Part shown: positions 1-64,000 of the stretch, in pieces
Layout: the number at the start of each line of letters is the position of its first letter
Numbering within the stretch: the stretch's first letter is position 1
NCBI GenBank assembly: GCA_027489245.1
Contig: JAIYAC010000010.1
Location: 248,001-312,000 of the forward strand
DNA length: 64,000 nucleotides
Source: Neisseriaceae bacterium
Lineage (GTDB): Bacteria; Pseudomonadota; Gammaproteobacteria; Burkholderiales; Chromobacteriaceae
Direction of reading: 5' to 3'
Notes under the pieces: model-generated
The model's database searches: none
What the model was told of the DNA's origin: nothing
The model's input: the letters and a program-made list of their open reading frames with translations, nothing else
Position numbers and translations under genes: made by a program

Positions 1-274
1 CAGCGCCAACTCTGTTCGATTCGTAGGCACTTCCATTGTCCGAATTTCCAGCGGAAGAGATGAGTGCTGGTTGACGGCTGATAAGAGAACTCTAGGTGCC
101 CAGAGTTGGCCGGCGCTAGGTTAGACGGCTCCGGTTGATCGGATTTGCCTACCGACTGATCACACGGTTCTGGTTGACCGGAAGCTACATCAACGAAAGC
201 TGCTAGTTCGACGCCGGAGGCCGTGGCAGTCAACCAACAGCTCCGGAGTGTCTAGAGAAATCGGAGGGATTCAA
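1..274. repeat. Left copy of a ~110-bp direct repeat, with no gene in the stretch
   Basis: No convincing ORF. Positions 165-273 align without gaps to 7032-7140, with about 92 of 109 bases identical. Each copy carries an imperfect hairpin (GACGCCGGAG ... CTCCGGAGTGTC). In the left copy a ~19-bp unit (ACGGCTCCGGTTGATCGGA at 125-143) recurs as a variant at 164-182, so this copy has an extra ~39-bp internal duplication that the right copy lacks. Both copies lie just past the stop codon of a minus-strand gene. Function unknown: a recombination scar, a mobile-element end or a dispersed intergenic repeat are all possible. Confidence 0.75.
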
Positions 275-610
275 TCAATAACCTAGCCAGTCAGCTTCGA
301 ACTCGCTTTTGAAGCCTATCAGACGCCACAGGCAGTGAACATTCATGGGCACGAAGATGATTGCACTTAGTGTGAAGTACAGCACAACAGCCATATGGGA
401 CGTAGCGGCGAATTCAGCCAATAGGTGTAAACCTGCAATCATCAACGCGATGGACAGTATTAGTTTGAGAGGGCGTGGGGTGACCAAGACCAAACGGGGC
501 AGCCAAGCCGGAGTGTATTTTTCATTCAGCAGCATGGAAGAGCGGTGGAACAGGTAGCCAGGTAAGCTGAAAACAAGGGTGCCGGCAAAAAACATGAGCG
601 ATTCGAACAT
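275..610 (-). CDS. Small multi-pass membrane protein, unknown function
   Basis: 111 residues from an ATG at 610, preceded by a good ribosome binding site (AAGGAGAG, read on the minus strand). An in-frame start further upstream (712) has no such site. The protein is strongly hydrophobic, with about three membrane segments: near residues 3-20 (FFAGTLVFSLPG), 45-65 and 72-92. I do not recognise the family. It lies alone, followed immediately by the 110-bp repeat, and its base composition is poorer in GC than the rest of the window, in line with an accessory region. No nearby gene gives a clue to its role. Confidence 0.6.
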   Translation of the reverse strand: MFESLMFFAGTLVFSLPGYLFHRSSMLLNEKYTPAWLPRLVLVTPRPLKLILSIALMIAGLHLLAEFAATSHMAVVLYFTLSAIIFVPMNVHCLWRLIGFKSEFEADWLGY

Positions 611-1076
611 TTTACTCTCCTTGAAGTTGTAATTCCACATGATACATCTGTGTTTAGATCCAATTGATCTTGGCTTTCTAACTGTACAATGATATTGGCA
701 AACTGCTGTCATGGAATTTATACTGCCATAAAATTCTCGTTATGCAATAGCAACTACGCGCCACTTCACCTTGCTTTGTCAGTACTCACATGAAGTTAGC
801 TTGAGCCTGATTTTAGTAGATTCTTAACTGACATTCAGTGCGTAGAAAGAACTGCCGAGGGCTGATGTGAACTATTGCATCTACTTTACTTACTTACTTC
901 TTCTGACCACTACTTGCCACTGTTCACTTACATCTCGGCGCTGCCAAAATCAGCAAGACTTCATCTCTATGTCATGCTATTGTATGCCTTTCGCAACTAG
1001 GTCTTGAACATGTCACCGCTTCAAGACTGTGCGATAAACCTCGCTGACTCACTACAGCACTACTAGGAGAACTCTC
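611..1076. other. AT-rich intergenic stretch, nothing recognised
   Basis: About 465 bases between two divergent small membrane-protein genes. It is AT-rich with short direct CTTACTT runs near 885-900. No ORF, RNA gene or convincing paired promoter elements were seen, but it must hold the promoters of both flanking genes. Confidence 0.5.
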
Positions 1077-1319
1077 TTGTTTGATGACAAAGACCACTAC
1101 GGTCATCCAGGCAGAAGCTTTTTTGACGATATCCTAGCGGCTCCTTTTAAAATAATAGCCTTTATCTCGGGTGGGGTTTTGGCATTCTTGATCTTAGTGC
1201 TTGCCAGAGTATTCTCGAAGATTATGGTTGGTATCTTCAACTACTTATTGCTGGGTGTGCACGACGTATGCGAGAAAAGAAAAGCTGGTTTAGATCGCAG
1301 AAGAAAAATTCCTAATTAA
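1077..1319 (+). CDS. Small membrane protein, unknown function
   Basis: 80 residues starting at a TTG (1077), six bases after an AGGAGA ribosome binding site (1065-1070), which decides the start. A central hydrophobic span (residues ~24-58, including IIAFISGGVLAFLILVLA) fits one long or two short membrane helices. The C-terminal tail is basic (KRKAGLDRRRK), predicting a cytoplasmic end. No family is recognised. The neighbours are other accessory genes of low GC. Confidence 0.5.
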   Translation: MFDDKDHYGHPGRSFFDDILAAPFKIIAFISGGVLAFLILVLARVFSKIMVGIFNYLLLGVHDVCEKRKAGLDRRRKIPN

Positions 1320-1534
1320 TTTTTTTGGGTATGGGTTTTACATTTCATAGTTTTGGCCGGTCTATTTCATAAGAGCTGGAATTGCTTCTGTCTTTGTGCA
1401 AGCTATTGCTATTAGCTAATACAATTTAGCTTCTCTCTCGAATTTATTGCATGAGTTAGAGCTTGCCCAGTCTGTCAGAGTAAAACTTCGTCTCATTGTT
1501 AACTCCATGATATTAATGTTACAACAGGGAAAGT
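1320..1534. other. Intergenic, nothing recognised
   Basis: AT-rich spacer between the small membrane protein and the 275-residue gene. No hairpin or ORF stands out. Confidence 0.4.
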
Positions 1535-2362
1535 ATGCACGTAATTAGCTTTCGAGCAGCCAGGAAAGAAGAGGAGGATTGTATCCGTGTTTATGTTCTT
1601 GGCTACCCACATTCCGTTGTCAGCGCGGAAGGGAAACATCCACATGTCCACGCTATAGATATTGAATTACCTGGAAATAACCGGACCAACTTGATCCGAG
1701 CTGAGTTGGTAGCGGCACAGTATGCCTTGACTACTTTGCAGTTGGGTGGGATATCGAGATACCACGGAAAGAACCTGCGTCTTACGTTTTCGTTCGGTAA
1801 AATTAAGAAGCTGTCGAAGAGACAACTCCAGGATCATGATGCTGAAGAATTAGCTTCTTATGGACAGTTCCTGCAGACTCGCTACATGGCAGCAGAGATT
1901 GAGGTATCTACCAAGTCGTTCATCTGGGCGAACGACAAGTATGTAACGGTGAGCCATAGGTTGCCTGGAAGCCCACGCATGGAGTTCATCCAAAGTGAAC
2001 TTGGAAGGTTTTACGTGACGTTTCATGCGCTCGAACGGATGGTGCAGAAAGGCGCTAGCCTTGAGGGGCATCGGAGAGCCGTGTCAGATATCAATAAAGC
2101 CTTCGAGTCGATGAACCGTATGTTGACAGGTAACCGCGTACGAGAAATAGCATACACCGGCGAATACCTCGATTACGCTATCAAGCGTTATGGAAAATTG
2201 CACCGAGTTATCCATACGACAATTACGGATATGTTCTTCATCGTCGTCCCTGACGTGTTGAACGGTGAACCTATCGAGAAACTTGTTACTTGTTATCCTT
2301 GGGATTACGAGAAAAATAGCATTGTGGCTGTTACACAAGCCAAGGCAATAGCAGAAACGTAG
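1535..2362 (+). CDS. Hypothetical protein, 275 residues
   Basis: ATG at 1535, with a weak purine-rich site (CAGGGAAAG) just before it. The protein is soluble, with no signal peptide or membrane segment, and mixed charge. The order of hydrophobic and polar residues fits a folded alpha/beta protein. Segments such as NNRTNLIRAELVAAQYAL and WANDKYVTVSHRLPGSP resemble the acidic and basic stretches of nucleic-acid enzymes, but I cannot assign a fold. It converges on the AAA+ gene at 2548. It probably belongs to the horizontally acquired block. No function is proposed. Confidence 0.55.
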   Translation: MHVISFRAARKEEEDCIRVYVLGYPHSVVSAEGKHPHVHAIDIELPGNNRTNLIRAELVAAQYALTTLQLGGISRYHGKNLRLTFSFGKIKKLSKRQLQDHDAEELASYGQFLQTRYMAAEIEVSTKSFIWANDKYVTVSHRLPGSPRMEFIQSELGRFYVTFHALERMVQKGASLEGHRRAVSDINKAFESMNRMLTGNRVREIAYTGEYLDYAIKRYGKLHRVIHTTITDMFFIVVPDVLNGEPIEKLVTCYPWDYEKNSIVAVTQAKAIAET

Positions 2363-2547
2363 TCGCTCTGCAGATCGTGGGGTGCGCTGTAGTGACGCCC
2401 AGGCATCACTGCCGAATCTACCGTCCAGCAAACCGAAATATGGTGTTTCAAGGCGGGGTCCAATCGTGTGACCGTGGTATGCGACCTGATAACGACCCAG
2501 CCCCTTATGCACTTGGCCGACTAGTATTTTCAACAGTCTGCTAAGCG

Positions 2548-4539
2548 TTACACCATAACGACATCTATTGCACGTTCAACATCGGCTTTGGAAATGCTGT
2601 AGCCCTTGCCAAGCACTTTGCGTACAGCCGCAGAGTTCTGAGCCTCAGCAAGGATGGCATTGATGTTGGCGTGGGAGTTGCCTGCCAGCATTCCAGCAGC
2701 TTCGGTAGCATCGAGCTCAAACGTCATGCCTTGCGGTGCTGTTTTGCTCCAAGCCTGGAACAAAGCTTGAGCTTGGCGCATGTCGGTATTGCTGAACGAA
2801 ACCTTTTCAGTGAATCGACCACCACGCAACATGGCACTATCGATCTGATCAGGGTGGTTGGTAGCTGCCACAACAATAATGTCCGACACCCGCTTGCTGG
2901 TGCCATCCATGATTGAGAGTAGTTCGTTCGTGACCAGTGTATGGCTCGAATACTGGCGATCCCGCAGCACATCATCAGCCTCATCGATGAATAGAATTGC
3001 AGGGCGCATATCACCAGCTTTCTTGAACATCGCTTTCATCAGACTGGGATCACGAACCAGCTCGGGACCGGTAGTTGCCACAAATGCCCAATCCGCATCG
3101 TTGGCCAGTGCGCGGGTGCACGCGGTTTTACCTGTGCCGGGAGGGCCAGACAGCAGCACGCCCGCAGGAAGCTTGCCACCTGCTTTTTCAATCTCCACAA
3201 CTTTGTCCATGCGAACTGCGAGAGAGGCCAGCTGGTGACCAGTCTCATCACTGAAAACCAGTTTACTCAAGGCATTGGACTCTTTACGTCGTGAGCGCCC
3301 CTGCACAGATTTAAGAGCGGTTTTGATCTCATGTTCACCAATGCGAGGGTGATTGCGAGCCATTGACGAAATCTCTTTGCCGATAGCACTCATGCGAGCG
3401 CAAGAGAAACCATCCCAGCGGTGACAGAGCACTTCGATAGCTTCCAGATCAACTTTTTTGATTTCGCCTTTACCTATCGACGATTTGACAATTACCAAGC
3501 GAGCCTCGTAGTCGGGGGGCGGCACTTCGATTTTGAAGTCAAAGCGGCCTTCACGGATGCCGGCATTATCCAGACGATCAAGATAGTTTGTGGCACCAAT
3601 AACGAGTACACCTTTATTTCGGATCTGAACAATCTTGGTCAAGATGGCATTCACGGTATCGGGCTTTTCAGAATGTGAGTAAGGGTTGCTTCGATCTCCC
3701 AACACAGAGTCCAGCTCATCAATGAAGAGAACGCACGGGGAAGTTTGTGCCGCCTGGTCAAAAGCTGCGATAACGCGCTCTGTCGTCTCATTCACCCACT
3801 TGCTAGCGAAGTCCGCGATGTTGACACTGATGAAGGGCAGCTTCAGCTCTCCGGCGAGGCACGTCGCCAGTTCGGTTTTGCCGTTCCCGGGTTCGCCATG
3901 GAGAATGATGCCATTGCGTTGGCTATTTTTGCCGGTTGCCTCTTTGCCGGCTGCAAGAAGTTTTGCCTTGAGGTCATGCATGCCTGCAAGAGAAGAGAAG
4001 CTACGACCAGTTTTGGCTACAACGTATTGGTCAATATTTCCATCATTTACTCGACATTGCTGAGAGCTACCACCAGCAACTGCCAGGTTTTTGTCACCGC
4101 CACATTGGACAACGACCAGGAAGCGAATAATGGTTAGGATGCCGAGATAAATAGGCAGTGCGAAAATGTGCGTAATTGGACTTTTGAACTCACCAAAGAT
4201 CAGGCTGAACAGCGGCAGAACGTAGTAGAGAGGGTTTTCCTTGAAAGTGAAGGAAAAGAAAAAAACAAGCTCGTCATGGGAACGCGGGGTTTCACTGGAA
4301 AAATCGATAGAAGCACCCATCCAATATTGAAAGAAAATATACGCCCAGAAGAGGAAAGTGCCCCAAATGGTTTCCATGAAAAATGGATTGATGTAAAAGC
4401 CGAAGTCCGAATTGGCGTTGGTTAAATGCAGTATTGCTGCCCAGCAGTAAGCTAGGGCGAGTGTAGTGCTGGCAATTCGTTGAAGCCAATATAGGGTAAA
4501 GCGAACAAGACTATCGAAGTGATTTTCACTGGTGTTCAT
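2548..4539 (-). CDS. Membrane-anchored tandem AAA+ ATPase
   Basis: 663 residues from ATG 4539, preceded by TGGAGG; in-frame starts upstream lack a site. Four hydrophobic segments lie in the first ~145 residues, then two AAA+ modules. Module 1 has Walker A GEPGNGKT (~215-222) and Walker B VLFIDELDS (~270-278). Module 2 has GPPGTGKT (~465-472) and ILFIDEADD (~515-523). Arginine-finger-like REGRFD and RGGRFT motifs follow. Both ATP sites look intact. Established for the Cdc48/FtsH-like AAA+ class: ATP-driven remodelling or unfolding of proteins. No protease domain follows, so it is more likely an unfoldase or remodeller at the inner membrane. The gene lies 36 bases downstream of a small membrane protein, and the two probably form one unit. 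A role in defence or stress is an inference from the accessory setting only. Confidence 0.8.
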   Translation of the reverse strand: MNTSENHFDSLVRFTLYWLQRIASTTLALAYCWAAILHLTNANSDFGFYINPFFMETIWGTFLFWAYIFFQYWMGASIDFSSETPRSHDELVFFFSFTFKENPLYYVLPLFSLIFGEFKSPITHIFALPIYLGILTIIRFLVVVQCGGDKNLAVAGGSSQQCRVNDGNIDQYVVAKTGRSFSSLAGMHDLKAKLLAAGKEATGKNSQRNGIILHGEPGNGKTELATCLAGELKLPFISVNIADFASKWVNETTERVIAAFDQAAQTSPCVLFIDELDSVLGDRSNPYSHSEKPDTVNAILTKIVQIRNKGVLVIGATNYLDRLDNAGIREGRFDFKIEVPPPDYEARLVIVKSSIGKGEIKKVDLEAIEVLCHRWDGFSCARMSAIGKEISSMARNHPRIGEHEIKTALKSVQGRSRRKESNALSKLVFSDETGHQLASLAVRMDKVVEIEKAGGKLPAGVLLSGPPGTGKTACTRALANDADWAFVATTGPELVRDPSLMKAMFKKAGDMRPAILFIDEADDVLRDRQYSSHTLVTNELLSIMDGTSKRVSDIIVVAATNHPDQIDSAMLRGGRFTEKVSFSNTDMRQAQALFQAWSKTAPQGMTFELDATEAAGMLAGNSHANINAILAEAQNSAAVRKVLGKGYSISKADVERAIDVVMV

Positions 4540-4575
4540 ATTTGCCTCCATTTGAGGTGCCGACTGGGGTGGCAA

Positions 4576-4908
4576 TTATTTTACTTGAATGTCTAATTTC
4601 GGTGGGGCCATAAATTTGCTTACAAACCCCATTCTGCGGTAACTGCTTTCGATCTCAAGGACTTGGGTGCTGAATTTATCAATGTCAGTTTTTTTTGGGA
4701 CAGTGAAATGAATCGTTTTAATAATGGTATTTCCTTTGCTGGGGATTGGCATGTAGTCCTGATCGGCACTGATGCAGCCCTTAATTTCTTTGCAGAGAGA
4801 CTCGGTATCCCAGCCTGGAATAAATGAAAAAACAATTGCGGTAACCCAGGCGGAAATGCAAAGAAGCGATGCGGCATGTTCGGTATTTTTTTCCAGATGG
4901 GTATTCAT
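4576..4908 (-). CDS. Small single-pass membrane protein, partner of the AAA+ ATPase
   Basis: 110 residues, ATG at 4908 after AAGGAG. One N-terminal membrane helix (LLCISAWVTAIVFSFIPG, ~15-32) is followed by a soluble ~75-residue domain with two cysteines (CKEIKGC) that could form a disulphide if it is periplasmic. It directly precedes the membrane AAA+ gene on the same strand with a 36-base gap, suggesting co-expression and a shared membrane complex. Family not recognised. It could be an adaptor or substrate sensor for the ATPase, but this is inference from gene order alone. Confidence 0.6.
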   Translation of the reverse strand: MNTHLEKNTEHAASLLCISAWVTAIVFSFIPGWDTESLCKEIKGCISADQDYMPIPSKGNTIIKTIHFTVPKKTDIDKFSTQVLEIESSYRRMGFVSKFMAPPKLDIQVK

Positions 4909-5080
4909 ACTATTTTGCTCCTTTTTCTATGTGAACTATGCTATCTGAGATATCTTGTTCGTCAATGTTCGGCCACGGTGAGTCGAAGGGGGCTTGGTGC
5001 TTGCTAGGGTTCCCACTGGATGGGAAATTTTTGATAAACGCGTGTGGGTTCCATATCTGTACTTATTGGCACTGTTGGCG
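4909..5080. other. Promoter region of the AAA+ pair, nothing further recognised
   Basis: Short ORFs here have no convincing ribosome binding sites or codon bias. The segment should contain the minus-strand promoter for the small membrane protein and AAA+ gene. Confidence 0.35.
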
Positions 5081-5344
5081 TTATCGCCATGGAAGGGTCG
5101 AGCAGATTTGGTGGTCTAGGTCAACGTAATCAGATCCTAGGACGTGATGTGGCTGCTGAAGCTGATCGACCACATCACAGTAGCTGCGCCTAACTCGCTC
5201 AAAGCCTTCTTTAACGAAGCGTCTACGGTTCTTCTCAGCTTTTGTCTGCTGAAAAGAAATATAGAGGAGGGTACGTGTCTTCTCTTTAATGGTGCAGGAG
5301 CCTGCAAGGCTTCCGTCTGGTCTGAAATGGATTTTGATAGTCAT
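5081..5344 (-). CDS. Possible small soluble protein (uncertain)
   Basis: An open frame of about 87 residues from an internal ATG (5344). It is charged and rich in Arg/Lys, with no membrane segment. The overlapping plus-strand frame (5144-5377) is similarly open, and neither has a strong ribosome binding site. I keep the minus-strand version only as a possibility, because it follows the direction of the neighbouring AAA+ pair. No family recognised. Confidence 0.25.
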   Translation of the reverse strand: MTIKIHFRPDGSLAGSCTIKEKTRTLLYISFQQTKAEKNRRRFVKEGFERVRRSYCDVVDQLQQPHHVLGSDYVDLDHQICSTLPWR

Positions 5345-5407
5345 GTGAAAATAGAAGGCGAACCCCATACAAAATAGATGTGAGGTTATCTCATTTGCAT
5401 TATACAT

Positions 5408-5684
5408 GACTTGTTCAAAAAGAAGCTTTGATCTGTAAGTGAGTTGGGCGGCAGTCGTCGACTTTGTTGCAAAAAACAGCTGTAGGCCGAATCCGATGTC
5501 GATCCCACCTAGAGTAGCCGCAGGTCGTCGGCAAAGGCAGACCTTGACGGATCTTGGCGACGTCCCCCGACTGGATCGGGTTATACAACCAGCGACGCCC
5601 GCACCAGGCGTGAAGGATGAAAACGTCGGCGAAGGCGTATCAATTAGTAGCCTGACCTGTGCAGAAAGGGCTGGGTCATTACAG
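5408..5684. other. Scrambled sequence left of the IS256 remnant
   Basis: This stretch is open in the same frame as the transposase remnant, but the encoded peptide is not transposase-like until about 5685. It reads like joined fragments of other mobile or plasmid DNA. The exact source was not recognised. Confidence 0.35.
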
Positions 5685-6263
5685 TTCTGGCTTCAAGTGG
5701 TGACCGAGCTGCGGAACCGGGGCGTACAGGACATCTTTATCGCCTGTGTCGATGGCCTGAAAGGCTTCCCGGAAGCGATCGAGGCCGTCTTCCCGCAAGC
5801 CGCCGTGCAGTTGTGCATCGTGCACATGGTGCGGCACAGCCTGAACTACGTGTCGTGGAAGCGGCGCCCGGAGGTGGCGGCCGATCTGAAGCGAATCTAC
5901 CAATCCGCAACCCTGGACGAAGCAGAGCAGCGGCTCGGCGAGTTCGAGGCAAAGTGGGATGGGGAGTATCTGCCGATTGGCCAGTCCTGGCGGCGCAACT
6001 GGGTTCGGCTGACGCCATTCTTCGACTACCCGCCGGAGATCAGGAAGGTGATCTACACCACCAACGCCATCGAGTCGGTGAATATGAGCCTGCGCAAGCT
6101 AACCAAGAATCGGGGCTCGTTCCCGAGTGATGAGGCATTGCTGAAACTGTTCTACCTGGCGCTGAGGAACATCAGCCAGAAGTGGACCATGCCGATTCGC
6201 GATTGGAAGGCAGCGCTGACTCGCTTTACCATTCAGTTCGAGGAACGCATTCCGCAGGCGTAA
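5685..6263 (+). pseudogene. IS256-family transposase, C-terminal fragment
   Basis: About 193 residues match the C-terminal half of IS256-type (mutator-like, DDE) transposases: FWLQVVTELRNRGVQDIF, then CVDGLKGFPEAIEAVFPQA, QLCIVHMVRHSLNYV, and TTNAIESVNMSLRKL. The full-length family is about 400 residues. The N-terminal half, with the first catalytic Asp, is missing, so it should be inactive. Upstream codons in the same frame (from 5439) come from unrelated DNA, making an open but chimeric frame. The normal stop and the right end of the element follow directly. The deletion removed the left end of the element. Confidence 0.9.
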
Positions 6264-6299
6264 CCCAAACCCCGTTTACACAAAAATTCGGACAGGCCC
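6264..6299. mobile_element. Right terminal inverted repeat of the truncated IS256-family element
   Basis: Just after the transposase stop, the sequence contains CCGTTTACACAAAAATTCGG, the typical end of IS256-group elements. No matching left end was found upstream, in agreement with truncation. Confidence 0.65.
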
Positions 6300-6458
6300 C
6301 GAAAAGGCCGTCCAGATGGACCAGATCGCAGACCAGATGCAAGCCACCGGCAACATTGAACTGGCTGCTACTGCTGTGAATGTGGCAGCAACATCGGTCG
6401 GCCCGTTGAACTGGCTGGTGACTAGGCCGTTACGTGCTGTTGCTGATCTATCGGAATA
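6300..6458 (+). pseudogene. 3' fragment of an unknown gene interrupted by the IS256 element
   Basis: Immediately after the IS end, an open frame runs about 52 codons to TAG at 6456-6458 (includes QMDQIADQMQATGNIELAA and GPLNWLVTRPLRAVADLSE). It lacks its own start and reads like the C-terminus of a larger protein, possibly of a plasmid or conjugative element. The insertion probably split this gene. Identity not known. Confidence 0.45.
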
Positions 6459-6507
6459 GTGCTTGATAGGCATAGACTTCTGGCTGGCAACTTGGAATAC
6501 TAAGGGC

Positions 6508-6822
6508 ATGGACAACGATCTTCTAATAGCTCGGGCACAAGCCCGACAAGCCCAAAAGCAATGTGAGGCTCTGCGAAAGCAGGCTCATGCGAAGGTTGCT
6601 GTCTTGCTGCGTGGCAAGCGCACGGGGCCGGTTGTTGTCCGTTATGCACTTAAGCAAGTAGCCAAATGGCGAAACAAACACCTGTGCAGCCAGGACTACA
6701 TCAACGATTGGTCCGATCTGCTCCGGCATCCAAAGCAAGCTGCCGATCTGCTTCTTGAAGACTCCCCGAAGGCTATGCGTCTTCGTCAGAACACGCCTTT
6801 CGCTGCCTACCTCCAAAAGTAA
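6508..6822 (+). CDS. Hypothetical small protein, possibly a toxin-antitoxin partner
   Basis: 104 residues from ATG 6508. An in-frame TTG start at 6463 is possible, but the extra peptide is not convincing. The N-terminus is a charged, probably coiled-coil helix (IARAQARQAQKQCEALRKQ), followed by a basic domain. It is followed four bases later by the start of a truncated frame that resembles the beginning of nucleotidyltransferase-type genes, so the pair could be the left end of a two-gene toxin-antitoxin-like module. This is a weak inference. No family assigned. Confidence 0.45.
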   Translation: MDNDLLIARAQARQAQKQCEALRKQAHAKVAVLLRGKRTGPVVVRYALKQVAKWRNKHLCSQDYINDWSDLLRHPKQAADLLLEDSPKAMRLRQNTPFAAYLQK

Positions 6823-6825
6823 TCC

Positions 6826-6966
6826 ATGCGTCGAGAACAAATCCAGCAGGCCCTTGAGGCTGCTCGCAATTTAATCAATCATCATGAGTTCGTTATTGCC
6901 GGCGACGTCTACCCCCTCTGGAAGCAATGTGCAAAAAGTGCACATTCCACCCTGTACCGACGCTAA
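6826..6966 (+). pseudogene. Truncated 46-codon reading frame, nucleotidyltransferase-like N-terminus?
   Basis: ATG 6826 to TAA 6964. The peptide (MRREQIQQALEAARNL, then HHEFVIAGDVYPLW) resembles in pattern the first ~30 residues of small nucleotidyltransferase-type genes (helix, then a beta strand ending in G-D/S). It stops shortly before the right copy of the 110-bp repeat, so the gene is probably cut short there. Resemblance is by eye only. Confidence 0.35.
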
Positions 6967-7031
6967 AGCCTTCTGTTACTGAACACTGGGGGACGTCGTA
7001 GGTGACCTGAGTTGGCCAACTCTAGGCCATA

Positions 7032-7140
7032 CAGCTCCAGTTGACTGGAAACTACATCAATGAAAGTTGCTAGTTTGACGCCGGAGGCCGTGGCAGTCCA
7101 CCAACAGCTCCGGAGTGTCAAGAGAGACTGGGTCGATTCA
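7032..7140. repeat. Right copy of the ~110-bp direct repeat
   Basis: Aligns without gaps to 165-273 (about 84% identical), including the hairpin-forming GACGCCGGAG ... CTCCGGAGTGTC block, which is the best conserved part. It ends 12 bases before the stop codon of the csx16-can2 fusion gene. The copy lacks the internal 39-bp duplication of the left copy. Confidence 0.8.
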
Positions 7141-7152
7141 GAAGCGACTTGC

Positions 7153-8694
7153 TCACAATGATTGCAATGAATCTATCCAACTCTGGATTTCAGAGATTGC
7201 CTCACCTTGTTGCCATTTTTGGGCAACCTGACCCAAATGGATAATGTTGGCACCAGTCAGCACAATCACGCGGTTTTGTCGTGCGCGTTGTTCGGCAGGA
7301 GGATCCAGTGGTCGGGTAGAGATCAGTAGAGAGGTAGCAAAATAGCCACCCAGCTGCTTTTGCAATGAATCGATCCGGTAGAGTTCCTGATTGCCTACAT
7401 CCGGTTTTTTCATGTTCTTGGTTTTGCATTCAACCATTAACAGCCGGTTATGCCACGCTACGGCAAAGTCGATCTCGTTGTCGACAGCTCTGCTGGTTTG
7501 GCTTTCGATTTTTATTCCACCGGCACAATCGCCACCGCTAATCTTGCGGAGCGCCAACCACGTAAACTCTTCTAGCCAGCGCCCATTTAAGTACTGGCGT
7601 GCGTCTTCATCGGCAAAAAGAACGGTGTTCGCCTGGCGCTCCCATTGCAGCAGCCCCATTTCTACAATACGTTGTAACGCTTGTTGTGCTGGATAGTTGG
7701 GTTTATACGGACGATCCTGGTTAAAGCACAAAGGCACGGCGCAGTTCAGGCCACGAGCGGCGGCGGCGGTAGCGTTCAGTGCAGCTATAAATTGGACGAG
7801 TTGGTCTGCTTTTTGTGCTAACCAATTGCTAAGTGCGTGACGATTGCTTGCTCGCGCCTGCCATTCATGGTCGTCTGTTTCACGCTGGGTAACGCGATAA
7901 CCTCGCAATGCAAGTGCAGATTCGATCTCAATCAGCCCGGGCATTAGCTTTTGGCCGGGCACATCCCATGGAGAGAGTACCTGTATTTCATCAGCAACGC
8001 TGTCGACATAGATTACGCTGCTATTCGCTGTCGCGATGAATGCCTGACTTAAGGCAAAGGACATGACCTTTTTCCCTCCGGTGGCATTGAATAGCAGGTG
8101 CATGTCGGGGATCAGGCCGCGAACCATTGACGTCAGGGCGAAGGCGAATCGTCGCAGCTCGTCAGGATCGCTCGCCGGCAGCCCTTCTATTATCTCGTTG
8201 GGAATATCGATGGTTGTTAGCGCGTCAGCCAGGCGGCGGGCAGCGGCAAGTATATGCTCAGAGGCTGACGAAAGAATGTATACCCGTTGCGGTCGTAGCT
8301 GGGCGGCAGCCATATAGTTGGCTTCCAGCTGATCGGAGGCAATGCAGAACTGAACATGATTTGCCGGTAGCGTGGAAGTCTTGTGTGTTTTTCCGGTGCT
8401 AGACATCACTACCCGGTATTCTTCCAGTCGTGCCCCGCATCGAGCCATCTGATCGGTATCCATTGCCATGCCATCCCATTCTGATGGAATGTCCATTAAC
8501 AAATGCTGGTAGCTCGCCCCCTTGCGGCAGATCTCTGCAACCACGTGCACCGGCAGGTTGCCGATCACGATATCTCCCGCCGTTAATGTGGCAGATTCAA
8601 AGTTGGCCGCGACTTGGATGTCTTTGCTTTGAAAACCTTGCTTTTCTGCCCATTCCAAAGCGCCCGGGTGCGGTGTGACAAGAATAATGCTCAT
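7153..8694 (-). CDS. Csx16-like domain fused to a Can2/Card1-type CARF nuclease
   Basis: 513 residues. Residues ~1-95 form a Csx16-like domain (HPGALEWAEKQGF, GDIVIGNLPVHVVAEIC). From ~110, a CARF domain binds cyclic oligoadenylate in known relatives (VYILSSASE; LLFNATGGKKVMSFAL). The C-terminus is a DUF1887 PD-(D/E)XK nuclease with likely catalytic E375/E376, D409 and E422-x-K424 (EIDFAV, VECKT). Family knowledge: Can2/Card1 enzymes are cA4-activated nucleases that cause collateral nucleic-acid damage during type III immunity, while Csx16 proteins are small type III accessory proteins recently linked to ring-nuclease activity. Here they share one chain. The Csx16 part has lost residues kept in the Cas6-fused copy (TPHPG for SRHPG; DGMAM for RGKEL). 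It is the last gene of the cmr operon and overlaps the preceding gene by 4 bases. Confidence 0.85.
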   Translation of the reverse strand: MSIILVTPHPGALEWAEKQGFQSKDIQVAANFESATLTAGDIVIGNLPVHVVAEICRKGASYQHLLMDIPSEWDGMAMDTDQMARCGARLEEYRVVMSSTGKTHKTSTLPANHVQFCIASDQLEANYMAAAQLRPQRVYILSSASEHILAAARRLADALTTIDIPNEIIEGLPASDPDELRRFAFALTSMVRGLIPDMHLLFNATGGKKVMSFALSQAFIATANSSVIYVDSVADEIQVLSPWDVPGQKLMPGLIEIESALALRGYRVTQRETDDHEWQARASNRHALSNWLAQKADQLVQFIAALNATAAAARGLNCAVPLCFNQDRPYKPNYPAQQALQRIVEMGLLQWERQANTVLFADEDARQYLNGRWLEEFTWLALRKISGGDCAGGIKIESQTSRAVDNEIDFAVAWHNRLLMVECKTKNMKKPDVGNQELYRIDSLQKQLGGYFATSLLISTRPLDPPAEQRARQNRVIVLTGANIIHLGQVAQKWQQGEAISEIQSWIDSLQSL

Positions 8695-9839
8695 AGATTG
8701 TGCTCCGATTCGGACAGAACACGGATTTCGCCATGTCCGAATGTCGTTTTGTTACCGACATGTAGCCACTGCGCCCACTTCAACCACAATTCCAGCTCAG
8801 GGGGTACCTGCCGGTAGAGCAGCCTACCGCACAGACCACCGAATGGCATCCATGCTTTTTGACGAGCTGAATAACGCGGTGTGCTATGCCAGGACAATGC
8901 CGACTCAGCCAATGAACAGCTAACGTTAGATGCCTGCTGCAACAGATGCTGCTTAAGATCTTCAGGAATTGTAGAGGCCGGTAATAAGCCCTGGACGCGA
9001 CCGAGAATGCGCTTGATCAGTAGCAACATTGATGGCATTTCTTTTAGGTGCTGGTTGCCCTGCTTGAGCAAAGTCGGTGTATGAAACAGCACACTTAGCG
9101 TCGATGCAGTGACGGAATGCTCAGGGCGGGGGAGTGTGATCGGCTCGCAGGAAATGGCTTCAATGGAAAAACGGCCACGTCCTGGCCCAACACCCAGTGT
9201 TGACAGCGTCTGCAGTGCGTCGGTGAGCGCGGTAGCATGCTGCACCCCTTCGCCCAGCAGTAGCACCGAGAAGGTAAATGCGGCATCCGCGGCTAGCGTG
9301 TCGTCGTAGCGCGGCGGACGCAGCACATAGGGGCGTGGGCTGGCTGCAGCATCTCCGTCATAGAGTGCGGCATAGACGATGGGGTGGTAGTCATGCAAAA
9401 CCTTGCCCAGTGCACCGTGCCATGCTGAACCTATATTCTGTGGTGCGCGTAGCCCAAGATTGCGGGCCTTTACTTTGATTTCTACCAGTGGCAACCGTGC
9501 CATCAGTGCCAATGTCGCATCGATGTAGGTGGGTGCGGGCCAACGCAGGGCTTGTTTCCGGATATCGTAGGCCTCCAGTTGCGCTTCACAGAGCTGCATT
9601 TCTGCAAGGCTCAGCTCTTTCCCACGCAAGTGCGCTGGCAGTTTCAGGCTCAGGTTCACGAATTGCGCCCCGCGCTGGCAAACCTCGGCGGCAATGGCAA
9701 CCGGCAGGTTGCCGATTACCACATCGCCGGCCGCAATGTGCTGCGGATCAAGGTGCATGCAATGCTGGTCATAGTGCCAAGGTTGGGTTTGCGCCCAAGC
9801 CAGCGCACCTGGATGACGGCTGACAAACCAGACCGTCAT
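8691..9839 (-). CDS. Csx16-Cas6 fusion (ring-nuclease-like domain plus pre-crRNA endoribonuclease)
   Basis: 382 residues. Residues ~1-95 are a well-conserved Csx16-type domain (WFVSRHPGALAWAQ, GDVVIGNLPVAIAAEVC, LRGKELS). The rest is a Cas6-like RAMP protein: a glycine-rich LGVGPGRGRF loop near the middle and the C-terminal VGNKTTFGHGEIRV typical of Cas6. Cas6 cuts pre-crRNA in the repeat to make crRNAs. Csx16 is a type III accessory family linked to cyclic-oligoadenylate removal. Joining the two in one polypeptide is unusual. ATG at 9839 overlaps the cmr6 stop (ATGA), and its own stop overlaps the next start, indicating translational coupling. No other Cas6 is seen, so this protein probably serves both arrays. 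Confidence 0.85.
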   Translation of the reverse strand: MTVWFVSRHPGALAWAQTQPWHYDQHCMHLDPQHIAAGDVVIGNLPVAIAAEVCQRGAQFVNLSLKLPAHLRGKELSLAEMQLCEAQLEAYDIRKQALRWPAPTYIDATLALMARLPLVEIKVKARNLGLRAPQNIGSAWHGALGKVLHDYHPIVYAALYDGDAAASPRPYVLRPPRYDDTLAADAAFTFSVLLLGEGVQHATALTDALQTLSTLGVGPGRGRFSIEAISCEPITLPRPEHSVTASTLSVLFHTPTLLKQGNQHLKEMPSMLLLIKRILGRVQGLLPASTIPEDLKQHLLQQASNVSCSLAESALSWHSTPRYSARQKAWMPFGGLCGRLLYRQVPPELELWLKWAQWLHVGNKTTFGHGEIRVLSESEHNL

Positions 9840-10975
9840 GCTTCAGGGTCCAAAGTATGAACCTGAACCAAGTTGCCAATTGTTTCGACTGTTGCAGTCA
9901 TCGTCAGCGGCTTTTTGCCATCTTTCAGCTTTTTCTGCAGTGCCTCGCTCAGGCCGTTGAAGATAGCCTGTGCCAGTGGTGCCTTCACCTGAGCCACCTT
10001 CACCTGAGCCTCCTGCTTGTCTTGCGCCCAGACTACACTGAGTTCGCCGGTGCTTTTGTTACGGGTGACTTTGGCGCCTACCCACTGTGTTGTATTGGTT
10101 TCAATACCGGCAGCAGCCAATTCGGCTTGTCGTTTGGCATTGTCATTGCTCATTCGACCGTAGCCAGTTGCGGTCTTGGCGCCAGCGCCCATCCATTCCA
10201 ACGCCAGTGCTAACTGGGCCATGGCCTCCCGACAGTCCTGCCGAGCTTGCGCGTCGACTGCAGCATCACCCGTTAAACGAGGTGCAATCATGAAACGGAA
10301 GCTGGCGCCACGCCCCACTGCGAGGAAAGGTACCGGTACCGGGCTATGCCAGTCTGCGGGAGCTTTATCGGCATAATCACCAGCATTGGCAATGTCGCTA
10401 CCCTGTTCGTACCATTTGCCCGCATGCGGGGTCATTATCTCGGTAACCAAGGTGATTCGTGTTGTTGGCAAGGCATCAAAGAAGATCAGCCCGCCGGCAC
10501 GATCCGCAACGCTATCGCTGCCTTTAGCCATGCCAAACCAGCGCTGGATCAGGGGTTCGCGATCACCATCATTCTGAGGCGTCATCCAGGCTTCCACCCA
10601 GCCGCGTAGCAAGCCTTTAACGCCGGAAGCTGGCAGATAAGGCACACCCAAGGTGTGGTGCCAGGTAAAACCGTTCTCTACCGGGTGGCTTAAGCCTAGC
10701 CCTGTCGCAAAGTTGGCATCAGTCTTGAAGTCCGCTATTTCGGCATTCAGTGCCTTACCTAATTTTTCGATGCGGCTGGAGGTGGCTTCCAGTAGCTGGC
10801 TGTCGCCACAGAAATCGGCTACGGCGTCGATCCAGCTACGCTTACCGTTATCTTCTACGCTCCAGTCCTTATCAAACTGGTTGTAAAAGCGGGTGAACCA
10901 TAGCCCGGTATTGCTTTCGGGGGGCCGGGTCATTTGGTGTTGCTGGTTCTTCAGGGAGTAAAGGGGGAGGCGCAT
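9836..10975 (-). CDS. cmr6: Cmr6, type III-B effector subunit
   Basis: 379 residues from ATG 10975, which shares a base with the cmr5 stop (TGATG). A longer in-frame extension to 11137 runs through cmr5 and is not used. RAMP-fold features: LPASGVKGLLRGWVEAW near residue 115 and the glycine-rich GAGAKTATGYGRM loop, both typical of Cmr6. It caps the 3' end of the crRNA-bound backbone in the Cmr complex. The C-terminal ~90 residues form a Lys/Gln-rich extension (KQEAQVKVAQVKAPLAQ) beyond the core. It lies between cmr5 and the csx16-cas6 fusion and overlaps the latter by 4 bases. Confidence 0.93.
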   Translation of the reverse strand: MRLPLYSLKNQQHQMTRPPESNTGLWFTRFYNQFDKDWSVEDNGKRSWIDAVADFCGDSQLLEATSSRIEKLGKALNAEIADFKTDANFATGLGLSHPVENGFTWHHTLGVPYLPASGVKGLLRGWVEAWMTPQNDGDREPLIQRWFGMAKGSDSVADRAGGLIFFDALPTTRITLVTEIMTPHAGKWYEQGSDIANAGDYADKAPADWHSPVPVPFLAVGRGASFRFMIAPRLTGDAAVDAQARQDCREAMAQLALALEWMGAGAKTATGYGRMSNDNAKRQAELAAAGIETNTTQWVGAKVTRNKSTGELSVVWAQDKQEAQVKVAQVKAPLAQAIFNGLSEALQKKLKDGKKPLTMTATVETIGNLVQVHTLDPEA

Positions 10976-11343
10976 CACGACTCCTTGCCAAGATAGGCTT
11001 TGGCAAATTTTTTGACCCAGTCCATGTACTGCATGGCTTCGGCCTGTGCAACCCGGTAAGTATGCAGATCGCTTTGGGTGATGGCCTGCAGCAGGTCGGC
11101 GTGGCCGGCAAAGGGACGGCCGCTTTGGGTCAGCCACTGGCTGAGTATTTTGTACATGGTGTCGTAGCCATCTTTGTTTTTCTTGCTCTTGAAAAACGCA
11201 GCGGCTTGGCCCAACCCGTTGGCATGGATCATGAACGGTAGCTCTGCAGCACGGCTAAGCAGCTTGTCAGCGTCCGGATGGCGCATCAGGCTGGTGATGC
11301 TTTCCAGTGCGGCTTTGGCTCTTTCTTGCTGTAAGGTCTGCAT
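10975..11343 (-). CDS. cmr5: Cmr5, small subunit of the Cmr complex
   Basis: 122 residues from ATG 11343, two bases after the cmr4 stop. An in-frame start further upstream (11379) lies within cmr4 and lacks support. The protein is all-helical and basic (ERAKAALESITSLM, FKSKKNKDGYDTMYKILSQWL), matching the small-subunit family that fills the middle of the effector filament and contacts target RNA. Its stop is joined to the cmr6 start, so expression is coupled. Confidence 0.9.
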   Translation of the reverse strand: MQTLQQERAKAALESITSLMRHPDADKLLSRAAELPFMIHANGLGQAAAFFKSKKNKDGYDTMYKILSQWLTQSGRPFAGHADLLQAITQSDLHTYRVAQAEAMQYMDWVKKFAKAYLGKES

Positions 11344-11345
11344 GT

Positions 11346-12209
11346 TCAAGTCCCCTGTGTCGAGCTGACGCGGCACCACCCCATGCCTACAGTCTCATTG
11401 CCACCCAGTTGCAGATAGGGCGCATCCTGGGGGAACAGCTGTAAGGCAGCTTGTAGAATCTGCTCGGCCGAGAGTTCGCTGCCAGGCTTGCGCGAGGGGC
11501 TTGCGGCCAACGTAACGTACAGCACGGTTTCTGGCGGCAGGGTTTCCTCGTACCACAGTGCGCCGGGCTCGACGGTCTTGCTACTGTTCTTAATGGCAAT
11601 ATGTGGATTGACCGGGGTAGCGTATTGGGCAAGATGGGCGAACATATCGTTGTGCACGACCACCAGCTGCTGTGCCAGGCGCGTGGCAAAACCCTCTTCT
11701 TGTCTTACGAAATTGGCTAGCCACGCGATCAGGGCCTCCAGATCGGTTTGCTGTGCCTGCAGCTGGAACTCTTCCAGATACAGCGTGGCACTGGCGCCAC
11801 TCTGCAGGGCGGTGTCGTCTGCGAGTGCAGGCAGTGCAAAGCCGGGAACTTCGAAGCCCATGCGTTTTGCATCTGCGGCTGCGCGCTGGATCAGAGCCGG
11901 GCAGGTAACCCATTTAAAGTGGCTGGTCAGGCTGCGCACAGGCAGGAGCAACAAGCGGGCATCACCTACCGCCAGTGCACCGGCGTGTTCACTGGCATTT
12001 TTGGTATCAGGGCCAAATACATCGTGCAGTGTTTCCAGCCGGGTTTGTTCAGCCTTGGCACGCAAGGCACCTTTCACCGCCGAGCCAAAGATGCATGGCC
12101 AGCCGGTATGCGCCTCTCGCATAATGGGCAAATCGATGACACCAGTAGAGGTGCCGGCACCCGCATGAATGGCGGTCTCGGCGTACAGGCCCAAAAGTTC
12201 AAACTTCAT
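11346..12209 (-). CDS. cmr4: Cmr4, backbone subunit and target-RNA nuclease of the Cmr complex
   Basis: 287 residues; ATG 12209 preceded by AGGAAGA. The Cmr4 pattern is clear: N-terminal LLGLYAETAIHAGAGTSTG, IVRE-like LPIMREAHTGWPCIFGSAVKGALR, a thumb region, and the C-terminal LQLGGNETVGMGWCRV loop. Family knowledge: Cmr4 repeats along the crRNA and cleaves bound target RNA at 6-nt steps, using an Asp in the loop around residues 15-30 (D26 in STGVIDLP is the likely catalytic acid). The gene is 34 bases after cmr3. Confidence 0.93.
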   Translation of the reverse strand: MKFELLGLYAETAIHAGAGTSTGVIDLPIMREAHTGWPCIFGSAVKGALRAKAEQTRLETLHDVFGPDTKNASEHAGALAVGDARLLLLPVRSLTSHFKWVTCPALIQRAAADAKRMGFEVPGFALPALADDTALQSGASATLYLEEFQLQAQQTDLEALIAWLANFVRQEEGFATRLAQQLVVVHNDMFAHLAQYATPVNPHIAIKNSSKTVEPGALWYEETLPPETVLYVTLAASPSRKPGSELSAEQILQAALQLFPQDAPYLQLGGNETVGMGWCRVSSTQGT

Positions 12210-12243
12210 CGTGTCTTCTTCCTAAATAGAGTATGCGCCGGGT

Positions 12244-13356
12244 TTACCAGTAGCCAACTGCCAGTTCGCCACGCCCGTATTCGGTTTCCTGCCCGATCTG
12301 CAGCCCGTGCAAGGCGGCTTGCGCCTGCTGCAGGTCGCCTTCGACGACTTCACAGAAGTAACAGCTGCCGGCCGGGGTATAGCTGGCCAGAGGGCGCGGT
12401 GTACGCTGCACCATATTCCACCCCCCTTCGCGTACCGGTTTGCCGATAACGCTAGTTTTCAGACGCAGCTTGACGCCCGCCAGCTCACCCAGCCACATGT
12501 CCGCATCGCCTTCGCTGTCTGTGACAAAGCCGTCAGGCAACCAGCCGCCAGCAAACAGAGCAGGTGTCAGCAGCATCAATAGCAGGCCTTGTGCCTTTGC
12601 CGGGTAGCGCACGGCAGGCAGTACCGGTGCAGAGGTACGTTGCCAGGCCGCCAGGCGGCCTTCTGCACCCAGCCGGGCCATGCCGGACTCGGGCACTGCT
12701 GTGTTGTCCAGCCCATCAAGCACCAGCCCGATTTGCAAGTTGGCATGCTGCAGCGGGCGGATATGGCGGGTCTGGTACAACAGGCCGTCACCCGTTACCC
12801 GTTTACTGTTATCGCGTGCAATGCCCAGGCGCTCTTCGTGTGTATACAGGTCGGAAGCAGGGCGGATTTCGGTAGAGGGAATCAGCTCTCCGGACAAAAA
12901 GCTTTGCAAGCCGTTAGCGGTGATCAGCGAACCCTCCATCGGTTTGGCATCGTGGCGCGTCGGATCTGCCTTGACTGGCAGGTAGACTGCCCCAAGGTCA
13001 CAACGTGTGACTTTGCTATCCGGCTGTAGCCTGGTCTGCCCACTGGCACCCTGCAGTAAGGCCAGAGGTGCCGGGAACAGGCGCTGGCCATGGCTGAGCA
13101 GATACGGGCCGCCAAACCGAAGCGGGCCCAGCGAATCGGGGCCGCCGATCATGGCGTGTAGCGGGTGATTGCCTGATGCGTATTCGCGCCAGTCCACACC
13201 CAGGGCCTCGCCAATACTGGTGCGTACCGCGCCGATCAGGGTGCGCACCGGCGGGGGGAACACACTGGCAAGCTGGCTGCCACCCACCGACTCCATCGGG
13301 CGAGACTCTTTGAAAAACAGGGTGTCCAGCGCAGAAAAAGACCATTGTTGTTTCAC
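12244..13356 (-). CDS. cmr3: Cmr3, crRNA 5'-tag binding subunit
   Basis: 370 residues. N-terminal FSALDTLFFKESRPMESVGG and VFPPPVRTLIGAVRTSIGEA are hallmarks of Cmr3. The C-terminal GQETEYGRGELAVGYW is the RAMP glycine-rich end. Cmr3 pairs with Cas10 at the base of the complex and holds the 8-nt 5' tag of the crRNA. ATG 13356 overlaps the cas10 stop (13353) by four bases, indicating translational coupling. Confidence 0.93.
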   Translation of the reverse strand: MKQQWSFSALDTLFFKESRPMESVGGSQLASVFPPPVRTLIGAVRTSIGEALGVDWREYASGNHPLHAMIGGPDSLGPLRFGGPYLLSHGQRLFPAPLALLQGASGQTRLQPDSKVTRCDLGAVYLPVKADPTRHDAKPMEGSLITANGLQSFLSGELIPSTEIRPASDLYTHEERLGIARDNSKRVTGDGLLYQTRHIRPLQHANLQIGLVLDGLDNTAVPESGMARLGAEGRLAAWQRTSAPVLPAVRYPAKAQGLLLMLLTPALFAGGWLPDGFVTDSEGDADMWLGELAGVKLRLKTSVIGKPVREGGWNMVQRTPRPLASYTPAGSCYFCEVVEGDLQQAQAALHGLQIGQETEYGRGELAVGYW

Positions 13357-15320
13357 GACTCGACTCCCTTTTGTGCCAGAAAGCGGACCAATAGTGCGCC
13401 ATCTGCCGTTAGCAACCCGCTACGCGGCCAGTGGTCCCGGTCGGCCTGCGACTGGTCGCGTCTTACGGCACGGCATTGCGTCAAAAGTGGCTGGATAATC
13501 TTCTTCGCTTCTGTCATGCGGAGGGCGCGGTTCTCCGCACTGTTTTTGAAGTCCACTGCCAGCAGGCTGCATGCCTGGTCGTCATTCAGTATCGGCGTAT
13601 CGTATTCGCCATCGGGCTTCTTGCGAGGGTTCAGAAGCGTAAAACGCTCGCCGATCTTGTAGAAGAACTTGTTGCTGAAGGCACTGCCGTAGCGGGCTTG
13701 TCCATCGCGGAAATCCGCTACCAGTTGTCCGATAATGCTTTTCCCGTTGGCATCCATCGCCACCTCCCAGGGTTGCGCCCATTCCAGCGCCAGCCCACCA
13801 GGTTTCCATACCCTTACCGCCAGTGCGTCACGGCCTGCCCCGTCCTTGGCCACCTCATCCAGTAAGCGGTGCGCATCGGACAGCACCTTGGTTAGCGGGA
13901 GCTTCACATGGGCGTACTCGATGGCAGCCGAGATACTGGTGGTGATGGCGGGGTAAGGGCGGAAGCATTCGAGATAGGCAGCCCGCACTGCCGCAGCACA
14001 CGGCATGGCGTCTTCCAGCGGCAGCAGCGCCAGCACGTCGTCACCGCCGGCATAGATCAGGAAGCCATTGTGCTGCGCCACCACCTCGGGAACACGGCTG
14101 GTAAATGCATTGAGCGCTGTCGATATCGGCTGTTGCTTGGACAGGTCGCTCATATGCACGCCTAGCGAGTCGCCATCCATCAGCAAGACTGCGTAGAACG
14201 GCGACAGCGGCTCGTTGAAGTCGGCATGCTTGTGGCGGAACTGGCGCAGGGCCTGCTGCAATTGGGCTATCGCCGGTGCTGCATAGCCGTATTCGCGTGC
14301 GTGGTCCTGCACATGTTCAAAAAACAGGTTGCCGTCCAGCGAGAGCAACTGGCGACGTACGTCCTGTGCGTCGTCTGCACACGCTTGCTCCAGGCAGCGG
14401 ATGCGGGTATCCCACTCGTCCCTGCTCGGGTTCACGGCGAGAGCGGCCTCCAGAATGGGGCGTAATTCGTCATCACTGCCAGTGCGCACCAGTTGTTCCA
14501 GCCAGTGCACCGCGGCCAGATAGCTGACGGATGGCATGCCAGCGGCCAGTGGCCAGCCGCTCACCTGCAGCCCACTGGCCAGCGTGGCAGCGAAACTGGC
14601 AAAGTGGCGGACAAAGCGGCGCTTGACGTACGCCAGTGCGCACAGATGTTCATCTTCGGCCAGATCAGTTTGCATGCCGCGCACCCTGCTACTGCGCAGC
14701 GCTTGCCAGAACAGCTTTAGCGGCGAGGGGCGGCGGTTAATCTCCAGACCCGGGCGCTCGGCGCCGGAAAGCTCCTGGTAGCCATCCATCACCATGCACT
14801 TGACGCCACCTTCCTGTGGCGGGAAGTGCGCGCGCCAGTTCTTGCGCTGATCCAGCAGCGCACTGGCAGCCTTGTCTTCTGTGATTGCCCAGCTGATTTC
14901 CCAGAACTGTCTATGCTGGCGCATCCAGATAGCGCGGGTATGCCCCGTTGCCACCGCCTCCAGTTCGTCTTTGTGCCAGACGTGCTCGGCCAGCGCCCAC
15001 CAGGCATCGCGAATGGTGGCCGCGACTTGTGCTCCATCGAAGTCCTTCGGCACCTTGGCGCTGAATGCCTTGAAACGGTTGGGGATGCCACCCTGGCGCG
15101 GAGGTTCCCCTGCCGGCTCGCTGCCTGCAATCCAGGCCAGGTAATCATCGGCCGGGATCGGGAAGCTAATTTCGCCCCCTTGGCGTTTGACCTCATTCAT
15201 CGCCACACCAGACAACCAGGACAGCAGGAATGAGCCTGCCCAGAAGTCCCTGGTGCGCCGGGCCTGTGCGACAAAGCCCTGCACCGGCCCCAGCGTAAAG
15301 TGGAAATACTGCTCAGCCAT
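13353..15320 (-). CDS. cmr2: Cas10/Cmr2 cyclase subunit without an HD domain
   Basis: 655 residues. It begins directly with the first Palm-type region (FTLGPVQGFVAQARRTRDFW). The N-terminal HD nuclease domain of longer Cmr2 proteins is absent. The second Palm domain carries an intact GGDD at residues 425-428 (IYAGGDDVLALLP), the catalytic site that makes cyclic oligoadenylates when target RNA is bound. So this Cas10 should signal, but not cut ssDNA itself. This fits the presence of two CARF proteins and two Csx16 domains in the operon. Its start is joined to the cmr1 stop (TGATGG). There is no obvious zinc-finger cluster: few Cys residues are paired. Confidence 0.93.
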   Translation of the reverse strand: MAEQYFHFTLGPVQGFVAQARRTRDFWAGSFLLSWLSGVAMNEVKRQGGEISFPIPADDYLAWIAGSEPAGEPPRQGGIPNRFKAFSAKVPKDFDGAQVAATIRDAWWALAEHVWHKDELEAVATGHTRAIWMRQHRQFWEISWAITEDKAASALLDQRKNWRAHFPPQEGGVKCMVMDGYQELSGAERPGLEINRRPSPLKLFWQALRSSRVRGMQTDLAEDEHLCALAYVKRRFVRHFASFAATLASGLQVSGWPLAAGMPSVSYLAAVHWLEQLVRTGSDDELRPILEAALAVNPSRDEWDTRIRCLEQACADDAQDVRRQLLSLDGNLFFEHVQDHAREYGYAAPAIAQLQQALRQFRHKHADFNEPLSPFYAVLLMDGDSLGVHMSDLSKQQPISTALNAFTSRVPEVVAQHNGFLIYAGGDDVLALLPLEDAMPCAAAVRAAYLECFRPYPAITTSISAAIEYAHVKLPLTKVLSDAHRLLDEVAKDGAGRDALAVRVWKPGGLALEWAQPWEVAMDANGKSIIGQLVADFRDGQARYGSAFSNKFFYKIGERFTLLNPRKKPDGEYDTPILNDDQACSLLAVDFKNSAENRALRMTEAKKIIQPLLTQCRAVRRDQSQADRDHWPRSGLLTADGALLVRFLAQKGVES

Positions 15321-16483
15321 CAGAGGGTTTCCCTTTCCATGAATCGGTTCAGATAGTTGCTTAGCACCTGCCAGTCCACCTTGGTCTCGACCATGTTTGT
15401 TTTTTGAGCCTTGATGCGGATCTGTGCCGCCTCGGGCAGGAATCGGGCAGGGAGCAGGGTGTGCACTGCCAGATAGTCTGTCTCGCTCAGTGCATGGATA
15501 TGCAGCAGCAGCGGGCTGGCGCGGCGGCCATCTTTCCCTTCCGGTGCGTAGTTGACGTCGGCCTTGCCTTTACTACTGGAAAAAAAGTAATTGTGCGGCA
15601 GGCCAAACACCGCCCGTTGTGGGGCCTTGCTCACCGGTTTGCCCTGGGTCGCATCGAAGATCAGGTCGTGATCTGCCACGAAATTGCGCTCGGCATCCGA
15701 GCCCAGCACTTTGCCGTTCTGGCCAAAGCTGCGGTAGCGTTGCTGTTCGGACCCCACCAGCGTTAACAGTGCTAGCGGGTCCTTGCCATGTGCGGAGAGG
15801 TCGATGCGGCTGCGGCCCGAGAAAGCGGTGAACGGTGGCAGGTCTGCGGCCAACTGCGGGCCTATCTGCGGTAGCAGGCTGCGCAGGGCTGCCAGGTAGT
15901 CTGCCCGGGTAGCCGGTACCTTGCGCGCATCTGCCTGCCACCGGCTGAGCGATACCGAGCCCATGCCATGGCGTGCGCGGCTGCCCAGGCTACCCAGCAG
16001 CCCGAACAGATACAGCGCATCCAGCACGCTTTGCTTGTCTGCCGCGCTGCAGCTGGGGCGGAACAACAGGCGCACGGAAAACTCACCGTCAATCAACGCA
16101 TTGCGGAGGGTGCGGTTGCCTCCTTTGAAACTGCCCAACCCCATGCCCAGCAGGTACAGTTGTGAGGCAGTCATGGGGCTAAAGGGCTGCTCTGCTGCCT
16201 TGATCTTGCCCTGATCGACGCTGAGCAGGCATACCCCCTGGCCGCCGCCGCCATTCCTGGCCGCCAGGCCAAACAAGCGTGCTTCTTCCGCATGCAACGC
16301 ACGTAGTGCCGCGGTTTCGTCGTGCGGGTAAGCCTGGGCGTGGCGCGCCCAGTTCAGTGCGCGCCACCAAAAGCGCAGCGCCCCTTTGACACTGGCTGGA
16401 CGCACCTCGGTAGCCTTCTGGTCGCTACCGCCGATAAACATGGGCGTCGTGATGCGGAACGTTGCCTCATGGGCGTTATGCAT
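15320..16483 (-). CDS. cmr1: Cmr1, tip subunit of the Cmr complex
   Basis: 387 residues. The N-terminal RAMP motif FRITTPMFIGGSDQKATEVR and VKGALRFWWRALNW are diagnostic. LLGSLGSRARHGMGSVSLS is the glycine-rich loop. Cmr1 binds the 3' end of the crRNA/target duplex at the tip of the complex. The gene follows the CARF gene by 34 bases and overlaps cas10 by one base, so it is the first core subunit gene of the operon. Confidence 0.93.
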   Translation of the reverse strand: MHNAHEATFRITTPMFIGGSDQKATEVRPASVKGALRFWWRALNWARHAQAYPHDETAALRALHAEEARLFGLAARNGGGGQGVCLLSVDQGKIKAAEQPFSPMTASQLYLLGMGLGSFKGGNRTLRNALIDGEFSVRLLFRPSCSAADKQSVLDALYLFGLLGSLGSRARHGMGSVSLSRWQADARKVPATRADYLAALRSLLPQIGPQLAADLPPFTAFSGRSRIDLSAHGKDPLALLTLVGSEQQRYRSFGQNGKVLGSDAERNFVADHDLIFDATQGKPVSKAPQRAVFGLPHNYFFSSSKGKADVNYAPEGKDGRRASPLLLHIHALSETDYLAVHTLLPARFLPEAAQIRIKAQKTNMVETKVDWQVLSNYLNRFMERETL

Positions 16484-16517
16484 GAATCACTCCCGGCATG
16501 GATGAATGCCTGTCCAT

Positions 16518-17603
16518 TCAGTTGATTTCAATTGTTTCGATTTCGACATAGCTCTTGCCACGTCGTGTCTTGATGGCGTATTGCTGTCGTCCGATGAGGC
16601 CCAGCCGCTCGTCCAGCGCGTTCTTGATCTCGTTTTTGCGGTCGTTGATGAAAGTTTTCAGCGACTGCTTGTCGGCAAACTGTGTAGCTGCCTCCTGGCG
16701 ATGATCCTCCTGGTACCAGCGGTCTCTGCCATAGAATTTGATGGCCAGAAAGTCCGCCTCTTCCATGTCCATCAGGTCGACCAGCCCTTCATCCTGCGAT
16801 TTCTGCGCCACATAGCGATAAAACGCGTAGTTAACCGGGCTCATTTCCACCTCGACACCATGGCATTCCAGAGATTGCGCTGCCGGATTGAACACGATCT
16901 TTGGCTCGTTCATGGACGCGTTCAAGGCGGTAACCAGTGCCGCAAACGATACCTTGTGCTTTTGCATGGCTTTGGGCAGCTTGCCGCGCAGGTGCAGGAT
17001 AGGGATCTCGGCCAAGCTGATCACGGCATGCGCGGTATCCAGCGGTTTGCCGTTACGGTCATGGATGATGGTCGACTTCTTGGGCTTGAAATAGAAATCG
17101 TTGCTGCTCTCGAAGCCGTCGTTCACCAACACGTGGGACAGGCGGTCTTGCGGCCGGCCGTACAAAGACATGGCATAGCCCAGCAGAAAGCCCATGCTCT
17201 TGCGCCCACCCGCAATAGACGCGTGAATCTCCGTATTGTCGTCCTGCGTTAGCTCCCATACCTTGGCCGCAATGGCGTCGGCCACCACAGCGCTGTCACC
17301 CAGGTCGCGGATATCGTGCAGCGCCTCGCCGTTGCGGTGAAAAGCGTGCAGGCAGCTGTCATCAAACTTGATGGTATGCCCCTGTGGCACATACTCACGG
17401 CAGAACTTGCCAAACATATCCCGCGATTCATGCAACAGCTCGTTACGTGCCCGCACGCAGCCCTCCTGTGTACTGAGCAGATGGATCTCGTCCGGAATCC
17501 AGGGCTGGCCTTCCCGTGTGACCAGGGCATACAGCGTTTCTGTCACGATCTGCGGGGACATGCCGGACACGGCTAACAGGATTTTCCGGGTTGCGTTCTG
17601 CAT
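16518..17603 (-). CDS. NE0113-family CARF protein (possible cOA-responsive regulator)
   Basis: 361 residues from ATG 17603, seven bases after AAGGAAGG; an adjacent ATG (17606) is only four bases away, and the upstream start at 17633 lacks a site. The N-terminus is a CARF fold: ILLAVSGMSPQIVTETLYAL, and IAGGRKSMGFLLGYAMSLYG for the nucleotide-binding loop. This matches the Cas_NE0113 group. The C-terminal part (SLKTFINDRKNEIKNAL ... RRGKSYVEIE) has a helix-turn-helix-plus-wing look, and no nuclease motif is visible. Family members are CARF-HTH-like, so a transcriptional role answering to cyclic oligoadenylate is plausible. It is the first gene of the effector operon. A 14-bp palindrome lies about 180 bases upstream. 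Confidence 0.82.
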   Translation of the reverse strand: MQNATRKILLAVSGMSPQIVTETLYALVTREGQPWIPDEIHLLSTQEGCVRARNELLHESRDMFGKFCREYVPQGHTIKFDDSCLHAFHRNGEALHDIRDLGDSAVVADAIAAKVWELTQDDNTEIHASIAGGRKSMGFLLGYAMSLYGRPQDRLSHVLVNDGFESSNDFYFKPKKSTIIHDRNGKPLDTAHAVISLAEIPILHLRGKLPKAMQKHKVSFAALVTALNASMNEPKIVFNPAAQSLECHGVEVEMSPVNYAFYRYVAQKSQDEGLVDLMDMEEADFLAIKFYGRDRWYQEDHRQEAATQFADKQSLKTFINDRKNEIKNALDERLGLIGRQQYAIKTRRGKSYVEIETIEIN

Positions 17604-18019
17604 CATGCGGCCTTCCTTATCGAATATGGGCATTTAATTCTTTGTGGATATTACAATGGTTTTGTTGTTTTTCCTTGCGCTGTCTCACAACGCACGCTTG
17701 GGCTATCGCGTTTTGTGCAAGCTGTGGAGCAGTGCCAAGGGAGTGACCGCAGCTTACGGGCAGATGGGCCAAGGTGGATAACGACAAGTTTGTCGCGCTA
17801 CAGACAAGGCAAGGCGGGCAAGCAAAAGGTGGTTTGCTGCTCGTGGGCAGGGGGCAGTGAGGGCGTGTGTCGCCAGGCGGCATGGCAGTGCAGTGTCGCC
17901 GGCGTATAAAAGCGCAAGTGCTGCGCGGTGCGGCAGGGCGACCCTATGGGGCAGGGCCAGGCGCGGTTTGACCATGGTTGGTGGGCGCGCGTCGGCAAGG
18001 TGGAAGGTTGGCCGCGCTG
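17604..18019. promoter_or_regulatory. Upstream region of the cmr operon, up to the array end
   Basis: About 415 bases between the first cmr-operon gene and the leader-distal end of array 1. No supported ORF. It contains the palindrome at 17782-17795. About 25 bases downstream of it on the minus strand is a weak -10-like TAAGCT; a better promoter was not found. The distance from there to the start codon would give a leader of ~140 bases. Confidence 0.5.
17782..17795. promoter_or_regulatory. 14-bp palindrome upstream of the cmr operon
   Basis: CGACAAGTTTGTCG, six-base arms around a GT centre. The identical sequence occurs at 25214-25227 upstream of the kinase/VWA/cas1 operon, and a half-site occurs at 22227-22236 before the radical SAM gene. 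A candidate binding site for a shared regulator. Confidence 0.65.
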
Positions 18020-18752
18020 CGTGAGGCCCCTTTGAAGTGTCGGGGGTGGTCCGGACCCCAGCCGCCAGCCGTGGCCGTGCCGGATGGTGTCTTAATCCCC
18101 TTGAAGTGTCGGGGGTGGTCAGGACAAAGCCATTGCCGCTAAACAAAAGGCAGATGACGTCTTAATCCCCTTGAAGTGTCGGGGGTGGTCCGGACGCGTA
18201 AAGCACGGGTAGCGGCAGCCGAGGTAGGTCTTAATCCCCTTGAAGTGTCGGGGGTGGCCCGGACAGCGTAGAGGGCATCAAACAGACTTTCCTCTACAGT
18301 CTTAATCCCCTTGAAGTGTCGGGGGTGGCCCGGACACTACGTAGACCCGGTCACAAAAACACGTAAGGCGTCTTAATCCCCTTGAAGTGTCGGGGGTGGC
18401 CCGGACCAATCGATGCTGGATATCCTCGGTGAGGATATGTCTTAATCCCCTTGAAGTGTCGGGGGTGGTCCGGACCCAGAGGACTATCTGATGACTTGCG
18501 CGCGGATGTCTTAATCCCCTTGAAGTGTCGGGGGTGGTCCGGACATCTGGGGCGGCAATGAGCAGTTCGACGACGGTGTCTTAATCCCCTTGAAGTGTCG
18601 GGGGTGGTCCGGACGCCGCCGCGCAGAAAGGCGGTGCAGCGTGAAGGTCTTAATCCCCTTGAAGTGTCGGGGGTGGTCCGGACAAAAACGCCGTGGCACT
18701 GTATGGCCGCAACTTGTCTTAATCCCCTTGAAGTGTCGGGGGTGGTCCGGAC
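18020..18752 (-). CRISPR. CRISPR array 1: 11 repeats, 10 spacers
   Basis: 37-bp repeats (plus-strand form starts GTCTTAATCCCCTTGAAGTG and ends GGTGGTCCGGAC) begin at 18020, 18089, 18159, 18228, 18299, 18370, 18439, 18508, 18578, 18647 and 18716. Spacers are 32-34 bases. The repeat at 18020 is degenerate in its first ~9 bases, marking the leader-distal end. The leader lies at the right (18753-18890), so transcription runs on the minus strand. Variants: the 18089 repeat has an A in the terminal TCAGGAC, and repeats at 18228, 18299 and 18370 have GGCCCGGAC. Relative to array 2 the repeat differs at two positions in the loop (GACACTTCAAG against GACTCTTTAAG). Confidence 0.98.
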
Positions 18753-18890
18753 ACTCCGCTCGTCATTCTCATTAATAATCATGATGTTGCTTATGTCATT
18801 AATGAGCGGCTTCATTAATCCAGCCTGTTTCCTCGCGAAGTGTGTCCATTATACCGGTGAACGGGGTTTGGCGTCATCGATGCGGCCCTG
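18753..18890 (-). promoter_or_regulatory. Leader and promoter of CRISPR array 1
   Basis: On the minus strand this region is homologous to 25261-25387. Shared blocks include CATTAATGACATAAGCAACA and TTCACCGGTATAATGG. A sigma-70-like promoter (ATGACG, 18 bases, TATAAT) has its -10 at 18848-18853, about 95 bases before the first repeat. It starts just beyond the cas2 stop (18912). Confidence 0.85.
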
Positions 18891-18911
18891 TTGCAACAGG
18901 CCATCCGCCAC

Positions 18912-19187
18912 TCAGATCACATCGCTGCCCAGCCAGACGCCGTCCACCGTGAGTGACTTGCCTGCGTGCAGCAGCCGCGTGCTTTGACTGATGGCGTAGA
19001 CGCGGACATCGTCACACGCGGGGTCTATCCGCTGTTTTACGCCATCCAGACAGCGTGCCAGTGCGGCATTATGGCCCTCAAACAGGTACACGCTGCGCTG
19101 CAGGGCGCGAGCGTGCTGTTGCATATGGCGCTGTACGCGCTGCAGACGGCGTGCGTCGGCTATGTCGTAGGCAATCAGACAACGCAT
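18912..19187 (-). CDS. cas2: Cas2 (second copy, downstream of cas1)
   Basis: 91 residues from ATG 19187. Beginning MRCLIAYDIAD, it has the conserved beta-strand Asp (D8) of Cas2. LQRSVYLFEG and DDVRVYAISQ match later strands. It overlaps the end of cas1 by 13 bases. An in-frame longer start (19268) lies inside cas1 and is rejected. Cas2 is the structural dimer at the centre of the Cas1-Cas2 integrase that adds spacers. A different Cas2 gene lies on the other side of cas1, so the locus has two Cas2 proteins with low similarity to each other. Confidence 0.88.
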   Translation of the reverse strand: MRCLIAYDIADARRLQRVQRHMQQHARALQRSVYLFEGHNAALARCLDGVKQRIDPACDDVRVYAISQSTRLLHAGKSLTVDGVWLGSDVI

Positions 19188-20119
19188 GGTCGTTGCGCCA
19201 GGCGCGCCAGCAGGTTGCGTGCCTGTTCTTGCAGCCGGGTACGCCAGGCTGGCATGGCTTTTTCCCATGCGGCGTAAAAGCGCATGCGGGCCGTCTTGTC
19301 AAAGTGGCAGCCATTGTCGTCGGTGTTGAAGTCATTGGCCGTAAACATTTCTTGCCACAGCTGGCTGGCTACCCAGCGGTCTACTTGCGGCCGCAGTGGT
19401 TCTATCTGGTCACACGCCAGCGATTCGCGCCCGATACTGAGGGCGTGCAGCATGCCGATATCCGGGTCCAGCCCCGCTGCATGCAAAGCGAGAACGGCCT
19501 CGGCATGCAGCAAGGTATAGGACAGTGACAGCAACACGTTGACCGGGTCGCGCGGGGGCCTGCGGTTGCGTCCGTTAAACCCGGCCCACTCCGGAAAGGT
19601 GGCGCCCAGCGCCCGATAATAGATGTGTGCGGCGGCGCCTTCCCACCCTAACAGGGCGGCAAGATCGGCCTGCTGCGCCAGGGTAGTACGCATGGCCCGC
19701 AACGCTCGCAGGGCATGGAGCAAGGGGTAACGGAGTGCCGGGTTTTGCGCCAGGCTGGCCTCCAGCTCGCTGATCTGGGCCTCCAGCTTGCTGGCCAGCA
19801 GCAGTTGCGCTTCCTCTTGCCGGTACGCAGGGCGGGCGTAATGCTGGGCTTGGCGCAGGCGGTGCCGGGCATCGTGGTGCGCGCGCGGCAGGAATAGGGT
19901 CGGCTTGCTTTGCCATCCGCTTAGCAGGACAAGCCCGATGCCCAGTTCACCAAGTTTGGCCAGTAGCCGTGCTGGCAACGAGACGTCTCCACGCATGAAG
20001 ATTCGCTGTACCGGGCCTAGCGGCACCGTGCCGACTTTCGTACCCTGTTCGCGCAGGATGATGGCGGCGCCATCTATGTCTAGCTGCAGGCCTTTTTTGT
20101 CAATGTATAGCGTTGTCAC
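19175..20119 (-). CDS. cas1: Cas1 spacer-acquisition integrase
   Basis: 314 residues. Catalytic metal ligands appear at E160 (LLGWEGAAA), H225 (GMLHALSIG) and D237 (SLACDQIEPLRP). N-terminal LYIDKKGLQLDIDG and FMRGDVSLP form the usual beta domain. Cas1-Cas2 inserts new spacers at the leader end of arrays. No reverse transcriptase or Cas6 fusion is present, as seen in some type III Cas1 proteins. The gene lies between two cas2 genes at the end of an operon that starts with the kinase/VWA/phosphatase set. Confidence 0.95.
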   Translation of the reverse strand: MTTLYIDKKGLQLDIDGAAIILREQGTKVGTVPLGPVQRIFMRGDVSLPARLLAKLGELGIGLVLLSGWQSKPTLFLPRAHHDARHRLRQAQHYARPAYRQEEAQLLLASKLEAQISELEASLAQNPALRYPLLHALRALRAMRTTLAQQADLAALLGWEGAAAHIYYRALGATFPEWAGFNGRNRRPPRDPVNVLLSLSYTLLHAEAVLALHAAGLDPDIGMLHALSIGRESLACDQIEPLRPQVDRWVASQLWQEMFTANDFNTDDNGCHFDKTARMRFYAAWEKAMPAWRTRLQEQARNLLARLAQRPCVV

Positions 20120-20121
20120 AG

Positions 20122-20400
20122 TTACCCCACGATGAAAGGTTGTCCGGTATATATCCTGCCTTGGCCCAGGGTCTGGTCATGGCCGCGCAGGTCGTGACGC
20201 AGGGCGAGCAGGCTGTCTGTTTGCGGGTCGATCCGTGTCTGCAGCTGTGGCCAGAGCCGGGTAAATTCGGTTTGGCTTAGCCAGCATTCCGCCACGGAAC
20301 GTTGGCCGCCAACACGCCACGGCTGCAGCAGTGCCGCGACCTGACTGCGCACGCGGTTGTGCGTGATGTCGTAGCAGATCAGATAGAGGCTGCGGCTCAT
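20122..20400 (-). CDS. cas2: Cas2 (first copy, upstream of cas1)
   Basis: 92 residues; SRSLYLICYDITHNRVRSQV is the classic Cas2 start with the conserved Asp (D11). WRVGGQRSVAECWL is the second strand pair. ATG overlaps the PP2C stop (ATGA), joining the phosphatase and adaptation genes in one translation-coupled unit. Cas1 follows two bases later. It differs clearly from the Cas2 at 18912. Whether both join Cas1, or one has another job such as a nuclease, cannot be told from sequence. Confidence 0.9.
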   Translation of the reverse strand: MSRSLYLICYDITHNRVRSQVAALLQPWRVGGQRSVAECWLSQTEFTRLWPQLQTRIDPQTDSLLALRHDLRGHDQTLGQGRIYTGQPFIVG

Positions 20401-21263
20401 GCGGTAGCCAGTACGGCCAGTGCGCGGTCGTCGCCGGTAGTGCGCTGCCAGATCGCGGCATCGGCAAAAAACTGGTGCAGTTGCAGCGTGCCGAGTTGCC
20501 CTGTTCTGGCCTGCTGCATGAACTCGCCCAGCCGGCCGGCTACGTTCCCGCTTTGCAGCTGTACCAGGCGTTCGGCTGCGCCGTCGCTCATGCCCGCGAC
20601 GCCAGTTAGCCCGGCGCTGCTGAAAACGCCGAACTGCACATCCTGTGGCTGCAGCTGTGTATCGATAAAGCAGGTCTGGTTGGCGTATTCACCCTTGCCG
20701 GCCGTACCTATCAGCTGCAGTTGACCAGCCTGTTCGATGACCAGCGCACCGTCGCCGACACGAATCCAGAGCCAGCGGCAGCGCCCGCCGATGGCGATGA
20801 TCAGCGTGCTGCGCAGCATCGCCATATCGTGATGCAGGCTTGAGGCCAGATCTTGCAGCAGGCCCTTACCATGCTTGACTGGCCGCAGGGCGAGTTTGCG
20901 TAGCAGGTCCGACGAAGGGGGGGGCGGGGCATCCAGTGCCGCTGCGTAATCATCTGCCAGCGTCTCGAGCAGGCGGCGCAGACCGTATACCAGCGCTTGT
21001 GCGCCCTGGTGGGACAGCGCGGCACTGCCCGCACCATCGGCAACCAGTATCAGCGGGCGTTGGCCGCCTACGACAAGCGCTGCGTCCTGGCATGGCTGTG
21101 GCGGGTTCTGCTTGAGGTGACTGCTGCCTACCAGGGTGGCGGCGCAGCCCTGCCAGTTTGCCTGCGGTGGCAGCGGGGCGGGGGCAGCGTTACGTGCACG
21201 CAGGCGGGTTTGCCACTTGGGGCGGGGCTGCTGGCGGGATGTCAAACGGCGGATTTTTTTCAT
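20397..21263 (-). CDS. PP2C-type protein phosphatase of a TerY-P-like triad
   Basis: 288 residues. PP2C motifs are in order: CQDAALVV (D60), LILVADGAGSAALSHQGA (D76), RVGDGALVI, GMSDGAAERL and TTGDDRALAVL. These Asp residues bind the two catalytic metals, so activity is likely. The first ~35 residues are basic and Pro-rich. Family knowledge: PP2C phosphatases paired with a TerY-like VWA protein and a kinase form a phosphosignalling triad linked to tellurium-resistance-type stress systems. Here the gene follows the radical SAM gene by 139 bases and overlaps cas2 by 4 bases. The tight coupling to cas2-cas1 argues for a CRISPR-linked role (inference). Confidence 0.85.
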   Translation of the reverse strand: MKKIRRLTSRQQPRPKWQTRLRARNAAPAPLPPQANWQGCAATLVGSSHLKQNPPQPCQDAALVVGGQRPLILVADGAGSAALSHQGAQALVYGLRRLLETLADDYAAALDAPPPPSSDLLRKLALRPVKHGKGLLQDLASSLHHDMAMLRSTLIIAIGGRCRWLWIRVGDGALVIEQAGQLQLIGTAGKGEYANQTCFIDTQLQPQDVQFGVFSSAGLTGVAGMSDGAAERLVQLQSGNVAGRLGEFMQQARTGQLGTLQLHQFFADAAIWQRTTGDDRALAVLATA

Positions 21264-21402
21264 TAGTCGCTCCAGATAAGAGATAGGTCAGGCGTAGTCG
21301 CTCAGGATCGCGGCTGTTTAAGAGGTGGCCGCTTGGGCCGGCTTGGGCTGTGCCGGATACGCTGCACCGGCCTTCCCGACACAAGACCGGCCAATGGCAC
21401 GC

Positions 21403-22161
21403 TTAGCCAGTGCGTACCATCCGCATGGAGAAGTCTTCGGCGCGCCCGATGATCACGCCATTCAGGGCGCGCCGGATGCCATCCACGCCGATGAACAGGG
21501 TGTGTTTGTCGTTGTGGTGGGCACCACACTGCTTGGTGAACAAGCGATGGTGGCCGTCTTCATGCAGCCAGCTGCCATCCGCTTGAGCTTGGTAGCCGTA
21601 CCCAAGCCAGTTCATGTCATCCAGCCGCACTTGGGCCTCGTGACCGAACAATTCGATGATCTTGCAGTGGAGACCCACCTGGCGCGCATGCCGGATAAAG
21701 GTGGCGGCCTCTTGCTCGCACTTGAGCGGATGGTTGGTGCACAGCTGCAGCGGGTAGTGCTTTGCCCGCTGGATGCTGGTCAGTACTTTATCCAGTGCAA
21801 TGCCCATGCTGGCGTATTGTGCTTTGGCGTCGAAGGAGTCGACATGCACTTTCAGCTCGTCCAGCCAGGGCAGGGCTTTCTCGAGCTGCTCTGGCAGACC
21901 TGCGTGCGAGTTCATCGATACATGGGCGCCGCTGGCTTTGCACAAGCGGGCAATCTCGGCCAGCTGCTTGTGCAGGGTAGGCTCGCCACCGCTAAGCACG
22001 ATTTCTTGCGGTTGGCAGCCATTGGCCTGCAGGGTGTGGAGCACATGGCGAATGACTGCGATCGACAGCAGATTTCCGCTTTGCCCCTGGCCTTCGTTGT
22101 GGCAGTAGCCACAGGTGGCGTTGCAGGCTTTGGTAAGCAGGAAGCGGATTTTCAGACCCAT
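21403..22161 (-). CDS. Radical SAM enzyme of the triad operon
   Basis: 252 residues. The CNATCGYC motif (C13, C17, C20) binds the 4Fe-4S cluster. VLSGGEPTLHKQL is the SAM-binding GGE region. HVSMNSHAGLP and LDELKVHVDSFD are usual barrel strands. There is no SPASM-type C-terminal cluster: only one or two Cys remain near KQCGAHHN, so it is probably a single-cluster enzyme of the MoaA-like type. Its substrate is unknown. It might modify a peptide, nucleotide or the neighbouring proteins. It starts after GAAGGGG and lies between the VWA gene (375-base gap) and the PP2C gene. A CGACAAGTTT half-site sits 66 bases upstream, hinting at its own promoter. Confidence 0.85.
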   Translation of the reverse strand: MGLKIRFLLTKACNATCGYCHNEGQGQSGNLLSIAVIRHVLHTLQANGCQPQEIVLSGGEPTLHKQLAEIARLCKASGAHVSMNSHAGLPEQLEKALPWLDELKVHVDSFDAKAQYASMGIALDKVLTSIQRAKHYPLQLCTNHPLKCEQEAATFIRHARQVGLHCKIIELFGHEAQVRLDDMNWLGYGYQAQADGSWLHEDGHHRLFTKQCGAHHNDKHTLFIGVDGIRRALNGVIIGRAEDFSMRMVRTG

Positions 22162-22536
22162 GGTGTTGCCCCTTCGTGATAAGTTGATGAGGTCAATGGT
22201 AGGGGATGCACCCTGCGCCGGGATTTCGACAAGTTTGCTTCGCGGTGGGGGATTCGCGTATTTCCCGGGTGTGGGTTTACCCGGCGCTCAGCGCGCGCAG
22301 GCAGCGATGCGTGGCTTTTATCCTGCGAAAGCGGACGTGCTTCCGGCTTTGCCGTTAAGACACCCTGCCCGTAAAGGTACGGGCTCAATCAGCGGTGTGG
22401 GTTTGGCATCATCGCGGGTGCTTGTGGCGAGTGAACCCGTTGCGGCGGGTAGCCGGTACCCGTCGCGTGGCTTCATTGTTTGCAGGTGTGGGGCGGTGCG
22501 GGTGCCGACGTTTTGCCCCGGCATGCGCACGCTATG
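22162..22536 (-). promoter_or_regulatory. 375-base gap with possible internal promoter
   Basis: Between the VWA and radical SAM genes. Short ORFs here lack coding character. On the minus strand the half-site CGACAAGTTT (22227-22236) is followed about 24 bases later by TACCAT, a weak -10. It is the only sizeable gap in the operon. Confidence 0.45.
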
Positions 22537-23193
22537 TCAGATGCTTCCCCAGCCATCCATGCTGGGTAGTTGCACCGAGGCGTCGGACGATGTACTGGCA
22601 GACACCCGCGCCATGGATGCCGACAGCCACTGGAACAGCTCGCGGAACTTGAGCCCGTCAAGCGCTACAGCGGGTTTGCTGGAAAACTGCGCGAGCACTT
22701 CCAGGTTGGCGCCTTGTATCCCGATAGGCAGGCTGACCAGTTTGAGCTGGGCCGACAGCGCACGGGCATGCTGCGCGGCATCCTGCCAGGCGTCACTCGG
22801 TGCCCCGTCGCTGATCAGTATCAGCCAAGGCTGGTAGTAGGGCATGCCAGCATCGCGATAGGATTGTTTGCGCGCCTCCAGATCGTCCAAGGCCATGCGT
22901 GTCGCTTGTCCGAGCGGCGTTTCTCCATCGGCATCCAGAGGCGCAAACCCCACAACCTGTTCGATGCCGATAAATGGCTGAATGCAGTCAGCCGCACCGC
23001 CAGCGGTATAGACCGCAATGTCCACCGACCAGCGTGCCAGGTCGTCGCGCTTCACTTCATCGAGGAAGAGCTGGATACCCGCGTTCAATTGCTCGATGGG
23101 TTGGCCGTACATGGAGCCGGAGGTATCGAGCACCAGCGCCACCGGGCAGCGCGGGGTGGGGTTGTCGATGAGGTCGTTGTGCGATTCGTTCAT
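22537..23193 (-). CDS. TerY-like von Willebrand A domain protein
   Basis: 218 residues from ATG 23193 after CAGGAGG; the in-frame start at 23238 is poorer. The metal-ion-dependent adhesion site is complete: D23-T-S-G-S27, T92 (GETPLGQAT) and D129 (LISDGAPSD). The C-terminal tail SMARVSASTSSDASVQLPSM ending in DGWGSI matches TerY-type proteins. Family knowledge: TerY-like VWA proteins bind metals and act with a PP2C phosphatase and a kinase in phosphorylation-controlled stress systems. All three parts of that triad lie here. It follows the kinase gene by 60 bases. Confidence 0.88.
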   Translation of the reverse strand: MNESHNDLIDNPTPRCPVALVLDTSGSMYGQPIEQLNAGIQLFLDEVKRDDLARWSVDIAVYTAGGAADCIQPFIGIEQVVGFAPLDADGETPLGQATRMALDDLEARKQSYRDAGMPYYQPWLILISDGAPSDAWQDAAQHARALSAQLKLVSLPIGIQGANLEVLAQFSSKPAVALDGLKFRELFQWLSASMARVSASTSSDASVQLPSMDGWGSI

Positions 23194-23253
23194 GGCTGCC
23201 TCCTGTGGCGTGTTCCGGGAATGGGTAAAAGCAAACAAGGTGTTCTCCTTGGT

Positions 23254-24261
23254 TCAGGCCGTAGCTGTCGGGGAGAGGGACTGAGCGCCTCGGTATGCCT
23301 TGGACTTGGGCGTGGCCGGCTTGATATGCACGTCATGCCACCCCTTGCAAAGCTCGCGTTTGTACAGCTGGAGCTCGTCGATCCATTCCGCGATGGATGT
23401 ACGCGCAGACACGTCCAGCGCACCGTCCTTGAAAGTCAGGATCAGTCTTTCCTTCAGCTTGAAGGGCAGATGGCTCCAGATGTTGAACCACGGGCCCTTC
23501 GGGATACCGCCGCCACCGACACCATAGGGGAAGTAGCCATTGCGGATGTTTTCCACCGGGCCGGCACCACCGACTACGTCGTAAGGGTGGCGGCCGAGCA
23601 TCAGCGTCTTGAAGAGCAAGATGGCCAACGAAAAGTGCTCGCTTTCCAGTGTCCGGCTGGTCTTGTCCAGTGGTTTGCCTTGCAGCTCAGGCGCCAGCAT
23701 GTCCGGGGCCGCTACCGGGCAGAGAAAAGTGGTGCCCGCCGTGTCGATCTGCCAGCTGTCGCAGTCGATCAGGGTGACGCTGTCGCTACCCGGGTCGCAC
23801 AGAAAGTTGGCCAGGTTGTAATCACCCACCCTGACGCCCGCGGTATGCAGCACGTTCAGCGTGCCGAGCAGGTTCAGCAGGTAGGCCACCACGGCCATAC
23901 GATCCAGATGGGGGAAGTGCTCGCGATAGGCCATCGCATGGGCCAGCACGTTCATCCGCACGCCCGCCGCTTTGCGCATGGCGTAGCCGCGCCACTGGCC
24001 TTGCGCATCGAATACCGCAAAGCAGGGCCAGGCCAGGCCCGGGTGCTGCTTGAAGCGCGAGAGCTTGGGGTCGCTGGTCATGGCGTCGATCTTGATACGC
24101 AGCGCATCGCCCCGCTTTTGCAGCACCTGCGGGTGGTAGAGCTTGACGACCACCCCGGGGAACATGGGGACAGCATGAACCGCCGCCTCGCCGCCTTGAG
24201 CAAGCGGGGTATCGGATAGTTGAACGGCGTCTCCTGCCGCATTGCGAACGGTAAGGCTCAT
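23254..24261 (-). CDS. Divergent Ser/Thr protein kinase of the triad
   Basis: 335 residues; ATG 24261 after CAGGAGA. Kinase-fold signs: GGEAAVHA loop, K40 (VVVKLY) as the likely ATP-binding lysine, a catalytic-loop equivalent VGDYNLANFL (145-154) and a metal-binding IDCDSW (165-170) in place of DFG. An APE-like PDMLAPEL follows. The HRD motif is changed (RVGD), as is usual for kinases in TerY-P systems, so activity is likely but not certain. Its probable partners are the VWA protein and PP2C phosphatase encoded downstream. The effector protein at 24295 comes just before it with a 33-base gap. Confidence 0.85.
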   Translation of the reverse strand: MSLTVRNAAGDAVQLSDTPLAQGGEAAVHAVPMFPGVVVKLYHPQVLQKRGDALRIKIDAMTSDPKLSRFKQHPGLAWPCFAVFDAQGQWRGYAMRKAAGVRMNVLAHAMAYREHFPHLDRMAVVAYLLNLLGTLNVLHTAGVRVGDYNLANFLCDPGSDSVTLIDCDSWQIDTAGTTFLCPVAAPDMLAPELQGKPLDKTSRTLESEHFSLAILLFKTLMLGRHPYDVVGGAGPVENIRNGYFPYGVGGGGIPKGPWFNIWSHLPFKLKERLILTFKDGALDVSARTSIAEWIDELQLYKRELCKGWHDVHIKPATPKSKAYRGAQSLSPTATA

Positions 24262-24294
24262 GGCGGTGTCTCCTGTGTGGTGGTGATGGCGGGT

Positions 24295-25149
24295 TTAGTC
24301 GAAGAGCCAGTCGAAAATTTCAGAGGCAACGTAGCCCACGCCCACAGCAACGGCCAGTGGTGCCCCCACCGTCACGGCAGTTGCCGCCATGCCGGTCATG
24401 CCGAGTGCGGACACTGCGGCTACGGCGCCGGCCCCGGTGGCAGTGGCAGCGGCCCCGGCTGCCGCACCGCTGACACCGCCTTTGGCGCTGGCTTTCACCA
24501 CGGTGCCGGCAACCTCGGCAGCATCTGCCCGGCCTTCCATCAGATCGATGCAGCCCTTCATGGCGGCGACACCACCGCCGATGATCGCGCCCGCCGCGCC
24601 CCCCGATTTGGCGGCCTGGCTCATGGCGCTACCTAGCGTGCCACTGCCGGTGGCGCCGGCGCGCTGGGCTACCGCTTCCGTGCTCTTGGAGGAGACGCCG
24701 GTGCTGGTCATGCGTTTGCTGACGCCAGCTTTTTCGGCAGCCTTGTTGAAGGCCTGGGCGCTTTCCTCGGAACCAACCAGCTGCGCGCTGCGGTACTTGC
24801 CATCGGCGCACTGCTTGACCAGTTTGTCGATACCTGATCTGGAGGTGACATCCTTCACCTGGATGCGCTCGATCACCTTGCCGCCCTTGGTCGTGACCAA
24901 GTCAACGGTGCCGGCCGTGGTGCTCTTGGTCAGGCTGGTGCTGGCGCCATTCAAGGTCAGCAGGTTGCGGACGTTGCGGCTGTCCTGCACCAGAATCTCG
25001 TGGATATGGCCCTTGAGATGCGGGTTACGGCCAGCCCGCGCCACCGCCCGGGCGATAACGGTACCTTCGTAGGCGGTCTTGGTGACGACGGCACCATGCC
25101 CTGCGTTGGCTTGGCCAATGATGATGCCGTTGGAGCGGGTGGTTTTCAT
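24295..25149 (-). CDS. Putative PD-(D/E)XK-like domain plus Gly/Ala-rich membrane domain
   Basis: 284 residues, first gene of the triad operon (ATG 25149 after GAGGAAAG). Residues ~45-130 show a nuclease-like spacing: E51 (GHIHEILVQD), D83 (GTVDLVTTKGG) and Q97-x-K99 (ERIQVKD), then KQCADGKYRSAQLVGSEE. Residues ~165-275 are rich in Gly and Ala with repeated small-residue patterns (GAIIGGGVAAM, GVSGAAAGAAATATGAGAV, MTGMAATAVTVGAPLAVAVG) that look like Gly-zipper or pore-type helices. This is a proposed two-part toxin or effector. The nuclease call is by motif only and may be wrong. No signal peptide. Sited with the kinase, VWA and phosphatase, it is the obvious candidate target or effector. 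Confidence 0.6.
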   Translation of the reverse strand: MKTTRSNGIIIGQANAGHGAVVTKTAYEGTVIARAVARAGRNPHLKGHIHEILVQDSRNVRNLLTLNGASTSLTKSTTAGTVDLVTTKGGKVIERIQVKDVTSRSGIDKLVKQCADGKYRSAQLVGSEESAQAFNKAAEKAGVSKRMTSTGVSSKSTEAVAQRAGATGSGTLGSAMSQAAKSGGAAGAIIGGGVAAMKGCIDLMEGRADAAEVAGTVVKASAKGGVSGAAAGAAATATGAGAVAAVSALGMTGMAATAVTVGAPLAVAVGVGYVASEIFDWLFD

Positions 25150-25260
25150 GGTGCTTTCCTCGAAGTCGTTGGGATGGGTGAATTATGCGACGAGGCAGGC
25201 GGGCATGATGGAACGACAAGTTTGTCGAAGAGGGGGCTACGTACAGTGGTGGGCCAGTAT
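25150..25260 (-). promoter_or_regulatory. Promoter region of the triad/cas1 operon
   Basis: Read on the minus strand: the palindrome CGACAAACTTGTCG (25214-25227), then 26 bases, then CATAAT as a possible -10. A clear -35 is lacking, so the site may position an activator. It sits next to, and divergent from, the array 2 leader. Confidence 0.5.
25214..25227. promoter_or_regulatory. 14-bp palindrome upstream of the triad operon
   Basis: CGACAAGTTTGTCG, identical to 17782-17795. It starts 65 bases before the start codon of the first operon gene. The same-strand half-site 22227-22236 lies at almost the same distance (66 bases) from the radical SAM gene. Confidence 0.65.
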
Positions 25261-25387
25261 CGATGACGGCGGGTCATCTTCACCGGTATAATGGCTGTTC
25301 TTCGCAAGGGCACAGGCTGAAATCATGAAGCCAAGCATTAATGACATAAGCAACATTGTGATTATTAATGAAAATCCTGAGCGAAGG
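25261..25387 (+). promoter_or_regulatory. Leader and promoter of CRISPR array 2
   Basis: Homologous to the array 1 leader: CATTAATGACATAAGCAACA, ATGAAGCC and TTCACCGGTATAATGG blocks. Promoter: ATGACG, 18 bases, TATAAT at 25287-25292, about 95 bases before the first repeat. The plus-strand orientation is opposite to that of array 1. Confidence 0.85.
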
Positions 25388-26124
25388 GTCCGGACCACCC
25401 CCGACTCTTTAAGGGGATTAAGACGGCCCAGGCCGTGTAACTGACCCGGTCTTTCGTCCGGACCACCCCCGACTCTTTAAGGGGATTAAGACTGGCCGAA
25501 GAACGTCAGAGTCGCGAAGTATCGGTCCGGACCACCCCCGACTCTTTAAGGGGATTAAGACTGTCGAATATTGAACTTCTTCCGGATCTGGTCGTCCGGA
25601 CCACCCCCGACTCTTTAAGGGGATTAAGACGTACGTGGTTACAGGGTCGCCAGCGGCGCGCAGGCGTCCGGACCACCCCCGACTCTTTAAGGGGATTAAG
25701 ACAAGTCGCGGACTTCCTTGGTGTCAGTCCGTGTGGTCCGGGCCACCCCCGACTTTTTAAGGGGATTAAGACGTGGATCTCGCCGTTGCCGTCCCAGTCG
25801 GTCGTCCGGACCACCCCCGACTCTTTAAGGGGATTAAGACTCCTCGCGGACGAAGCGGAAGATACCATCGGTGGCGACGTCCGGACCACCCCCGATTCTT
25901 TAAGGGGATTAAGACGGCATAGCCTCTCCTGGATCTTCTCTTTTACATGGGTCCGGACCACCCCCGATTCTTTAAGGGGATTAAGACAGAACCTTGGACG
26001 CGTTTTTCGTACTCAGCGGTCCGGACCACCCCCGATTCTTTAAGGGGATTAAGACTGCGACGCGACTGCGCCGCACATCGCGTTGTGGTCCGGACCACCC
26101 CCGACTCTTTAAGGGGATGAAGAC
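25388..26124 (+). CRISPR. CRISPR array 2: 11 repeats, 10 spacers
   Basis: 37-bp repeats (start GTCCGGACCACCCCCGACTC, end GGGGATTAAGAC) begin at 25388, 25456, 25525, 25594, 25666, 25736, 25804, 25879, 25951, 26019 and 26088. Spacers range from 31 to 38 bases. Repeat variants: the one at 25736 has GGGCC and an extra T; those at 25879, 25951 and 26019 share GATTCTT; the last (26088) ends GGATGAAGAC and marks the leader-distal end. Transcription is rightward from the leader at 25261-25387. Confidence 0.98.
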
Positions 26125-26180
26125 CGCCAGTCCGCAGCCGATCCGCGTCAAGCTTGAATCGCTCCTGTTTCCCCGATGGT

Positions 26181-26558
26181 TTATGAAGTGTGCTGGATTC
26201 TGCAGCTCAGCTCGGCGGCCAGCCTGGTACGCTGCCGCCGTATGCCGGCAAAAATGGCCTGCGCCACTTCCACCGGGAAATCTGCCGGCAGTGTTTGCGC
26301 AACGTCTTCTAGCACCTTGCCCGTGCAATCTATCAGTTCGTTCAGCAGTGTCTTTGCCCATGCTTCGGTCAGGCCGCTGCTGCGTGCTTGTGCCAGCCAG
26401 TGGCGTGGCTGGATGCGGTCGATCAGGTAGTGATTGCTTTGCCCGCGTACCGCCATGGCTAGCTTGGCTTTTTGTGGTGCGACCTTGCCGGCGCCATGGC
26501 CGATGACGGGGTGGAAGGCGAAAGCGATCTGCTCTTCCGTGAACTTCGATTTTTTCAT
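26181..26558 (-). pseudogene. Chimera: IS3-type orfA start joined to hipA 3' fragment
   Basis: The first ~15 codons (MKKSKFTEEQIAFAF) match the start of IS3-family OrfA transposases. The rest (from VIGHGAGKVAPQKAKLAMAV) is near-identical to the last ~110 residues of the intact HipA at 54874-56208. The frame is open but encodes neither a full transposase nor a full kinase. It records an IS-linked rearrangement at the edge of the CRISPR locus. Likely non-functional. Confidence 0.8.
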
Positions 26559-26811
26559 GACAAATCTCCTACCCGGATAGGGTTAAATTTGCCAGAAACC
26601 TCTACTTTCCACCGCTACCATTTTTCGGGAGGAGGTCACCACGTACTCATGGCTTTTAGTGATTCTTACAGTCGAAATGCATGGCAGGCTTCTGTTCAGC
26701 GGGCCGAAGGTTTGGCAAGCATAGCACCCTGAATCGCCCCTCCTTTCCTAGATACCTCGTGAGTCTCACTGGACTGAACCATCACCTTTGCAAGGTGATG
26801 GTCCGTTTCGC
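26559..26811. other. Spacer with IS remnant and terminator hairpin
   Basis: Directly right of the chimera lies DNA that looks like the IS3-type upstream end. Near 26779-26800 is an inverted repeat (CCATCACCTT, loop, AAGGTGATGG) that should act as a transcription terminator for the leftward 4-HPA operon. No gene. Confidence 0.5.
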
Positions 26812-28987
<2,176 letters not shown>

Positions 28988-29116
28988 GATCATCTCTCTC
29001 CATGATGTGTCGTGGTCTCGCCAGCCTTGGCCCGTATCGGGCGTTGCCGGGTTGGGCCGGCTATTTGTGGCGTTGGCTGTGACTGCATTATGCGGAGCGT
29101 CAATCGCGGTTGAAAT

Positions 29117-29146
29117 GTAACTTTCGGGTGTAAATTTGTACTTTTC
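29117..29146 (-). promoter_or_regulatory. Candidate AraC-activator direct repeats before the hydroxylase operon
   Basis: GTAACTTTC (29117) and GTACTTTTC (29138) are 21 bases apart, two helical turns. The nearer repeat abuts a -35-like TTTCAA on the minus strand, as expected for an AraC-type activator. A similar pair occurs at 38264-38293. Confidence 0.5.
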
Positions 29147-29205
29147 ATCGTTTTTTGATCGGGTGGTACACCCAGGAGGCATCGTTCGATACACGGTGAA
29201 AAGCG

Positions 29206-29233
29206 GGCAAAAAAATACCGGCACAAGGCCGGT
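29206..29233 (-). terminator. Rho-independent terminator after hpaI
   Basis: On the minus strand, ACCGGCCTTGTGCCGGT forms a hairpin followed by a run of seven T residues. It separates the hpa operon from the hydroxylase unit. Confidence 0.75.
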
Positions 29234-29331
29234 AAAAAGAGGAAGCACCTGCGAACAACGGCCATCCGTTGTCAGTGACGCTGCCACGGGGAGGCAGCAG
29301 GCAAGCCGGTGCAGATACCGGCCTGCCGGGT

Positions 29332-30135
29332 TCAGTACACGCTGCTGGCTTGCGGCGCTGGCGTGAGCGTATCGCGGTAGCGGGCAGCCAGCGCTTCGGC
29401 GCTGCGTGCCAGCAAGGTGGTATCCACACCCACCGCCACGAATTGCGCCCCCAGCGCAATGTAATGACGGGCCAGCTTCTCATCTGCCATCAGGATGCCG
29501 GGAGCCTTGCCATGGGCGCGGATGCGACGGATGGCATCTTCAATGGCGGCTTGGACTGCCGGGTGCGTCGGCTGACCCAGGTAACCCATGTCGGCAGAAA
29601 GGTCGGCCGGGCCGATGAACACACCATCCACGCCTTCGGTGGCGGCTATCGCATCCAGCGCGGCCAGGCCGGCCCGGGTCTCGATCTGCACCAGTACGCA
29701 GATCTCCTGCTCGCAGGCGTGCAGGTAGTCGGGGATACGGTTCCAGCGCGAGGCCCGAGCCAATGCGCTACCCACACCGCGGATACCGTGCGGCGGGTAA
29801 CGCGTTGCGGCCACAGCTTGTTCGGCTTCGGCGGCGCTTTGCACCATCGGCAGCAGCAGGGTTTGTGCACCGATGTCCAGGATCTGCTTGATGCGCACCG
29901 GGTCGTTCCAGACCGGGCGCACGATCGGGTGGCTAGGGTAGGGGGCAATGGCCTGCAGCTGTGCCAGCATGCCCTGTAGTTCGTTGGGGGCGTGCTCGCC
30001 GTCGATCAGTAGCCAGTCGAAGCCGGCACCGGCCAGCAGTTCGGCACAGTAGGCATCTGCCAGGCCAAGCCACAGGCCAATCTGGACCTCGCCGGCCTTC
30101 AGCGCGGCCTTGAAGCGGTTGTGCGGGTTTTGCAT
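29332..30135 (-). CDS. hpaI: 4-hydroxy-2-oxoheptanedioate aldolase
   Basis: 267 residues, usual length for the metal-dependent (class II-type) HpcH/HpaI aldolases. Motifs: [24 protein letters not shown]-like [13 protein letters not shown] (metal-ligand Glu) and [17 protein letters not shown]. It splits 4-hydroxy-2-oxoheptanedioate into pyruvate and succinate semialdehyde, the last step of homoprotocatechuate meta-cleavage. The neighbouring dehydrogenase then oxidises the semialdehyde. Twelve bases after hpaH. Confidence 0.93.
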
Positions 30136-30147
30136 CGTGGTCTCCTG

Positions 30148-30951
30148 CTAGACAAAGCGGCAGCTGATGGCACCCAGCGGGCCGTAATCCACATGAAAGG
30201 TATCCCCCGGTCGTGCGGCCACCGGGCGGGTAAACGAGCCGCCCAGAATCACTTGGCCCGGTTTCAGGCTAACGTCGAACGGGGCCAGCTTGTTGGCCAG
30301 CCAGGCCACCCCGTTGGCAGGGTGGTTCAGTACGGCTGCTGCCACACCGGATTCCTCGATCACGCCATTGCGGTACATCAGGGCCGAAACCCAGCGCAGG
30401 TCCAGTTCGGACGGCCGGATGGGGCGGCCGCCCATGACCACGCCGGCGTTGGCCGCATTGTCGGAAATGGTGTCGAACACCTTGCGGGGGCGGCCGCTGG
30501 CCGGGTCGATGGACTGGCTGCGGGCATCGATGATTTCCAGTGCCGGAATCACGTACTCGGTGGCGTTGTAGACGTCGAACAGGGTGATGTTCGGGCCTTT
30601 CAGTTCCTTGCCCAGAATGAAAGCCAGCTCCACCTCGACGCGCGGTACGATGAAGCGGCTGGTGGGGATATCGGCTCCGTCGTTGAAGAACATGTCGTCC
30701 AGCAAGGTGCCGTAATCCGGCTCGTCAATTTGCGACGACATCTGCATGGCACGGGAAGTCAGCCCGATTTTGTGGCCTTTCACTACGCGGCCTTCGGCCA
30801 GTTTCATGTCCACCCAGCAGCGCTGGATGGCGTAGGCGTCCTCGATGGTGATGTCCGGGTACTCGAGCGAGATCTGGCGAATCTGCTGGCGCTCCTGCTC
30901 GGCCTGGTGCAAGCGGCGGGCAGTCTGTTCGATGATGTCTTGGCTAAGCAT
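30148..30951 (-). CDS. hpaH: 2-oxo-hept-4-ene-1,7-dioate hydratase
   Basis: 267 residues of the hydratase/decarboxylase (MhpD-like) family: [29 protein letters not shown] and [19 protein letters not shown]. It adds water to 2-oxo-hept-4-ene-1,7-dioate, giving the substrate of HpaI. The gene order HpaH-HpaI is as in enterobacterial hpa clusters. It follows the semialdehyde dehydrogenase gene by 38 bases. Confidence 0.93.
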
Positions 30952-30989
30952 GTTGTCTCTCTGTCAGTTAGGTCTATAGCGTTGACGGC

Positions 30990-32462
30990 TTAGCGGTCCA
31001 GGCCGCCGAAGCACAGGTATTTGATTTCCATGAAGTCTTCCAGGCCATATTTGGAGCCTTCCCGGCCCAGCCCGGACTGCTTGATGCCACCGAATGGGGC
31101 CACCTCGGTCGAAATCAGCCCTTCGTTGATGCCCACCATGCCTGCTTCGATGGCCTCGGCCACACGCCAGATGCGGCCAACATCACGGCTATAAAAATAG
31201 GCCGCCAGACCGAACTCGGTGGCATTGGCCAGACGGATGGCATCCGCTTCGTCCTTGAAACGGAACAGTGGGGCCAACGGGCCGAAAGTCTCTTCGTGCG
31301 CTACCAGCATGTGCTCGGTGACCTCGGTCAGCACCGTCGGCTGATAGAAGTTGCCCCCCAGCGCGTGTGGTGCGCCGCCAGTCAGTACGCAGGCACCCTG
31401 GCTGACCGCATCGTTGACGTGCTCGGCTACCTTGGCCACCGCCTTGGCATTGATCAGCGGGCCTTGCTGCACATTGCCGCTATGGGCAGGGCCTACCGCC
31501 ATCTGGCTGACCGCCGCGGCCAACTTGGCGGCAAAGGCGTCGTAAACGCCATCTTGTACAAGGATGCGGTTGGCGCAGACGCAGGTCTGGCCGGTATTGC
31601 GGAATTTGCTGGCCATGGCCCCCTGCACGGCGGCGTCCAGGTCGGCGTCGTCGAACACGATGAACGGGGCGTTGCCGCCTAGTTCCAGCCCCAGTTTTTT
31701 GACTGTGCCGGCGCACTGTTCCATCAGCAATTTGCCGATGCGGGTAGAGCCGGTAAACGACAGCTTGCGTACCGCCGGGTGGCGGGTCAGTTCGGCACCG
31801 ATCTCGCTGGCGCGGTCGCCGGTAACGATATTGAGTACGCCGCACGGCACGCCGGCACGCTCTGCCAGTACGGCCATGGCCAGTGCCGACAAGGGGGTTT
31901 CGGCCGCCGGCTTCACCACCACGGTGCAACCGGCCGCCAGCGCCGGGCCCACCTTGCGGGTGATCATGGCATTGGGGAAGTTCCACGGGGTGATTGCCGC
32001 CACCACGCCGATGGGCTGCTTCAGCGTGACCAGCCGACGGTCTGCCGCCGGGCTGGGAATCACATCGCCGTAAGCGCGTTTGGCCTCTTCGGCAAACCAT
32101 TCGATGAAGCTGGCCCCGTAGGCAATCTCGCCACGGCTTTCCGGTAGCGGTTTGCCTTGCTCCAGGCTGAGCAACTGCGCCAGGTCTTCCTGGTGCTGCA
32201 TCATCAGCTCGAACCAGCGACGCAAGATCTGCGAGCGTTGCTTGGCTGGCAGGTTGCGCCAGGCGGGCAGGGCCGCTTCGGCCGCTTCGATGGCACGATG
32301 GGTCTCGGCACTGCCCAGCGAGGCTACCTCGGCCAGCACGTCGCCGGTGGCCGGGTTGTGCACGGCAAAACGGGTGCCGTGGTCACCGGCTACCCATTCG
32401 CCGTTGATGAAGGCCTGGTTACGCAGCAGGCCGGGGTCTTGCAACAAGTTGCTCTGTGTCAT
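30990..32462 (-). CDS. gabD: Succinate-semialdehyde dehydrogenase (NAD(P)+)
   Basis: 490 residues, aldehyde dehydrogenase superfamily. Catalytic Cys in NTGQTCVCANRIL, general-base Glu in LGLELGGNAPFIVF, and TPWNFPNAMITRK in the cofactor region. The sequence is closest in pattern to GabD-type enzymes, and the site between hpaF/MFS and hpaH fits oxidation of the succinate semialdehyde made by HpaI to succinate. Glutarate semialdehyde or another substrate is possible. Confidence 0.88.
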   Translation of the reverse strand: MTQSNLLQDPGLLRNQAFINGEWVAGDHGTRFAVHNPATGDVLAEVASLGSAETHRAIEAAEAALPAWRNLPAKQRSQILRRWFELMMQHQEDLAQLLSLEQGKPLPESRGEIAYGASFIEWFAEEAKRAYGDVIPSPAADRRLVTLKQPIGVVAAITPWNFPNAMITRKVGPALAAGCTVVVKPAAETPLSALAMAVLAERAGVPCGVLNIVTGDRASEIGAELTRHPAVRKLSFTGSTRIGKLLMEQCAGTVKKLGLELGGNAPFIVFDDADLDAAVQGAMASKFRNTGQTCVCANRILVQDGVYDAFAAKLAAAVSQMAVGPAHSGNVQQGPLINAKAVAKVAEHVNDAVSQGACVLTGGAPHALGGNFYQPTVLTEVTEHMLVAHEETFGPLAPLFRFKDEADAIRLANATEFGLAAYFYSRDVGRIWRVAEAIEAGMVGINEGLISTEVAPFGGIKQSGLGREGSKYGLEDFMEIKYLCFGGLDR

Positions 32463-32471
32463 GGTGGGTGC

Positions 32472-33680
32472 TCACATGGGGGTAGACGTGGCTGACGACG
32501 CGGGCGTCGCCAGGCGTTGAAGTTGCAGGCTCAGCCAGGCACCGGCACCGCACAGGGCAATTACCAGACACATGGCGGCCGGGGTACCGTCGTGCAGCCG
32601 GGCTACGGCAGCGCTGGCCAGCATGCCCGCGGCAAACTGGCCGCTGGCGGCCAGCGCCATGGCGGCGCCTGCCCGGCTGGCGTGCTGTTGCAGCAGCCTG
32701 GCCATGCAATTGGCGCCCACCGAGCCGGTGAGACCAACGCTAATCAGCAGCGGCAGGACGACTGCCATCAGCGAACCGGCACCTGCCAGCCACAAGGCCG
32801 CGCCTGCGATGGCGATGGCGCCGGTCTGCCATTGCAGCAAGGTGTCGGTGTTGCCGTGTACGGCCAGGCGCTTGTTCAGCCAGGTAAAGGCGATGACGGC
32901 GACGATGTTGAGCCCGAACAGCCAGCCGTAGTGTTGCGCCGGCACGCCGAAGTAATGGATGTACACAAATGGCGACCCGGTGATGTACGCAAACATCGCG
33001 CCGAATGTCAGGCCCAGCGCCAGCAGATAGCCTTGCGAGTGCCGGCAAGCCAGTACCGAGCGGTAAGCCAGAAACACGCTAGCCAGGCCGGTGCTATGGC
33101 GCTGTGCTGGCGGGTGGGTTTCCGGCAGGCGCAGGGCGACCCGCCACAGGATCAGTGCGGCAAAGATCGTCAGGGCCAGAAACAGGCTGCGCCAGCCAGC
33201 CCATTGCAACAGCAGGCCGCCGAGAAGCGGGGCCAGCAGGGGCGCGATCATGGTGACCAGATGCAAGGTAGACAGCACCTGGGCTGCGCGTGCCAGTGGA
33301 AACAGGTCGCGTACCATGGCACGGCCCAGCACACTGCCGGCGCCGCCACCGATGCCCTGTATCACGCGCAGCGCAACCAGTTGCTCGCCGCTTGCGGCCA
33401 ACATGCAAGCCAGGCTGGCCAGCAGGTAGAGCGAGATGCCAAATAGCAGCACCGGCCGTCTGCCGTAGCGGTCGGACAGCGGGCCGTACAGCAGCATGCC
33501 CAGACAGAACCCGCCCAGAAAGCCGCCGATGGTCAGCTGGATCAGCCCGACTGGGGCGTGCAGGTTGGCCGCAATGGCCGGCAGCGCAGGCAGGTAGAGG
33601 TCGATCGATAGCGGGCCGAATGCGACCAGGGCGGCAAGTAGCCAGATCAGGCGCTCGGGGGCGGATGTGTGCGTGTTCAT
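32472..33680 (-). CDS. MFS transporter, Bcr/CflA-like drug-resistance family
   Basis: 402 residues with 12 predicted membrane helices. GPLSDRYGRRPVLLFG is the MFS loop 2-3 motif, and LRVIQGIGGGAGSVLGRAMVRD is the Bcr/CflA signature. Located inside the hpa operon, nine bases before the dehydrogenase gene, it may export or import an aromatic acid or protect the cell from it. It is not similar to the usual HpaX permease. Confidence 0.85.
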   Translation of the reverse strand: MNTHTSAPERLIWLLAALVAFGPLSIDLYLPALPAIAANLHAPVGLIQLTIGGFLGGFCLGMLLYGPLSDRYGRRPVLLFGISLYLLASLACMLAASGEQLVALRVIQGIGGGAGSVLGRAMVRDLFPLARAAQVLSTLHLVTMIAPLLAPLLGGLLLQWAGWRSLFLALTIFAALILWRVALRLPETHPPAQRHSTGLASVFLAYRSVLACRHSQGYLLALGLTFGAMFAYITGSPFVYIHYFGVPAQHYGWLFGLNIVAVIAFTWLNKRLAVHGNTDTLLQWQTGAIAIAGAALWLAGAGSLMAVVLPLLISVGLTGSVGANCMARLLQQHASRAGAAMALAASGQFAAGMLASAAVARLHDGTPAAMCLVIALCGAGAWLSLQLQRLATPASSATSTPM

Positions 33681-33691
33681 GCTGGTGGGGC

Positions 33692-34078
33692 TCAGGCCTG
33701 GCGGAAGCGCTGATGGACGTTGTTGTGCTTGTAGCTCAATTGCTGTGGCAGCTCGCTCAGCTCGAAAGTCAGGGCCAGGTAGCGGGTGTCGAACAGCGGC
33801 TGGAAGTGCGCCTTGATCAGTTCGAACAGCCCCTGGGCCGTGTATTCACGCTCCTCTGCACTACGGCCGTAACCAATTTTCAGCGACATGTGCACAAAGG
33901 CGTAGTCGGCCTCGCCATCGGCCATGCGCCAGGTGTCCAGCCAGTGGACACGGCTACGGATACCGGCCACCGGGTACAGGCCGGTGCCGATCAGGAAGTC
34001 GTGAGCCTTGCGGAACAGTTCCGGCAGCTCGGCCTGTTCGCGGATGTTGTCGGTACATTCGAGGATGAAGTGCGGCAT
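33692..34078 (-). CDS. hpaF: 5-carboxymethyl-2-hydroxymuconate delta-isomerase
   Basis: 128 residues from ATG 34078 after CTGGAG; MPHFILECTDNI has the catalytic N-terminal Pro of the tautomerase superfamily. The length equals known HpaF/CHMI. It converts 5-carboxymethyl-2-hydroxymuconate to 5-oxo-pent-3-ene-1,2,5-tricarboxylate. In-operon, 11 bases before the MFS gene. Confidence 0.93.
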   Translation of the reverse strand: MPHFILECTDNIREQAELPELFRKAHDFLIGTGLYPVAGIRSRVHWLDTWRMADGEADYAFVHMSLKIGYGRSAEEREYTAQGLFELIKAHFQPLFDTRYLALTFELSELPQQLSYKHNNVHQRFRQA

Positions 34079-34123
34079 GACGGTCTCCAGGGCCACCGCC
34101 GGGTACGACGGTGGCCTGCGGCA

Positions 34124-34972
34124 TTACACGGGAAGGATGACGTTGATCTGGCCGGTGCCGGAGCTGCCGAAATAGGGGGTTACCACCTCGGCCTTGCCAC
34201 GGTATTCGTCCCAGCCCAGCGCGCCCAGCAGCATGGCGGTGTCGTGCATGAAGCCTTCACCGTGGCCCTTGTCGGCGTACTCCGGCAGCATGGCGCAGAA
34301 GGTTTTCCAGTCACCGCGTTGCCACATTTCCACCACTTCGTGGTCCAGGGTTTCCAGGAACGGGCTCCACACCTTGTGCAGGTACTGGTCGGCCACGCCG
34401 TTCTGGGCAAAACGGTGCGACAGCGAGCCGCTGGCCAAGATGGCGACGGTGCCGTCGTACTGTTCTTCGATGGCACGGCGCATGGCGGCGCCCAGCGTGG
34501 CGCTGTCTTGCAGGTTGTGCACGGTACACAGCGCAGAAACGGATACCACTTTGAAATGCTGGTCTTCGTTCATGTAGCGCATCGGTACCAGCGTGCCGTA
34601 CTCCAGTGCCAGTGTGGTGTTGTCGTGGGCGCGGGTGTGCACGCCGGCCACAGTGGCCGCATCGGCCAGCAGGCGGCCCAGCACCGGGTTGCCCTGGTAT
34701 TCGTAGGGCATGTTCTTGATGAAGTGCGGCAGCTCGTTGCTGGTGTAGATGCCGGCAAAGTGCGCGGCCGAATTGATGTGATAGCCGGAGTTCACCAGCC
34801 AGTGGGTATCGAACACGACAATGGTGTCCACGCCCAGCTCACGGCAACGGCGGCCGATTTCCTTGTGACCATCGATGGCGGCCTGACGGCAGCCCTTGTG
34901 CGGCCCGTCCAGCTCGGACAGGTACATGGATGGTACGTGGGTGATCTTGGCGGCAAGCGCAAGTTTGCCCAT
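34124..34972 (-). CDS. hpaD: 3,4-dihydroxyphenylacetate 2,3-dioxygenase (homoprotocatechuate dioxygenase)
   Basis: 282 residues, LigB-type extradiol dioxygenase as in enterobacterial HpaD. FDTHWLVNSGYHINSAAHFA and LPHFIKNMPYEYQGNP hold the His ligands and substrate pocket. It opens the ring of 3,4-dihydroxyphenylacetate with oxygen and non-haem iron. Between hpaE and hpaF on the same strand, with an 87-base gap before it. Confidence 0.93.
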   Translation of the reverse strand: MGKLALAAKITHVPSMYLSELDGPHKGCRQAAIDGHKEIGRRCRELGVDTIVVFDTHWLVNSGYHINSAAHFAGIYTSNELPHFIKNMPYEYQGNPVLGRLLADAATVAGVHTRAHDNTTLALEYGTLVPMRYMNEDQHFKVVSVSALCTVHNLQDSATLGAAMRRAIEEQYDGTVAILASGSLSHRFAQNGVADQYLHKVWSPFLETLDHEVVEMWQRGDWKTFCAMLPEYADKGHGEGFMHDTAMLLGALGWDEYRGKAEVVTPYFGSSGTGQINVILPV

Positions 34973-35059
34973 GGTGGTCTCCTCGATTCTCTGTAAACGT
35001 TGGCGGTGGGGTGGTTAAGTCTTGTGGTGATGGCCAGGCGGAGGCCTGGCCATCACGGC

Positions 35060-36520
35060 TTATACGCCCCAGCGCGGGATGTGGTGGCTGCCCATCGAGA
35101 CGCAGACATTCTTGATTTCGGTAAACACTTCAAAGCTGTAGGCACCGCCTTCGCGGCCGGTACCCGACGCTTTTACGCCGCCAAACGGCTGACGCAGGTC
35201 GCGGACGTTCTGGCTGTTGATGAATACCATGCCGGCTTCGATGCCACGGGCCAGACGATGAGCCTTGCCGATGTCCTGGGTCCAGATGTACGACGCCAGG
35301 CCGTATTCCACGTCATTGGCCAGTCGCAGCGCTTCGGCTTCGTCCTTGAATTTCAGCAGGCAGACCACCGGGCCGAAGATTTCTTCCTGGGCAATGCGCA
35401 TGCGGTTGTCCACGTCGGCAAACACGGTCGGCTGGATGAAGTGGCCGTTTTGCAGATGGGGTGCAAGGTTGGCCGGACGCTCGAGACCACCGGCCAGCAA
35501 GGTCGCGCCTTCTTCCATACCGATACGGATGTAACCGGTGACCTTGTCGTAGTGTGCTTTGGTAATCATGGAGCCGACCTGGGTTTTCGGGTCTTGCGGG
35601 TCACCCACGATCAGGTTGCGGGCACGACGGGCAAATTCGGCGACGAATTCGTCGTACACCCCTTCCTGGATGAAGATGCGGCTGCCGGCAGTGCAGCGTT
35701 CACCGTTGAGCGAGAAGATAGTGAACAGGGCAGCATCCAGCGCACGCTCCAGATCAGCATCGTTGAAAATCAGCACCGGGCTCTTGCCGCCGAGCTCCAT
35801 CGAATATTTCTTGATGCCAGCACTCTGCATAATGCGGCGGCCGGTAGCGGTGCCGCCGGTAAACGACACGGCACGCACGTCCGGGTGGCGTACCAGCGCG
35901 TCGCCGGCATTGGCACCGTAGCCCTGTACCACGTTGAACACGCCTTCCGGAATGCCGGCTTCCATCGCCAGGCGGCCCAGCTCGTTGGCGGTCAGTGGCG
36001 ACAGCTCCGACATTTTCAGTACTGCGGTGTTGCCCAGTGCCAGGCAGGGTGCGGTTTTCCAGGTGGCCGTCATGAACGGTACGTTCCACGGCGAGACCAG
36101 ACCGCAAACGCCTACCGGCTGGTACAGCGTGTAGTTCAGCATGCTGTCGTCCACCGGGTAGGTGTGGCCGTCCATGCGGGTGCATACCTCGGCGAAGAAG
36201 TCGAAGTTGTGCGAGGCGCGCGGAATCAGCACGTTTTTGGTCTGGTGGATGGGCAGGCCGGTATCCTGGGTTTCCAGCTCGGCCAGACGCGGTACGTTCT
36301 GGTCGATCAGTTCGCCCAGACGGCGCATCAGGCGCGCACGCTCTTTGGCCGGGGTGTTGGACCAGGCCGGGAAGGCGGCCTTGGCCGCAGCGACCGCCGC
36401 GTTGATCTCGTCGGCACCACCGCTGGCGACTTCGCAGATGGCCTCGCCGGTGGCTGGGTTGAAGTTGGTGAAGGTGTCCTTGCTTTCGACTTCGCGGCCG
36501 TTAATCCAGTGCTTGATCAT
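35060..36520 (-). CDS. hpaE: 5-carboxymethyl-2-hydroxymuconate semialdehyde dehydrogenase
   Basis: 486 residues from ATG 36520 after AAGGAAG; an upstream in-frame start (36580) lies in hpaG2. Aldehyde dehydrogenase with catalytic Cys (LNGERCTAGSRIF) and Glu (YSMELGGKSPVLIF). The QNVRDLRQPFGGVKASGTGR end is typical of HpaE. It oxidises the ring-cleavage semialdehyde with NAD+. Operon neighbours confirm the role. Confidence 0.93.
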   Translation of the reverse strand: MIKHWINGREVESKDTFTNFNPATGEAICEVASGGADEINAAVAAAKAAFPAWSNTPAKERARLMRRLGELIDQNVPRLAELETQDTGLPIHQTKNVLIPRASHNFDFFAEVCTRMDGHTYPVDDSMLNYTLYQPVGVCGLVSPWNVPFMTATWKTAPCLALGNTAVLKMSELSPLTANELGRLAMEAGIPEGVFNVVQGYGANAGDALVRHPDVRAVSFTGGTATGRRIMQSAGIKKYSMELGGKSPVLIFNDADLERALDAALFTIFSLNGERCTAGSRIFIQEGVYDEFVAEFARRARNLIVGDPQDPKTQVGSMITKAHYDKVTGYIRIGMEEGATLLAGGLERPANLAPHLQNGHFIQPTVFADVDNRMRIAQEEIFGPVVCLLKFKDEAEALRLANDVEYGLASYIWTQDIGKAHRLARGIEAGMVFINSQNVRDLRQPFGGVKASGTGREGGAYSFEVFTEIKNVCVSMGSHHIPRWGV

Positions 36521-36576
36521 GATGTCTTCCTTGGCTGTGCGGCGCTGCCGCACCGCTGAATCGGGGTTGTTGCGGC

Positions 36577-37341
36577 TCAACGGCCTCGCAGGTTTTCGTA
36601 TTCGCTCTCACTGACGATGCGGTTGACCAGGCGGCCTACGCCTTCCACTTCCACCACCACTTCGTCACCGGGTACGACATCTGCCAGCCCTTCCGGCGTG
36701 CCGGTGGCAATCATGTCGCCGGGCGACAGTGTCATGAAGCTGCTCAGGTATTCGATGAGGAAAGGAATGTCGAACACCATGTCGCGGGTGTTGCCCTGTT
36801 GGGTCAGCTTGCCGTTAACCCAGGTGCGTAGCGTCAGGTTGGCCGGGTCTGCCACGTCAGCCTTGTCTACCCACCACGGCCCGATCGGTGTCAGCGTGTC
36901 GCGGTTTTTCACGCGCAGGTTGGGGCGGTAGTAGTTTTCGAGGAAGTCGCGTACGGCGTAGTCATTGCAGACGCTGTAGCCAGCCACGTAGTCCATGGCG
37001 TGTTCGCGCGAGACGTGTCGCGCGGTCTTGCCGATGATGACCACCAGTTCGCACTCGTAATGCATGTAAGCCACGTTGTCCGGGCGTACCGACACTTGCT
37101 GGTGGCCGGTGAGGGTGCTGGGCGACTTCAGGAATACCAGCGGTTCGGTGGGTGCCTTGAAGGCCAGCTCGGCCGCATGGTCGGCATAGTTCAGGCCCAG
37201 GGCAAACACGGTGCCCTGCGCCGGGGGCAGCCAGGTGACGTCGTCTGCCGACAGGCGCTGGCCGTTGACGGTAACGCTGTGATCCTCGTTGACCATGACG
37301 TTGTGTGTCTGGCCCTGGTAGCGGATGCGGGCGTGTTTCAT
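36577..37341 (-). CDS. hpaG2: 4-HPA degradation isomerase/decarboxylase, C-terminal subunit
   Basis: 254 residues, equivalent to the C-terminal half of fused HpaG/HpcE (FAH superfamily). Motifs: FALGLNYADHAAELAFKAP, MHYECELVVIIGKTARHVS, DMIATGTPEGLADVVPGDEV. It contains the EXE-type metal ligands around YECEL. It decarboxylates or isomerises 5-oxo-pent-3-ene-1,2,5-tricarboxylate. Its start overlaps the hpaG1 stop (37338-37341). Confidence 0.9.
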   Translation of the reverse strand: MKHARIRYQGQTHNVMVNEDHSVTVNGQRLSADDVTWLPPAQGTVFALGLNYADHAAELAFKAPTEPLVFLKSPSTLTGHQQVSVRPDNVAYMHYECELVVIIGKTARHVSREHAMDYVAGYSVCNDYAVRDFLENYYRPNLRVKNRDTLTPIGPWWVDKADVADPANLTLRTWVNGKLTQQGNTRDMVFDIPFLIEYLSSFMTLSPGDMIATGTPEGLADVVPGDEVVVEVEGVGRLVNRIVSESEYENLRGR

Positions 37342-38102
37342 CGTGCGGCCTCCTCTGCGATAACGGGGTTTTCCAGGCGGCCGATGCCTTCAATGGCAAC
37401 GGTCACGGTGTCACCGGCTTGCAGGTCCACGCTGCGCAGCGGCGTGCCGGCAATCAGCAGGTCACCGGGCTCCAGGGTCATGAAGCTGGAGATGTCGGCA
37501 ATCAGCTGCGGTACGCTGCGGACGAGATCGGCGCAGCGGTTAGTTTCGCGCAGGGTGCCGTTAACGTAGGTTTCCACCACCAGCGTTTGCGGGTCGACCC
37601 GGCGGGCATCGATCAGCCACGGCCCGATAGGGCAGAAACTATCACGACATTTGGCCTTGACCGCGGGGCGATAGAAGCTGTCTTCCGGTTGGCTGACCTC
37701 GTTTACCACGGTGTAGGCGGCGATATAAGCCAGCGCTTGCTCGGCACTGACTTTGCGCGCGGTCTTGCCGATGACGATGCCCAGTGCACCGCCGGCCTGG
37801 ATGCGGTCAACGCCCGCCGGAAACAGGATGGGGGCGCCGTGGCCGATCTGTGTGTTGCTGGTCTTGATGAACAGCACCGGGGCCTGGGGCGCGGCTTTGT
37901 AGGGGGCATCCTCAAAGGCTCCGGCCAGCGACTCGATCAGCGAGCGATGATTGAGCGCTGCGCCGTAGACGGTACCGGTGACCGGTGCCAGCCATTGCGG
38001 GCTTTCCATTAACGGGTTGCCGTTATCTAGCAACAGGTTGCCGTCTGCTTGCAGCGTCACGTCGCGAACCTGTCGATTAAGCAAAATGCGTCCACGCGCC
38101 AT
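37338..38102 (-). CDS. hpaG1: 4-HPA degradation isomerase/decarboxylase, N-terminal subunit
   Basis: 254 residues, equal to the N-terminal half of HpaG/HpcE: VYGAALNHRSLIESLAGAF, FIKTSNTQIGHGAPILFP, EDSFYRPAVKAKCRDSFCP. First gene of the meta-cleavage operon, ATG 38102 after CAGGAGGAG. The two halves, which form one chain in E. coli, are separate overlapping genes here. A strong promoter and probable HpaR operator lie upstream. Confidence 0.9.
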   Translation of the reverse strand: MARGRILLNRQVRDVTLQADGNLLLDNGNPLMESPQWLAPVTGTVYGAALNHRSLIESLAGAFEDAPYKAAPQAPVLFIKTSNTQIGHGAPILFPAGVDRIQAGGALGIVIGKTARKVSAEQALAYIAAYTVVNEVSQPEDSFYRPAVKAKCRDSFCPIGPWLIDARRVDPQTLVVETYVNGTLRETNRCADLVRSVPQLIADISSFMTLEPGDLLIAGTPLRSVDLQAGDTVTVAIEGIGRLENPVIAEEAAR

Positions 38103-38164
38103 GCTTGCTCCTCCTGCTTGGCTTGCAGGCCGGCGGCCAACCTTTGGCGGCCTGCTGCTGCAAA

Positions 38165-38211
38165 TTAGTTAACATATTAAATTTATACGGCGCGTTGATT
38201 GTTCTTGTCAA
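38165..38211 (-). promoter_or_regulatory. Sigma-70 promoter and candidate HpaR operator of the hpa operon
   Basis: On the minus strand: TTGACA (38206-38211), 18 bases, TATAAA (38182-38187). The AT-rich inverted repeat TTAGTTAACATATTAA (38165-38180) covers the expected transcription start. In E. coli W, HpaR represses the meta operon from an operator near +1, and the arrangement here is the same. Confidence 0.7.
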
Positions 38212-38263
38212 CACCCCGGCTAAAGCATTTGCTGAATATGTTCACTATGCCGGCGGATCACGT

Positions 38264-38293
38264 GTACTTTGCACCGGGAAGTCGGTACTTTTC
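38264..38293. promoter_or_regulatory. Candidate AraC-activator direct repeats in the hpaG1/glcG intergenic region
   Basis: GTACTTT (38264) and GTACTTTTC (38285) are 21 bases apart, the same sequence and spacing as the pair at 29117-29146. Located between divergent hpaG1 and the glcG-hpaA unit. Confidence 0.5.
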
Positions 38294-38348
38294 GCAAGTG
38301 CCACCGCTTTGAGTGCGCTGTTATCCACCCCCTTACCAGGAGAAATTG

Positions 38349-38801
38349 ATGTCTACACCTTGCGATGCATCCAGTCTGGCGTATGTTTGCCGGTCGCTCA
38401 CCACTGCTGCCGCGTTGCAGGCAGTCGAAGCCGCCGTGGCGCATGGGCGTCAGTTGGGCGTGAGGGTCAATGCTGCCGTGGTGGACCGCAGTGGGGTCCT
38501 ACTGGCCTTTCTGCGTTGCGAGGAAGCGCCGCTGCATTCAGTAGAAATCGCGATGGACAAAGCCTATACCGCAGCAAGCTTCGGCATGGCGACCGAGCAG
38601 TGGGCCACCCGGCTGGCCGAGCGCACTGATGCTGTCCGGGCCGGCCTCTACGGCCGGCCACGCTTTGCCGGCTTTGGTGGCGGCGTGCCTATCCTGATGG
38701 GGGGCGAACGCATCGGAGCCATCGGGGTGTCCGGTGCCAGCGAGGCGCAGGACGTGGCCTGCGCCGCTGCCGGTCTGGCGGCCATTGGCGTGGGGGTATG
38801 A
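38349..38801 (+). CDS. GlcG/HbpS-family protein (DUF336)
   Basis: 150 residues from ATG 38349 after AGGAG; the upstream frame start (38313) is not supported. Pattern of the HbpS/GlcG family: VNAAVVDRSGVLLAFLRCEE, SVEIAMDKAYTAASFGM and GGGVPILMGGERIGAIGVSG. Such proteins occur with aromatic-acid and glycolate genes. Haem binding has been shown for some, but the role is not well known. Its stop overlaps hpaA by 4 bases. Confidence 0.85.
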   Translation: MSTPCDASSLAYVCRSLTTAAALQAVEAAVAHGRQLGVRVNAAVVDRSGVLLAFLRCEEAPLHSVEIAMDKAYTAASFGMATEQWATRLAERTDAVRAGLYGRPRFAGFGGGVPILMGGERIGAIGVSGASEAQDVACAAAGLAAIGVGV

Positions 38802-39748
38802 CCGTGGCGCGTGAACGCAGCCCTATCCCTAATATCGATATCGGCAAGGAGTACGACAGCCCCTATGCCGCTGCCGAGGTGTCCTACGAGCGGTTTGGCA
38901 AGCTGGCGGCGTTCTTTGGCCGCAATATGCCGGTGCATCGTCACGACCGGTTTTTTCAGGTGCATTATCTCGCCAGCGGCCAGATACGGCTGTATCTGGA
39001 GGAGGCGCAATACATCGCCCGGGCGCCGCTGTTTTTTCTGACGCCGCCGACCGTACCGCATGCCTTCATTACCGAAGAAGATGCCGACGGGCACGTGCTG
39101 ACGGTACGGCAAGAGCTGGTGTGGCAACTGCTTGCCACCTTGCCCCGACAGGAAACCGAACTGCGGCTGATGACGCCATTCTGTGTCGAGCTGGGCAATG
39201 TGCCCGAGGCGCTGGACGCCGAGGCAGCGCGTTTACCGCAGCTGTTTGCCTTGCTGGCGGCGGAATTCACGGCGGCGGCGGCCGGGCGCGAGCTGGCGCT
39301 GCAAGGGTTGACGCAGCTGTTGCTGATCAGCTTGCTCCGTCTGGCCAGCGAAGCCGGCGACAAGCAGCATTTCCGCCGCGAAGACCTGCACATCTACCAT
39401 CGTTTCAACGCCCTGATCGAGCAGCACTACCGCGAACACTGGGCCCTGTGGCGTTACGCCGAGCAGATCGGTGTCACCGAAGCCCGGCTCAACGACATCT
39501 GCCGCCGTTTGGCTGACTTGCCATCCAAACGGCTGGTGCACGATAGGCTGTTGCAGGAAGCCAAACGCTTGCTGATTTTTTCCGGCAGTTCGATCAACGA
39601 AATTGCTTACCACCTAGGCTTCAAGGATCCGGCGTATTTTTCGCGTTTTTTTCTGCGCGACACCGGGCGCAGCCCCAGCGATTACCGTACGGCCAACCTG
39701 CAGGCCGAGTCGCTGCCGCCGCCGATTCGATTTGCCGATTCCGGATAG
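38798..39748 (+). CDS. hpaA: AraC-family activator of 4-HPA catabolism (HpaA-like)
   Basis: 316 residues: N-terminal cupin-type sensor ([40 protein letters not shown]) and C-terminal double helix-turn-helix ([20 protein letters not shown]). Similar to HpaA, which activates 4-HPA hydroxylase genes with 4-HPA. Divergent to the hpa operon and coupled to the GlcG-like gene. Predicted to bind the GTACTTTTC repeats at 29117-29146 and 38264-38293. Confidence 0.87.
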
Positions 39749-39803
39749 CCCCTGTTGCGTCGGCGCACAGATACTGCATCGCCCCACCTCAAGGAGTGAT
39801 GCC

Positions 39804-41498
39804 ATGCTGTCTGTTTTTCACCGAGCCTGGCGACGGCCCGATACCGCGCGCCTGTTGCCGCTTGCCGACGCTTCACCGCCGTCTTCGTCTGCCGGAGACG
39901 TGTCGCCAGCCGTGGATGACCTGCCGGTTGTCCGCTTGCTGCACACGGTGACGGCCATGCAGCACGGCATGGTGCGTGGCCTGGATGCCCAGCGGCAGTT
40001 GGCCGCAGAAATAGAAGTCCGCAGCAGCCGCATGCAATCGGCCCTGAACCAGTCGGCCGCCCAGGTGCAGCAAAGTGCCAGCATCGCCGATGGCCTGCGC
40101 CAGGCACTGGCCGCCGAAGTGGCGCAGGTAGCCGGTGATATCCGGCGCGAGTTGGCCGCCGCCGTTGCGCTGATTGATCACAAGGCCGCGCAGGCGCTGG
40201 GGGTGATCGAGGAAACCAGCGACATCGCCAAGATGGTGAACCTGCTGGCGCTGAATGCAGCTATCGAGGCTGCCAGGGCGGGGGAACAGGGCCGCGGCTT
40301 TGCTGTGGTGGCGGATGAAGTCCGCCGTCTGGCACAGCGCACGCTGGAAAGCTCGGCGCTGGCCATGCAGCATATGGATCTGGGTGAGGTGCAACAGCAG
40401 GTTGCCGCACTGGTCAGCGCCAGCGATGCCAAGCTGGCGGCGCTGATCGACCGGCTGGGCATACGGCTGGGCGACATGGCGCAATTATTTGATGCGCTGG
40501 GCAGCAATATGCAGGGGCTGAGTGATACCAACCGGCTGGTGACCGAAGCAGCGCCGCAGGTGGCCCAGCGTGCCGCGCTGCTACTAGGCCATGCCGAGCG
40601 GGCTGCTGGCATGGCCGATAGTCTGGCTATGGCCTTGCCATTGCCCGTGGTCCAGCGCCAGCAGGCGGTGCAGCAGTTGTTGCGCCAGCAGCAGTTGCCG
40701 TTGCAGGCCGCCTATGATCGGCTGGCTGATATCCGTGCCCGTGGGGTACTGCGTGTGGCGGTGGAACCGGCCTTTACCGGACTGTCTTTTCGCTTGCGCG
40801 ATGGCCAGGCGCTACAGGGGCTGGATATCGATTACGCCACGGCTTTTGCCGGTTGGCTTGGGGTGCGGGTGCAGTTTGTCGAGCACAGCTGGGATCAGTG
40901 CCCGGATTTGCTGCACTTTGGCCGGCAACCGGGCGAGCCGCTGGCCGATCTGATCTGGAGTGCCATGCCTGCCGGCATTGCACTGCCGGGTTTGTGGTTA
41001 TCGCAGCCGTACTGCACCACGCCCTTCGTGCTGGTACGCCGCACCGGCGATAGCCGCATCCGCAGCCTGGACGACCTGGACGGCAAGGTGCTGGGCGTGG
41101 GCAATGACCCGAGTGCCCTGGCGGCACTGCAGGCTGCCGGAGTGCGCTGGCAGGCAAACCGAGACGTGCCTGGCGGTCGCGTGCAGCTGGCCAACCTGTT
41201 GCTGTATTCTGATCAGCGGCGCATTCATGCCGCGGTGGCGGAGGGCAGTGTCGATGCCTTTGCTGTGGAGCGCACCATTTTCCACTGGGCGGCAGTGGAT
41301 GCGGCCAGCCCGTGGAGGGGGCGCCTCGATATCTTGCCTACCCCGCTGACACCCACACCGTGGCATTACTGTGTTGCTGTGGCTGCGCTGGCGGAAAACA
41401 CCGACTTGCTGCAGGCCGTCAACACCTTCCTGGGCGACTTTCTGCCCGGTGGGCGACGTGCTGCCATCGAGCAGCGCTGGCAGGGCGGTGCGGTGTAA
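39804..41498 (+). CDS. Soluble chemoreceptor-like protein with C-terminal solute-binding domain
   Basis: 564 residues from ATG 39804 after CAAGGAG. Residues ~40-250 are coiled-coil with the MCP hairpin motif ([40 protein letters not shown]). The remainder from ~310 is an amino-acid-type periplasmic binding fold (SBP_bac_3: [53 protein letters not shown]). No membrane segment or signal peptide is seen. The order is opposite to usual chemoreceptors, where the sensor is N-terminal and periplasmic. It probably senses a small molecule in the cytoplasm. Followed by two terminators. The neighbouring catabolic genes suggest aromatic or amine ligands, but this is inference. Confidence 0.8.
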
Positions 41499-41510
41499 TG
41501 TCTCTCCCAT

Positions 41511-41565
41511 GGCCCGGCGTTTGCCGGGCCGTTTCTCCTTTGGGCGCCCAATGGGCGCTTTTTTT
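41511..41565 (+). terminator. Two tandem terminator hairpins
   Basis: GGCCCGGCGTTTGCCGGGCC at 41511-41530, then GCGCCCAATGGGCGC at 41543-41557 followed by eight T. Both lie after the chemoreceptor gene. Confidence 0.75.
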
Positions 41566-41671
41566 ATGGCTTATGTAGTAGAGACAATAGTGTGTTTACG
41601 CTGCATGTGTGATGCGAGTTTGGGCAGAAGTATCGTGGGGGCGCCTGCGGCATGGTATCGGATGTAAAGCA

Positions 41672-41706
41672 AAACGCCGTTCCTCTAGGGAAACGGCGTT
41701 TTTTTA
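41672..41706. terminator. Bidirectional terminator
   Basis: AACGCCGTT and AACGGCGTT arms with runs of A and T on either side. It serves the end of the AraC gene (minus strand) and the plus strand. Confidence 0.75.
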
Positions 41707-41720
41707 TGGCGTGTCAGGGC

Positions 41721-42665
41721 TCAGGCGAGGGCGCGGCTGCGGGTTTCTGATGGCAGCTCGTCAAACAGCTTTCGATAGTCACGCGAAAAATGACCCAGAT
41801 GGTAAAAGCCCCAGTGGCCGGCGGCTTCACGCACGCTGTTCTGCGCCGGTGCCGCCTGCAGCATGCGGCGCACGCTGTTCAGGCGTATGGAACGCAGGTA
41901 ATCCACCGGCGTGGTGCCGGTGATTAGCTGGAAGCTGTTTTGCAGCGTGCGGCGGCTGATACGCAGCTGCTGGCACAGGTCCAGCACGGTGACCGGCTCG
42001 TCCGGGCTGTGCTGCACGATGGCTTGGCTGCGGCGCACGATGTCGCTGTGTGTGGCGTAGGTGAGGTTGGGCCGTTCATCCGGGGCGACGTCGTGCAGCA
42101 GGTCCAGTAGCAGGCTGATGAACTGATGCTGGATCAGCTTCTGACTACCAGCAAAGTTCAACAGGTCGGCATTGTGCAATGCCTGCTCGAAGGCATTCAG
42201 CAGCAGTACCCGCGCTGCCTGTAGCTGCTGAGGGCTGGTTTGTAGCACCGGCAGGCGCTGCCGGTGACGGCTCAGCCGTTGCCAGAGCTCGGGCGCCAGG
42301 GTTTCCAAGTCGCTGTTGCGGATGGATATCTGCAGGGAGTCCACCTGCGGTGGCACGTGGAAAACAAATTCTTCATTGCTGCGCAAGGCCATCACCGCGT
42401 TGTCGCCTACCTGGCATCCTTGCAGCGATAGTGGCACCGAGAGGCTTAGTGGCACAGCAAAGTGCACCATGTCTGCCGGAGCTTGGCCATGCTGCACCAC
42501 GCGCTGGTTGATGGTTTCCCGGAAGATATCCAGCTGGTCGGTATTCAGCCGCTGTAGCGAGCTGTGAAAGCGTCCGGCTGTGATCTGGTCGTAGACCTGG
42601 TTCCAGTCGGCCAGTGACGCAGCATGCTGCTGGGCATCGCTGAAATAGTGGTGGTGGGCCTGCAT
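41721..42665 (-). CDS. AraC-family regulator
   Basis: 314 residues from ATG 42665 after ACAGGATG. The C-terminal AraC-type HTH is clear (VTVLDLCQQLRISRRTLQ, TPVDYLRSIRLNSVRRML). The N-terminal ~170 residues form a cupin-like sensor similar to EutR-type regulators. It is divergent from the aldehyde dehydrogenase gene and probably controls it and the following transaminase. A 14-bp palindrome (GTTTGTCGACAAAC) lies 116 bases upstream. Confidence 0.85.
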   Translation of the reverse strand: MQAHHHYFSDAQQHAASLADWNQVYDQITAGRFHSSLQRLNTDQLDIFRETINQRVVQHGQAPADMVHFAVPLSLSVPLSLQGCQVGDNAVMALRSNEEFVFHVPPQVDSLQISIRNSDLETLAPELWQRLSRHRQRLPVLQTSPQQLQAARVLLLNAFEQALHNADLLNFAGSQKLIQHQFISLLLDLLHDVAPDERPNLTYATHSDIVRRSQAIVQHSPDEPVTVLDLCQQLRISRRTLQNSFQLITGTTPVDYLRSIRLNSVRRMLQAAPAQNSVREAAGHWGFYHLGHFSRDYRKLFDELPSETRSRALA

Positions 42666-43163
42666 GGTGTGAACATCCTGTGTGTCTGTTTCGGCAGCAG
42701 TGCTGTCGTTTTTCTGGTTTTGCCACCTGTGTTCAGGTAGGAGGCGACTGCTTGCCGGCCCGGTTCTCCCCGGTGTTGCCGTTTGTCGACAAACCAGTAT
42801 CCCGTAGCGACTGCGCCTCGTCACCGTGAAAGCCGTGGTGCGATGAAAAAAATAGTTAATATATTATCTATTTGCTTGTCAGACAGTGTGCAAGCCAATT
42901 GCCGAAAGGCTTGATGACGATGTCAGCAGTGTGACAGCGGCGCGACAGTTGGCCGCGCAGGGGACTGGAAACCCTGATGCCAAGGCCATTTTGGGCTAGG
43001 TGCAGGGTTTGCCGATTTGGGATAAGCGGCGGTAAATGCACCGAGTACATTGATATACGTCAAGGCCGCGCTGGATACCTGGCGAGGGTGCAGGATGCAC
43101 CACCGCGCGATGCGGCCAACCCGTGATAACGGGGTTGCGTCAATTTCAATGAGGAGAACGAGG
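42666..43163. promoter_or_regulatory. Divergent control region between AraC regulator and dehydrogenase
   Basis: About 500 bases without gene. It contains the perfect palindrome GTTTGTCGACAAAC (42781-42794) and an AT-rich TAGTTAATATATTA (42853-42866), similar to the proposed HpaR site at 38165. Promoter elements could not be fixed with confidence. Confidence 0.5.
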
Positions 43164-44663
43164 ATGGATCAGAACCTGGTACCCGTGCTGGACGAGGTGA
43201 ATGCCTTCCTGCGCAAGGAGCATGGGCTGTTGGTGGATGGGGCATCGATTGCCGCTGCGGCAGGTGGCCGTATCGAGGTACGCAACCCGGCAACCGGGCA
43301 GGTCATTGCCAGCGTGGCTGATGCCGATGCTGCCGATGTGGATGCCGTGGTGGCCAGTGCCCATCGCGCCTTTACCTCTGGTGCCTGGTCGGGCCTGCGT
43401 CCTGCCGACCGCGAACGTATCCTGCTCAAGCTGGCCGATGTGCTGGAAGCGCACGCCGAAGAGCTGGCGCAGCTGGAAACCCTGAACCAGGGCAAGTCCA
43501 TTCATATCTCCCGCGCCATCGAGGTAGGGGCCGCCATCGAATACGTACGTTACATGGCCGGTTGGGCGACCAAGATCACCGGCGAAACCATGGACGTGTC
43601 GATTCCAGTGCCGCAGGGTGCCCGTTACACCGCCTACACCCGCCGTGAGCCGGTGGGCGTGGTGGCCGGCATCGTGCCGTGGAATTTCCCGCTGATGATT
43701 GCCATCTGGAAGCTGATTCCCGCCCTGGCCGCTGGCTGCACCATCGTGTTGAAACCTTCCACAGAAACCCCGCTGACCGCCTTGCGCCTGGGGGAGCTGG
43801 CGCTGGAAGCTGGCATTCCGCCAGGTGTGGTCAACGTGTTGACCGGTCGGGGCAGCCGTGCAGGTCAGGCACTGGCTAGCCACCCGCTGGTGAGCAAAGT
43901 GACCTTTACCGGCTCCACGGAAGTCGGCAAGACCGTCGGCCATGCCGCACTGGACAACATGGCGCGCTTCTCGCTGGAGCTGGGTGGCAAGAACCCGATG
44001 CTGGTATTTGGCGATGTGGATGTGGACAAAGCCATCCAGGGCGCAATGATGGGCGGCTTCCTCAATCAGGGGCAGGTCTGTGCTGCTGCCTCGCGCATTT
44101 ACATCCACCGCAGCAAGTTTGACCAGGTAGTGGAAGGGTTGGCCGCCGCCGCCAGCGGCATGACTATCGGTGCCGGTATGGACCTGAATGCCCAGATCAA
44201 CCCGCTGGTATCCGCCCGCCAGCAACAGTCGGTGTGCCGCTACATCGATATTGCCCGCGCAGAAGGGGCGCGGGTACTGTCCGGTGGCCAGGCTGCCGAC
44301 CTGCCCGGTTACTTCGTGCAGCCGACCGTGCTGAGCAACGTCGATCACCGCAGTACCGTGGTGCGCGAGGAAATCTTCGGGCCGGTACTGGTTGCCATGC
44401 CGTTCGACAGCATGGAAGAAGCCGTACATCTGGCCAACGACACGCCTTATGGCCTGGCCGCAAGCGTCTGGAGCAATGACCTGTCGCTGGTGATGAACGT
44501 GGTGCCAAAAATCCAGGCCGGTACTGTCTGGGTCAACAGCCACATTCCGCTGGACCCGAATATGCCGTTCGGTGGCCACAAACAGTCCGGAGTTGGCCGC
44601 GAATTCGGCCGTGCCGCGCTGGAGAGCTTTACCGAGCTCAAGTCGGTGTGCATCGCCCACTAA
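43164..44663 (+). CDS. feaB: Phenylacetaldehyde-type dehydrogenase (NAD+)
   Basis: 499 residues from ATG 43164 after AGGAGAACGAGG; the in-frame start at 43050 is unlikely. Aldehyde dehydrogenase with catalytic Cys in NQGQVCAAASRIY and Glu in RFSLELGGKNPML. Closest in pattern to FeaB/PadA-type enzymes for (4-hydroxy)phenylacetaldehyde, which would yield (4-hydroxy)phenylacetate and feed the hpa operon. Followed by a transaminase on the same strand. A betaine- or gamma-aminobutyraldehyde-type substrate cannot be excluded. Confidence 0.8.
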   Translation: MDQNLVPVLDEVNAFLRKEHGLLVDGASIAAAAGGRIEVRNPATGQVIASVADADAADVDAVVASAHRAFTSGAWSGLRPADRERILLKLADVLEAHAEELAQLETLNQGKSIHISRAIEVGAAIEYVRYMAGWATKITGETMDVSIPVPQGARYTAYTRREPVGVVAGIVPWNFPLMIAIWKLIPALAAGCTIVLKPSTETPLTALRLGELALEAGIPPGVVNVLTGRGSRAGQALASHPLVSKVTFTGSTEVGKTVGHAALDNMARFSLELGGKNPMLVFGDVDVDKAIQGAMMGGFLNQGQVCAAASRIYIHRSKFDQVVEGLAAAASGMTIGAGMDLNAQINPLVSARQQQSVCRYIDIARAEGARVLSGGQAADLPGYFVQPTVLSNVDHRSTVVREEIFGPVLVAMPFDSMEEAVHLANDTPYGLAASVWSNDLSLVMNVVPKIQAGTVWVNSHIPLDPNMPFGGHKQSGVGREFGRAALESFTELKSVCIAH

Positions 44664-44757
44664 TCCCTGTCATTCGCTCGGCCGGCTGCCGGCCAGCCGG
44701 GCGGCATCCTACGTTTACGCCGCGACCGCCGGCCACGTTTTTTGAAGGAGTCTTGCC

Positions 44758-46089
44758 ATGTCTTACGATCAAGCCCGCTTCTGGCACCCCATGCTGCACC
44801 CCAACGAGATGCAGCGCCGCGAACCCATCCGCATCGTGCGTGGTGACGGTTGCTATGTGTACGACGACAAGGGCCACCAACTGGTAGACGGTGTTGCCGG
44901 CCTGTGGAACGTGAACGTTGGCCACAACCGCCCGGAGATCAAGCAAGCCATCGTTAACCAGCTCGATGAGCTGGAGTACTTCCAGCTGTTCGACGGCATC
45001 AGCCACCCGCGCGCCGAAGAGCTGTCTGCCACCATCATCGATATGCTGAAGCCGGAAGGCATGGCCCGTGTGGCTTTCAGTAGTGGGGGCTCCGATGCCG
45101 TAGAAACCGCACTGAAGCTGGCTCGCCAGTACTGGCGCGTGAAAGGCCAACCGGACCGCACCAAGTTCATCTCGCTGAAGCAGGGCTACCACGGTACCCA
45201 TTTCGGTGGTGCCTCCGTAAACGGCAACACCGTTTTCCGCCGCAATTACGAGCCGATGCTGCCGGGCTGCTTCCATGTGGAAACGCCGTGGACCTACCGC
45301 AACCCGTTTACCGAAGACCCGCAAGAGCTGGCTGAAATCTGTGCCCAGATGCTGGAGCGCGAAATCCTGTTCCAGAGCCCGGATACGGTTGCTGCTTTCA
45401 TCGCCGAGCCGATCCAGGGCGCCGGTGGCGTGATTGTGCCGCCGGCCACCTACTGGCCGCTGATCCGCCAGGTGTGTGACAAATACGGCGTGTTGCTGAT
45501 TGCGGATGAAATCGTTACCGGCTTTGGCCGCTCCGGCTCCATGTTCGGCAGCCGCCTGTGGGGCGTCGCACCGGACATCATGTGTCTGGCCAAGGGCATT
45601 TCCTCCGGCTACGTGCCGCTGGGTGCCACCGTGGTCAACCAGCGTGTGGCCGACGCCTTTGCTGCCAATGCCGATTTTGGCGGCGCCATCATGCACGGTT
45701 ACACCTACTCCGGCCATCCGGTTGCCTGCGCGGCCGCCATCGCCAACCTGAAGATCGTGCGCGACGAGAACCTGCCGGGCAACGCCGCTGCACAAGGTGA
45801 GTACCTGCTGGCCAAGCTGAAACCGTTTGTCGACAAGTACGCAGCGGTGGGCGAAGTGCGTGGCAAAGGCCTGATGGTGGCGCTGGATCTGGTGGTGGAC
45901 AAAGCCACCCGCGAGCCGGTAGACCCGATGGGTGGCTACGCCAACCGCGTGGCAGAAATCGCCCGCGAAAACGGTGTGCTGGTGCGCCCGGTGGGTACCA
46001 AGATCATCCTGTCGCCGCCGCTGGTCATCCAGCAGCCCCAGCTGGACGCCATCGTCTCGGCACTGGATGCCGGTTTCGCCGGCGCCTGA
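44758..46089 (+). CDS. Class III (omega) aminotransferase
   Basis: 443 residues after AAGGAG. PLP-enzyme motifs: DGVAGLWNVNVGHNRPEI, FSSGGSDAVETALKLAR, LLIADEIVTGFGRSGSMFG, and the PLP-binding Lys in CLAKGISSGYVPLGA. It probably converts a primary amine to an aldehyde with pyruvate or another acceptor. Co-directional with the aldehyde dehydrogenase (95-base gap), so amine to aldehyde to acid is a logical path. The exact amine (tyramine, phenylethylamine, putrescine) is unknown. Confidence 0.85.
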   Translation: MSYDQARFWHPMLHPNEMQRREPIRIVRGDGCYVYDDKGHQLVDGVAGLWNVNVGHNRPEIKQAIVNQLDELEYFQLFDGISHPRAEELSATIIDMLKPEGMARVAFSSGGSDAVETALKLARQYWRVKGQPDRTKFISLKQGYHGTHFGGASVNGNTVFRRNYEPMLPGCFHVETPWTYRNPFTEDPQELAEICAQMLEREILFQSPDTVAAFIAEPIQGAGGVIVPPATYWPLIRQVCDKYGVLLIADEIVTGFGRSGSMFGSRLWGVAPDIMCLAKGISSGYVPLGATVVNQRVADAFAANADFGGAIMHGYTYSGHPVACAAAIANLKIVRDENLPGNAAAQGEYLLAKLKPFVDKYAAVGEVRGKGLMVALDLVVDKATREPVDPMGGYANRVAEIARENGVLVRPVGTKIILSPPLVIQQPQLDAIVSALDAGFAGA

Positions 46090-46125
46090 TCGCGCAACGC
46101 CGCACTGCCTGACGGAGCCGTGACC

Positions 46126-46836
46126 ATGACCTCTACCGTTTCTGCCGTCGTGGCCCACTATGCCCGTTGTAGCATGAGCAGCCTCACCGGCCTGGTGCCG
46201 GTGAGTGCGTGTGCTTTTTACCAGGTGGATGCCTGCCAGCAGCCACGTCACTACCTGCTGCAGGGCATGCCGGGTGGCACCCATCAGCACTATCTCGCGC
46301 ATTACCAGCAGCATGACCCGCTGTTGCCGGTACGCTTTGGCCCCGATACCACGGTGATGCCGGTCAGCGAAGCGTTGCCGGCTGGCCGTCTGCAGCAGTC
46401 GCATTACGGCCGCTTCATGGCGCGGCACGGTATGCACGATGTGGTGGAGCTGTTCATCCGGCGTGGCGGGCGCGTGGTGGCGGGGTTTTCCCTGATCCGC
46501 GACGAAGCGCTGGGCAGCTTTACCGGGCAGGAAGTGCTGACCTTGCAGCATCTGCACGGTTTGCTGGAGCTGGCCGCCGGCAGCCACCTGCCTCTGGCCG
46601 ATCCGTTACTGGCCAGTGAGGTTGCCTTGACCTCCAGGGAGCAAGATGTGGCACTGCTGTTGCGTGATGGTGCCAGTAACAAAACCATTGCCCGCTTGCT
46701 GGACATGGGCGTGCCTACGGTGAAGACCCACCTGCAGCACCTCTACCGCAAGTTTGGCGTAAACAACCGTACTGCCCTGACACGCTGCCTGTTTGAGCGG
46801 CTGCCGGACAGTATGGCGCCCGGCCTGGTCATCTAG
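46126..46836 (+). CDS. LuxR-family transcriptional regulator
   Basis: 236 residues from ATG 46126 (GGAG nine bases before; a GTG at 46120 is too close). The C-terminal HTH (VALTSREQDVALLLRDGASN, KTIARLLDMGVPTVKTHLQH) is typical. The N-terminus has no autoinducer or receiver motif and is probably a small-ligand sensor. Located between the transaminase and the permease, it may control them. Confidence 0.85.
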   Translation: MTSTVSAVVAHYARCSMSSLTGLVPVSACAFYQVDACQQPRHYLLQGMPGGTHQHYLAHYQQHDPLLPVRFGPDTTVMPVSEALPAGRLQQSHYGRFMARHGMHDVVELFIRRGGRVVAGFSLIRDEALGSFTGQEVLTLQHLHGLLELAAGSHLPLADPLLASEVALTSREQDVALLLRDGASNKTIARLLDMGVPTVKTHLQHLYRKFGVNNRTALTRCLFERLPDSMAPGLVI

Positions 46837-46921
46837 ACTGGACCTAGTGACAACCGGCCCCGCGACAAAACCCAATACAGGGTGCCGGCTACAAAGCGAG
46901 AACATCAAAGGAGTCACAACA

Positions 46922-48433
46922 ATGAGCATTCAGCAGAAACTGAGTCGCTACCTCGATCAGGGGGTGGTGGGCTTTCCGGTGGCACTGGCCAGTTCGGTCG
47001 GCGTCATCATGGCCAGTCCGGTGATCCTGACCGCAACCAGCGGTTTTGGCATCGGTGGCAGCACCTTTGCCCTGGCCATGGTGATTGCCTGGGTGATGAT
47101 GCAGGCGCAGGCCACTACCTTTTCAGAAGCAGCTTCCATGTTGCCGACTTCGGGTGCGGTATACGACTATATCTCCTGTGGCATGGGTCGTTTTTTTGCC
47201 ATTACCGGCACCATTTCGGCCTATTTACTGGTACATGTGTTTGCCGGTACGGCCGAGACCATTCTTTCCGGGGTCATGGCGCTGGTGAATTTCGAGCACC
47301 TGAACACCATGATGGAAAGCAGTGGATATTCATGGCTGGTGGGGGTAGGGCTGGTGATCTTGTTTGGCGTGCTTAATTCACTAGGAATCACCATCTTCGG
47401 CAAGGCCGAAATCATCCTGACCTTCGTGATGTGGGCCACGCTGACTATCTTCGGTGTCATCGGCCTGATGAAAGCGCCAGCGGTGCATTTTGACGGCTGG
47501 TTCGGCAGCCCGCTGGACCTGTCTGACCCCACTGGTGTGCTGAGTCTGATCGGCATGGCCATGTTCATGTTTGTCGGTTTCGAGCTGGTGACACCGCTGG
47601 CGCCAGAGCTGAAACGTGCCAGCCGCAATATTCCGCTGGCCGCCAAGCTGGGTCTGACCGGCGTGGCCAGCACCATGTTCTTGTATGGTGCTGCCATGGT
47701 GCATCAGGTGGCCAACGTGCCGATGGACCCGAATAACCCGCAAGGCCCGCACCTGCTGGATACCCCGATGGCCATTCCGGCGTTTGCCGAGCAAGTCATG
47801 GGCCCGTTCGGCAAGATCTGGCTGGGTATCGGCTTACTGTTTGCCGGTGCCGCCACCATCAACACGCTGATCGCCGCCTTGCCGCGCATCTTGTACGGCA
47901 TGGCGCTAGATGGTGCCTTGCCGCGTGCCTTCACCTACCTGCATCCGCGCTTCAAGACCCCGCTCGTGGGCATTCTGGTGGCAGTCATCATCCCGTGTGC
48001 CCACGCCTGGTACATCCAGGGCAACCTGGACCGCATTATGCCGTTGGTACTTGCTGCCGTATGTGCCTGGGGTGTGGCCTATCTACTGGTGAACATCTCG
48101 GTGGTGATGTTGCGTATCCGCCGTCCGGACTTCCCGCGCGCCTACCGTTCGCCATGGTTCCCGTTGCCGCAAATCGTGTCCAGTGTCGGCATCATCATCG
48201 CCATCTGGTTCATTACCCCGCCAGGTATGGATAGCCGCGACATTTACGTACCCTTTGGTGTGATGCTGGGTCTGACGGCGCTATACGCCCTGGTGTGGAC
48301 CGTGTTTGTGCAGAAGGTTAACCCTTTCCGCCCGGTAGAAATCGAAGTCTTGCTGGAAGAAGAGTTCGGCAAGGCGGCCGGCCATGAGTCGCTGATTGAT
48401 GAGGAAATGAAGCGTGTGGCCTCGCTGGGCTGA
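46922..48433 (+). CDS. APC-family amino acid or amine permease
   Basis: 503 residues, start ATG 46922 after AAAGGAG. About 12 membrane helices, with the APC signature around ASPVILTATSGFGIGGSTFA and VGFELVTPLAPELKRASRNI. It imports an amino acid or amine, likely the substrate of the nearby transaminase. Followed directly by a DUF3156-like gene that overlaps its end by 20 bases. Confidence 0.87.
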   Translation: MSIQQKLSRYLDQGVVGFPVALASSVGVIMASPVILTATSGFGIGGSTFALAMVIAWVMMQAQATTFSEAASMLPTSGAVYDYISCGMGRFFAITGTISAYLLVHVFAGTAETILSGVMALVNFEHLNTMMESSGYSWLVGVGLVILFGVLNSLGITIFGKAEIILTFVMWATLTIFGVIGLMKAPAVHFDGWFGSPLDLSDPTGVLSLIGMAMFMFVGFELVTPLAPELKRASRNIPLAAKLGLTGVASTMFLYGAAMVHQVANVPMDPNNPQGPHLLDTPMAIPAFAEQVMGPFGKIWLGIGLLFAGAATINTLIAALPRILYGMALDGALPRAFTYLHPRFKTPLVGILVAVIIPCAHAWYIQGNLDRIMPLVLAAVCAWGVAYLLVNISVVMLRIRRPDFPRAYRSPWFPLPQIVSSVGIIIAIWFITPPGMDSRDIYVPFGVMLGLTALYALVWTVFVQKVNPFRPVEIEVLLEEEFGKAAGHESLIDEEMKRVASLG

Positions 48434-49010
48434 GCGCTGGCGCCGCCCGCGCCTGCCTCGTGCATACCGCGCCGGGGCCACGCTGGCCAGGCTGCAGCCG
48501 GAGCTGGCGTTGGCGGGGGCGGTGTGTACGACGCAGGACGACAGCCTGATGACGTGTACGGTGGGCGACGGCCTGCATTTCACGGTGCAGGAGCGTGTTG
48601 AATCGATGTTTCTGGCCCACACCGTGTGCTGCGAGTTTCGGCTGCAGGTGCCGTTGGCGCCCGCGCTGGCGGCGTTGCCGCCGGCACGGATGGTGATCCG
48701 GCATACCGGGATGTTGCGGCGGCAGGGCATTGCCTGCACCGTTGAAGGCAGCCGGGATGAGGCGTTGCTGGCCATGGCCCGTCGCCTGGAAACCGACCCG
48801 CTGGTGATTCGAGCCTTGCTGCCGCTGGATTTCCGCCGCTGTGAGCTCTATCTGGCGGACGGGTGCTGGCAACTGCGTATCGAGCACTTTGGCGCCAGCG
48901 AGCTGGTGACCACGCTGCCACCGATGCGCCGTTACATTCGGCTGGTCAGCGAGCAGCGCACTGCCATGCTGCGCAGTCTGCTGGTGTGCCAGACACTGTT
49001 GGCTGCATAA
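48414..49010 (+). CDS. DUF3156-like protein
   Basis: 198 residues from GTG 48414, overlapping the permease. No membrane segment. The shape (LYLADGCWQLRIEHFGASEL, MRRYIRLVSEQRTAMLRSLL) matches a small family often found beside amino-acid permeases, to my memory DUF3156. Function unknown. The true start might be a few codons further in. Confidence 0.6.
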   Translation: MWPRWAERWRRPRLPRAYRAGATLARLQPELALAGAVCTTQDDSLMTCTVGDGLHFTVQERVESMFLAHTVCCEFRLQVPLAPALAALPPARMVIRHTGMLRRQGIACTVEGSRDEALLAMARRLETDPLVIRALLPLDFRRCELYLADGCWQLRIEHFGASELVTTLPPMRRYIRLVSEQRTAMLRSLLVCQTLLAA

Positions 49011-49022
49011 ACTTTTATCCGG

Positions 49023-49057
49023 CAAAGCACAAGGGCGCCTATGGCGCCCTTGTGCTT
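49023..49057. terminator. Strong bidirectional terminator
   Basis: Near-perfect hairpin: AAAGCACAAGGGCGCC, loop, GGCGCCCTTGTGCTTT. It stands between convergent DUF3156-like and hpaR genes. Confidence 0.8.
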
Positions 49058-49075
49058 TGTAACGTATCGGCCCAG

Positions 49076-49561
49076 CTACGCGTCGGGTTCGCTCTCGCCG
49101 TTACTGCTGGCAGTCTCGCTGGCCTGGCTCGGTGTCGGAAGCTGCTCCAGCTCGGCCAGCAGTTGCAGCAGCTGACTCAGCTTGGCCTCGCCAAAGTGCT
49201 GCTCGATTTGCTGGTAGCAGGCGGCAGATAGTGGCGAAATCTGGTGCGTCAGCGCCCGGCCGCTGTCGGATAGCGACACGATCAGGCGACGGCTGTCGGT
49301 TTTGTCTTTACGGCGATGAATCAACCCGGCCTTTTCCATACGTACCAGAATGCCGGTGAGGCTGGGCGACAGGATGCAGGCCAGGTCTGCCACCATGCCG
49401 GCTTCCATTTCACCACGGTCGTCCAGCAGACGCATGATGCGCCACTGTTGTTCGGTCAGGCCAAAGCCGTTCAAGAGTGGCCGGAAGTATGCCATGACGG
49501 CCTCGCGGGCGCGCAACAGGTGCTGGGGGAGACGGTGCTGGTGCGGGAGATGCTGGTCCAT
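49076..49561 (-). CDS. hpaR: MarR-family repressor HpaR
   Basis: 161 residues. MarR winged helix: LTEQQWRIMRLLDDRGEMEA, ILSPSLTGILVRMEKAGLIH, RRKDKTDSRRLIVSLSDSG. The N-terminus LLRAREAVMAYFRPLL matches HpaR, repressor of homoprotocatechuate degradation. It lies about 11 kb from the hpa operon rather than next to it. An AT-rich site AACATCTTAACATTT (49589-49603) just upstream resembles the operator at 38165, suggesting autoregulation. The start at 49561 has only a weak ribosome binding site. Divergent from an SDR gene. Confidence 0.85.
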   Translation of the reverse strand: MDQHLPHQHRLPQHLLRAREAVMAYFRPLLNGFGLTEQQWRIMRLLDDRGEMEAGMVADLACILSPSLTGILVRMEKAGLIHRRKDKTDSRRLIVSLSDSGRALTHQISPLSAACYQQIEQHFGEAKLSQLLQLLAELEQLPTPSQASETASSNGESEPDA

Positions 49562-49693
49562 GAGGCATGGTCTGAAGTCTGAATGATGAACATCTTAACA
49601 TTTCGTATGCTGGCTGGCAGCACCTCATCCCTACGGTGGATGTGGCAGGGCCGCGGGGCACGGCAGACTGGGGTTTTCCACCAGGAGATTGCC

Positions 49694-50482
49694 ATGTCGT
49701 TTCGCAACAAGATCATCGTAATTACCGGCGCCGGTACCGGTATTGGTCAGGCGTGTGCCCGCCGTTTGGCTGCCGAGGGGGCCCGGCTGGTATTGATTGG
49801 CCGCCGTGCTGCAATGCTGGAGGCCGTGGCTGCGGAGACTGGCGGCCTGGCACTGGCTGGTGATGCCGCCAGCAGCGAGGACTGGCAGCGCATGCTGGCC
49901 AGCATCCTGCAGCATTACGGTGCGATTGACGGTTTAGTAGCCTGCGCTGGCGGTATGGGGCAGGGTGACATCTTGCAGACGGATGACGCGCAATGGCAGC
50001 AAGCGATGGCGGCCAACCTTGGCACTGCCTTTGCCAGTGCCCGAGCCTGCCTGCCAGCTTTGAAGCAACGTCGCGGCAGCATTGTGCTACTGGCATCGAT
50101 CGCCTCGCTGGCTGCAGGGCCGGGGGTGTGTGGTTACACCACCGCCAAGCATGGCCTGCTGGGGCTGATGCGGTCACTGGCGCGGGATGTCGGCCCTGAT
50201 GGTGTCCGGGTGAACGCCGTGTGTCCGGGCTGGGTACGCACACCGATGGCAGATGAGGAGATGCAGCCGTTGATGGCGCATTACGGCGATAGCCTCGATC
50301 AGGCTTACCAGCGTGTCACTGCTGATGTGCCGTTGCGGCGGCCGGCAGAAGCGCACGAGATCGCCAGCATCTGCCGCTTCCTGCTGTCGGACGAGGCGGC
50401 CATCCTGACGGGTGCCAGCATTGTGGCCGATGGCGGCGCCAGCATCGTGGATGTCCCCACGCTGGCATTTACGCGCATCTAA
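49694..50482 (+). CDS. SDR-family oxidoreductase
   Basis: 262 residues from ATG 49694 after CCAGGAG. Rossmann motif GAGTGIGQ, active-site Tyr/Lys in YTTAKHGLLG, NAVCPGWVRTPM for the substrate loop. Short-chain dehydrogenase/reductase acting with NAD(P). Substrate unknown. Convergent with another SDR at 50521. Confidence 0.85.
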   Translation: MSFRNKIIVITGAGTGIGQACARRLAAEGARLVLIGRRAAMLEAVAAETGGLALAGDAASSEDWQRMLASILQHYGAIDGLVACAGGMGQGDILQTDDAQWQQAMAANLGTAFASARACLPALKQRRGSIVLLASIASLAAGPGVCGYTTAKHGLLGLMRSLARDVGPDGVRVNAVCPGWVRTPMADEEMQPLMAHYGDSLDQAYQRVTADVPLRRPAEAHEIASICRFLLSDEAAILTGASIVADGGASIVDVPTLAFTRI

Positions 50483-50520
50483 GTCAGCCAGCCGGTAGCA
50501 AGGCTGCCGGCTGGCGTGGT

Positions 50521-51309
50521 CTACAAGCTGATGGCCGAGGATTCCGGCAAGGTAGCGCCGCCGTCCACCACGATAGTTTGTCCGGTGATGTAGTTGGCCG
50601 CACCAGATGCCAGAAACAGCATGGCCGCGGCGATATCCGTCGCCTCGCCCAGCCTGCCCAGAGGAATGGCGCGGGCGATGGTGTGATTGATTGCCTCATC
50701 CCCCAGATTGGCCATGGCCGGCGTGCGGATCATGCCCGGCTCCACCCCGTTGACGGTAATGCCGCTAGGTGCCAGCTCCAGCGCGGCGGCGCGGATGAAA
50801 CCGTTGACGCCGGCTTTGGACGCCGCGTAATGCGCCAGCCCCGGGTAGGCTACACGTGGGCCTGTGACCGATGAGGTAGCCAGAATGCGCCCGCCGGGTT
50901 TGGGTAGCCAGGGCAGAGCGGCCTGGGTTAGCCAGAATAGCGCCGACAGATTGACGGCCAAGGTCCGGGAAAGTACGGCTTCACTGATCTCGGCCAGCGG
51001 CGTCAGTGGAAAGTAGGCGGCATTGTGCAGCAGGATATCCAGCCGGCCATGCTGTTGGCCGATGGTCTGCATCATCTGCCGGATGGCGTCGGGGTCCGCC
51101 AGGTCGATGGGCCAGGCTTGTGCCCGCCCACCGTCTGCTTGCAGTTGCTGCGCGGCAGCATCGGCCTGCGCAGCCTGGCGATCGGCAATGATGACGTGGG
51201 CACCGTGGGCGGCAAAGGCGCGGCACAGCTCCAGGCCGATACCCTGTGCGCCGCCGGTGACCAGCACAATCTGCTGGTCAAAGTCGGGAACGTAAGAGGG
51301 GGTAAGCAT
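50521..51309 (-). CDS. SDR-family oxidoreductase (MoaE-like context)
   Basis: 262 residues. TGGAQGIGLE, catalytic YAASKAGVNG and NGVEPGMIRTPA are all present. With the MoaF-like gene upstream (43-base gap), the pair resembles the moaE-moaF operon of the monoamine regulon in Klebsiella, where MoaE is also a short-chain dehydrogenase. Substrate unknown. Confidence 0.82.
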   Translation of the reverse strand: MLTPSYVPDFDQQIVLVTGGAQGIGLELCRAFAAHGAHVIIADRQAAQADAAAQQLQADGGRAQAWPIDLADPDAIRQMMQTIGQQHGRLDILLHNAAYFPLTPLAEISEAVLSRTLAVNLSALFWLTQAALPWLPKPGGRILATSSVTGPRVAYPGLAHYAASKAGVNGFIRAAALELAPSGITVNGVEPGMIRTPAMANLGDEAINHTIARAIPLGRLGEATDIAAAMLFLASGAANYITGQTIVVDGGATLPESSAISL

Positions 51310-51352
51310 GAGGTCTCCGGACGGGCAGCCGCCAGCGGGCTGCCCGTATTGG

Positions 51353-52165
51353 TCAGGCTAGTGGATGGTGGGTGGTGTTCAGCACCTTGGCCTGTGCGCC
51401 GACCGCAAAGTTGGACAGCGCGCTGAAGTCACCTCCCTGGTAGCCGACAATCTTGCCATCGGTCTTGCCCTGTGCCAGGTCGATCAGCACCACGCCTAGT
51501 GTCGGCACGATTTTTTCGCACCACACGAACAGGTACAGTGCATCGGCCAGTTTCACGTAGTAGCAGCGGTCGACATCAGCCAGTCCCTGCTCCACGCCCT
51601 GCAGGCATTGCCATGCATAGAAGTGGTCATTCAGGTAGATGTGCTCGTAGCACTCCGTCTGGCTGTAGCGGTACAGGTTGCGCATGCCGATCAGCTCATT
51701 GGTGCGGTGATGCAGGTACTCGCCAGCCTGTACCGGGCGATCGATCGTACCGTGGGTGATCTCGGCTTCCACCGCCGTCAACGGCAGCCCTTGCGCCACA
51801 CGCCGGAACGGGTCGATACGGGTTGCCGCTTCGTCTGGCAGCAGGCCATCGATGCGGGTGAACAGGCTTTGGGCCAAGTCCAGTACCAGGCTGAGCGAGG
51901 CGCGGCTATTTTCTTCTGGCAGGCCATCAATCAGATAGCACAGTGGCCGCAGCGAGGTGACACGGCAGCGAGCGTGTAGCGTAACGTTGCCTTGAACCAG
52001 CTGCAGTGTGTCATGCTGGCTGAGCGAGAGTACTGCGACACGACCAGTGTTGTCGTACAACTGGAACTGCCTGCCGGCGAGGTCGTCGCATGGCGGCAAG
52101 GTGTGGTTGGCGGGGGCAAAGCCGTCGGCAAGCGCACCGACCTGGATGAATACGGGTTGATCCAT
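51353..52165 (-). CDS. MoaF-like protein of the monoamine regulon
   Basis: 270 residues from ATG 52165, six bases after GGAG. Features: DDLAGRQFQLYDNTGRVAVL near the start and the repeated C-terminal half (ALYLFVWCEKIVPTLGVVLI). This matches the MoaF family (calycin-like barrel, two repeats). Family members are found in monoamine metabolism operons, exact function not known. It precedes an SDR gene on the same strand and is probably controlled by the LysR regulator beyond. Confidence 0.7.
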   Translation of the reverse strand: MDQPVFIQVGALADGFAPANHTLPPCDDLAGRQFQLYDNTGRVAVLSLSQHDTLQLVQGNVTLHARCRVTSLRPLCYLIDGLPEENSRASLSLVLDLAQSLFTRIDGLLPDEAATRIDPFRRVAQGLPLTAVEAEITHGTIDRPVQAGEYLHHRTNELIGMRNLYRYSQTECYEHIYLNDHFYAWQCLQGVEQGLADVDRCYYVKLADALYLFVWCEKIVPTLGVVLIDLAQGKTDGKIVGYQGGDFSALSNFAVGAQAKVLNTTHHPLA

Positions 52166-52177
52166 GAGCATCTCCAT

Positions 52178-52323
52178 TACGAGGGGTCACCATCAGACAG
52201 GTGATGGTCGCAATGTAGTGAGACGCAGCTAGCGCGCGTATCAGCCAGAGGGATGAGGTCACGGGAACGTCACCTGATATCAGGTGCACCATATCTGGTA
52301 TGCCATCTACAGCAGACCAAAGC
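52178..52323. promoter_or_regulatory. Control region upstream of the MoaF-like operon
   Basis: Two inverted repeats: ACCATCA (52189-52195) with TGATGGT (52202-52208), and the perfect palindrome CACCTGATATCAGGTG (52271-52286). Candidate sites for the neighbouring LysR-type regulator. Confidence 0.5.
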
Positions 52324-53289
52324 TCAGGTCGCAAGCGACAGGCAGCTTACTCCTGCTGCCACCAGCTCGCGCAGATAGCGCAGTGGCGGGTGTTGCTGGT
52401 TGCGGCGGTGCCACACCAGTTCGATATCGATATACAAGTCGTCGGGCAGTGTAATGGCAGCCAGTTCGCCGTGCTGGCGTAGCAGCGGCAGGTAGAGGCT
52501 AGGCTGGATCGATAGCAGCGCAGTTTGTTGCAAGGTCTGGGCGATGGTGCCGAGGTTGGCCGCTTGCGCCACGATGCGACGCTGTAAGCCGTGTTGGCCA
52601 AACCAGTGGTCTACGATACCGCTGGCGGTACCGCGGTAACTGCTAGCCAGTTGTGGTACGGCGGCCAGTGCCGCCAGTTCAGGCTGTGCGGGGAGCATGA
52701 CTTGTTGCGGCGAGTACACCGCGCTGAAGCCTGCCCGGCCTAGTGACTGACGATCGTGCCAGGTCTGCAGTTGCAGCGGGGCAGCGGTAAGCACCATGTC
52801 CACGTCGTGACGGTCCAGCGCTTGCAGTTGCTGGTCAATCTCCAGTAGCTGAGCCCGTAGCAGCAGACCAGGGGCTTCTTGTCGTAGCCTTGCCAGCAGT
52901 GCCGGGTAGAGCAGGGTCTCGAGCCCGTCTGGCATGGCAATGCGTAGTACGCCTTGCATCTGTGCTGGCGTCTGGACTTCGTCATGGGCTAGCAGGCTGC
53001 GCGCATCCTGTAACCAGTTCGCCACAGCCGGGGCCAGTGCCAGCGCGCGCGGGGTGGCTTGCATGCGGTTGCCTTGCCTGACAAACAGCGGGTCGTCCAG
53101 CAGGCGGCGCAGGCGGCCCAGGGCATGGCTCATGGCTGGCTGGCCGATGCAGAGGCGTGCAGCGGCGCGGCTGACGTGCTGCTCCTGCATCATGGCATCG
53201 AACACGACCAGCAGGTTGAGATCCAGCCGTAGCAGCTGGCTATGGTTATCGATATTGTGCATGAGCGCCATATTGTTAATCGATTTCAT
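52324..53289 (-). CDS. LysR-family regulator
   Basis: 321 residues. LDLNLLVVFDAMMQEQHVSR and LRRLLDDPLFVRQGNRMQ are the LysR HTH pattern, with LTAA-type effector domain following. Start chosen at 53289; ATG at 53271 or 53262 are alternatives because none has a clear ribosome binding site. Divergent from the MFS gene, and downstream is the MoaF operon, so it may control both. The palindrome AATCGATTTCATCGATT (53278-53294) overlaps its start. Confidence 0.87.
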   Translation of the reverse strand: MKSINNMALMHNIDNHSQLLRLDLNLLVVFDAMMQEQHVSRAAARLCIGQPAMSHALGRLRRLLDDPLFVRQGNRMQATPRALALAPAVANWLQDARSLLAHDEVQTPAQMQGVLRIAMPDGLETLLYPALLARLRQEAPGLLLRAQLLEIDQQLQALDRHDVDMVLTAAPLQLQTWHDRQSLGRAGFSAVYSPQQVMLPAQPELAALAAVPQLASSYRGTASGIVDHWFGQHGLQRRIVAQAANLGTIAQTLQQTALLSIQPSLYLPLLRQHGELAAITLPDDLYIDIELVWHRRNQQHPPLRYLRELVAAGVSCLSLAT

Positions 53290-53294
53290 CGATT
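53278..53294. promoter_or_regulatory. Palindrome between LysR and MFS genes
   Basis: AATCGATTTCATCGATT has perfect seven-base arms around TTC, with a further ATCGAT at 53305-53310. Probably the autoregulatory and MFS-controlling site. Confidence 0.45.
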
Positions 53295-53340
53295 ATAAGC
53301 CGGCATCGATAATGGTGTTTTGCCTGTTGCCACCATCGTC

Positions 53341-54762
53341 ATGTTTAACCTGCTTCCCCATCGTCTGACACGCCATCACGTGCTAATCGTGCTCCTGCCC
53401 ATGCTGGACTACCTGCAGAACGTCATGCTGATGTTTGGCGCAGGCGCCATCCTGGCGGGTAGTGGCGGTACGCTGGCAGACTTTGGCCAGCTGGTGGCTG
53501 CCTGCGCCGTCGTGAGCTGCGTGATGATTGCCGCGCATCGCTGGTGCGTGCAGCGCCTGGGGTACCGGCGTTTCCTGCAGTGGTCTCTGGGGATGTTGTT
53601 TCTGGGCGCCGTATGTTGTGCCTTGGCCGACGGTTTTGACGGTTTACTGGCTGGGCGTCTGCTGCAGGTGCTGGGGGCGTCTGCATTGTTTACCGCTGCG
53701 CGGGTGCAGATTCAGCACTACCAGGGGCCGACACGTGGGCAAGCCATCTTGTTGCTGCCGCTGGGGATCATGTTGGGGGCTGGCAGCGCGCCCTTGCTGG
53801 CGGCCTTCTGTCTGCAATGGCTGGGCTGGCGTGCGCTGTTTTGCCTGCCTGTTCCCTTGATCCTACTAGCGTTATGGTTTACCCGAGTCATGCCTGCCCA
53901 CGAGCCGGCTGCCGATAGCGAACCCAGTAGCGGGGCGGCTGCCGGCCTGCTGTGGCTGCTGCCAGGCGTTGCCCTGTGGCTGTTTGCTTTAGAGCAGGTA
54001 CGACAGGTTCCTTTGGCGGCAGGTGGGCTGAGCTGGGGGCTGGGCATGCTCGGCTGTGTGCTATTGCTGGGCCATGTCTACCAACAGTCGCGCAGGCAGC
54101 GCGGCTTGCTGCCGTATGCCCGCTTTGTCTCGGCCCATTACCTGTGGGGAATGGCGGCCTACGGTTGTGGTTATGTGCTGGCGGCAGGCATGGCCTACCT
54201 GCTGCCGTTGTATCTGCTGCATGGTCTGCAGCTGAGTGTATTGGCGACCGGCGTACTGCTGGGTGGTAGCACCTTGTTGGCGATCCCCTGTGTGGCGCTA
54301 CATTTTGTGCTGATGCGACGCTGGCCGTATGCCGCTCGCTATGTGTTGCTGGCTATGCTGGCACTGGCGTCGGCTTGCGGCTTGCTGGCAGGTGCTGGGT
54401 CGCAGAATATCGTTGTCTTGCTGCTGGCATGCACGCTGTGTCACGCCGTATTCATGCCTTTCCTGCTGGGGACGGCGGCGGCTACGACCTTTGTCCGGGT
54501 GAAAGAGCAGGTATTCAGCCAGGCATACCAAGCCAAGAACATGTTGCGTGAGTTGGCGGGAGCACTGGGGGTATCGTGGGCGGGTTTGTGTTTGCAGGCG
54601 CTAGCAGGCCGGCCCGACGAGCACTTGCCGATTATGCCGCAGGTGTTACAGCAGGTTATGCCTTTAGTATTTACGGGGGTGGCGGTGGCAGCTTTGCTGT
54701 GCGGGGGGCTATTGGCGTGGCAGCGTCACCGGCTAGATACCAAGGTTCGGGCTAATGCTTGA
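53341..54762 (+). CDS. MFS transporter, 14-helix type
   Basis: 473 residues from ATG 53341 (TTG at 53320 possible; no good ribosome binding site). About 14 hydrophobic helices as in the DHA2 family: VLLPMLDYLQNVMLMFGAGA, LAGRLLQVLGASALFTAARV, LLPLGIMLGAGSAPLLAAFC. Probably an exporter, controlled by the divergent LysR regulator. Substrate unknown. Confidence 0.82.
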   Translation: MFNLLPHRLTRHHVLIVLLPMLDYLQNVMLMFGAGAILAGSGGTLADFGQLVAACAVVSCVMIAAHRWCVQRLGYRRFLQWSLGMLFLGAVCCALADGFDGLLAGRLLQVLGASALFTAARVQIQHYQGPTRGQAILLLPLGIMLGAGSAPLLAAFCLQWLGWRALFCLPVPLILLALWFTRVMPAHEPAADSEPSSGAAAGLLWLLPGVALWLFALEQVRQVPLAAGGLSWGLGMLGCVLLLGHVYQQSRRQRGLLPYARFVSAHYLWGMAAYGCGYVLAAGMAYLLPLYLLHGLQLSVLATGVLLGGSTLLAIPCVALHFVLMRRWPYAARYVLLAMLALASACGLLAGAGSQNIVVLLLACTLCHAVFMPFLLGTAAATTFVRVKEQVFSQAYQAKNMLRELAGALGVSWAGLCLQALAGRPDEHLPIMPQVLQQVMPLVFTGVAVAALLCGGLLAWQRHRLDTKVRANA

Positions 54763-54873
54763 ACGCTTATGAAGTTTGGTGGTGAAGACGGCCTCTTTTC
54801 TGCCTGCAAGTTGATCTGAATTGCCCCAGTTTTCTCTGATGCCTCCGGAGCCTCCCAAGATTTACTAGGTTGA

Positions 54874-56208
54874 TCAGCTCAGCCCGGCGGCCAGCCTGTC
54901 TCGCTGCCGCCGTATGCCGTCAAAAATGACCTGTGCCAATTCCGCCGGAAAATCTGCCGGCAGTGTTTGCTCAACGTCTTCTAGTACCTTGTCTGTGCAA
55001 TCTATTAACTCGTGCAGCAGTGTCTTTGCCCATGCCTCGGTCAGGCCGCTGCTGCGTGCTTGTGTCAGCCAGTGGCGTGGCTGGATGCGGTCGATCAGGT
55101 AGTGATTGCTTTGCCCGCGTACCGCCATGGCCAGCTTGGCTTTTTGTGGTGCTACCTTGCCGGCACCGTGGCCGATGACGGAGTGGGCAGACAAGATGTC
55201 GTATAGCGGTGTGGCCCGGTAACGGCCTCCCGGCAGATGAAACAGGCTGAAGTTTTTGGCGTGGCCGTCAGTGGCGGCCAGCAGCCAGAACACCACTTGG
55301 GCCTTGAAGAACTGCTGGCGGTCAGCTTCGCTGTTTTCGGAGCCGGCCAGAATGTCGAGGATGCGCGCCATGCCCGGGCCACCGTCACTCTGGTACTTGA
55401 GGTGGGGTGGCGTGCCGGTAGCCTGGCAGAAGTCTTCTTGCGGCAGGCGTATCAGCCAGCTGCCGTCTGCGGCTAGCCGGCGGTCAAAGCGTTCCACCAC
55501 CAGCACTTTCTGCGCGTCAAAGCGGGCAATGTCGCAGCGGGCTACCGGCAGGCCGAATGCGGCGACCAGCTGCGCGCAGAGCCATTCGTTTTCTACCGAG
55601 CTGCGCATATCGGCTTGCATGCCACCTACCAGCCCCATGGGTAGTTTCAGGATATGGGTGGTGGGCGTACTGCCCAGCGGGCGCTGCCAGCGCCCATCGT
55701 GGTAGAGCAAGGCGGTTTTCTCCTGTGCGCCGGCAATGGATAAGCGCAGGTCGGCCTCATATTCCTGTTGCCCTGGTGCGCCAGCATGCACTGTTTGTTG
55801 CAGCAAGCTGGCGATGTCTGCCTCTGTCAGTGCTTCCCCGTGGATGCTGTGCAAGTCTTGCGGGGATTCGTCGATTGGCAATAGTTGCAGCGCGCCGACG
55901 CAGTCGCGCCCTAGTGCGGCCAGCAGGGTAAACGCAGCGCTGTCGCCTAGCTGGTAGCGTTGCGCCAGGCGGCGGCGGATGCTGTCGCTATCGGGTAGCA
56001 GGTTATCGAAATAGGCGTTGACCACGGCACCGCGATACCCGGCATTGCCGGGTAAAAACGGCAGTGACAGCGACAGTGGTCGTGCTTGCGGGTGATGCAG
56101 CCAGCTATCGTGGTAAGTGAAGGTTTCGCCGCTACGGGTGAGCGCCCATTCGCCCACCAGTAAACCATTCATCCATACATTCAGCTGTTGCCGGTGACGC
56201 TTGCGGCC
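54874..56208 (-). CDS. hipA: HipA-type Ser/Thr kinase toxin
   Basis: 444 residues from ATG 56208, five bases after the hipB stop. HipA motifs: LVGEWALTRSGETFTYHDSW, SIAGAQEKTALLYH (ATP-binding region), ATDGHAKNFSLFHLPGG (catalytic loop with Asp). Kinases of this family phosphorylate glutamyl-tRNA synthetase or similar targets, halting growth. All main motifs look intact. Its last ~110 residues are duplicated at 26181-26558 (near-identical), indicating recombination. Confidence 0.92.
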   Translation of the reverse strand, partial: GRKRHRQQLNVWMNGLLVGEWALTRSGETFTYHDSWLHHPQARPLSLSLPFLPGNAGYRGAVVNAYFDNLLPDSDSIRRRLAQRYQLGDSAAFTLLAALGRDCVGALQLLPIDESPQDLHSIHGEALTEADIASLLQQTVHAGAPGQQEYEADLRLSIAGAQEKTALLYHDGRWQRPLGSTPTTHILKLPMGLVGGMQADMRSSVENEWLCAQLVAAFGLPVARCDIARFDAQKVLVVERFDRRLAADGSWLIRLPQEDFCQATGTPPHLKYQSDGGPGMARILDILAGSENSEADRQQFFKAQVVFWLLAATDGHAKNFSLFHLPGGRYRATPLYDILSAHSVIGHGAGKVAPQKAKLAMAVRGQSNHYLIDRIQPRHWLTQARSSGLTEAWAKTLLHELIDCTDKVLEDVEQTLPADFPAELAQVIFDGIRRQRDRLAAGLS

Positions 56209-56212
56209 CATC

Positions 56213-56464
56213 TCACCACGCCTCGTCGCTGACGGTGGTCTGTTTGTCATCGCGGGTGTGGATCACCAGCTCGGCATCTAGTGCCCGTAGCAGTTTGCTT
56301 AGCCGCTCCACGCTGGCTGCGGCCGGGCGGGCTTCCAGCCTGGCGTAGCTTTGCTGGCTGATGCCCAGCCGCTCGGCCAGCTGTGTCTGGGTCAGCCCGG
56401 CGCGCTGGCGCAGGCTGCGTAGCATGCCGGGCAATTGGTCCGGCGTGATGATGGGGTAGTGCAT
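56213..56464 (-). CDS. hipB: HipB-type antitoxin and repressor
   Basis: 83 residues. The helix-turn-helix is clear: LRQRAGLTQTQLAERLGISQ, QSYARLEARPAAASVERLSK. It binds HipA and represses the operon. It precedes hipA with a four-base gap. Upstream are TTGTAAATACAA-type repeats (around 56507-56518) that may be operators. Confidence 0.9.
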   Translation of the reverse strand: MHYPIITPDQLPGMLRSLRQRAGLTQTQLAERLGISQQSYARLEARPAAASVERLSKLLRALDAELVIHTRDDKQTTVSDEAW

Positions 56465-56946
56465 GGTATCCGGCTCCGTATAGGGTACGCATTACATGCT
56501 ATGTGTTGTAAATACAAAATACAACTTTTAGGCTGTTAATGTGTTTTACAACGTAAAGGGTGTGGAAAATCTGGTCGCGGCCGACAGGTAATCAGGGTGG
56601 CGAAGGAAGGTTTTGTAGCCAGAAGCCTGTGGTGGCCGACAGTCGTAACGGAGGGGCTGGCTGTGCGAGTTTGCGATGTGGAGTACGTTGGCCTGTAATG
56701 ACCCACTAAAAACCTGCACAGGTCTTAATTCACATGGGAACCCGAGATTGGTGTGCCCATGTAAGACGCAATCACAAACAGGACTGCCAAGCGCAAGGCC
56801 GCGCGGTTGAGGGAGATAGTTCAGTGCAAGAGCACTGTGGTTAAGGCCTCCCACGCCATCGACCCAGCTCCTTTCAACTGAAAACGAGCTAAGCATTCCT
56901 TGTAAAACAGTGGCAGAAGAAGGTGTTCTGCCACCGTAGCTTGTGC
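56465..56946. other. 480-base region, unknown content
   Basis: Between hipB and the efflux operon. It contains the hipB promoter and, further right, a stretch with several short inverted repeats and an open minus-strand frame (56546-56896) whose peptide is not recognisable. No tRNA or intron signature was seen. It could hold a degraded gene or a structured RNA. Confidence 0.3.
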
Positions 56947-58395
56947 TTAGCCTTCACTTCCCGGCGCCGCCTGCCAGGCCCCCAGTGCCAATTGCACCTG
57001 CACGTAGGCCACGATGGCCTCGGTGCGTGCGGCCAACTGTTGACGCTGCGCCTGCAAGGCGGCGGCGTGCTGGGCCAGTGCCAGGCTTTGCGGCTCCAGG
57101 CCGGCTTGGCTGCGGGTGCGGCTATAGGCGGCAGACTGCGTGGCCAGGGCGGCTGCGCTTTCTGCACTGGCCAGCTGGATGCGGCTGGCCTGCCATTGGC
57201 GCAAGCTGTTTTCGCCTTCTTGCAGTGCAGTCAGCACGGTCTGCTCATACTGGTGCCATGCGGCCAACCTTTGCTGGTCGGCGCCAGCGCGGCGTGCGGC
57301 GCGGCGGCCCGCGTCCAGCCAGTCCCAGCTGAATGCCGGGCCCAGGGCATAGCGCAGCGCATCCGCATTGCCCAGCTGGCCAAACGGTGCCATGACGCCG
57401 GCAGCCAGGTTGAGGCTAAGCCGTGGCAGGTGGGCACGGTCGGCTAGCACGGCCTCGCCCAGGCTGACGCGCAGCTGGGCATCGGCGCGAACCACATCCG
57501 GCCGGCGTGCCAGCAGGTCGTCCGGGTAGCGGATAGCCGTATCTGCCGGTACGGCTGGCAGCCGCTGTTCGCTATCGCGCTGCGGGGCAGTGAGCGGGTT
57601 GTGGCCGCATAGCACCGCCAGGGCGGCGGCAGCTGCGGCGGCCGTGGCGTCGTTGGCGGCCAACTCGGCCTGGCTTTGCTGGCTGGCGCTGGCGGCGGCC
57701 AGTACGTCGCGCGGGTCGGCTAGGCCGGCTTGCTGCCGGCGCTGCAGCTGGACTTGGCGTTGCTGCAGGGCGTCCAGCTCGTCCAGTAGCAGGGCACGGT
57801 TCAGCCTGGCTTGTTGCCAGCGCGTGTACTGGCGTACCACGTCGGCCTGCAGCAGCAAGGTAGCAGCGCGCAGGTCGGCCGCCTGGATATCGGCCTGGCG
57901 CTCGGCGATGGCGGCGGCGGTGCCGGCGCGGCCGAACAGGTCCAGCTCCCAGCTCAGGCTCTGCTGCACCATGCCCAGCTGCTGCACTGGTGGCCGTGGC
58001 TGGCCCTGGCGGTAGGGGTCGACTTCGATGCTACTCAGTTGCTGGCGTTGTGCCTGCAGGCCCAGGCTACCTTGCGGCAGGGCCTCGCGAAGGCTGGCGT
58101 CTGCTACGTGGCGCGCGGCGCGTACCGTGGCCAGTGCGCCCTGGCGCGTGTGGTTCTGTTGCATGGCCACCTGCAGCAGCTGGTCCAGTTGCGGGTCGGC
58201 TAGGGCTTGCCACCAGTTACTGGCGAGTTGGCCGCGCCCGACATCAGCGGCCTGGGCCGCCGGGCTGGGCAGGGTGGCCAGCGCTTGCTGGCTGGTGCTG
58301 ACCTGGCTGGGTGGGACCACCGCAGCGCAACCGGTGAGCAGGGCCAGCGCCAGCAGGGCGGCGCGGCGGGTATAGGGTGGTAAAGAAACTGACAT
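56947..58395 (-). CDS. Outer-membrane efflux lipoprotein (NodT/OprM type)
   Basis: 482 residues from ATG 58395 (AAGGATGATC before it). Lipoprotein signal: LLALALLTGCAAVV, with Cys acylation. Two outer-membrane-factor repeats: NWWQALADPQLDQLLQVAM, SLSWELDLFGRAGTAAAI, and YPDDLLARRPDVVRADAQLR. It forms the trimeric channel of an RND pump, the genes for which are just upstream (two-base gap). Confidence 0.9.
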   Translation of the reverse strand: MSVSLPPYTRRAALLALALLTGCAAVVPPSQVSTSQQALATLPSPAAQAADVGRGQLASNWWQALADPQLDQLLQVAMQQNHTRQGALATVRAARHVADASLREALPQGSLGLQAQRQQLSSIEVDPYRQGQPRPPVQQLGMVQQSLSWELDLFGRAGTAAAIAERQADIQAADLRAATLLLQADVVRQYTRWQQARLNRALLLDELDALQQRQVQLQRRQQAGLADPRDVLAAASASQQSQAELAANDATAAAAAAALAVLCGHNPLTAPQRDSEQRLPAVPADTAIRYPDDLLARRPDVVRADAQLRVSLGEAVLADRAHLPRLSLNLAAGVMAPFGQLGNADALRYALGPAFSWDWLDAGRRAARRAGADQQRLAAWHQYEQTVLTALQEGENSLRQWQASRIQLASAESAAALATQSAAYSRTRSQAGLEPQSLALAQHAAALQAQRQQLAARTEAIVAYVQVQLALGAWQAAPGSEG

Positions 58396-58397
58396 GA

Positions 58398-61300
58398 TCA
58401 TCCTTGGCTTGCCGGCTGGCCGACACGATAGAAACTGGCGTACAGGGCCGGAATCAGGCCCAGCGTGATCAGCGTGCCCAGTGCCAGGCCGCCCATCATC
58501 ACCACGGCCAGGCTGGTCCATACCGCGCCGCCAAACAGCCACAGCGGCAGCAGGCCCAGAATGCACACCATCTTGGTCATCACGATGGGGCGCAGGCGCT
58601 TGGCGGTCGCCTCTTCGATGGCTTGCAGCGCGGGTAGGCCGTCGCGGCGTGCCTCTTCGATGGCGTCCAGCAGCAGCACCGCGTTGTTGACGATGATGCC
58701 GGCCAGCGCCAGTAGGCCCAGGGTGCCGACAAAGGTTAGTGTGGTACCGCTGACGGTGAGCGCCAGCGCCGCCCCGATGCTAACGAAGGGGATGCTGGCC
58801 AGTACGATCAGGCTTTTGCGCACGCTGTCGAACTGCCATACGAACAGCAGGAACATCACCATCACACACGCCGGCAGCAGTTGGGCGATGGCGTTGTTGG
58901 CGCTGGCGTTTTCCTCGATTTCGCCGCCCAGCGTGACGCTGACCTTGCCATCGGCACTCAGCTGCGCCGTGATGGCGGCCACTTGGTCGGCTATGCCTTG
59001 CGCGGTGAGCTGCGGGTGCCGTGCCAGCAGGGTGACCGTGCGCTGCTGGTCTACCCGCTGGATCACTGCCGGCTGGCTGGCCAGGTGGATGCTGGCGACC
59101 TGGCCCAGGGTAACCGGGTGTGGCTGGCCGGCGCCTTGTACGGGTAGTGCTTGCAAGCGGGCAATGCTGTCGCGCAGGGTAGGGTGGCCGCGCACGACCA
59201 CCGGCAACAGGGTGTCGCCCTCGCGGTAATGGCTGGCCACGCTACCGGCCAGCAGCGTATCCAGGCTCTGCGCGATGTCGCGGCTGCTCACGCCGGCGGC
59301 GTGCGCCCGTACCTGGTCTACCCGCACGTCCAGCTGCAGGATAGGCCGCTCGGCGTCGCTGCTGAGCTGCTGCATGCCGGGGATGGCTTGTAGCGCTTTA
59401 TACAGCTGCTCGGCGGCAGCCTGGTGACTGCTGCCGTCTTGGCTGCTGAGGCGGAATTGCGCCACCCCGGCGTCGGACGAGCCCATCGAGAAGCGTTTGG
59501 GTTCAAAGCGTACGTCCGGGAAGCGTGCGGCCAGCTTGCTGCCCAGCGCGGCAATCGCATCGGCGTGGCTGACCCCGTCAGCCAGTGTCAGCACCGCGTA
59601 GGCGCGGTGGCCGGCCGGGGTGGGCGGGTTCAGCGCCAGGATGAAGCGCGGGCCGCCGTCGCCCATGTACAAGGCGTGGCTGGCTAGCTCGGGGAAAGCC
59701 TTGTTGTCGGCCAACGCCTGGCTGATCTGGCTGCTGCGCGCCAGCGTATGGCTGGTGCTGCTGTCCGGCGACAGCTCGATTGCCATTTGCAGCTGGCGGC
59801 GCTCGGACGCCGGCATCAGCTCGGACGGTACGTGGACAAACAGCCAGCCGGCGCCGGCCAGCAGCAACAGCATGCTGCCTATGTAGACGGTCTTGTGGCC
59901 CAGGATCCAGCGCACTTTGCCACGGTACCAGCCGGTGATGGCCTCTACTGCCTGTGCGGTACGGCTCAGCTTGGCATGGTGTTGGGCAAAGCGCTGGCAC
60001 AGCAGCGGGGTGAAGGTGACGGCCAGCAGCAGCGACAACAGCAACGCGATGGCCATCACGATACCCATGCTGCGCAGGTATTCGCCGGTTTCGGTACTGG
60101 ACAGCACCAGCGGCATGAAGGTGAGGATGATGGCCAGCGACGAGACCAGCAGCGGCACGAACATACTGCGGCCGGCTTCGGCTGCGGCTTCGGTGCGCGC
60201 TTGCCCCAGCGCCAGGCGGCGCTCCATGTCCTCGGCCACCACGATGGCGTTATCCACGAACAGGCCCAGCGCAATGATGATGGCGCCGATGGAAATGATG
60301 TGCAGATCAATGCCCAGCAGTTTCATGATGGCGAGCGTGCCCAGTACGGTGGTGGGCACAATGGCGCCCACGATCAGGCCGGTGCGCCAGCCCAGGAACA
60401 GCACCACCACGGCCATCACGATCAGCGTGGTTTCCAGGAACACCTGGCCTACCTGCTTGAGCTGCTTGGTGACGATCTGCGCCTGGTCGGTAATCGGCGA
60501 CAGTTTCATGCCAGCCGGCAGGCCGGCTTCCAGCCGGGCCACTTCGTTGCGCAAGGTGGCGGCAAAGCTCACCACGTTGAGGCCGTTTTCCATCGATACC
60601 GCCACCACGGCCGCCGGTGCACCGTCGACAAAAGCGCCGGTTAGCGGCGGGTCCTGGGTGTGGCGTACCACGCGGGCTACCTGGCTCAGCAGCACGCTGC
60701 CGCCACCGGGTAGCGCAATCACGGTATGGCCCAGCTCGGCAGGGTTGGCCGCGTCGCCGCTGACATTCAGCGCCAGTTCGCTGCCGCCGATTTCCACAAA
60801 GCCGGCCGGGGCCACGATATTGCGCCGCGCCACGGCGTCGATGACTACGGTGGGCGACAAGCCGCGGGCGGCCAGCGCCGGGATGTCCAGCAGGATCTGC
60901 ACCTCTTCGTCGCGGATGCCGTGCAGGGTAACGCGCTCCACGCCGGGGACGCGCAGCAGCTGGTCGCGCAGCTGGCGTGCCTGCTCGCGCAGCTCGCCGG
61001 CGGTATAGCCCTGGCCGCTCAGGCCAAGGGTCAGCACTGCGACACGGCCGAACTCGTCATCCACCAGCGGGCCGATGCTGCCTTCCGGCAGCTGTGGGCG
61101 CAAGTCGTTCATGCGGTTGCGCAGCCGCTGCCAGACGTCGGGCAGCTTGTCGGCGCTGACCGTGGGGTGCAGTTCCACGTAGGTGAAGGCCAGACCCGGG
61201 CGCAGTGTGGTTTTGACGCGTTTGACTTCTGGCAGGCCCAGGATGCTTTCCTCGGTCGGGCGGGCCACCAGCTGTTCCATGCGGTCGGTGTTGGTGCCGG

Positions 61301-61457
61301 GTACGTAGCTGAGTACGGTGGCGGTGCGGATGGTAACAGGCGGCTCCTCGGTGGACGGGAAGTCCAGCACCAGCCACAGACCGGCCAGCACGATGGCCAG
61401 TACCGCCAGGAAGGTGAAGCGGGGGCGCGCCAGCGCGGCGGCAGCCAGGTTGCTCAT
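58398..61457 (-). CDS. RND efflux pump, inner-membrane subunit
   Basis: 1019 residues with 12 membrane helices. FPSTEEPPVTIRTATVLSYV and LGLFVDNAIVVAEDMERRLA with IIVNNAVLLLDAIEEAR (proton-relay helix signature) are clear. It is similar to drug-type RND transporters with large periplasmic loops. The start overlaps the MFP stop (61454-61457). With MFP and OMF genes it makes a complete tripartite pump. Substrates unknown. Confidence 0.92.
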   Translation of the reverse strand: MSNLAAAALARPRFTFLAVLAIVLAGLWLVLDFPSTEEPPVTIRTATVLSYVPGTNTDRMEQLVARPTEESILGLPEVKRVKTTLRPGLAFTYVELHPTVSADKLPDVWQRLRNRMNDLRPQLPEGSIGPLVDDEFGRVAVLTLGLSGQGYTAGELREQARQLRDQLLRVPGVERVTLHGIRDEEVQILLDIPALAARGLSPTVVIDAVARRNIVAPAGFVEIGGSELALNVSGDAANPAELGHTVIALPGGGSVLLSQVARVVRHTQDPPLTGAFVDGAPAAVVAVSMENGLNVVSFAATLRNEVARLEAGLPAGMKLSPITDQAQIVTKQLKQVGQVFLETTLIVMAVVVLFLGWRTGLIVGAIVPTTVLGTLAIMKLLGIDLHIISIGAIIIALGLFVDNAIVVAEDMERRLALGQARTEAAAEAGRSMFVPLLVSSLAIILTFMPLVLSSTETGEYLRSMGIVMAIALLLSLLLAVTFTPLLCQRFAQHHAKLSRTAQAVEAITGWYRGKVRWILGHKTVYIGSMLLLLAGAGWLFVHVPSELMPASERRQLQMAIELSPDSSTSHTLARSSQISQALADNKAFPELASHALYMGDGGPRFILALNPPTPAGHRAYAVLTLADGVSHADAIAALGSKLAARFPDVRFEPKRFSMGSSDAGVAQFRLSSQDGSSHQAAAEQLYKALQAIPGMQQLSSDAERPILQLDVRVDQVRAHAAGVSSRDIAQSLDTLLAGSVASHYREGDTLLPVVVRGHPTLRDSIARLQALPVQGAGQPHPVTLGQVASIHLASQPAVIQRVDQQRTVTLLARHPQLTAQGIADQVAAITAQLSADGKVSVTLGGEIEENASANNAIAQLLPACVMVMFLLFVWQFDSVRKSLIVLASIPFVSIGAALALTVSGTTLTFVGTLGLLALAGIIVNNAVLLLDAIEEARRDGLPALQAIEEATAKRLRPIVMTKMVCILGLLPLWLFGGAVWTSLAVVMMGGLALGTLITLGLIPALYASFYRVGQPASQG

Positions 61458-62530
61458 GGTTGGCCCCCGTCACGCAGCAGTACAGGGGTGACGCGGGTGC
61501 CCGGGGCAATGGCATTGGCGCCTGCTACGACTACCATGTCTTCAGCTTTGAGACCTTTGATAATCTGGATGCGATCGTCCTGTACCTCACCGGTGATCAC
61601 GGTTACTTTTTCAACGGTGCGGCCATCCTCTCCTAAACGCAAAACGTGGTTTTGCACTGTAGTGTTGCCCGGTAGTAGGGCGCGCAGCGGAATGCTGATG
61701 CCGGCATCGCTATCGCGGCCCAGCAGCACTTGCCAGGTATCCCCCGGTTGCGCTTGCGCGGGTGCGCTGATGAATACCTGGCGTTGACCGCCGGCCCCCA
61801 GCGTGGCGGCAATGCGCAGTACCTTGCCGTTGTGTAGCGCCTGTTCGTACTGCAAGGCCACGCGCTGGCCGATAGCCAACTTCACGCTGGCCGGTAGCCA
61901 CAGCGCCAGCTCGCGGCCGCTGCCTTCTACCGTGAATACGTTGGCGCCCGGGCCGGCGCTTTGGCCTACGGCCAGCTGGCGGCTGCCGATGACGCCGTCT
62001 ACCGGCGCGCGCAGGCTGGCTTGTGCCAGTGCCCATTCGGCCTGGCTACGTTGTGCGCTGGCCGCGTCCAGTGCGGCGGCGGCGGCGGCCAGCTCGGCCT
62101 TGACCGCGTCCATCTCGCCGGCGCTGATGGCCTGGCCTAGCTGCGCGGCGTGGATGCGGCTGTGGCGCTGGCGCACCTCTTGCCAGCGTACGCGTGCCGC
62201 GGTTTCCTCACTGCTGGCAGCCTGCAGCTGTGCACGCAGCGGGGTGGTGTCCAGCTCGGCCAGCAGCTGGCCGGCGCGTACTGCGTTGCCCACGTCGGCG
62301 TGCAGGCGGGCGACGCGGCCAGACACCGCAAACGCCAGCTCGGCGCGCGACACGGCGCGTACTTCGGCAATGTAGGCCGGCCCTGGCTGGGCGATGTCAC
62401 CGGCGGTGACGACCAGGGCCGGGCGCGGGGCAAGCGGGGCCGACTGGCTGGGGGCATTGTTGCAGGCAGTCAGTGCCAGCAACGATAGCGCCAGCAATAG
62501 CGGCCGGCGCATAGGGGGTGTATGGGGCAC
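61454..62530 (-). CDS. RND efflux membrane fusion protein
   Basis: 358 residues from GTG 62530 after ACGGAG; an ATG at 62512 is also possible. Lipoprotein signal LLALSLLALTACNNA. HlyD/AcrA core: RAVSRAELAFAVSGRVARLH, helical hairpin rich in Ala (VKAELAAAAAALDAASAQRS), SLRAPVDGVIGSRQLAVGQS. Bridges pump and channel. Confidence 0.9.
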   Translation of the reverse strand: MPHTPPMRRPLLLALSLLALTACNNAPSQSAPLAPRPALVVTAGDIAQPGPAYIAEVRAVSRAELAFAVSGRVARLHADVGNAVRAGQLLAELDTTPLRAQLQAASSEETAARVRWQEVRQRHSRIHAAQLGQAISAGEMDAVKAELAAAAAALDAASAQRSQAEWALAQASLRAPVDGVIGSRQLAVGQSAGPGANVFTVEGSGRELALWLPASVKLAIGQRVALQYEQALHNGKVLRIAATLGAGGQRQVFISAPAQAQPGDTWQVLLGRDSDAGISIPLRALLPGNTTVQNHVLRLGEDGRTVEKVTVITGEVQDDRIQIIKGLKAEDMVVVAGANAIAPGTRVTPVLLRDGGQP

Positions 62531-62894
62531 GGTGGGTCTCCGTAACAGACAGATAAGCGAAAAGCCTGCGCAGTACGCTGCTGCGGCAGGCGGGCAGCGC
62601 AGACTTTAAGCGTCACGGGACAGCAAGCGGGAGGACATAAGCGGACAAAAACGGCGCCCGGCTGGCCAGTTGCTTTGCCGCCTGGCCGATGGGGTGCCCT
62701 CAAGGACATGACTGGCCGCTATGGGGTCATTTTCGGACAAGCTGGAATATGGTGATTTTTCATGAAAATCATCATATTCATTAATATCAATATTTTGAGC
62801 GCGTTTTGTCTGCCTGGGTGCCATCCTGACCGAGTGACAAATACGGCCGTATACGCCACGATGACCATGTGGATTATCGGGAAGGAACGACGTC
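62531..62894. promoter_or_regulatory. Divergent control region of the efflux operon and AraC gene
   Basis: No supported ORF. A near-perfect palindrome spans 62745-62779: 15-base arms (GAATATGGTGATTTT and AAAATCATCATATTC) with one mismatch and five-base loop. A likely regulator site. Confidence 0.5.
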
Positions 62895-63947
62895 ATGCCA
62901 GCCAGGGATCAACCCATTTCCGGTGCTGCTGATGGGGCGAATACGGCCAGCATCATCCCCACCATTGCCCGCTCGCTGCTGGGCCTGGTGGAAGACCGTG
63001 GCTATAGCCCGGCCCGTTTGTGCCAGGGCTTGGGCATACGCTACGAAGACCTGCTATCGCACCAGCTGTTGTTATCGCACCGCCAGGTACGGGCGCTGAT
63101 CCTGCGCGCGCAACAGGTGCTGGACGAGCCTGCGTCGGGCCTGCTGGCCGGCATGCGCCAGACACCGGTGAGCTGGGGTGTGCCCGGCCTGGCCATGCTT
63201 ACCTGCGAAACGCTGGGCGAGGCCATCAGCTACGCGCTAGACCGGCAGCACGAAGCCGGTACCATGGTGCAGCACCGTGTCAGCGTGCACGGTAACGAGG
63301 TGAGATTGCAGCTGGTGAGCCACCGCTATGATTGGGAAATCGAGAATTACCTGATCGACGAATCGCTGGCCGGTGCCGTGGCCGTGGCGCGCTACTTGCT
63401 GGGGCCGGATTTCAAGCCGCTGCGTATCGACCTGGCGCAGCCACAGCCAGCACACCATGCCCAGTACCGCCACTATTTCGATTGCCCGGTACGCTTTGCC
63501 GCCGGCAGCAACCTGATGGTGTTCGAGGCGCACTGGCTGGGCGCCCGGTTGCAGGGTTACGACCGTATCGCCAGTCAGGCGCTGCGCCGGCAACTGGATG
63601 CGCTATTGCTGCCCGTACCGGGCCGCCACCAGTTGATCGAAACCGTTAGCAATCACATCCGCTATGCCAGCGTGCAGGGGGCCGACCAGCAGGCGGTGGC
63701 CAGCATGGTCAACGTCAGCTCGCGTTCGCTGCGCCGCCAGCTGGAGCGGCAGGGCACCAGCTACCGGCAGTTGCGCGACAGCACGCGCTACCAGGCCGCC
63801 TGCGAGCTGCTGGACAACAGCACGCTGAGCCTGGCGGTGATTGCCGAGCAGCTGGGCTACGCCGATGTGCGCTCGTTTCGCCGTGCGTTCAAGCGTTGGT
63901 CCGGGGTGCTGCCCAGCGATTATCGCCAGCGCCGTCGCGACGCTTAG
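62895..63947 (+). CDS. AraC-family regulator with arabinose-binding-like N-domain
   Basis: 350 residues. N-terminal domain of the OruR/ArgR-like type (SWGVPGLAMLTCETLGEAIS, VRLQLVSHRYDWEIENYLID). C-terminal AraC HTH (NVSSRSLRRQLERQGTSYRQ, LSLAVIAEQLGYADVRSFRR). It is divergent from the RND operon and a probable controller of it. Confidence 0.88.
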   Translation: MPARDQPISGAADGANTASIIPTIARSLLGLVEDRGYSPARLCQGLGIRYEDLLSHQLLLSHRQVRALILRAQQVLDEPASGLLAGMRQTPVSWGVPGLAMLTCETLGEAISYALDRQHEAGTMVQHRVSVHGNEVRLQLVSHRYDWEIENYLIDESLAGAVAVARYLLGPDFKPLRIDLAQPQPAHHAQYRHYFDCPVRFAAGSNLMVFEAHWLGARLQGYDRIASQALRRQLDALLLPVPGRHQLIETVSNHIRYASVQGADQQAVASMVNVSSRSLRRQLERQGTSYRQLRDSTRYQAACELLDNSTLSLAVIAEQLGYADVRSFRRAFKRWSGVLPSDYRQRRRDA

Positions 63948-64000
63948 CGCTTGGCCTGCGCGCGTGCGCCTTGAGCCCGCCGCGCTTCCCTTACAGCCAT

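Follow-up and report, generated by a model that had tools for sequence, protein, structure and literature searches.

What might a chemoreceptor that appears to lie wholly inside the cell sense with a solute-binding domain at its C-terminal end? Most chemoreceptors have no known ligand, and for metabolism-dependent taxis a named sensor is often missing. We analyzed a 64,000-nucleotide stretch of a Neisseriaceae bacterium of the Chromobacteriaceae, hereafter the window, and established the architecture, family, gene context and residue changes of the receptor that it encodes. The receptor gene runs from ATG to stop at 39804..41498 (+) and encodes 564 residues. A ribosome-binding-like AAGGAG, read from the sequence, lies at 39791..39796 (+), 7 bases 5' of the ATG. 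A sequence scan placed two terminator-like hairpins 3' of the gene at 41509..41560 (+), and these are weak because eight such hairpins were found in the region against 5.6 expected by chance.

The first-pass annotation had described an N-terminal MCP hairpin followed by an SBP_bac_3 domain, and both the coordinates and the domain order were correct, given the open reading frame and two Pfam matches above the gathering score. MCPsignal (PF00015) matched residues 103-210 (40110..40433, +) at E 7e-21, with 75.3 bits against a gathering cut-off of 34.6, and SBP_bac_3 (PF00497) matched residues 316-561 at E 1.9e-11, with 44.3 bits against a cut-off of 26.4. No Cache model, dCache_1 included, was among the Pfam matches. 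We looked for an overlooked membrane segment or a sign of secretion by hydropathy (Kyte-Doolittle, 19-residue windows) and found neither in the receptor: no window reached 1.6, the maximum mean being 1.42 at residue 117 in the coiled coil, and residues 1-45 lacked a hydrophobic core and hence a signal peptide by this measure. A secreted solute-binding domain was ruled out on the same ground, that hydropathy gave no export signal. The canonical methylation-site consensus, applied strictly, gave no match in the receptor, and there were two loose matches. The receptor's own genome, which is 88% complete, gave 44 matches to the protein, namely the receptor itself, 41 through the MCP half and two through the SBP half; apart from the receptor, none of the 27 SBP_bac_3 matches in this genome lies in an open frame longer than 356 residues.

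The full-length AlphaFold model, built from a 60-row alignment, had a mean pLDDT of 85.8, with residues 1-33 at low confidence. The model, Pfam and Foldseek place a helical hairpin at residues 40-277 (39921..40634, +), with helices at 40-158, 160-189 and 194-277. A helix break at residues 190-193 (HMDL; 40371..40382, +) is seen in the model and the alignment, D192 being present in 51/60 members. Beyond a linker helix in the model (residues 282-295; 40647..40688, +), the C-terminal part is a two-lobed alpha/beta domain that the model and structure comparison identify as a type II periplasmic-binding fold (residues 302-564; 40707..41495, +). Compared with VIA-align, this part gave a Z of 22.8 against AncCDT-1 (rmsd 2.3 over 223 aligned residues) and a Z of 20.7 against LAO (1lst). 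Modelled alone, the hairpin had a mean pLDDT of 88.2 and a pTM of 0.52, and Foldseek returned ten matches from the PDB at E<=0.001, all of them chemoreceptors, among them Tsr (1qu7) and receptors from Thermotoga; their query TM-scores were low (0.29-0.50). Since both ends of an MCP hairpin share one end of the bundle, the C-terminal sensor is placed where a HAMP or sensor domain normally feeds in. The order of the domains is inverted, as had been noted at first pass, but the model suggests that the inversion is topologically mild and that the geometry need not be inverted at all.

The relatives of the receptor make up a conserved and widespread family of soluble MCP-SBP proteins, which the first-pass annotation overlooked. 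A scan of 84,980 species genomes with two short peptide patterns retrieved 80 of 83 relatives, and because such patterns were used the counts of relatives are lower bounds. The 80 loci come mostly from Pseudomonadota and include Thalassospira, Methylobacterium, Methylorubrum, Methylovorus, Methylophaga, Zoogloea, Stutzerimonas, Nitrincola, Marinomonas, Dongia and others. Counting similar architectures, a check that had been proposed at first pass, gave an N-terminal MCP match in 88 of the 89 target ORFs across the 80 loci. The exception, L106 from Methylobacterium symbioticum, is a fragment with only a 195-residue open stretch of the C-terminal domain, reflecting either gene breakage or misassembly. 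The receptor also occurs in L063 and L072, two MAGs that bear the label Candidatus Kuenenia (Planctomycetota), which may reflect transfer or a binning error. The 60-row alignment was drawn from 64 non-redundant sequences, five of which were left out, with the window protein added; the hairpin was aligned in 38 of these rows, and L015 (genome G047), a broken or misassembled receptor copy, was excluded from the alignments. All 60 aligned members, the window protein included, matched both Pfam models at E 0.001, which rules out chance or an annotation artefact, and the relatives recovered by the genome scan rule out a lone oddity of the receptor's own genome. Three pairs of loci (L022/L039, L025/L061 and L026/L080) each open with an identical receptor protein sequence, so that some rows from different collections probably represent the same organism.

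Hydropathy screening of 69 of the 89 ORFs gave no export signal or membrane segment in 67; of the two others, L039 owes its signal to a coiled coil and L072 has a questionable TTG start. Together with the result for the receptor itself, this supports the earlier proposal of sensing inside the cell. Nine loci, eight from Thalassospira and one from a Rhodospirillales MAG (L036, L044, L045, L046, L049, L051, L053, L078 and L096), carry two receptor copies in tandem, diverged and 46-53% identical to the window domain; no methylamine genes were found near these nine. Within the host family, the C-terminal part was matched in 10/61 genomes at E 1e-10, comprising four full receptors (the receptor's own genome included), the broken copy in G047 and five lone SBPs in frames of 265-277 residues. 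In the phylum set, where up to five candidates per genome were scored, 7/398 genomes, again with its own included, gave a match at E 1e-20.

We examined the genes around the receptor for an indication of its ligand. The receptor ATG lies 55 bases 3' of the stop codon of hpaA (38798..39748, +; TIGR02297, 409 bits), which encodes an AraC-type regulator of 4-hydroxyphenylacetate catabolism and is preceded by a gene for an HbpS-like protein (38313..38801, +; PF03928). On the other side lie a gene for an EutR-like AraC-type regulator (41721..42824, -; 155 bits, below the EutR cut-off of 319), an aldehyde dehydrogenase gene whose nearest match is the phenylacetaldehyde dehydrogenase StyD (43164..44663, +; 708 bits, below the cut-off of 850), an aminotransferase gene of subfamily NF005683 (44758..46089, +; 827 bits, cut-off 575) and a gene for an amino acid transporter-like permease (46922..48433, +; matches below curated cut-offs). 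Model matches identified hpaD, hpaE, hpaG2 and hpaG1 at 34127..38102 (-), and model matches with the ORF list placed the 4-HPA 3-hydroxylase reductase and oxygenase, an ORF at 29335-30135 and hpaH at 26815..30951 (-). No CheA, CheW or ABC transporter was found among the annotated receptor neighbours in the window. Vogesella aquatica (L029), G059 (L113) and Pseudogulbenkiania (L030) largely share the gene order of this cluster. Four extra genes, absent from the window, stand between the receptor and the EutR-like gene in L029 and L030, and a search of L030 for the aminotransferase gave no match. In the 16 genomes of two genera, the receptor and hpaA were jointly present in five and jointly absent in 11, both being present in 3/13 genomes of the window's genus and 2/3 of the Pseudogulbenkiania genus; one of the five receptors (G047) is broken. 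In two other genera, 14 genomes carry hpaA but no receptor. An hpaA relative at G059:C1:1775048-1775965 has one in-frame TAG in the matched stretch.

Elsewhere in the window, a type III-B CRISPR-Cas locus at 7156-17633 (-) and 19178-20119 (-) includes Cmr1, Cas10/Cmr2, Cmr3, Cmr4, Cmr6, Cas1 and a CARF protein. An N-terminal Csx16 is fused in a Csx16-CARF-Card1-like nuclease (7156-8694) and in Csx16-Cas6 (8694-9839), and to find Csx16 joined to an effector as well as to Cas6 seems unusual. Genes for PP2C phosphatase, radical SAM and VWA proteins are close together beside this locus at 20400-24261 (-), and the ORF at 23257-24261 (-) next to them had no Pfam match.

The informative gene context of the relatives, which the first-pass annotation had not seen, points to methylated amines, with the window clade as the exception. 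References from L054, L057, L065, L083, L091, L105 and the window were searched against all 80 loci, source loci included. By a loose test, which took matches to GMAS, MgsA/B/C, MgdC/D, Tmm, Tdm or DmmA at >=35% identity over half of the query within 10 kb, 18/80 loci were linked (L035, L037, L040, L041, L050, L052, L054, L055, L056, L057, L060, L070, L079, L083, L091, L097, L101 and L105). With stricter markers (GMAS at 60%, MgsC at 70%, or Tmm, Tdm or DmmA), linkage was retained in 12/80 (L035, L040, L050, L054, L055, L056, L057, L070, L079, L083, L091 and L097). By rough arithmetic, less than 1% would be expected to be linked if each 20-kb stretch came from a 4.5-Mb genome with a single such cluster. 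The linked loci are spread over several separate branches of the tree, in which L058, with its PII-like match and XRE-type regulator only, was also marked as methylamine-linked; neighbouring rows are not independent. A clustering of the neighbourhoods was dominated by near-identical Thalassospira loci. L037, L052, L060 and L101, which have only MgdC/MgdD-like matches, could carry sarcosine oxidase instead. No methylated-amine marker was found by the loose test in 62/80 loci, including all Thalassospira and all Methylobacterium/Methylorubrum, some of these contigs being short. An XRE-type regulator alone was found in L043, the same regulator with a PII-like match in L058, L062, L066, L067, L068 and L069 (L066 and L069 also with a PurU-like match), and a PII-like match in L065; most of these marker-poor loci stop about 2 kb from the receptor or less.

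The names GMAS, Mgs, Mgd, Dmm and PurU were assigned by this analysis and not by curated models. When proteins were scanned, curated models for type III glutamate-ammonia ligase, trimethylamine monooxygenase and TMAO demethylase scored above their cut-offs, the latter two both in L057. The sarcosine-oxidase alpha- and beta-family models, the glutamate synthase large subunit model (for MgsC) and the ammonium transporter model scored below theirs, and no curated model matched MgsA, DmmA or the XRE-type protein at E 1e-30. In the phylum set, MgsC was found in 43/398 genomes and in all six receptor genomes other than the receptor's own (G068, G088, G218, G250, G307 and G421, of which G307 and G421 belong to one genus). 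The hypergeometric P for this co-occurrence was 1.2e-6 by genome and 4e-5 by genus, values that are inflated by shared ancestry and lifestyle. The same MgsC query gave no match in the 61 genomes of Chromobacteriaceae, the five with the receptor included. No recurring ABC transporter was noted in the 42 of 80 neighbourhoods read by eye.

We mapped the pocket by profile alignment to AncQR, with a one-residue gap and with AncQR numbered as in PMC5431781. According to that source, R83 and T78 of AncQR (R77 and S72 of LAO) hold the carboxyl and amino groups of the ligand, D167/D161 hold its amino group, E17/D11 its side chain, and F58/F52 form a hydrophobic wall (PMC5431781). The equivalents in the window protein are E321 for E17, F324 for F20, W363 for F58, A393 for R83 and E489 for D167, so that the carboxylate-clamp Arg is replaced by A393 (or by L394, given the one-residue gap). 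Across the family, the acid at 321 (57 E and 3 D), F324 (57/60), W363 (60/60) and the acid at 489 (57 D and 3 E) are kept; W363 and the acid at 489 are not peculiar to the family, as 16/26 and 13/26 control SBPs, the other SBP_bac_3 proteins of the same genome, have them. Arg at 393 is present in 7/60 family members against 21/26 of these controls. The seven form one clade (SH-aLRT 95), and three of them (L037, L052 and L060) are among the loci linked to methylated amines. In LAO the R77L change weakened lysine binding about threefold and D161I did so about twentyfold (PMC4917951), so amino-acid binding may survive the loss of the Arg. In amine-binding dCache domains, according to PMC10104139, the Arg is not conserved and an Asp and aromatic residues are kept. 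By analogy with those domains, the loss of the clamp Arg together with the retention of the ammonium-holding acid and the aromatic walls suggests that the ligand of the receptor family is likely an amine. The first-pass proposal of an aromatic or amine metabolite thus gains partial support from gene context and predicted pocket residues.

At 13 well-conserved positions within residues 60-564, the three sequences from Chromobacteriaceae depart from the other 57; four of these positions are in the hairpin (138, 142, 200 and 266) and nine in the domain (362, 384, 390, 406, 433, 476, 478, 489 and 543). Residues 362, 390, 406, 433, 476 and 489 each have one letter in 51-57 of the 57 others, and all six are changed in the window clade; of the 13 positions, only 489 mapped onto a known ligand contact. 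A C-terminal tail of more than 20 residues, present in the other 57, is absent from the three. These changes may retune the pocket, and we would guess that Gly at 433 accommodates a larger aromatic ligand.

The pocket and the gene context also bear on other explanations. The ligand might be a carboxylic metabolite, such as 4-hydroxyphenylacetate in the window or gamma-glutamylmethylamide or N-methylglutamate in the methylamine branch. Genes for such metabolites adjoin the receptor, amino acids are the predicted ligands of SBP_bac_3-type transport SBPs (PMC9602780), and seven members keep the Arg. The clamp Arg is absent from the other 53 of the 60, however, the window protein among them, and the family has Pro at 389 (58/60) and at 390 (57/60; Ala or Ser in the window clade) where 14/26 controls have Thr at 390. 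We regard a carboxylic ligand as unlikely, though it is the strongest of the alternatives. It is more doubtful still that the hairpin serves no motility receptor and feeds a non-flagellar CheA system, or that the protein is an MCP-like regulator of a catabolic operon. The position of the gene between two regulators would suit such a role, as would the lack of CheA and CheW among its annotated neighbours and the fact that its genome encodes four CheA dimerisation domains, the closest of them at a distance of about 90 kb on the receptor's contig; against it, the hairpin tip is well conserved in the alignment (N151 in 59/60, E155 in 53/60 and G160 in 59/60).

Least probable, in our judgment, is that the SBP domain has degenerated into a spacer or dimerisation module that binds nothing, with the receptor answering to array state or redox. 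Conserved residues of the domain are indeed altered in the window clade, but conservation is higher in the domain than in the hairpin, identity to the window protein being 42-76% (9 rows) for the former against 21-74% (37 rows) for the latter, with 51 versus 27 in L023 and 53 versus 28 in L027. The acid at 321, Phe 324, Trp 363 and the acid at 489 are moreover kept in 57-60 of the 60 members.

The explanation that we prefer, in which we place an even measure of belief and doubt, is a family of cytosolic amine chemoreceptors whose Chromobacteriaceae branch has been retuned towards an aromatic amine (tyramine, for example) or its product. The N-terminal MCP hairpin would join receptor arrays and contact CheW and CheA, and the Venus-flytrap domain at the outer end of the bundle would close on an intracellular amine, passing the ligand-induced change through the C-terminal arm of the hairpin. 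The cell would then steer by compounds that it has already taken up. Ligand class, array membership and the direction of the response are what we infer for the receptor. The family as a whole would most likely read methylated amines or a close product. In Chromobacteriaceae the aromatic amine/4-hydroxyphenylacetate cluster would have taken up the gene, whose domain would then differ in specificity, the ligand there being most likely an aromatic amine, for example tyramine, or its aldehyde or acid product; an aromatic amine is a plausible ligand in this genome.

The receptor can be compared with several known systems. The cytoplasmic (topology IV) receptor MtpA of Methylobacterium aquaticum 22A likewise has no membrane segment and a metabolism-linked role, in its case formaldehyde sensing, but it is reported to have MCPsignal only, with no sensor domain detected (PMC10613068), while SBP_bac_3 is present in 60/60 members of the receptor family. 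On that description alone, the reported domain content of MtpA does not fit the same protein. The dCache_1AM amine receptors PacA, McpX and PctD, as presented in PMC10104139, resemble the family in that an amino-acid sensor became an amine sensor with the Arg unconserved and the Asp and aromatic residues kept; they use a dCache domain, whereas the family uses a cytosolic, C-terminal type II periplasmic-binding fold. The SBP_bac_3 amino-acid binders AncQR, LAO, AncCDT-1 and cyclohexadienyl dehydratase have the fold and several pocket positions in common with the receptor, but the carboxylate clamp of the amino-acid binders is missing in most family members; with cyclohexadienyl dehydratase the similarity is in sequence and fold only. 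Unlike SBP_bac_3 amino-acid transport proteins, the receptor has no export signal by hydropathy and no ABC transporter among its annotated neighbours, and it is fused to an MCP hairpin. The Venus-flytrap sensors BvgS (with its family) and CdgH also have an SBP-type domain fused to a signalling module, but that domain is periplasmic, whereas that of the receptor is predicted to be cytosolic. Literature searches for the MCP-SBP architecture and for methylamine or aromatic-amine receptors turned up no description of this architecture in the titles, abstracts and passages covered, which lie mostly outside subscription journals.

The receptor family provides a concrete soluble candidate sensor with a predicted ligand class. 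Its hosts include the cultivable Stutzerimonas, Vogesella and Methylorubrum, and the receptor would supply sensor design with a cytosolic domain that binds amines. Methylated and aromatic amines would form a natural specificity pair that a small set of residues may separate. More tentatively, we propose a class of cytosolic Venus-flytrap chemoreceptors for the internal amine pool, with a methylated-amine branch in Pseudomonadota and an aromatic-amine branch in Chromobacteriaceae, where a few pocket residues would have been retuned and the gene moved to a new cluster. If this is true, two unrelated folds, one on each side of the membrane, would have evolved amine sensing separately by losing the carboxylate clamp.
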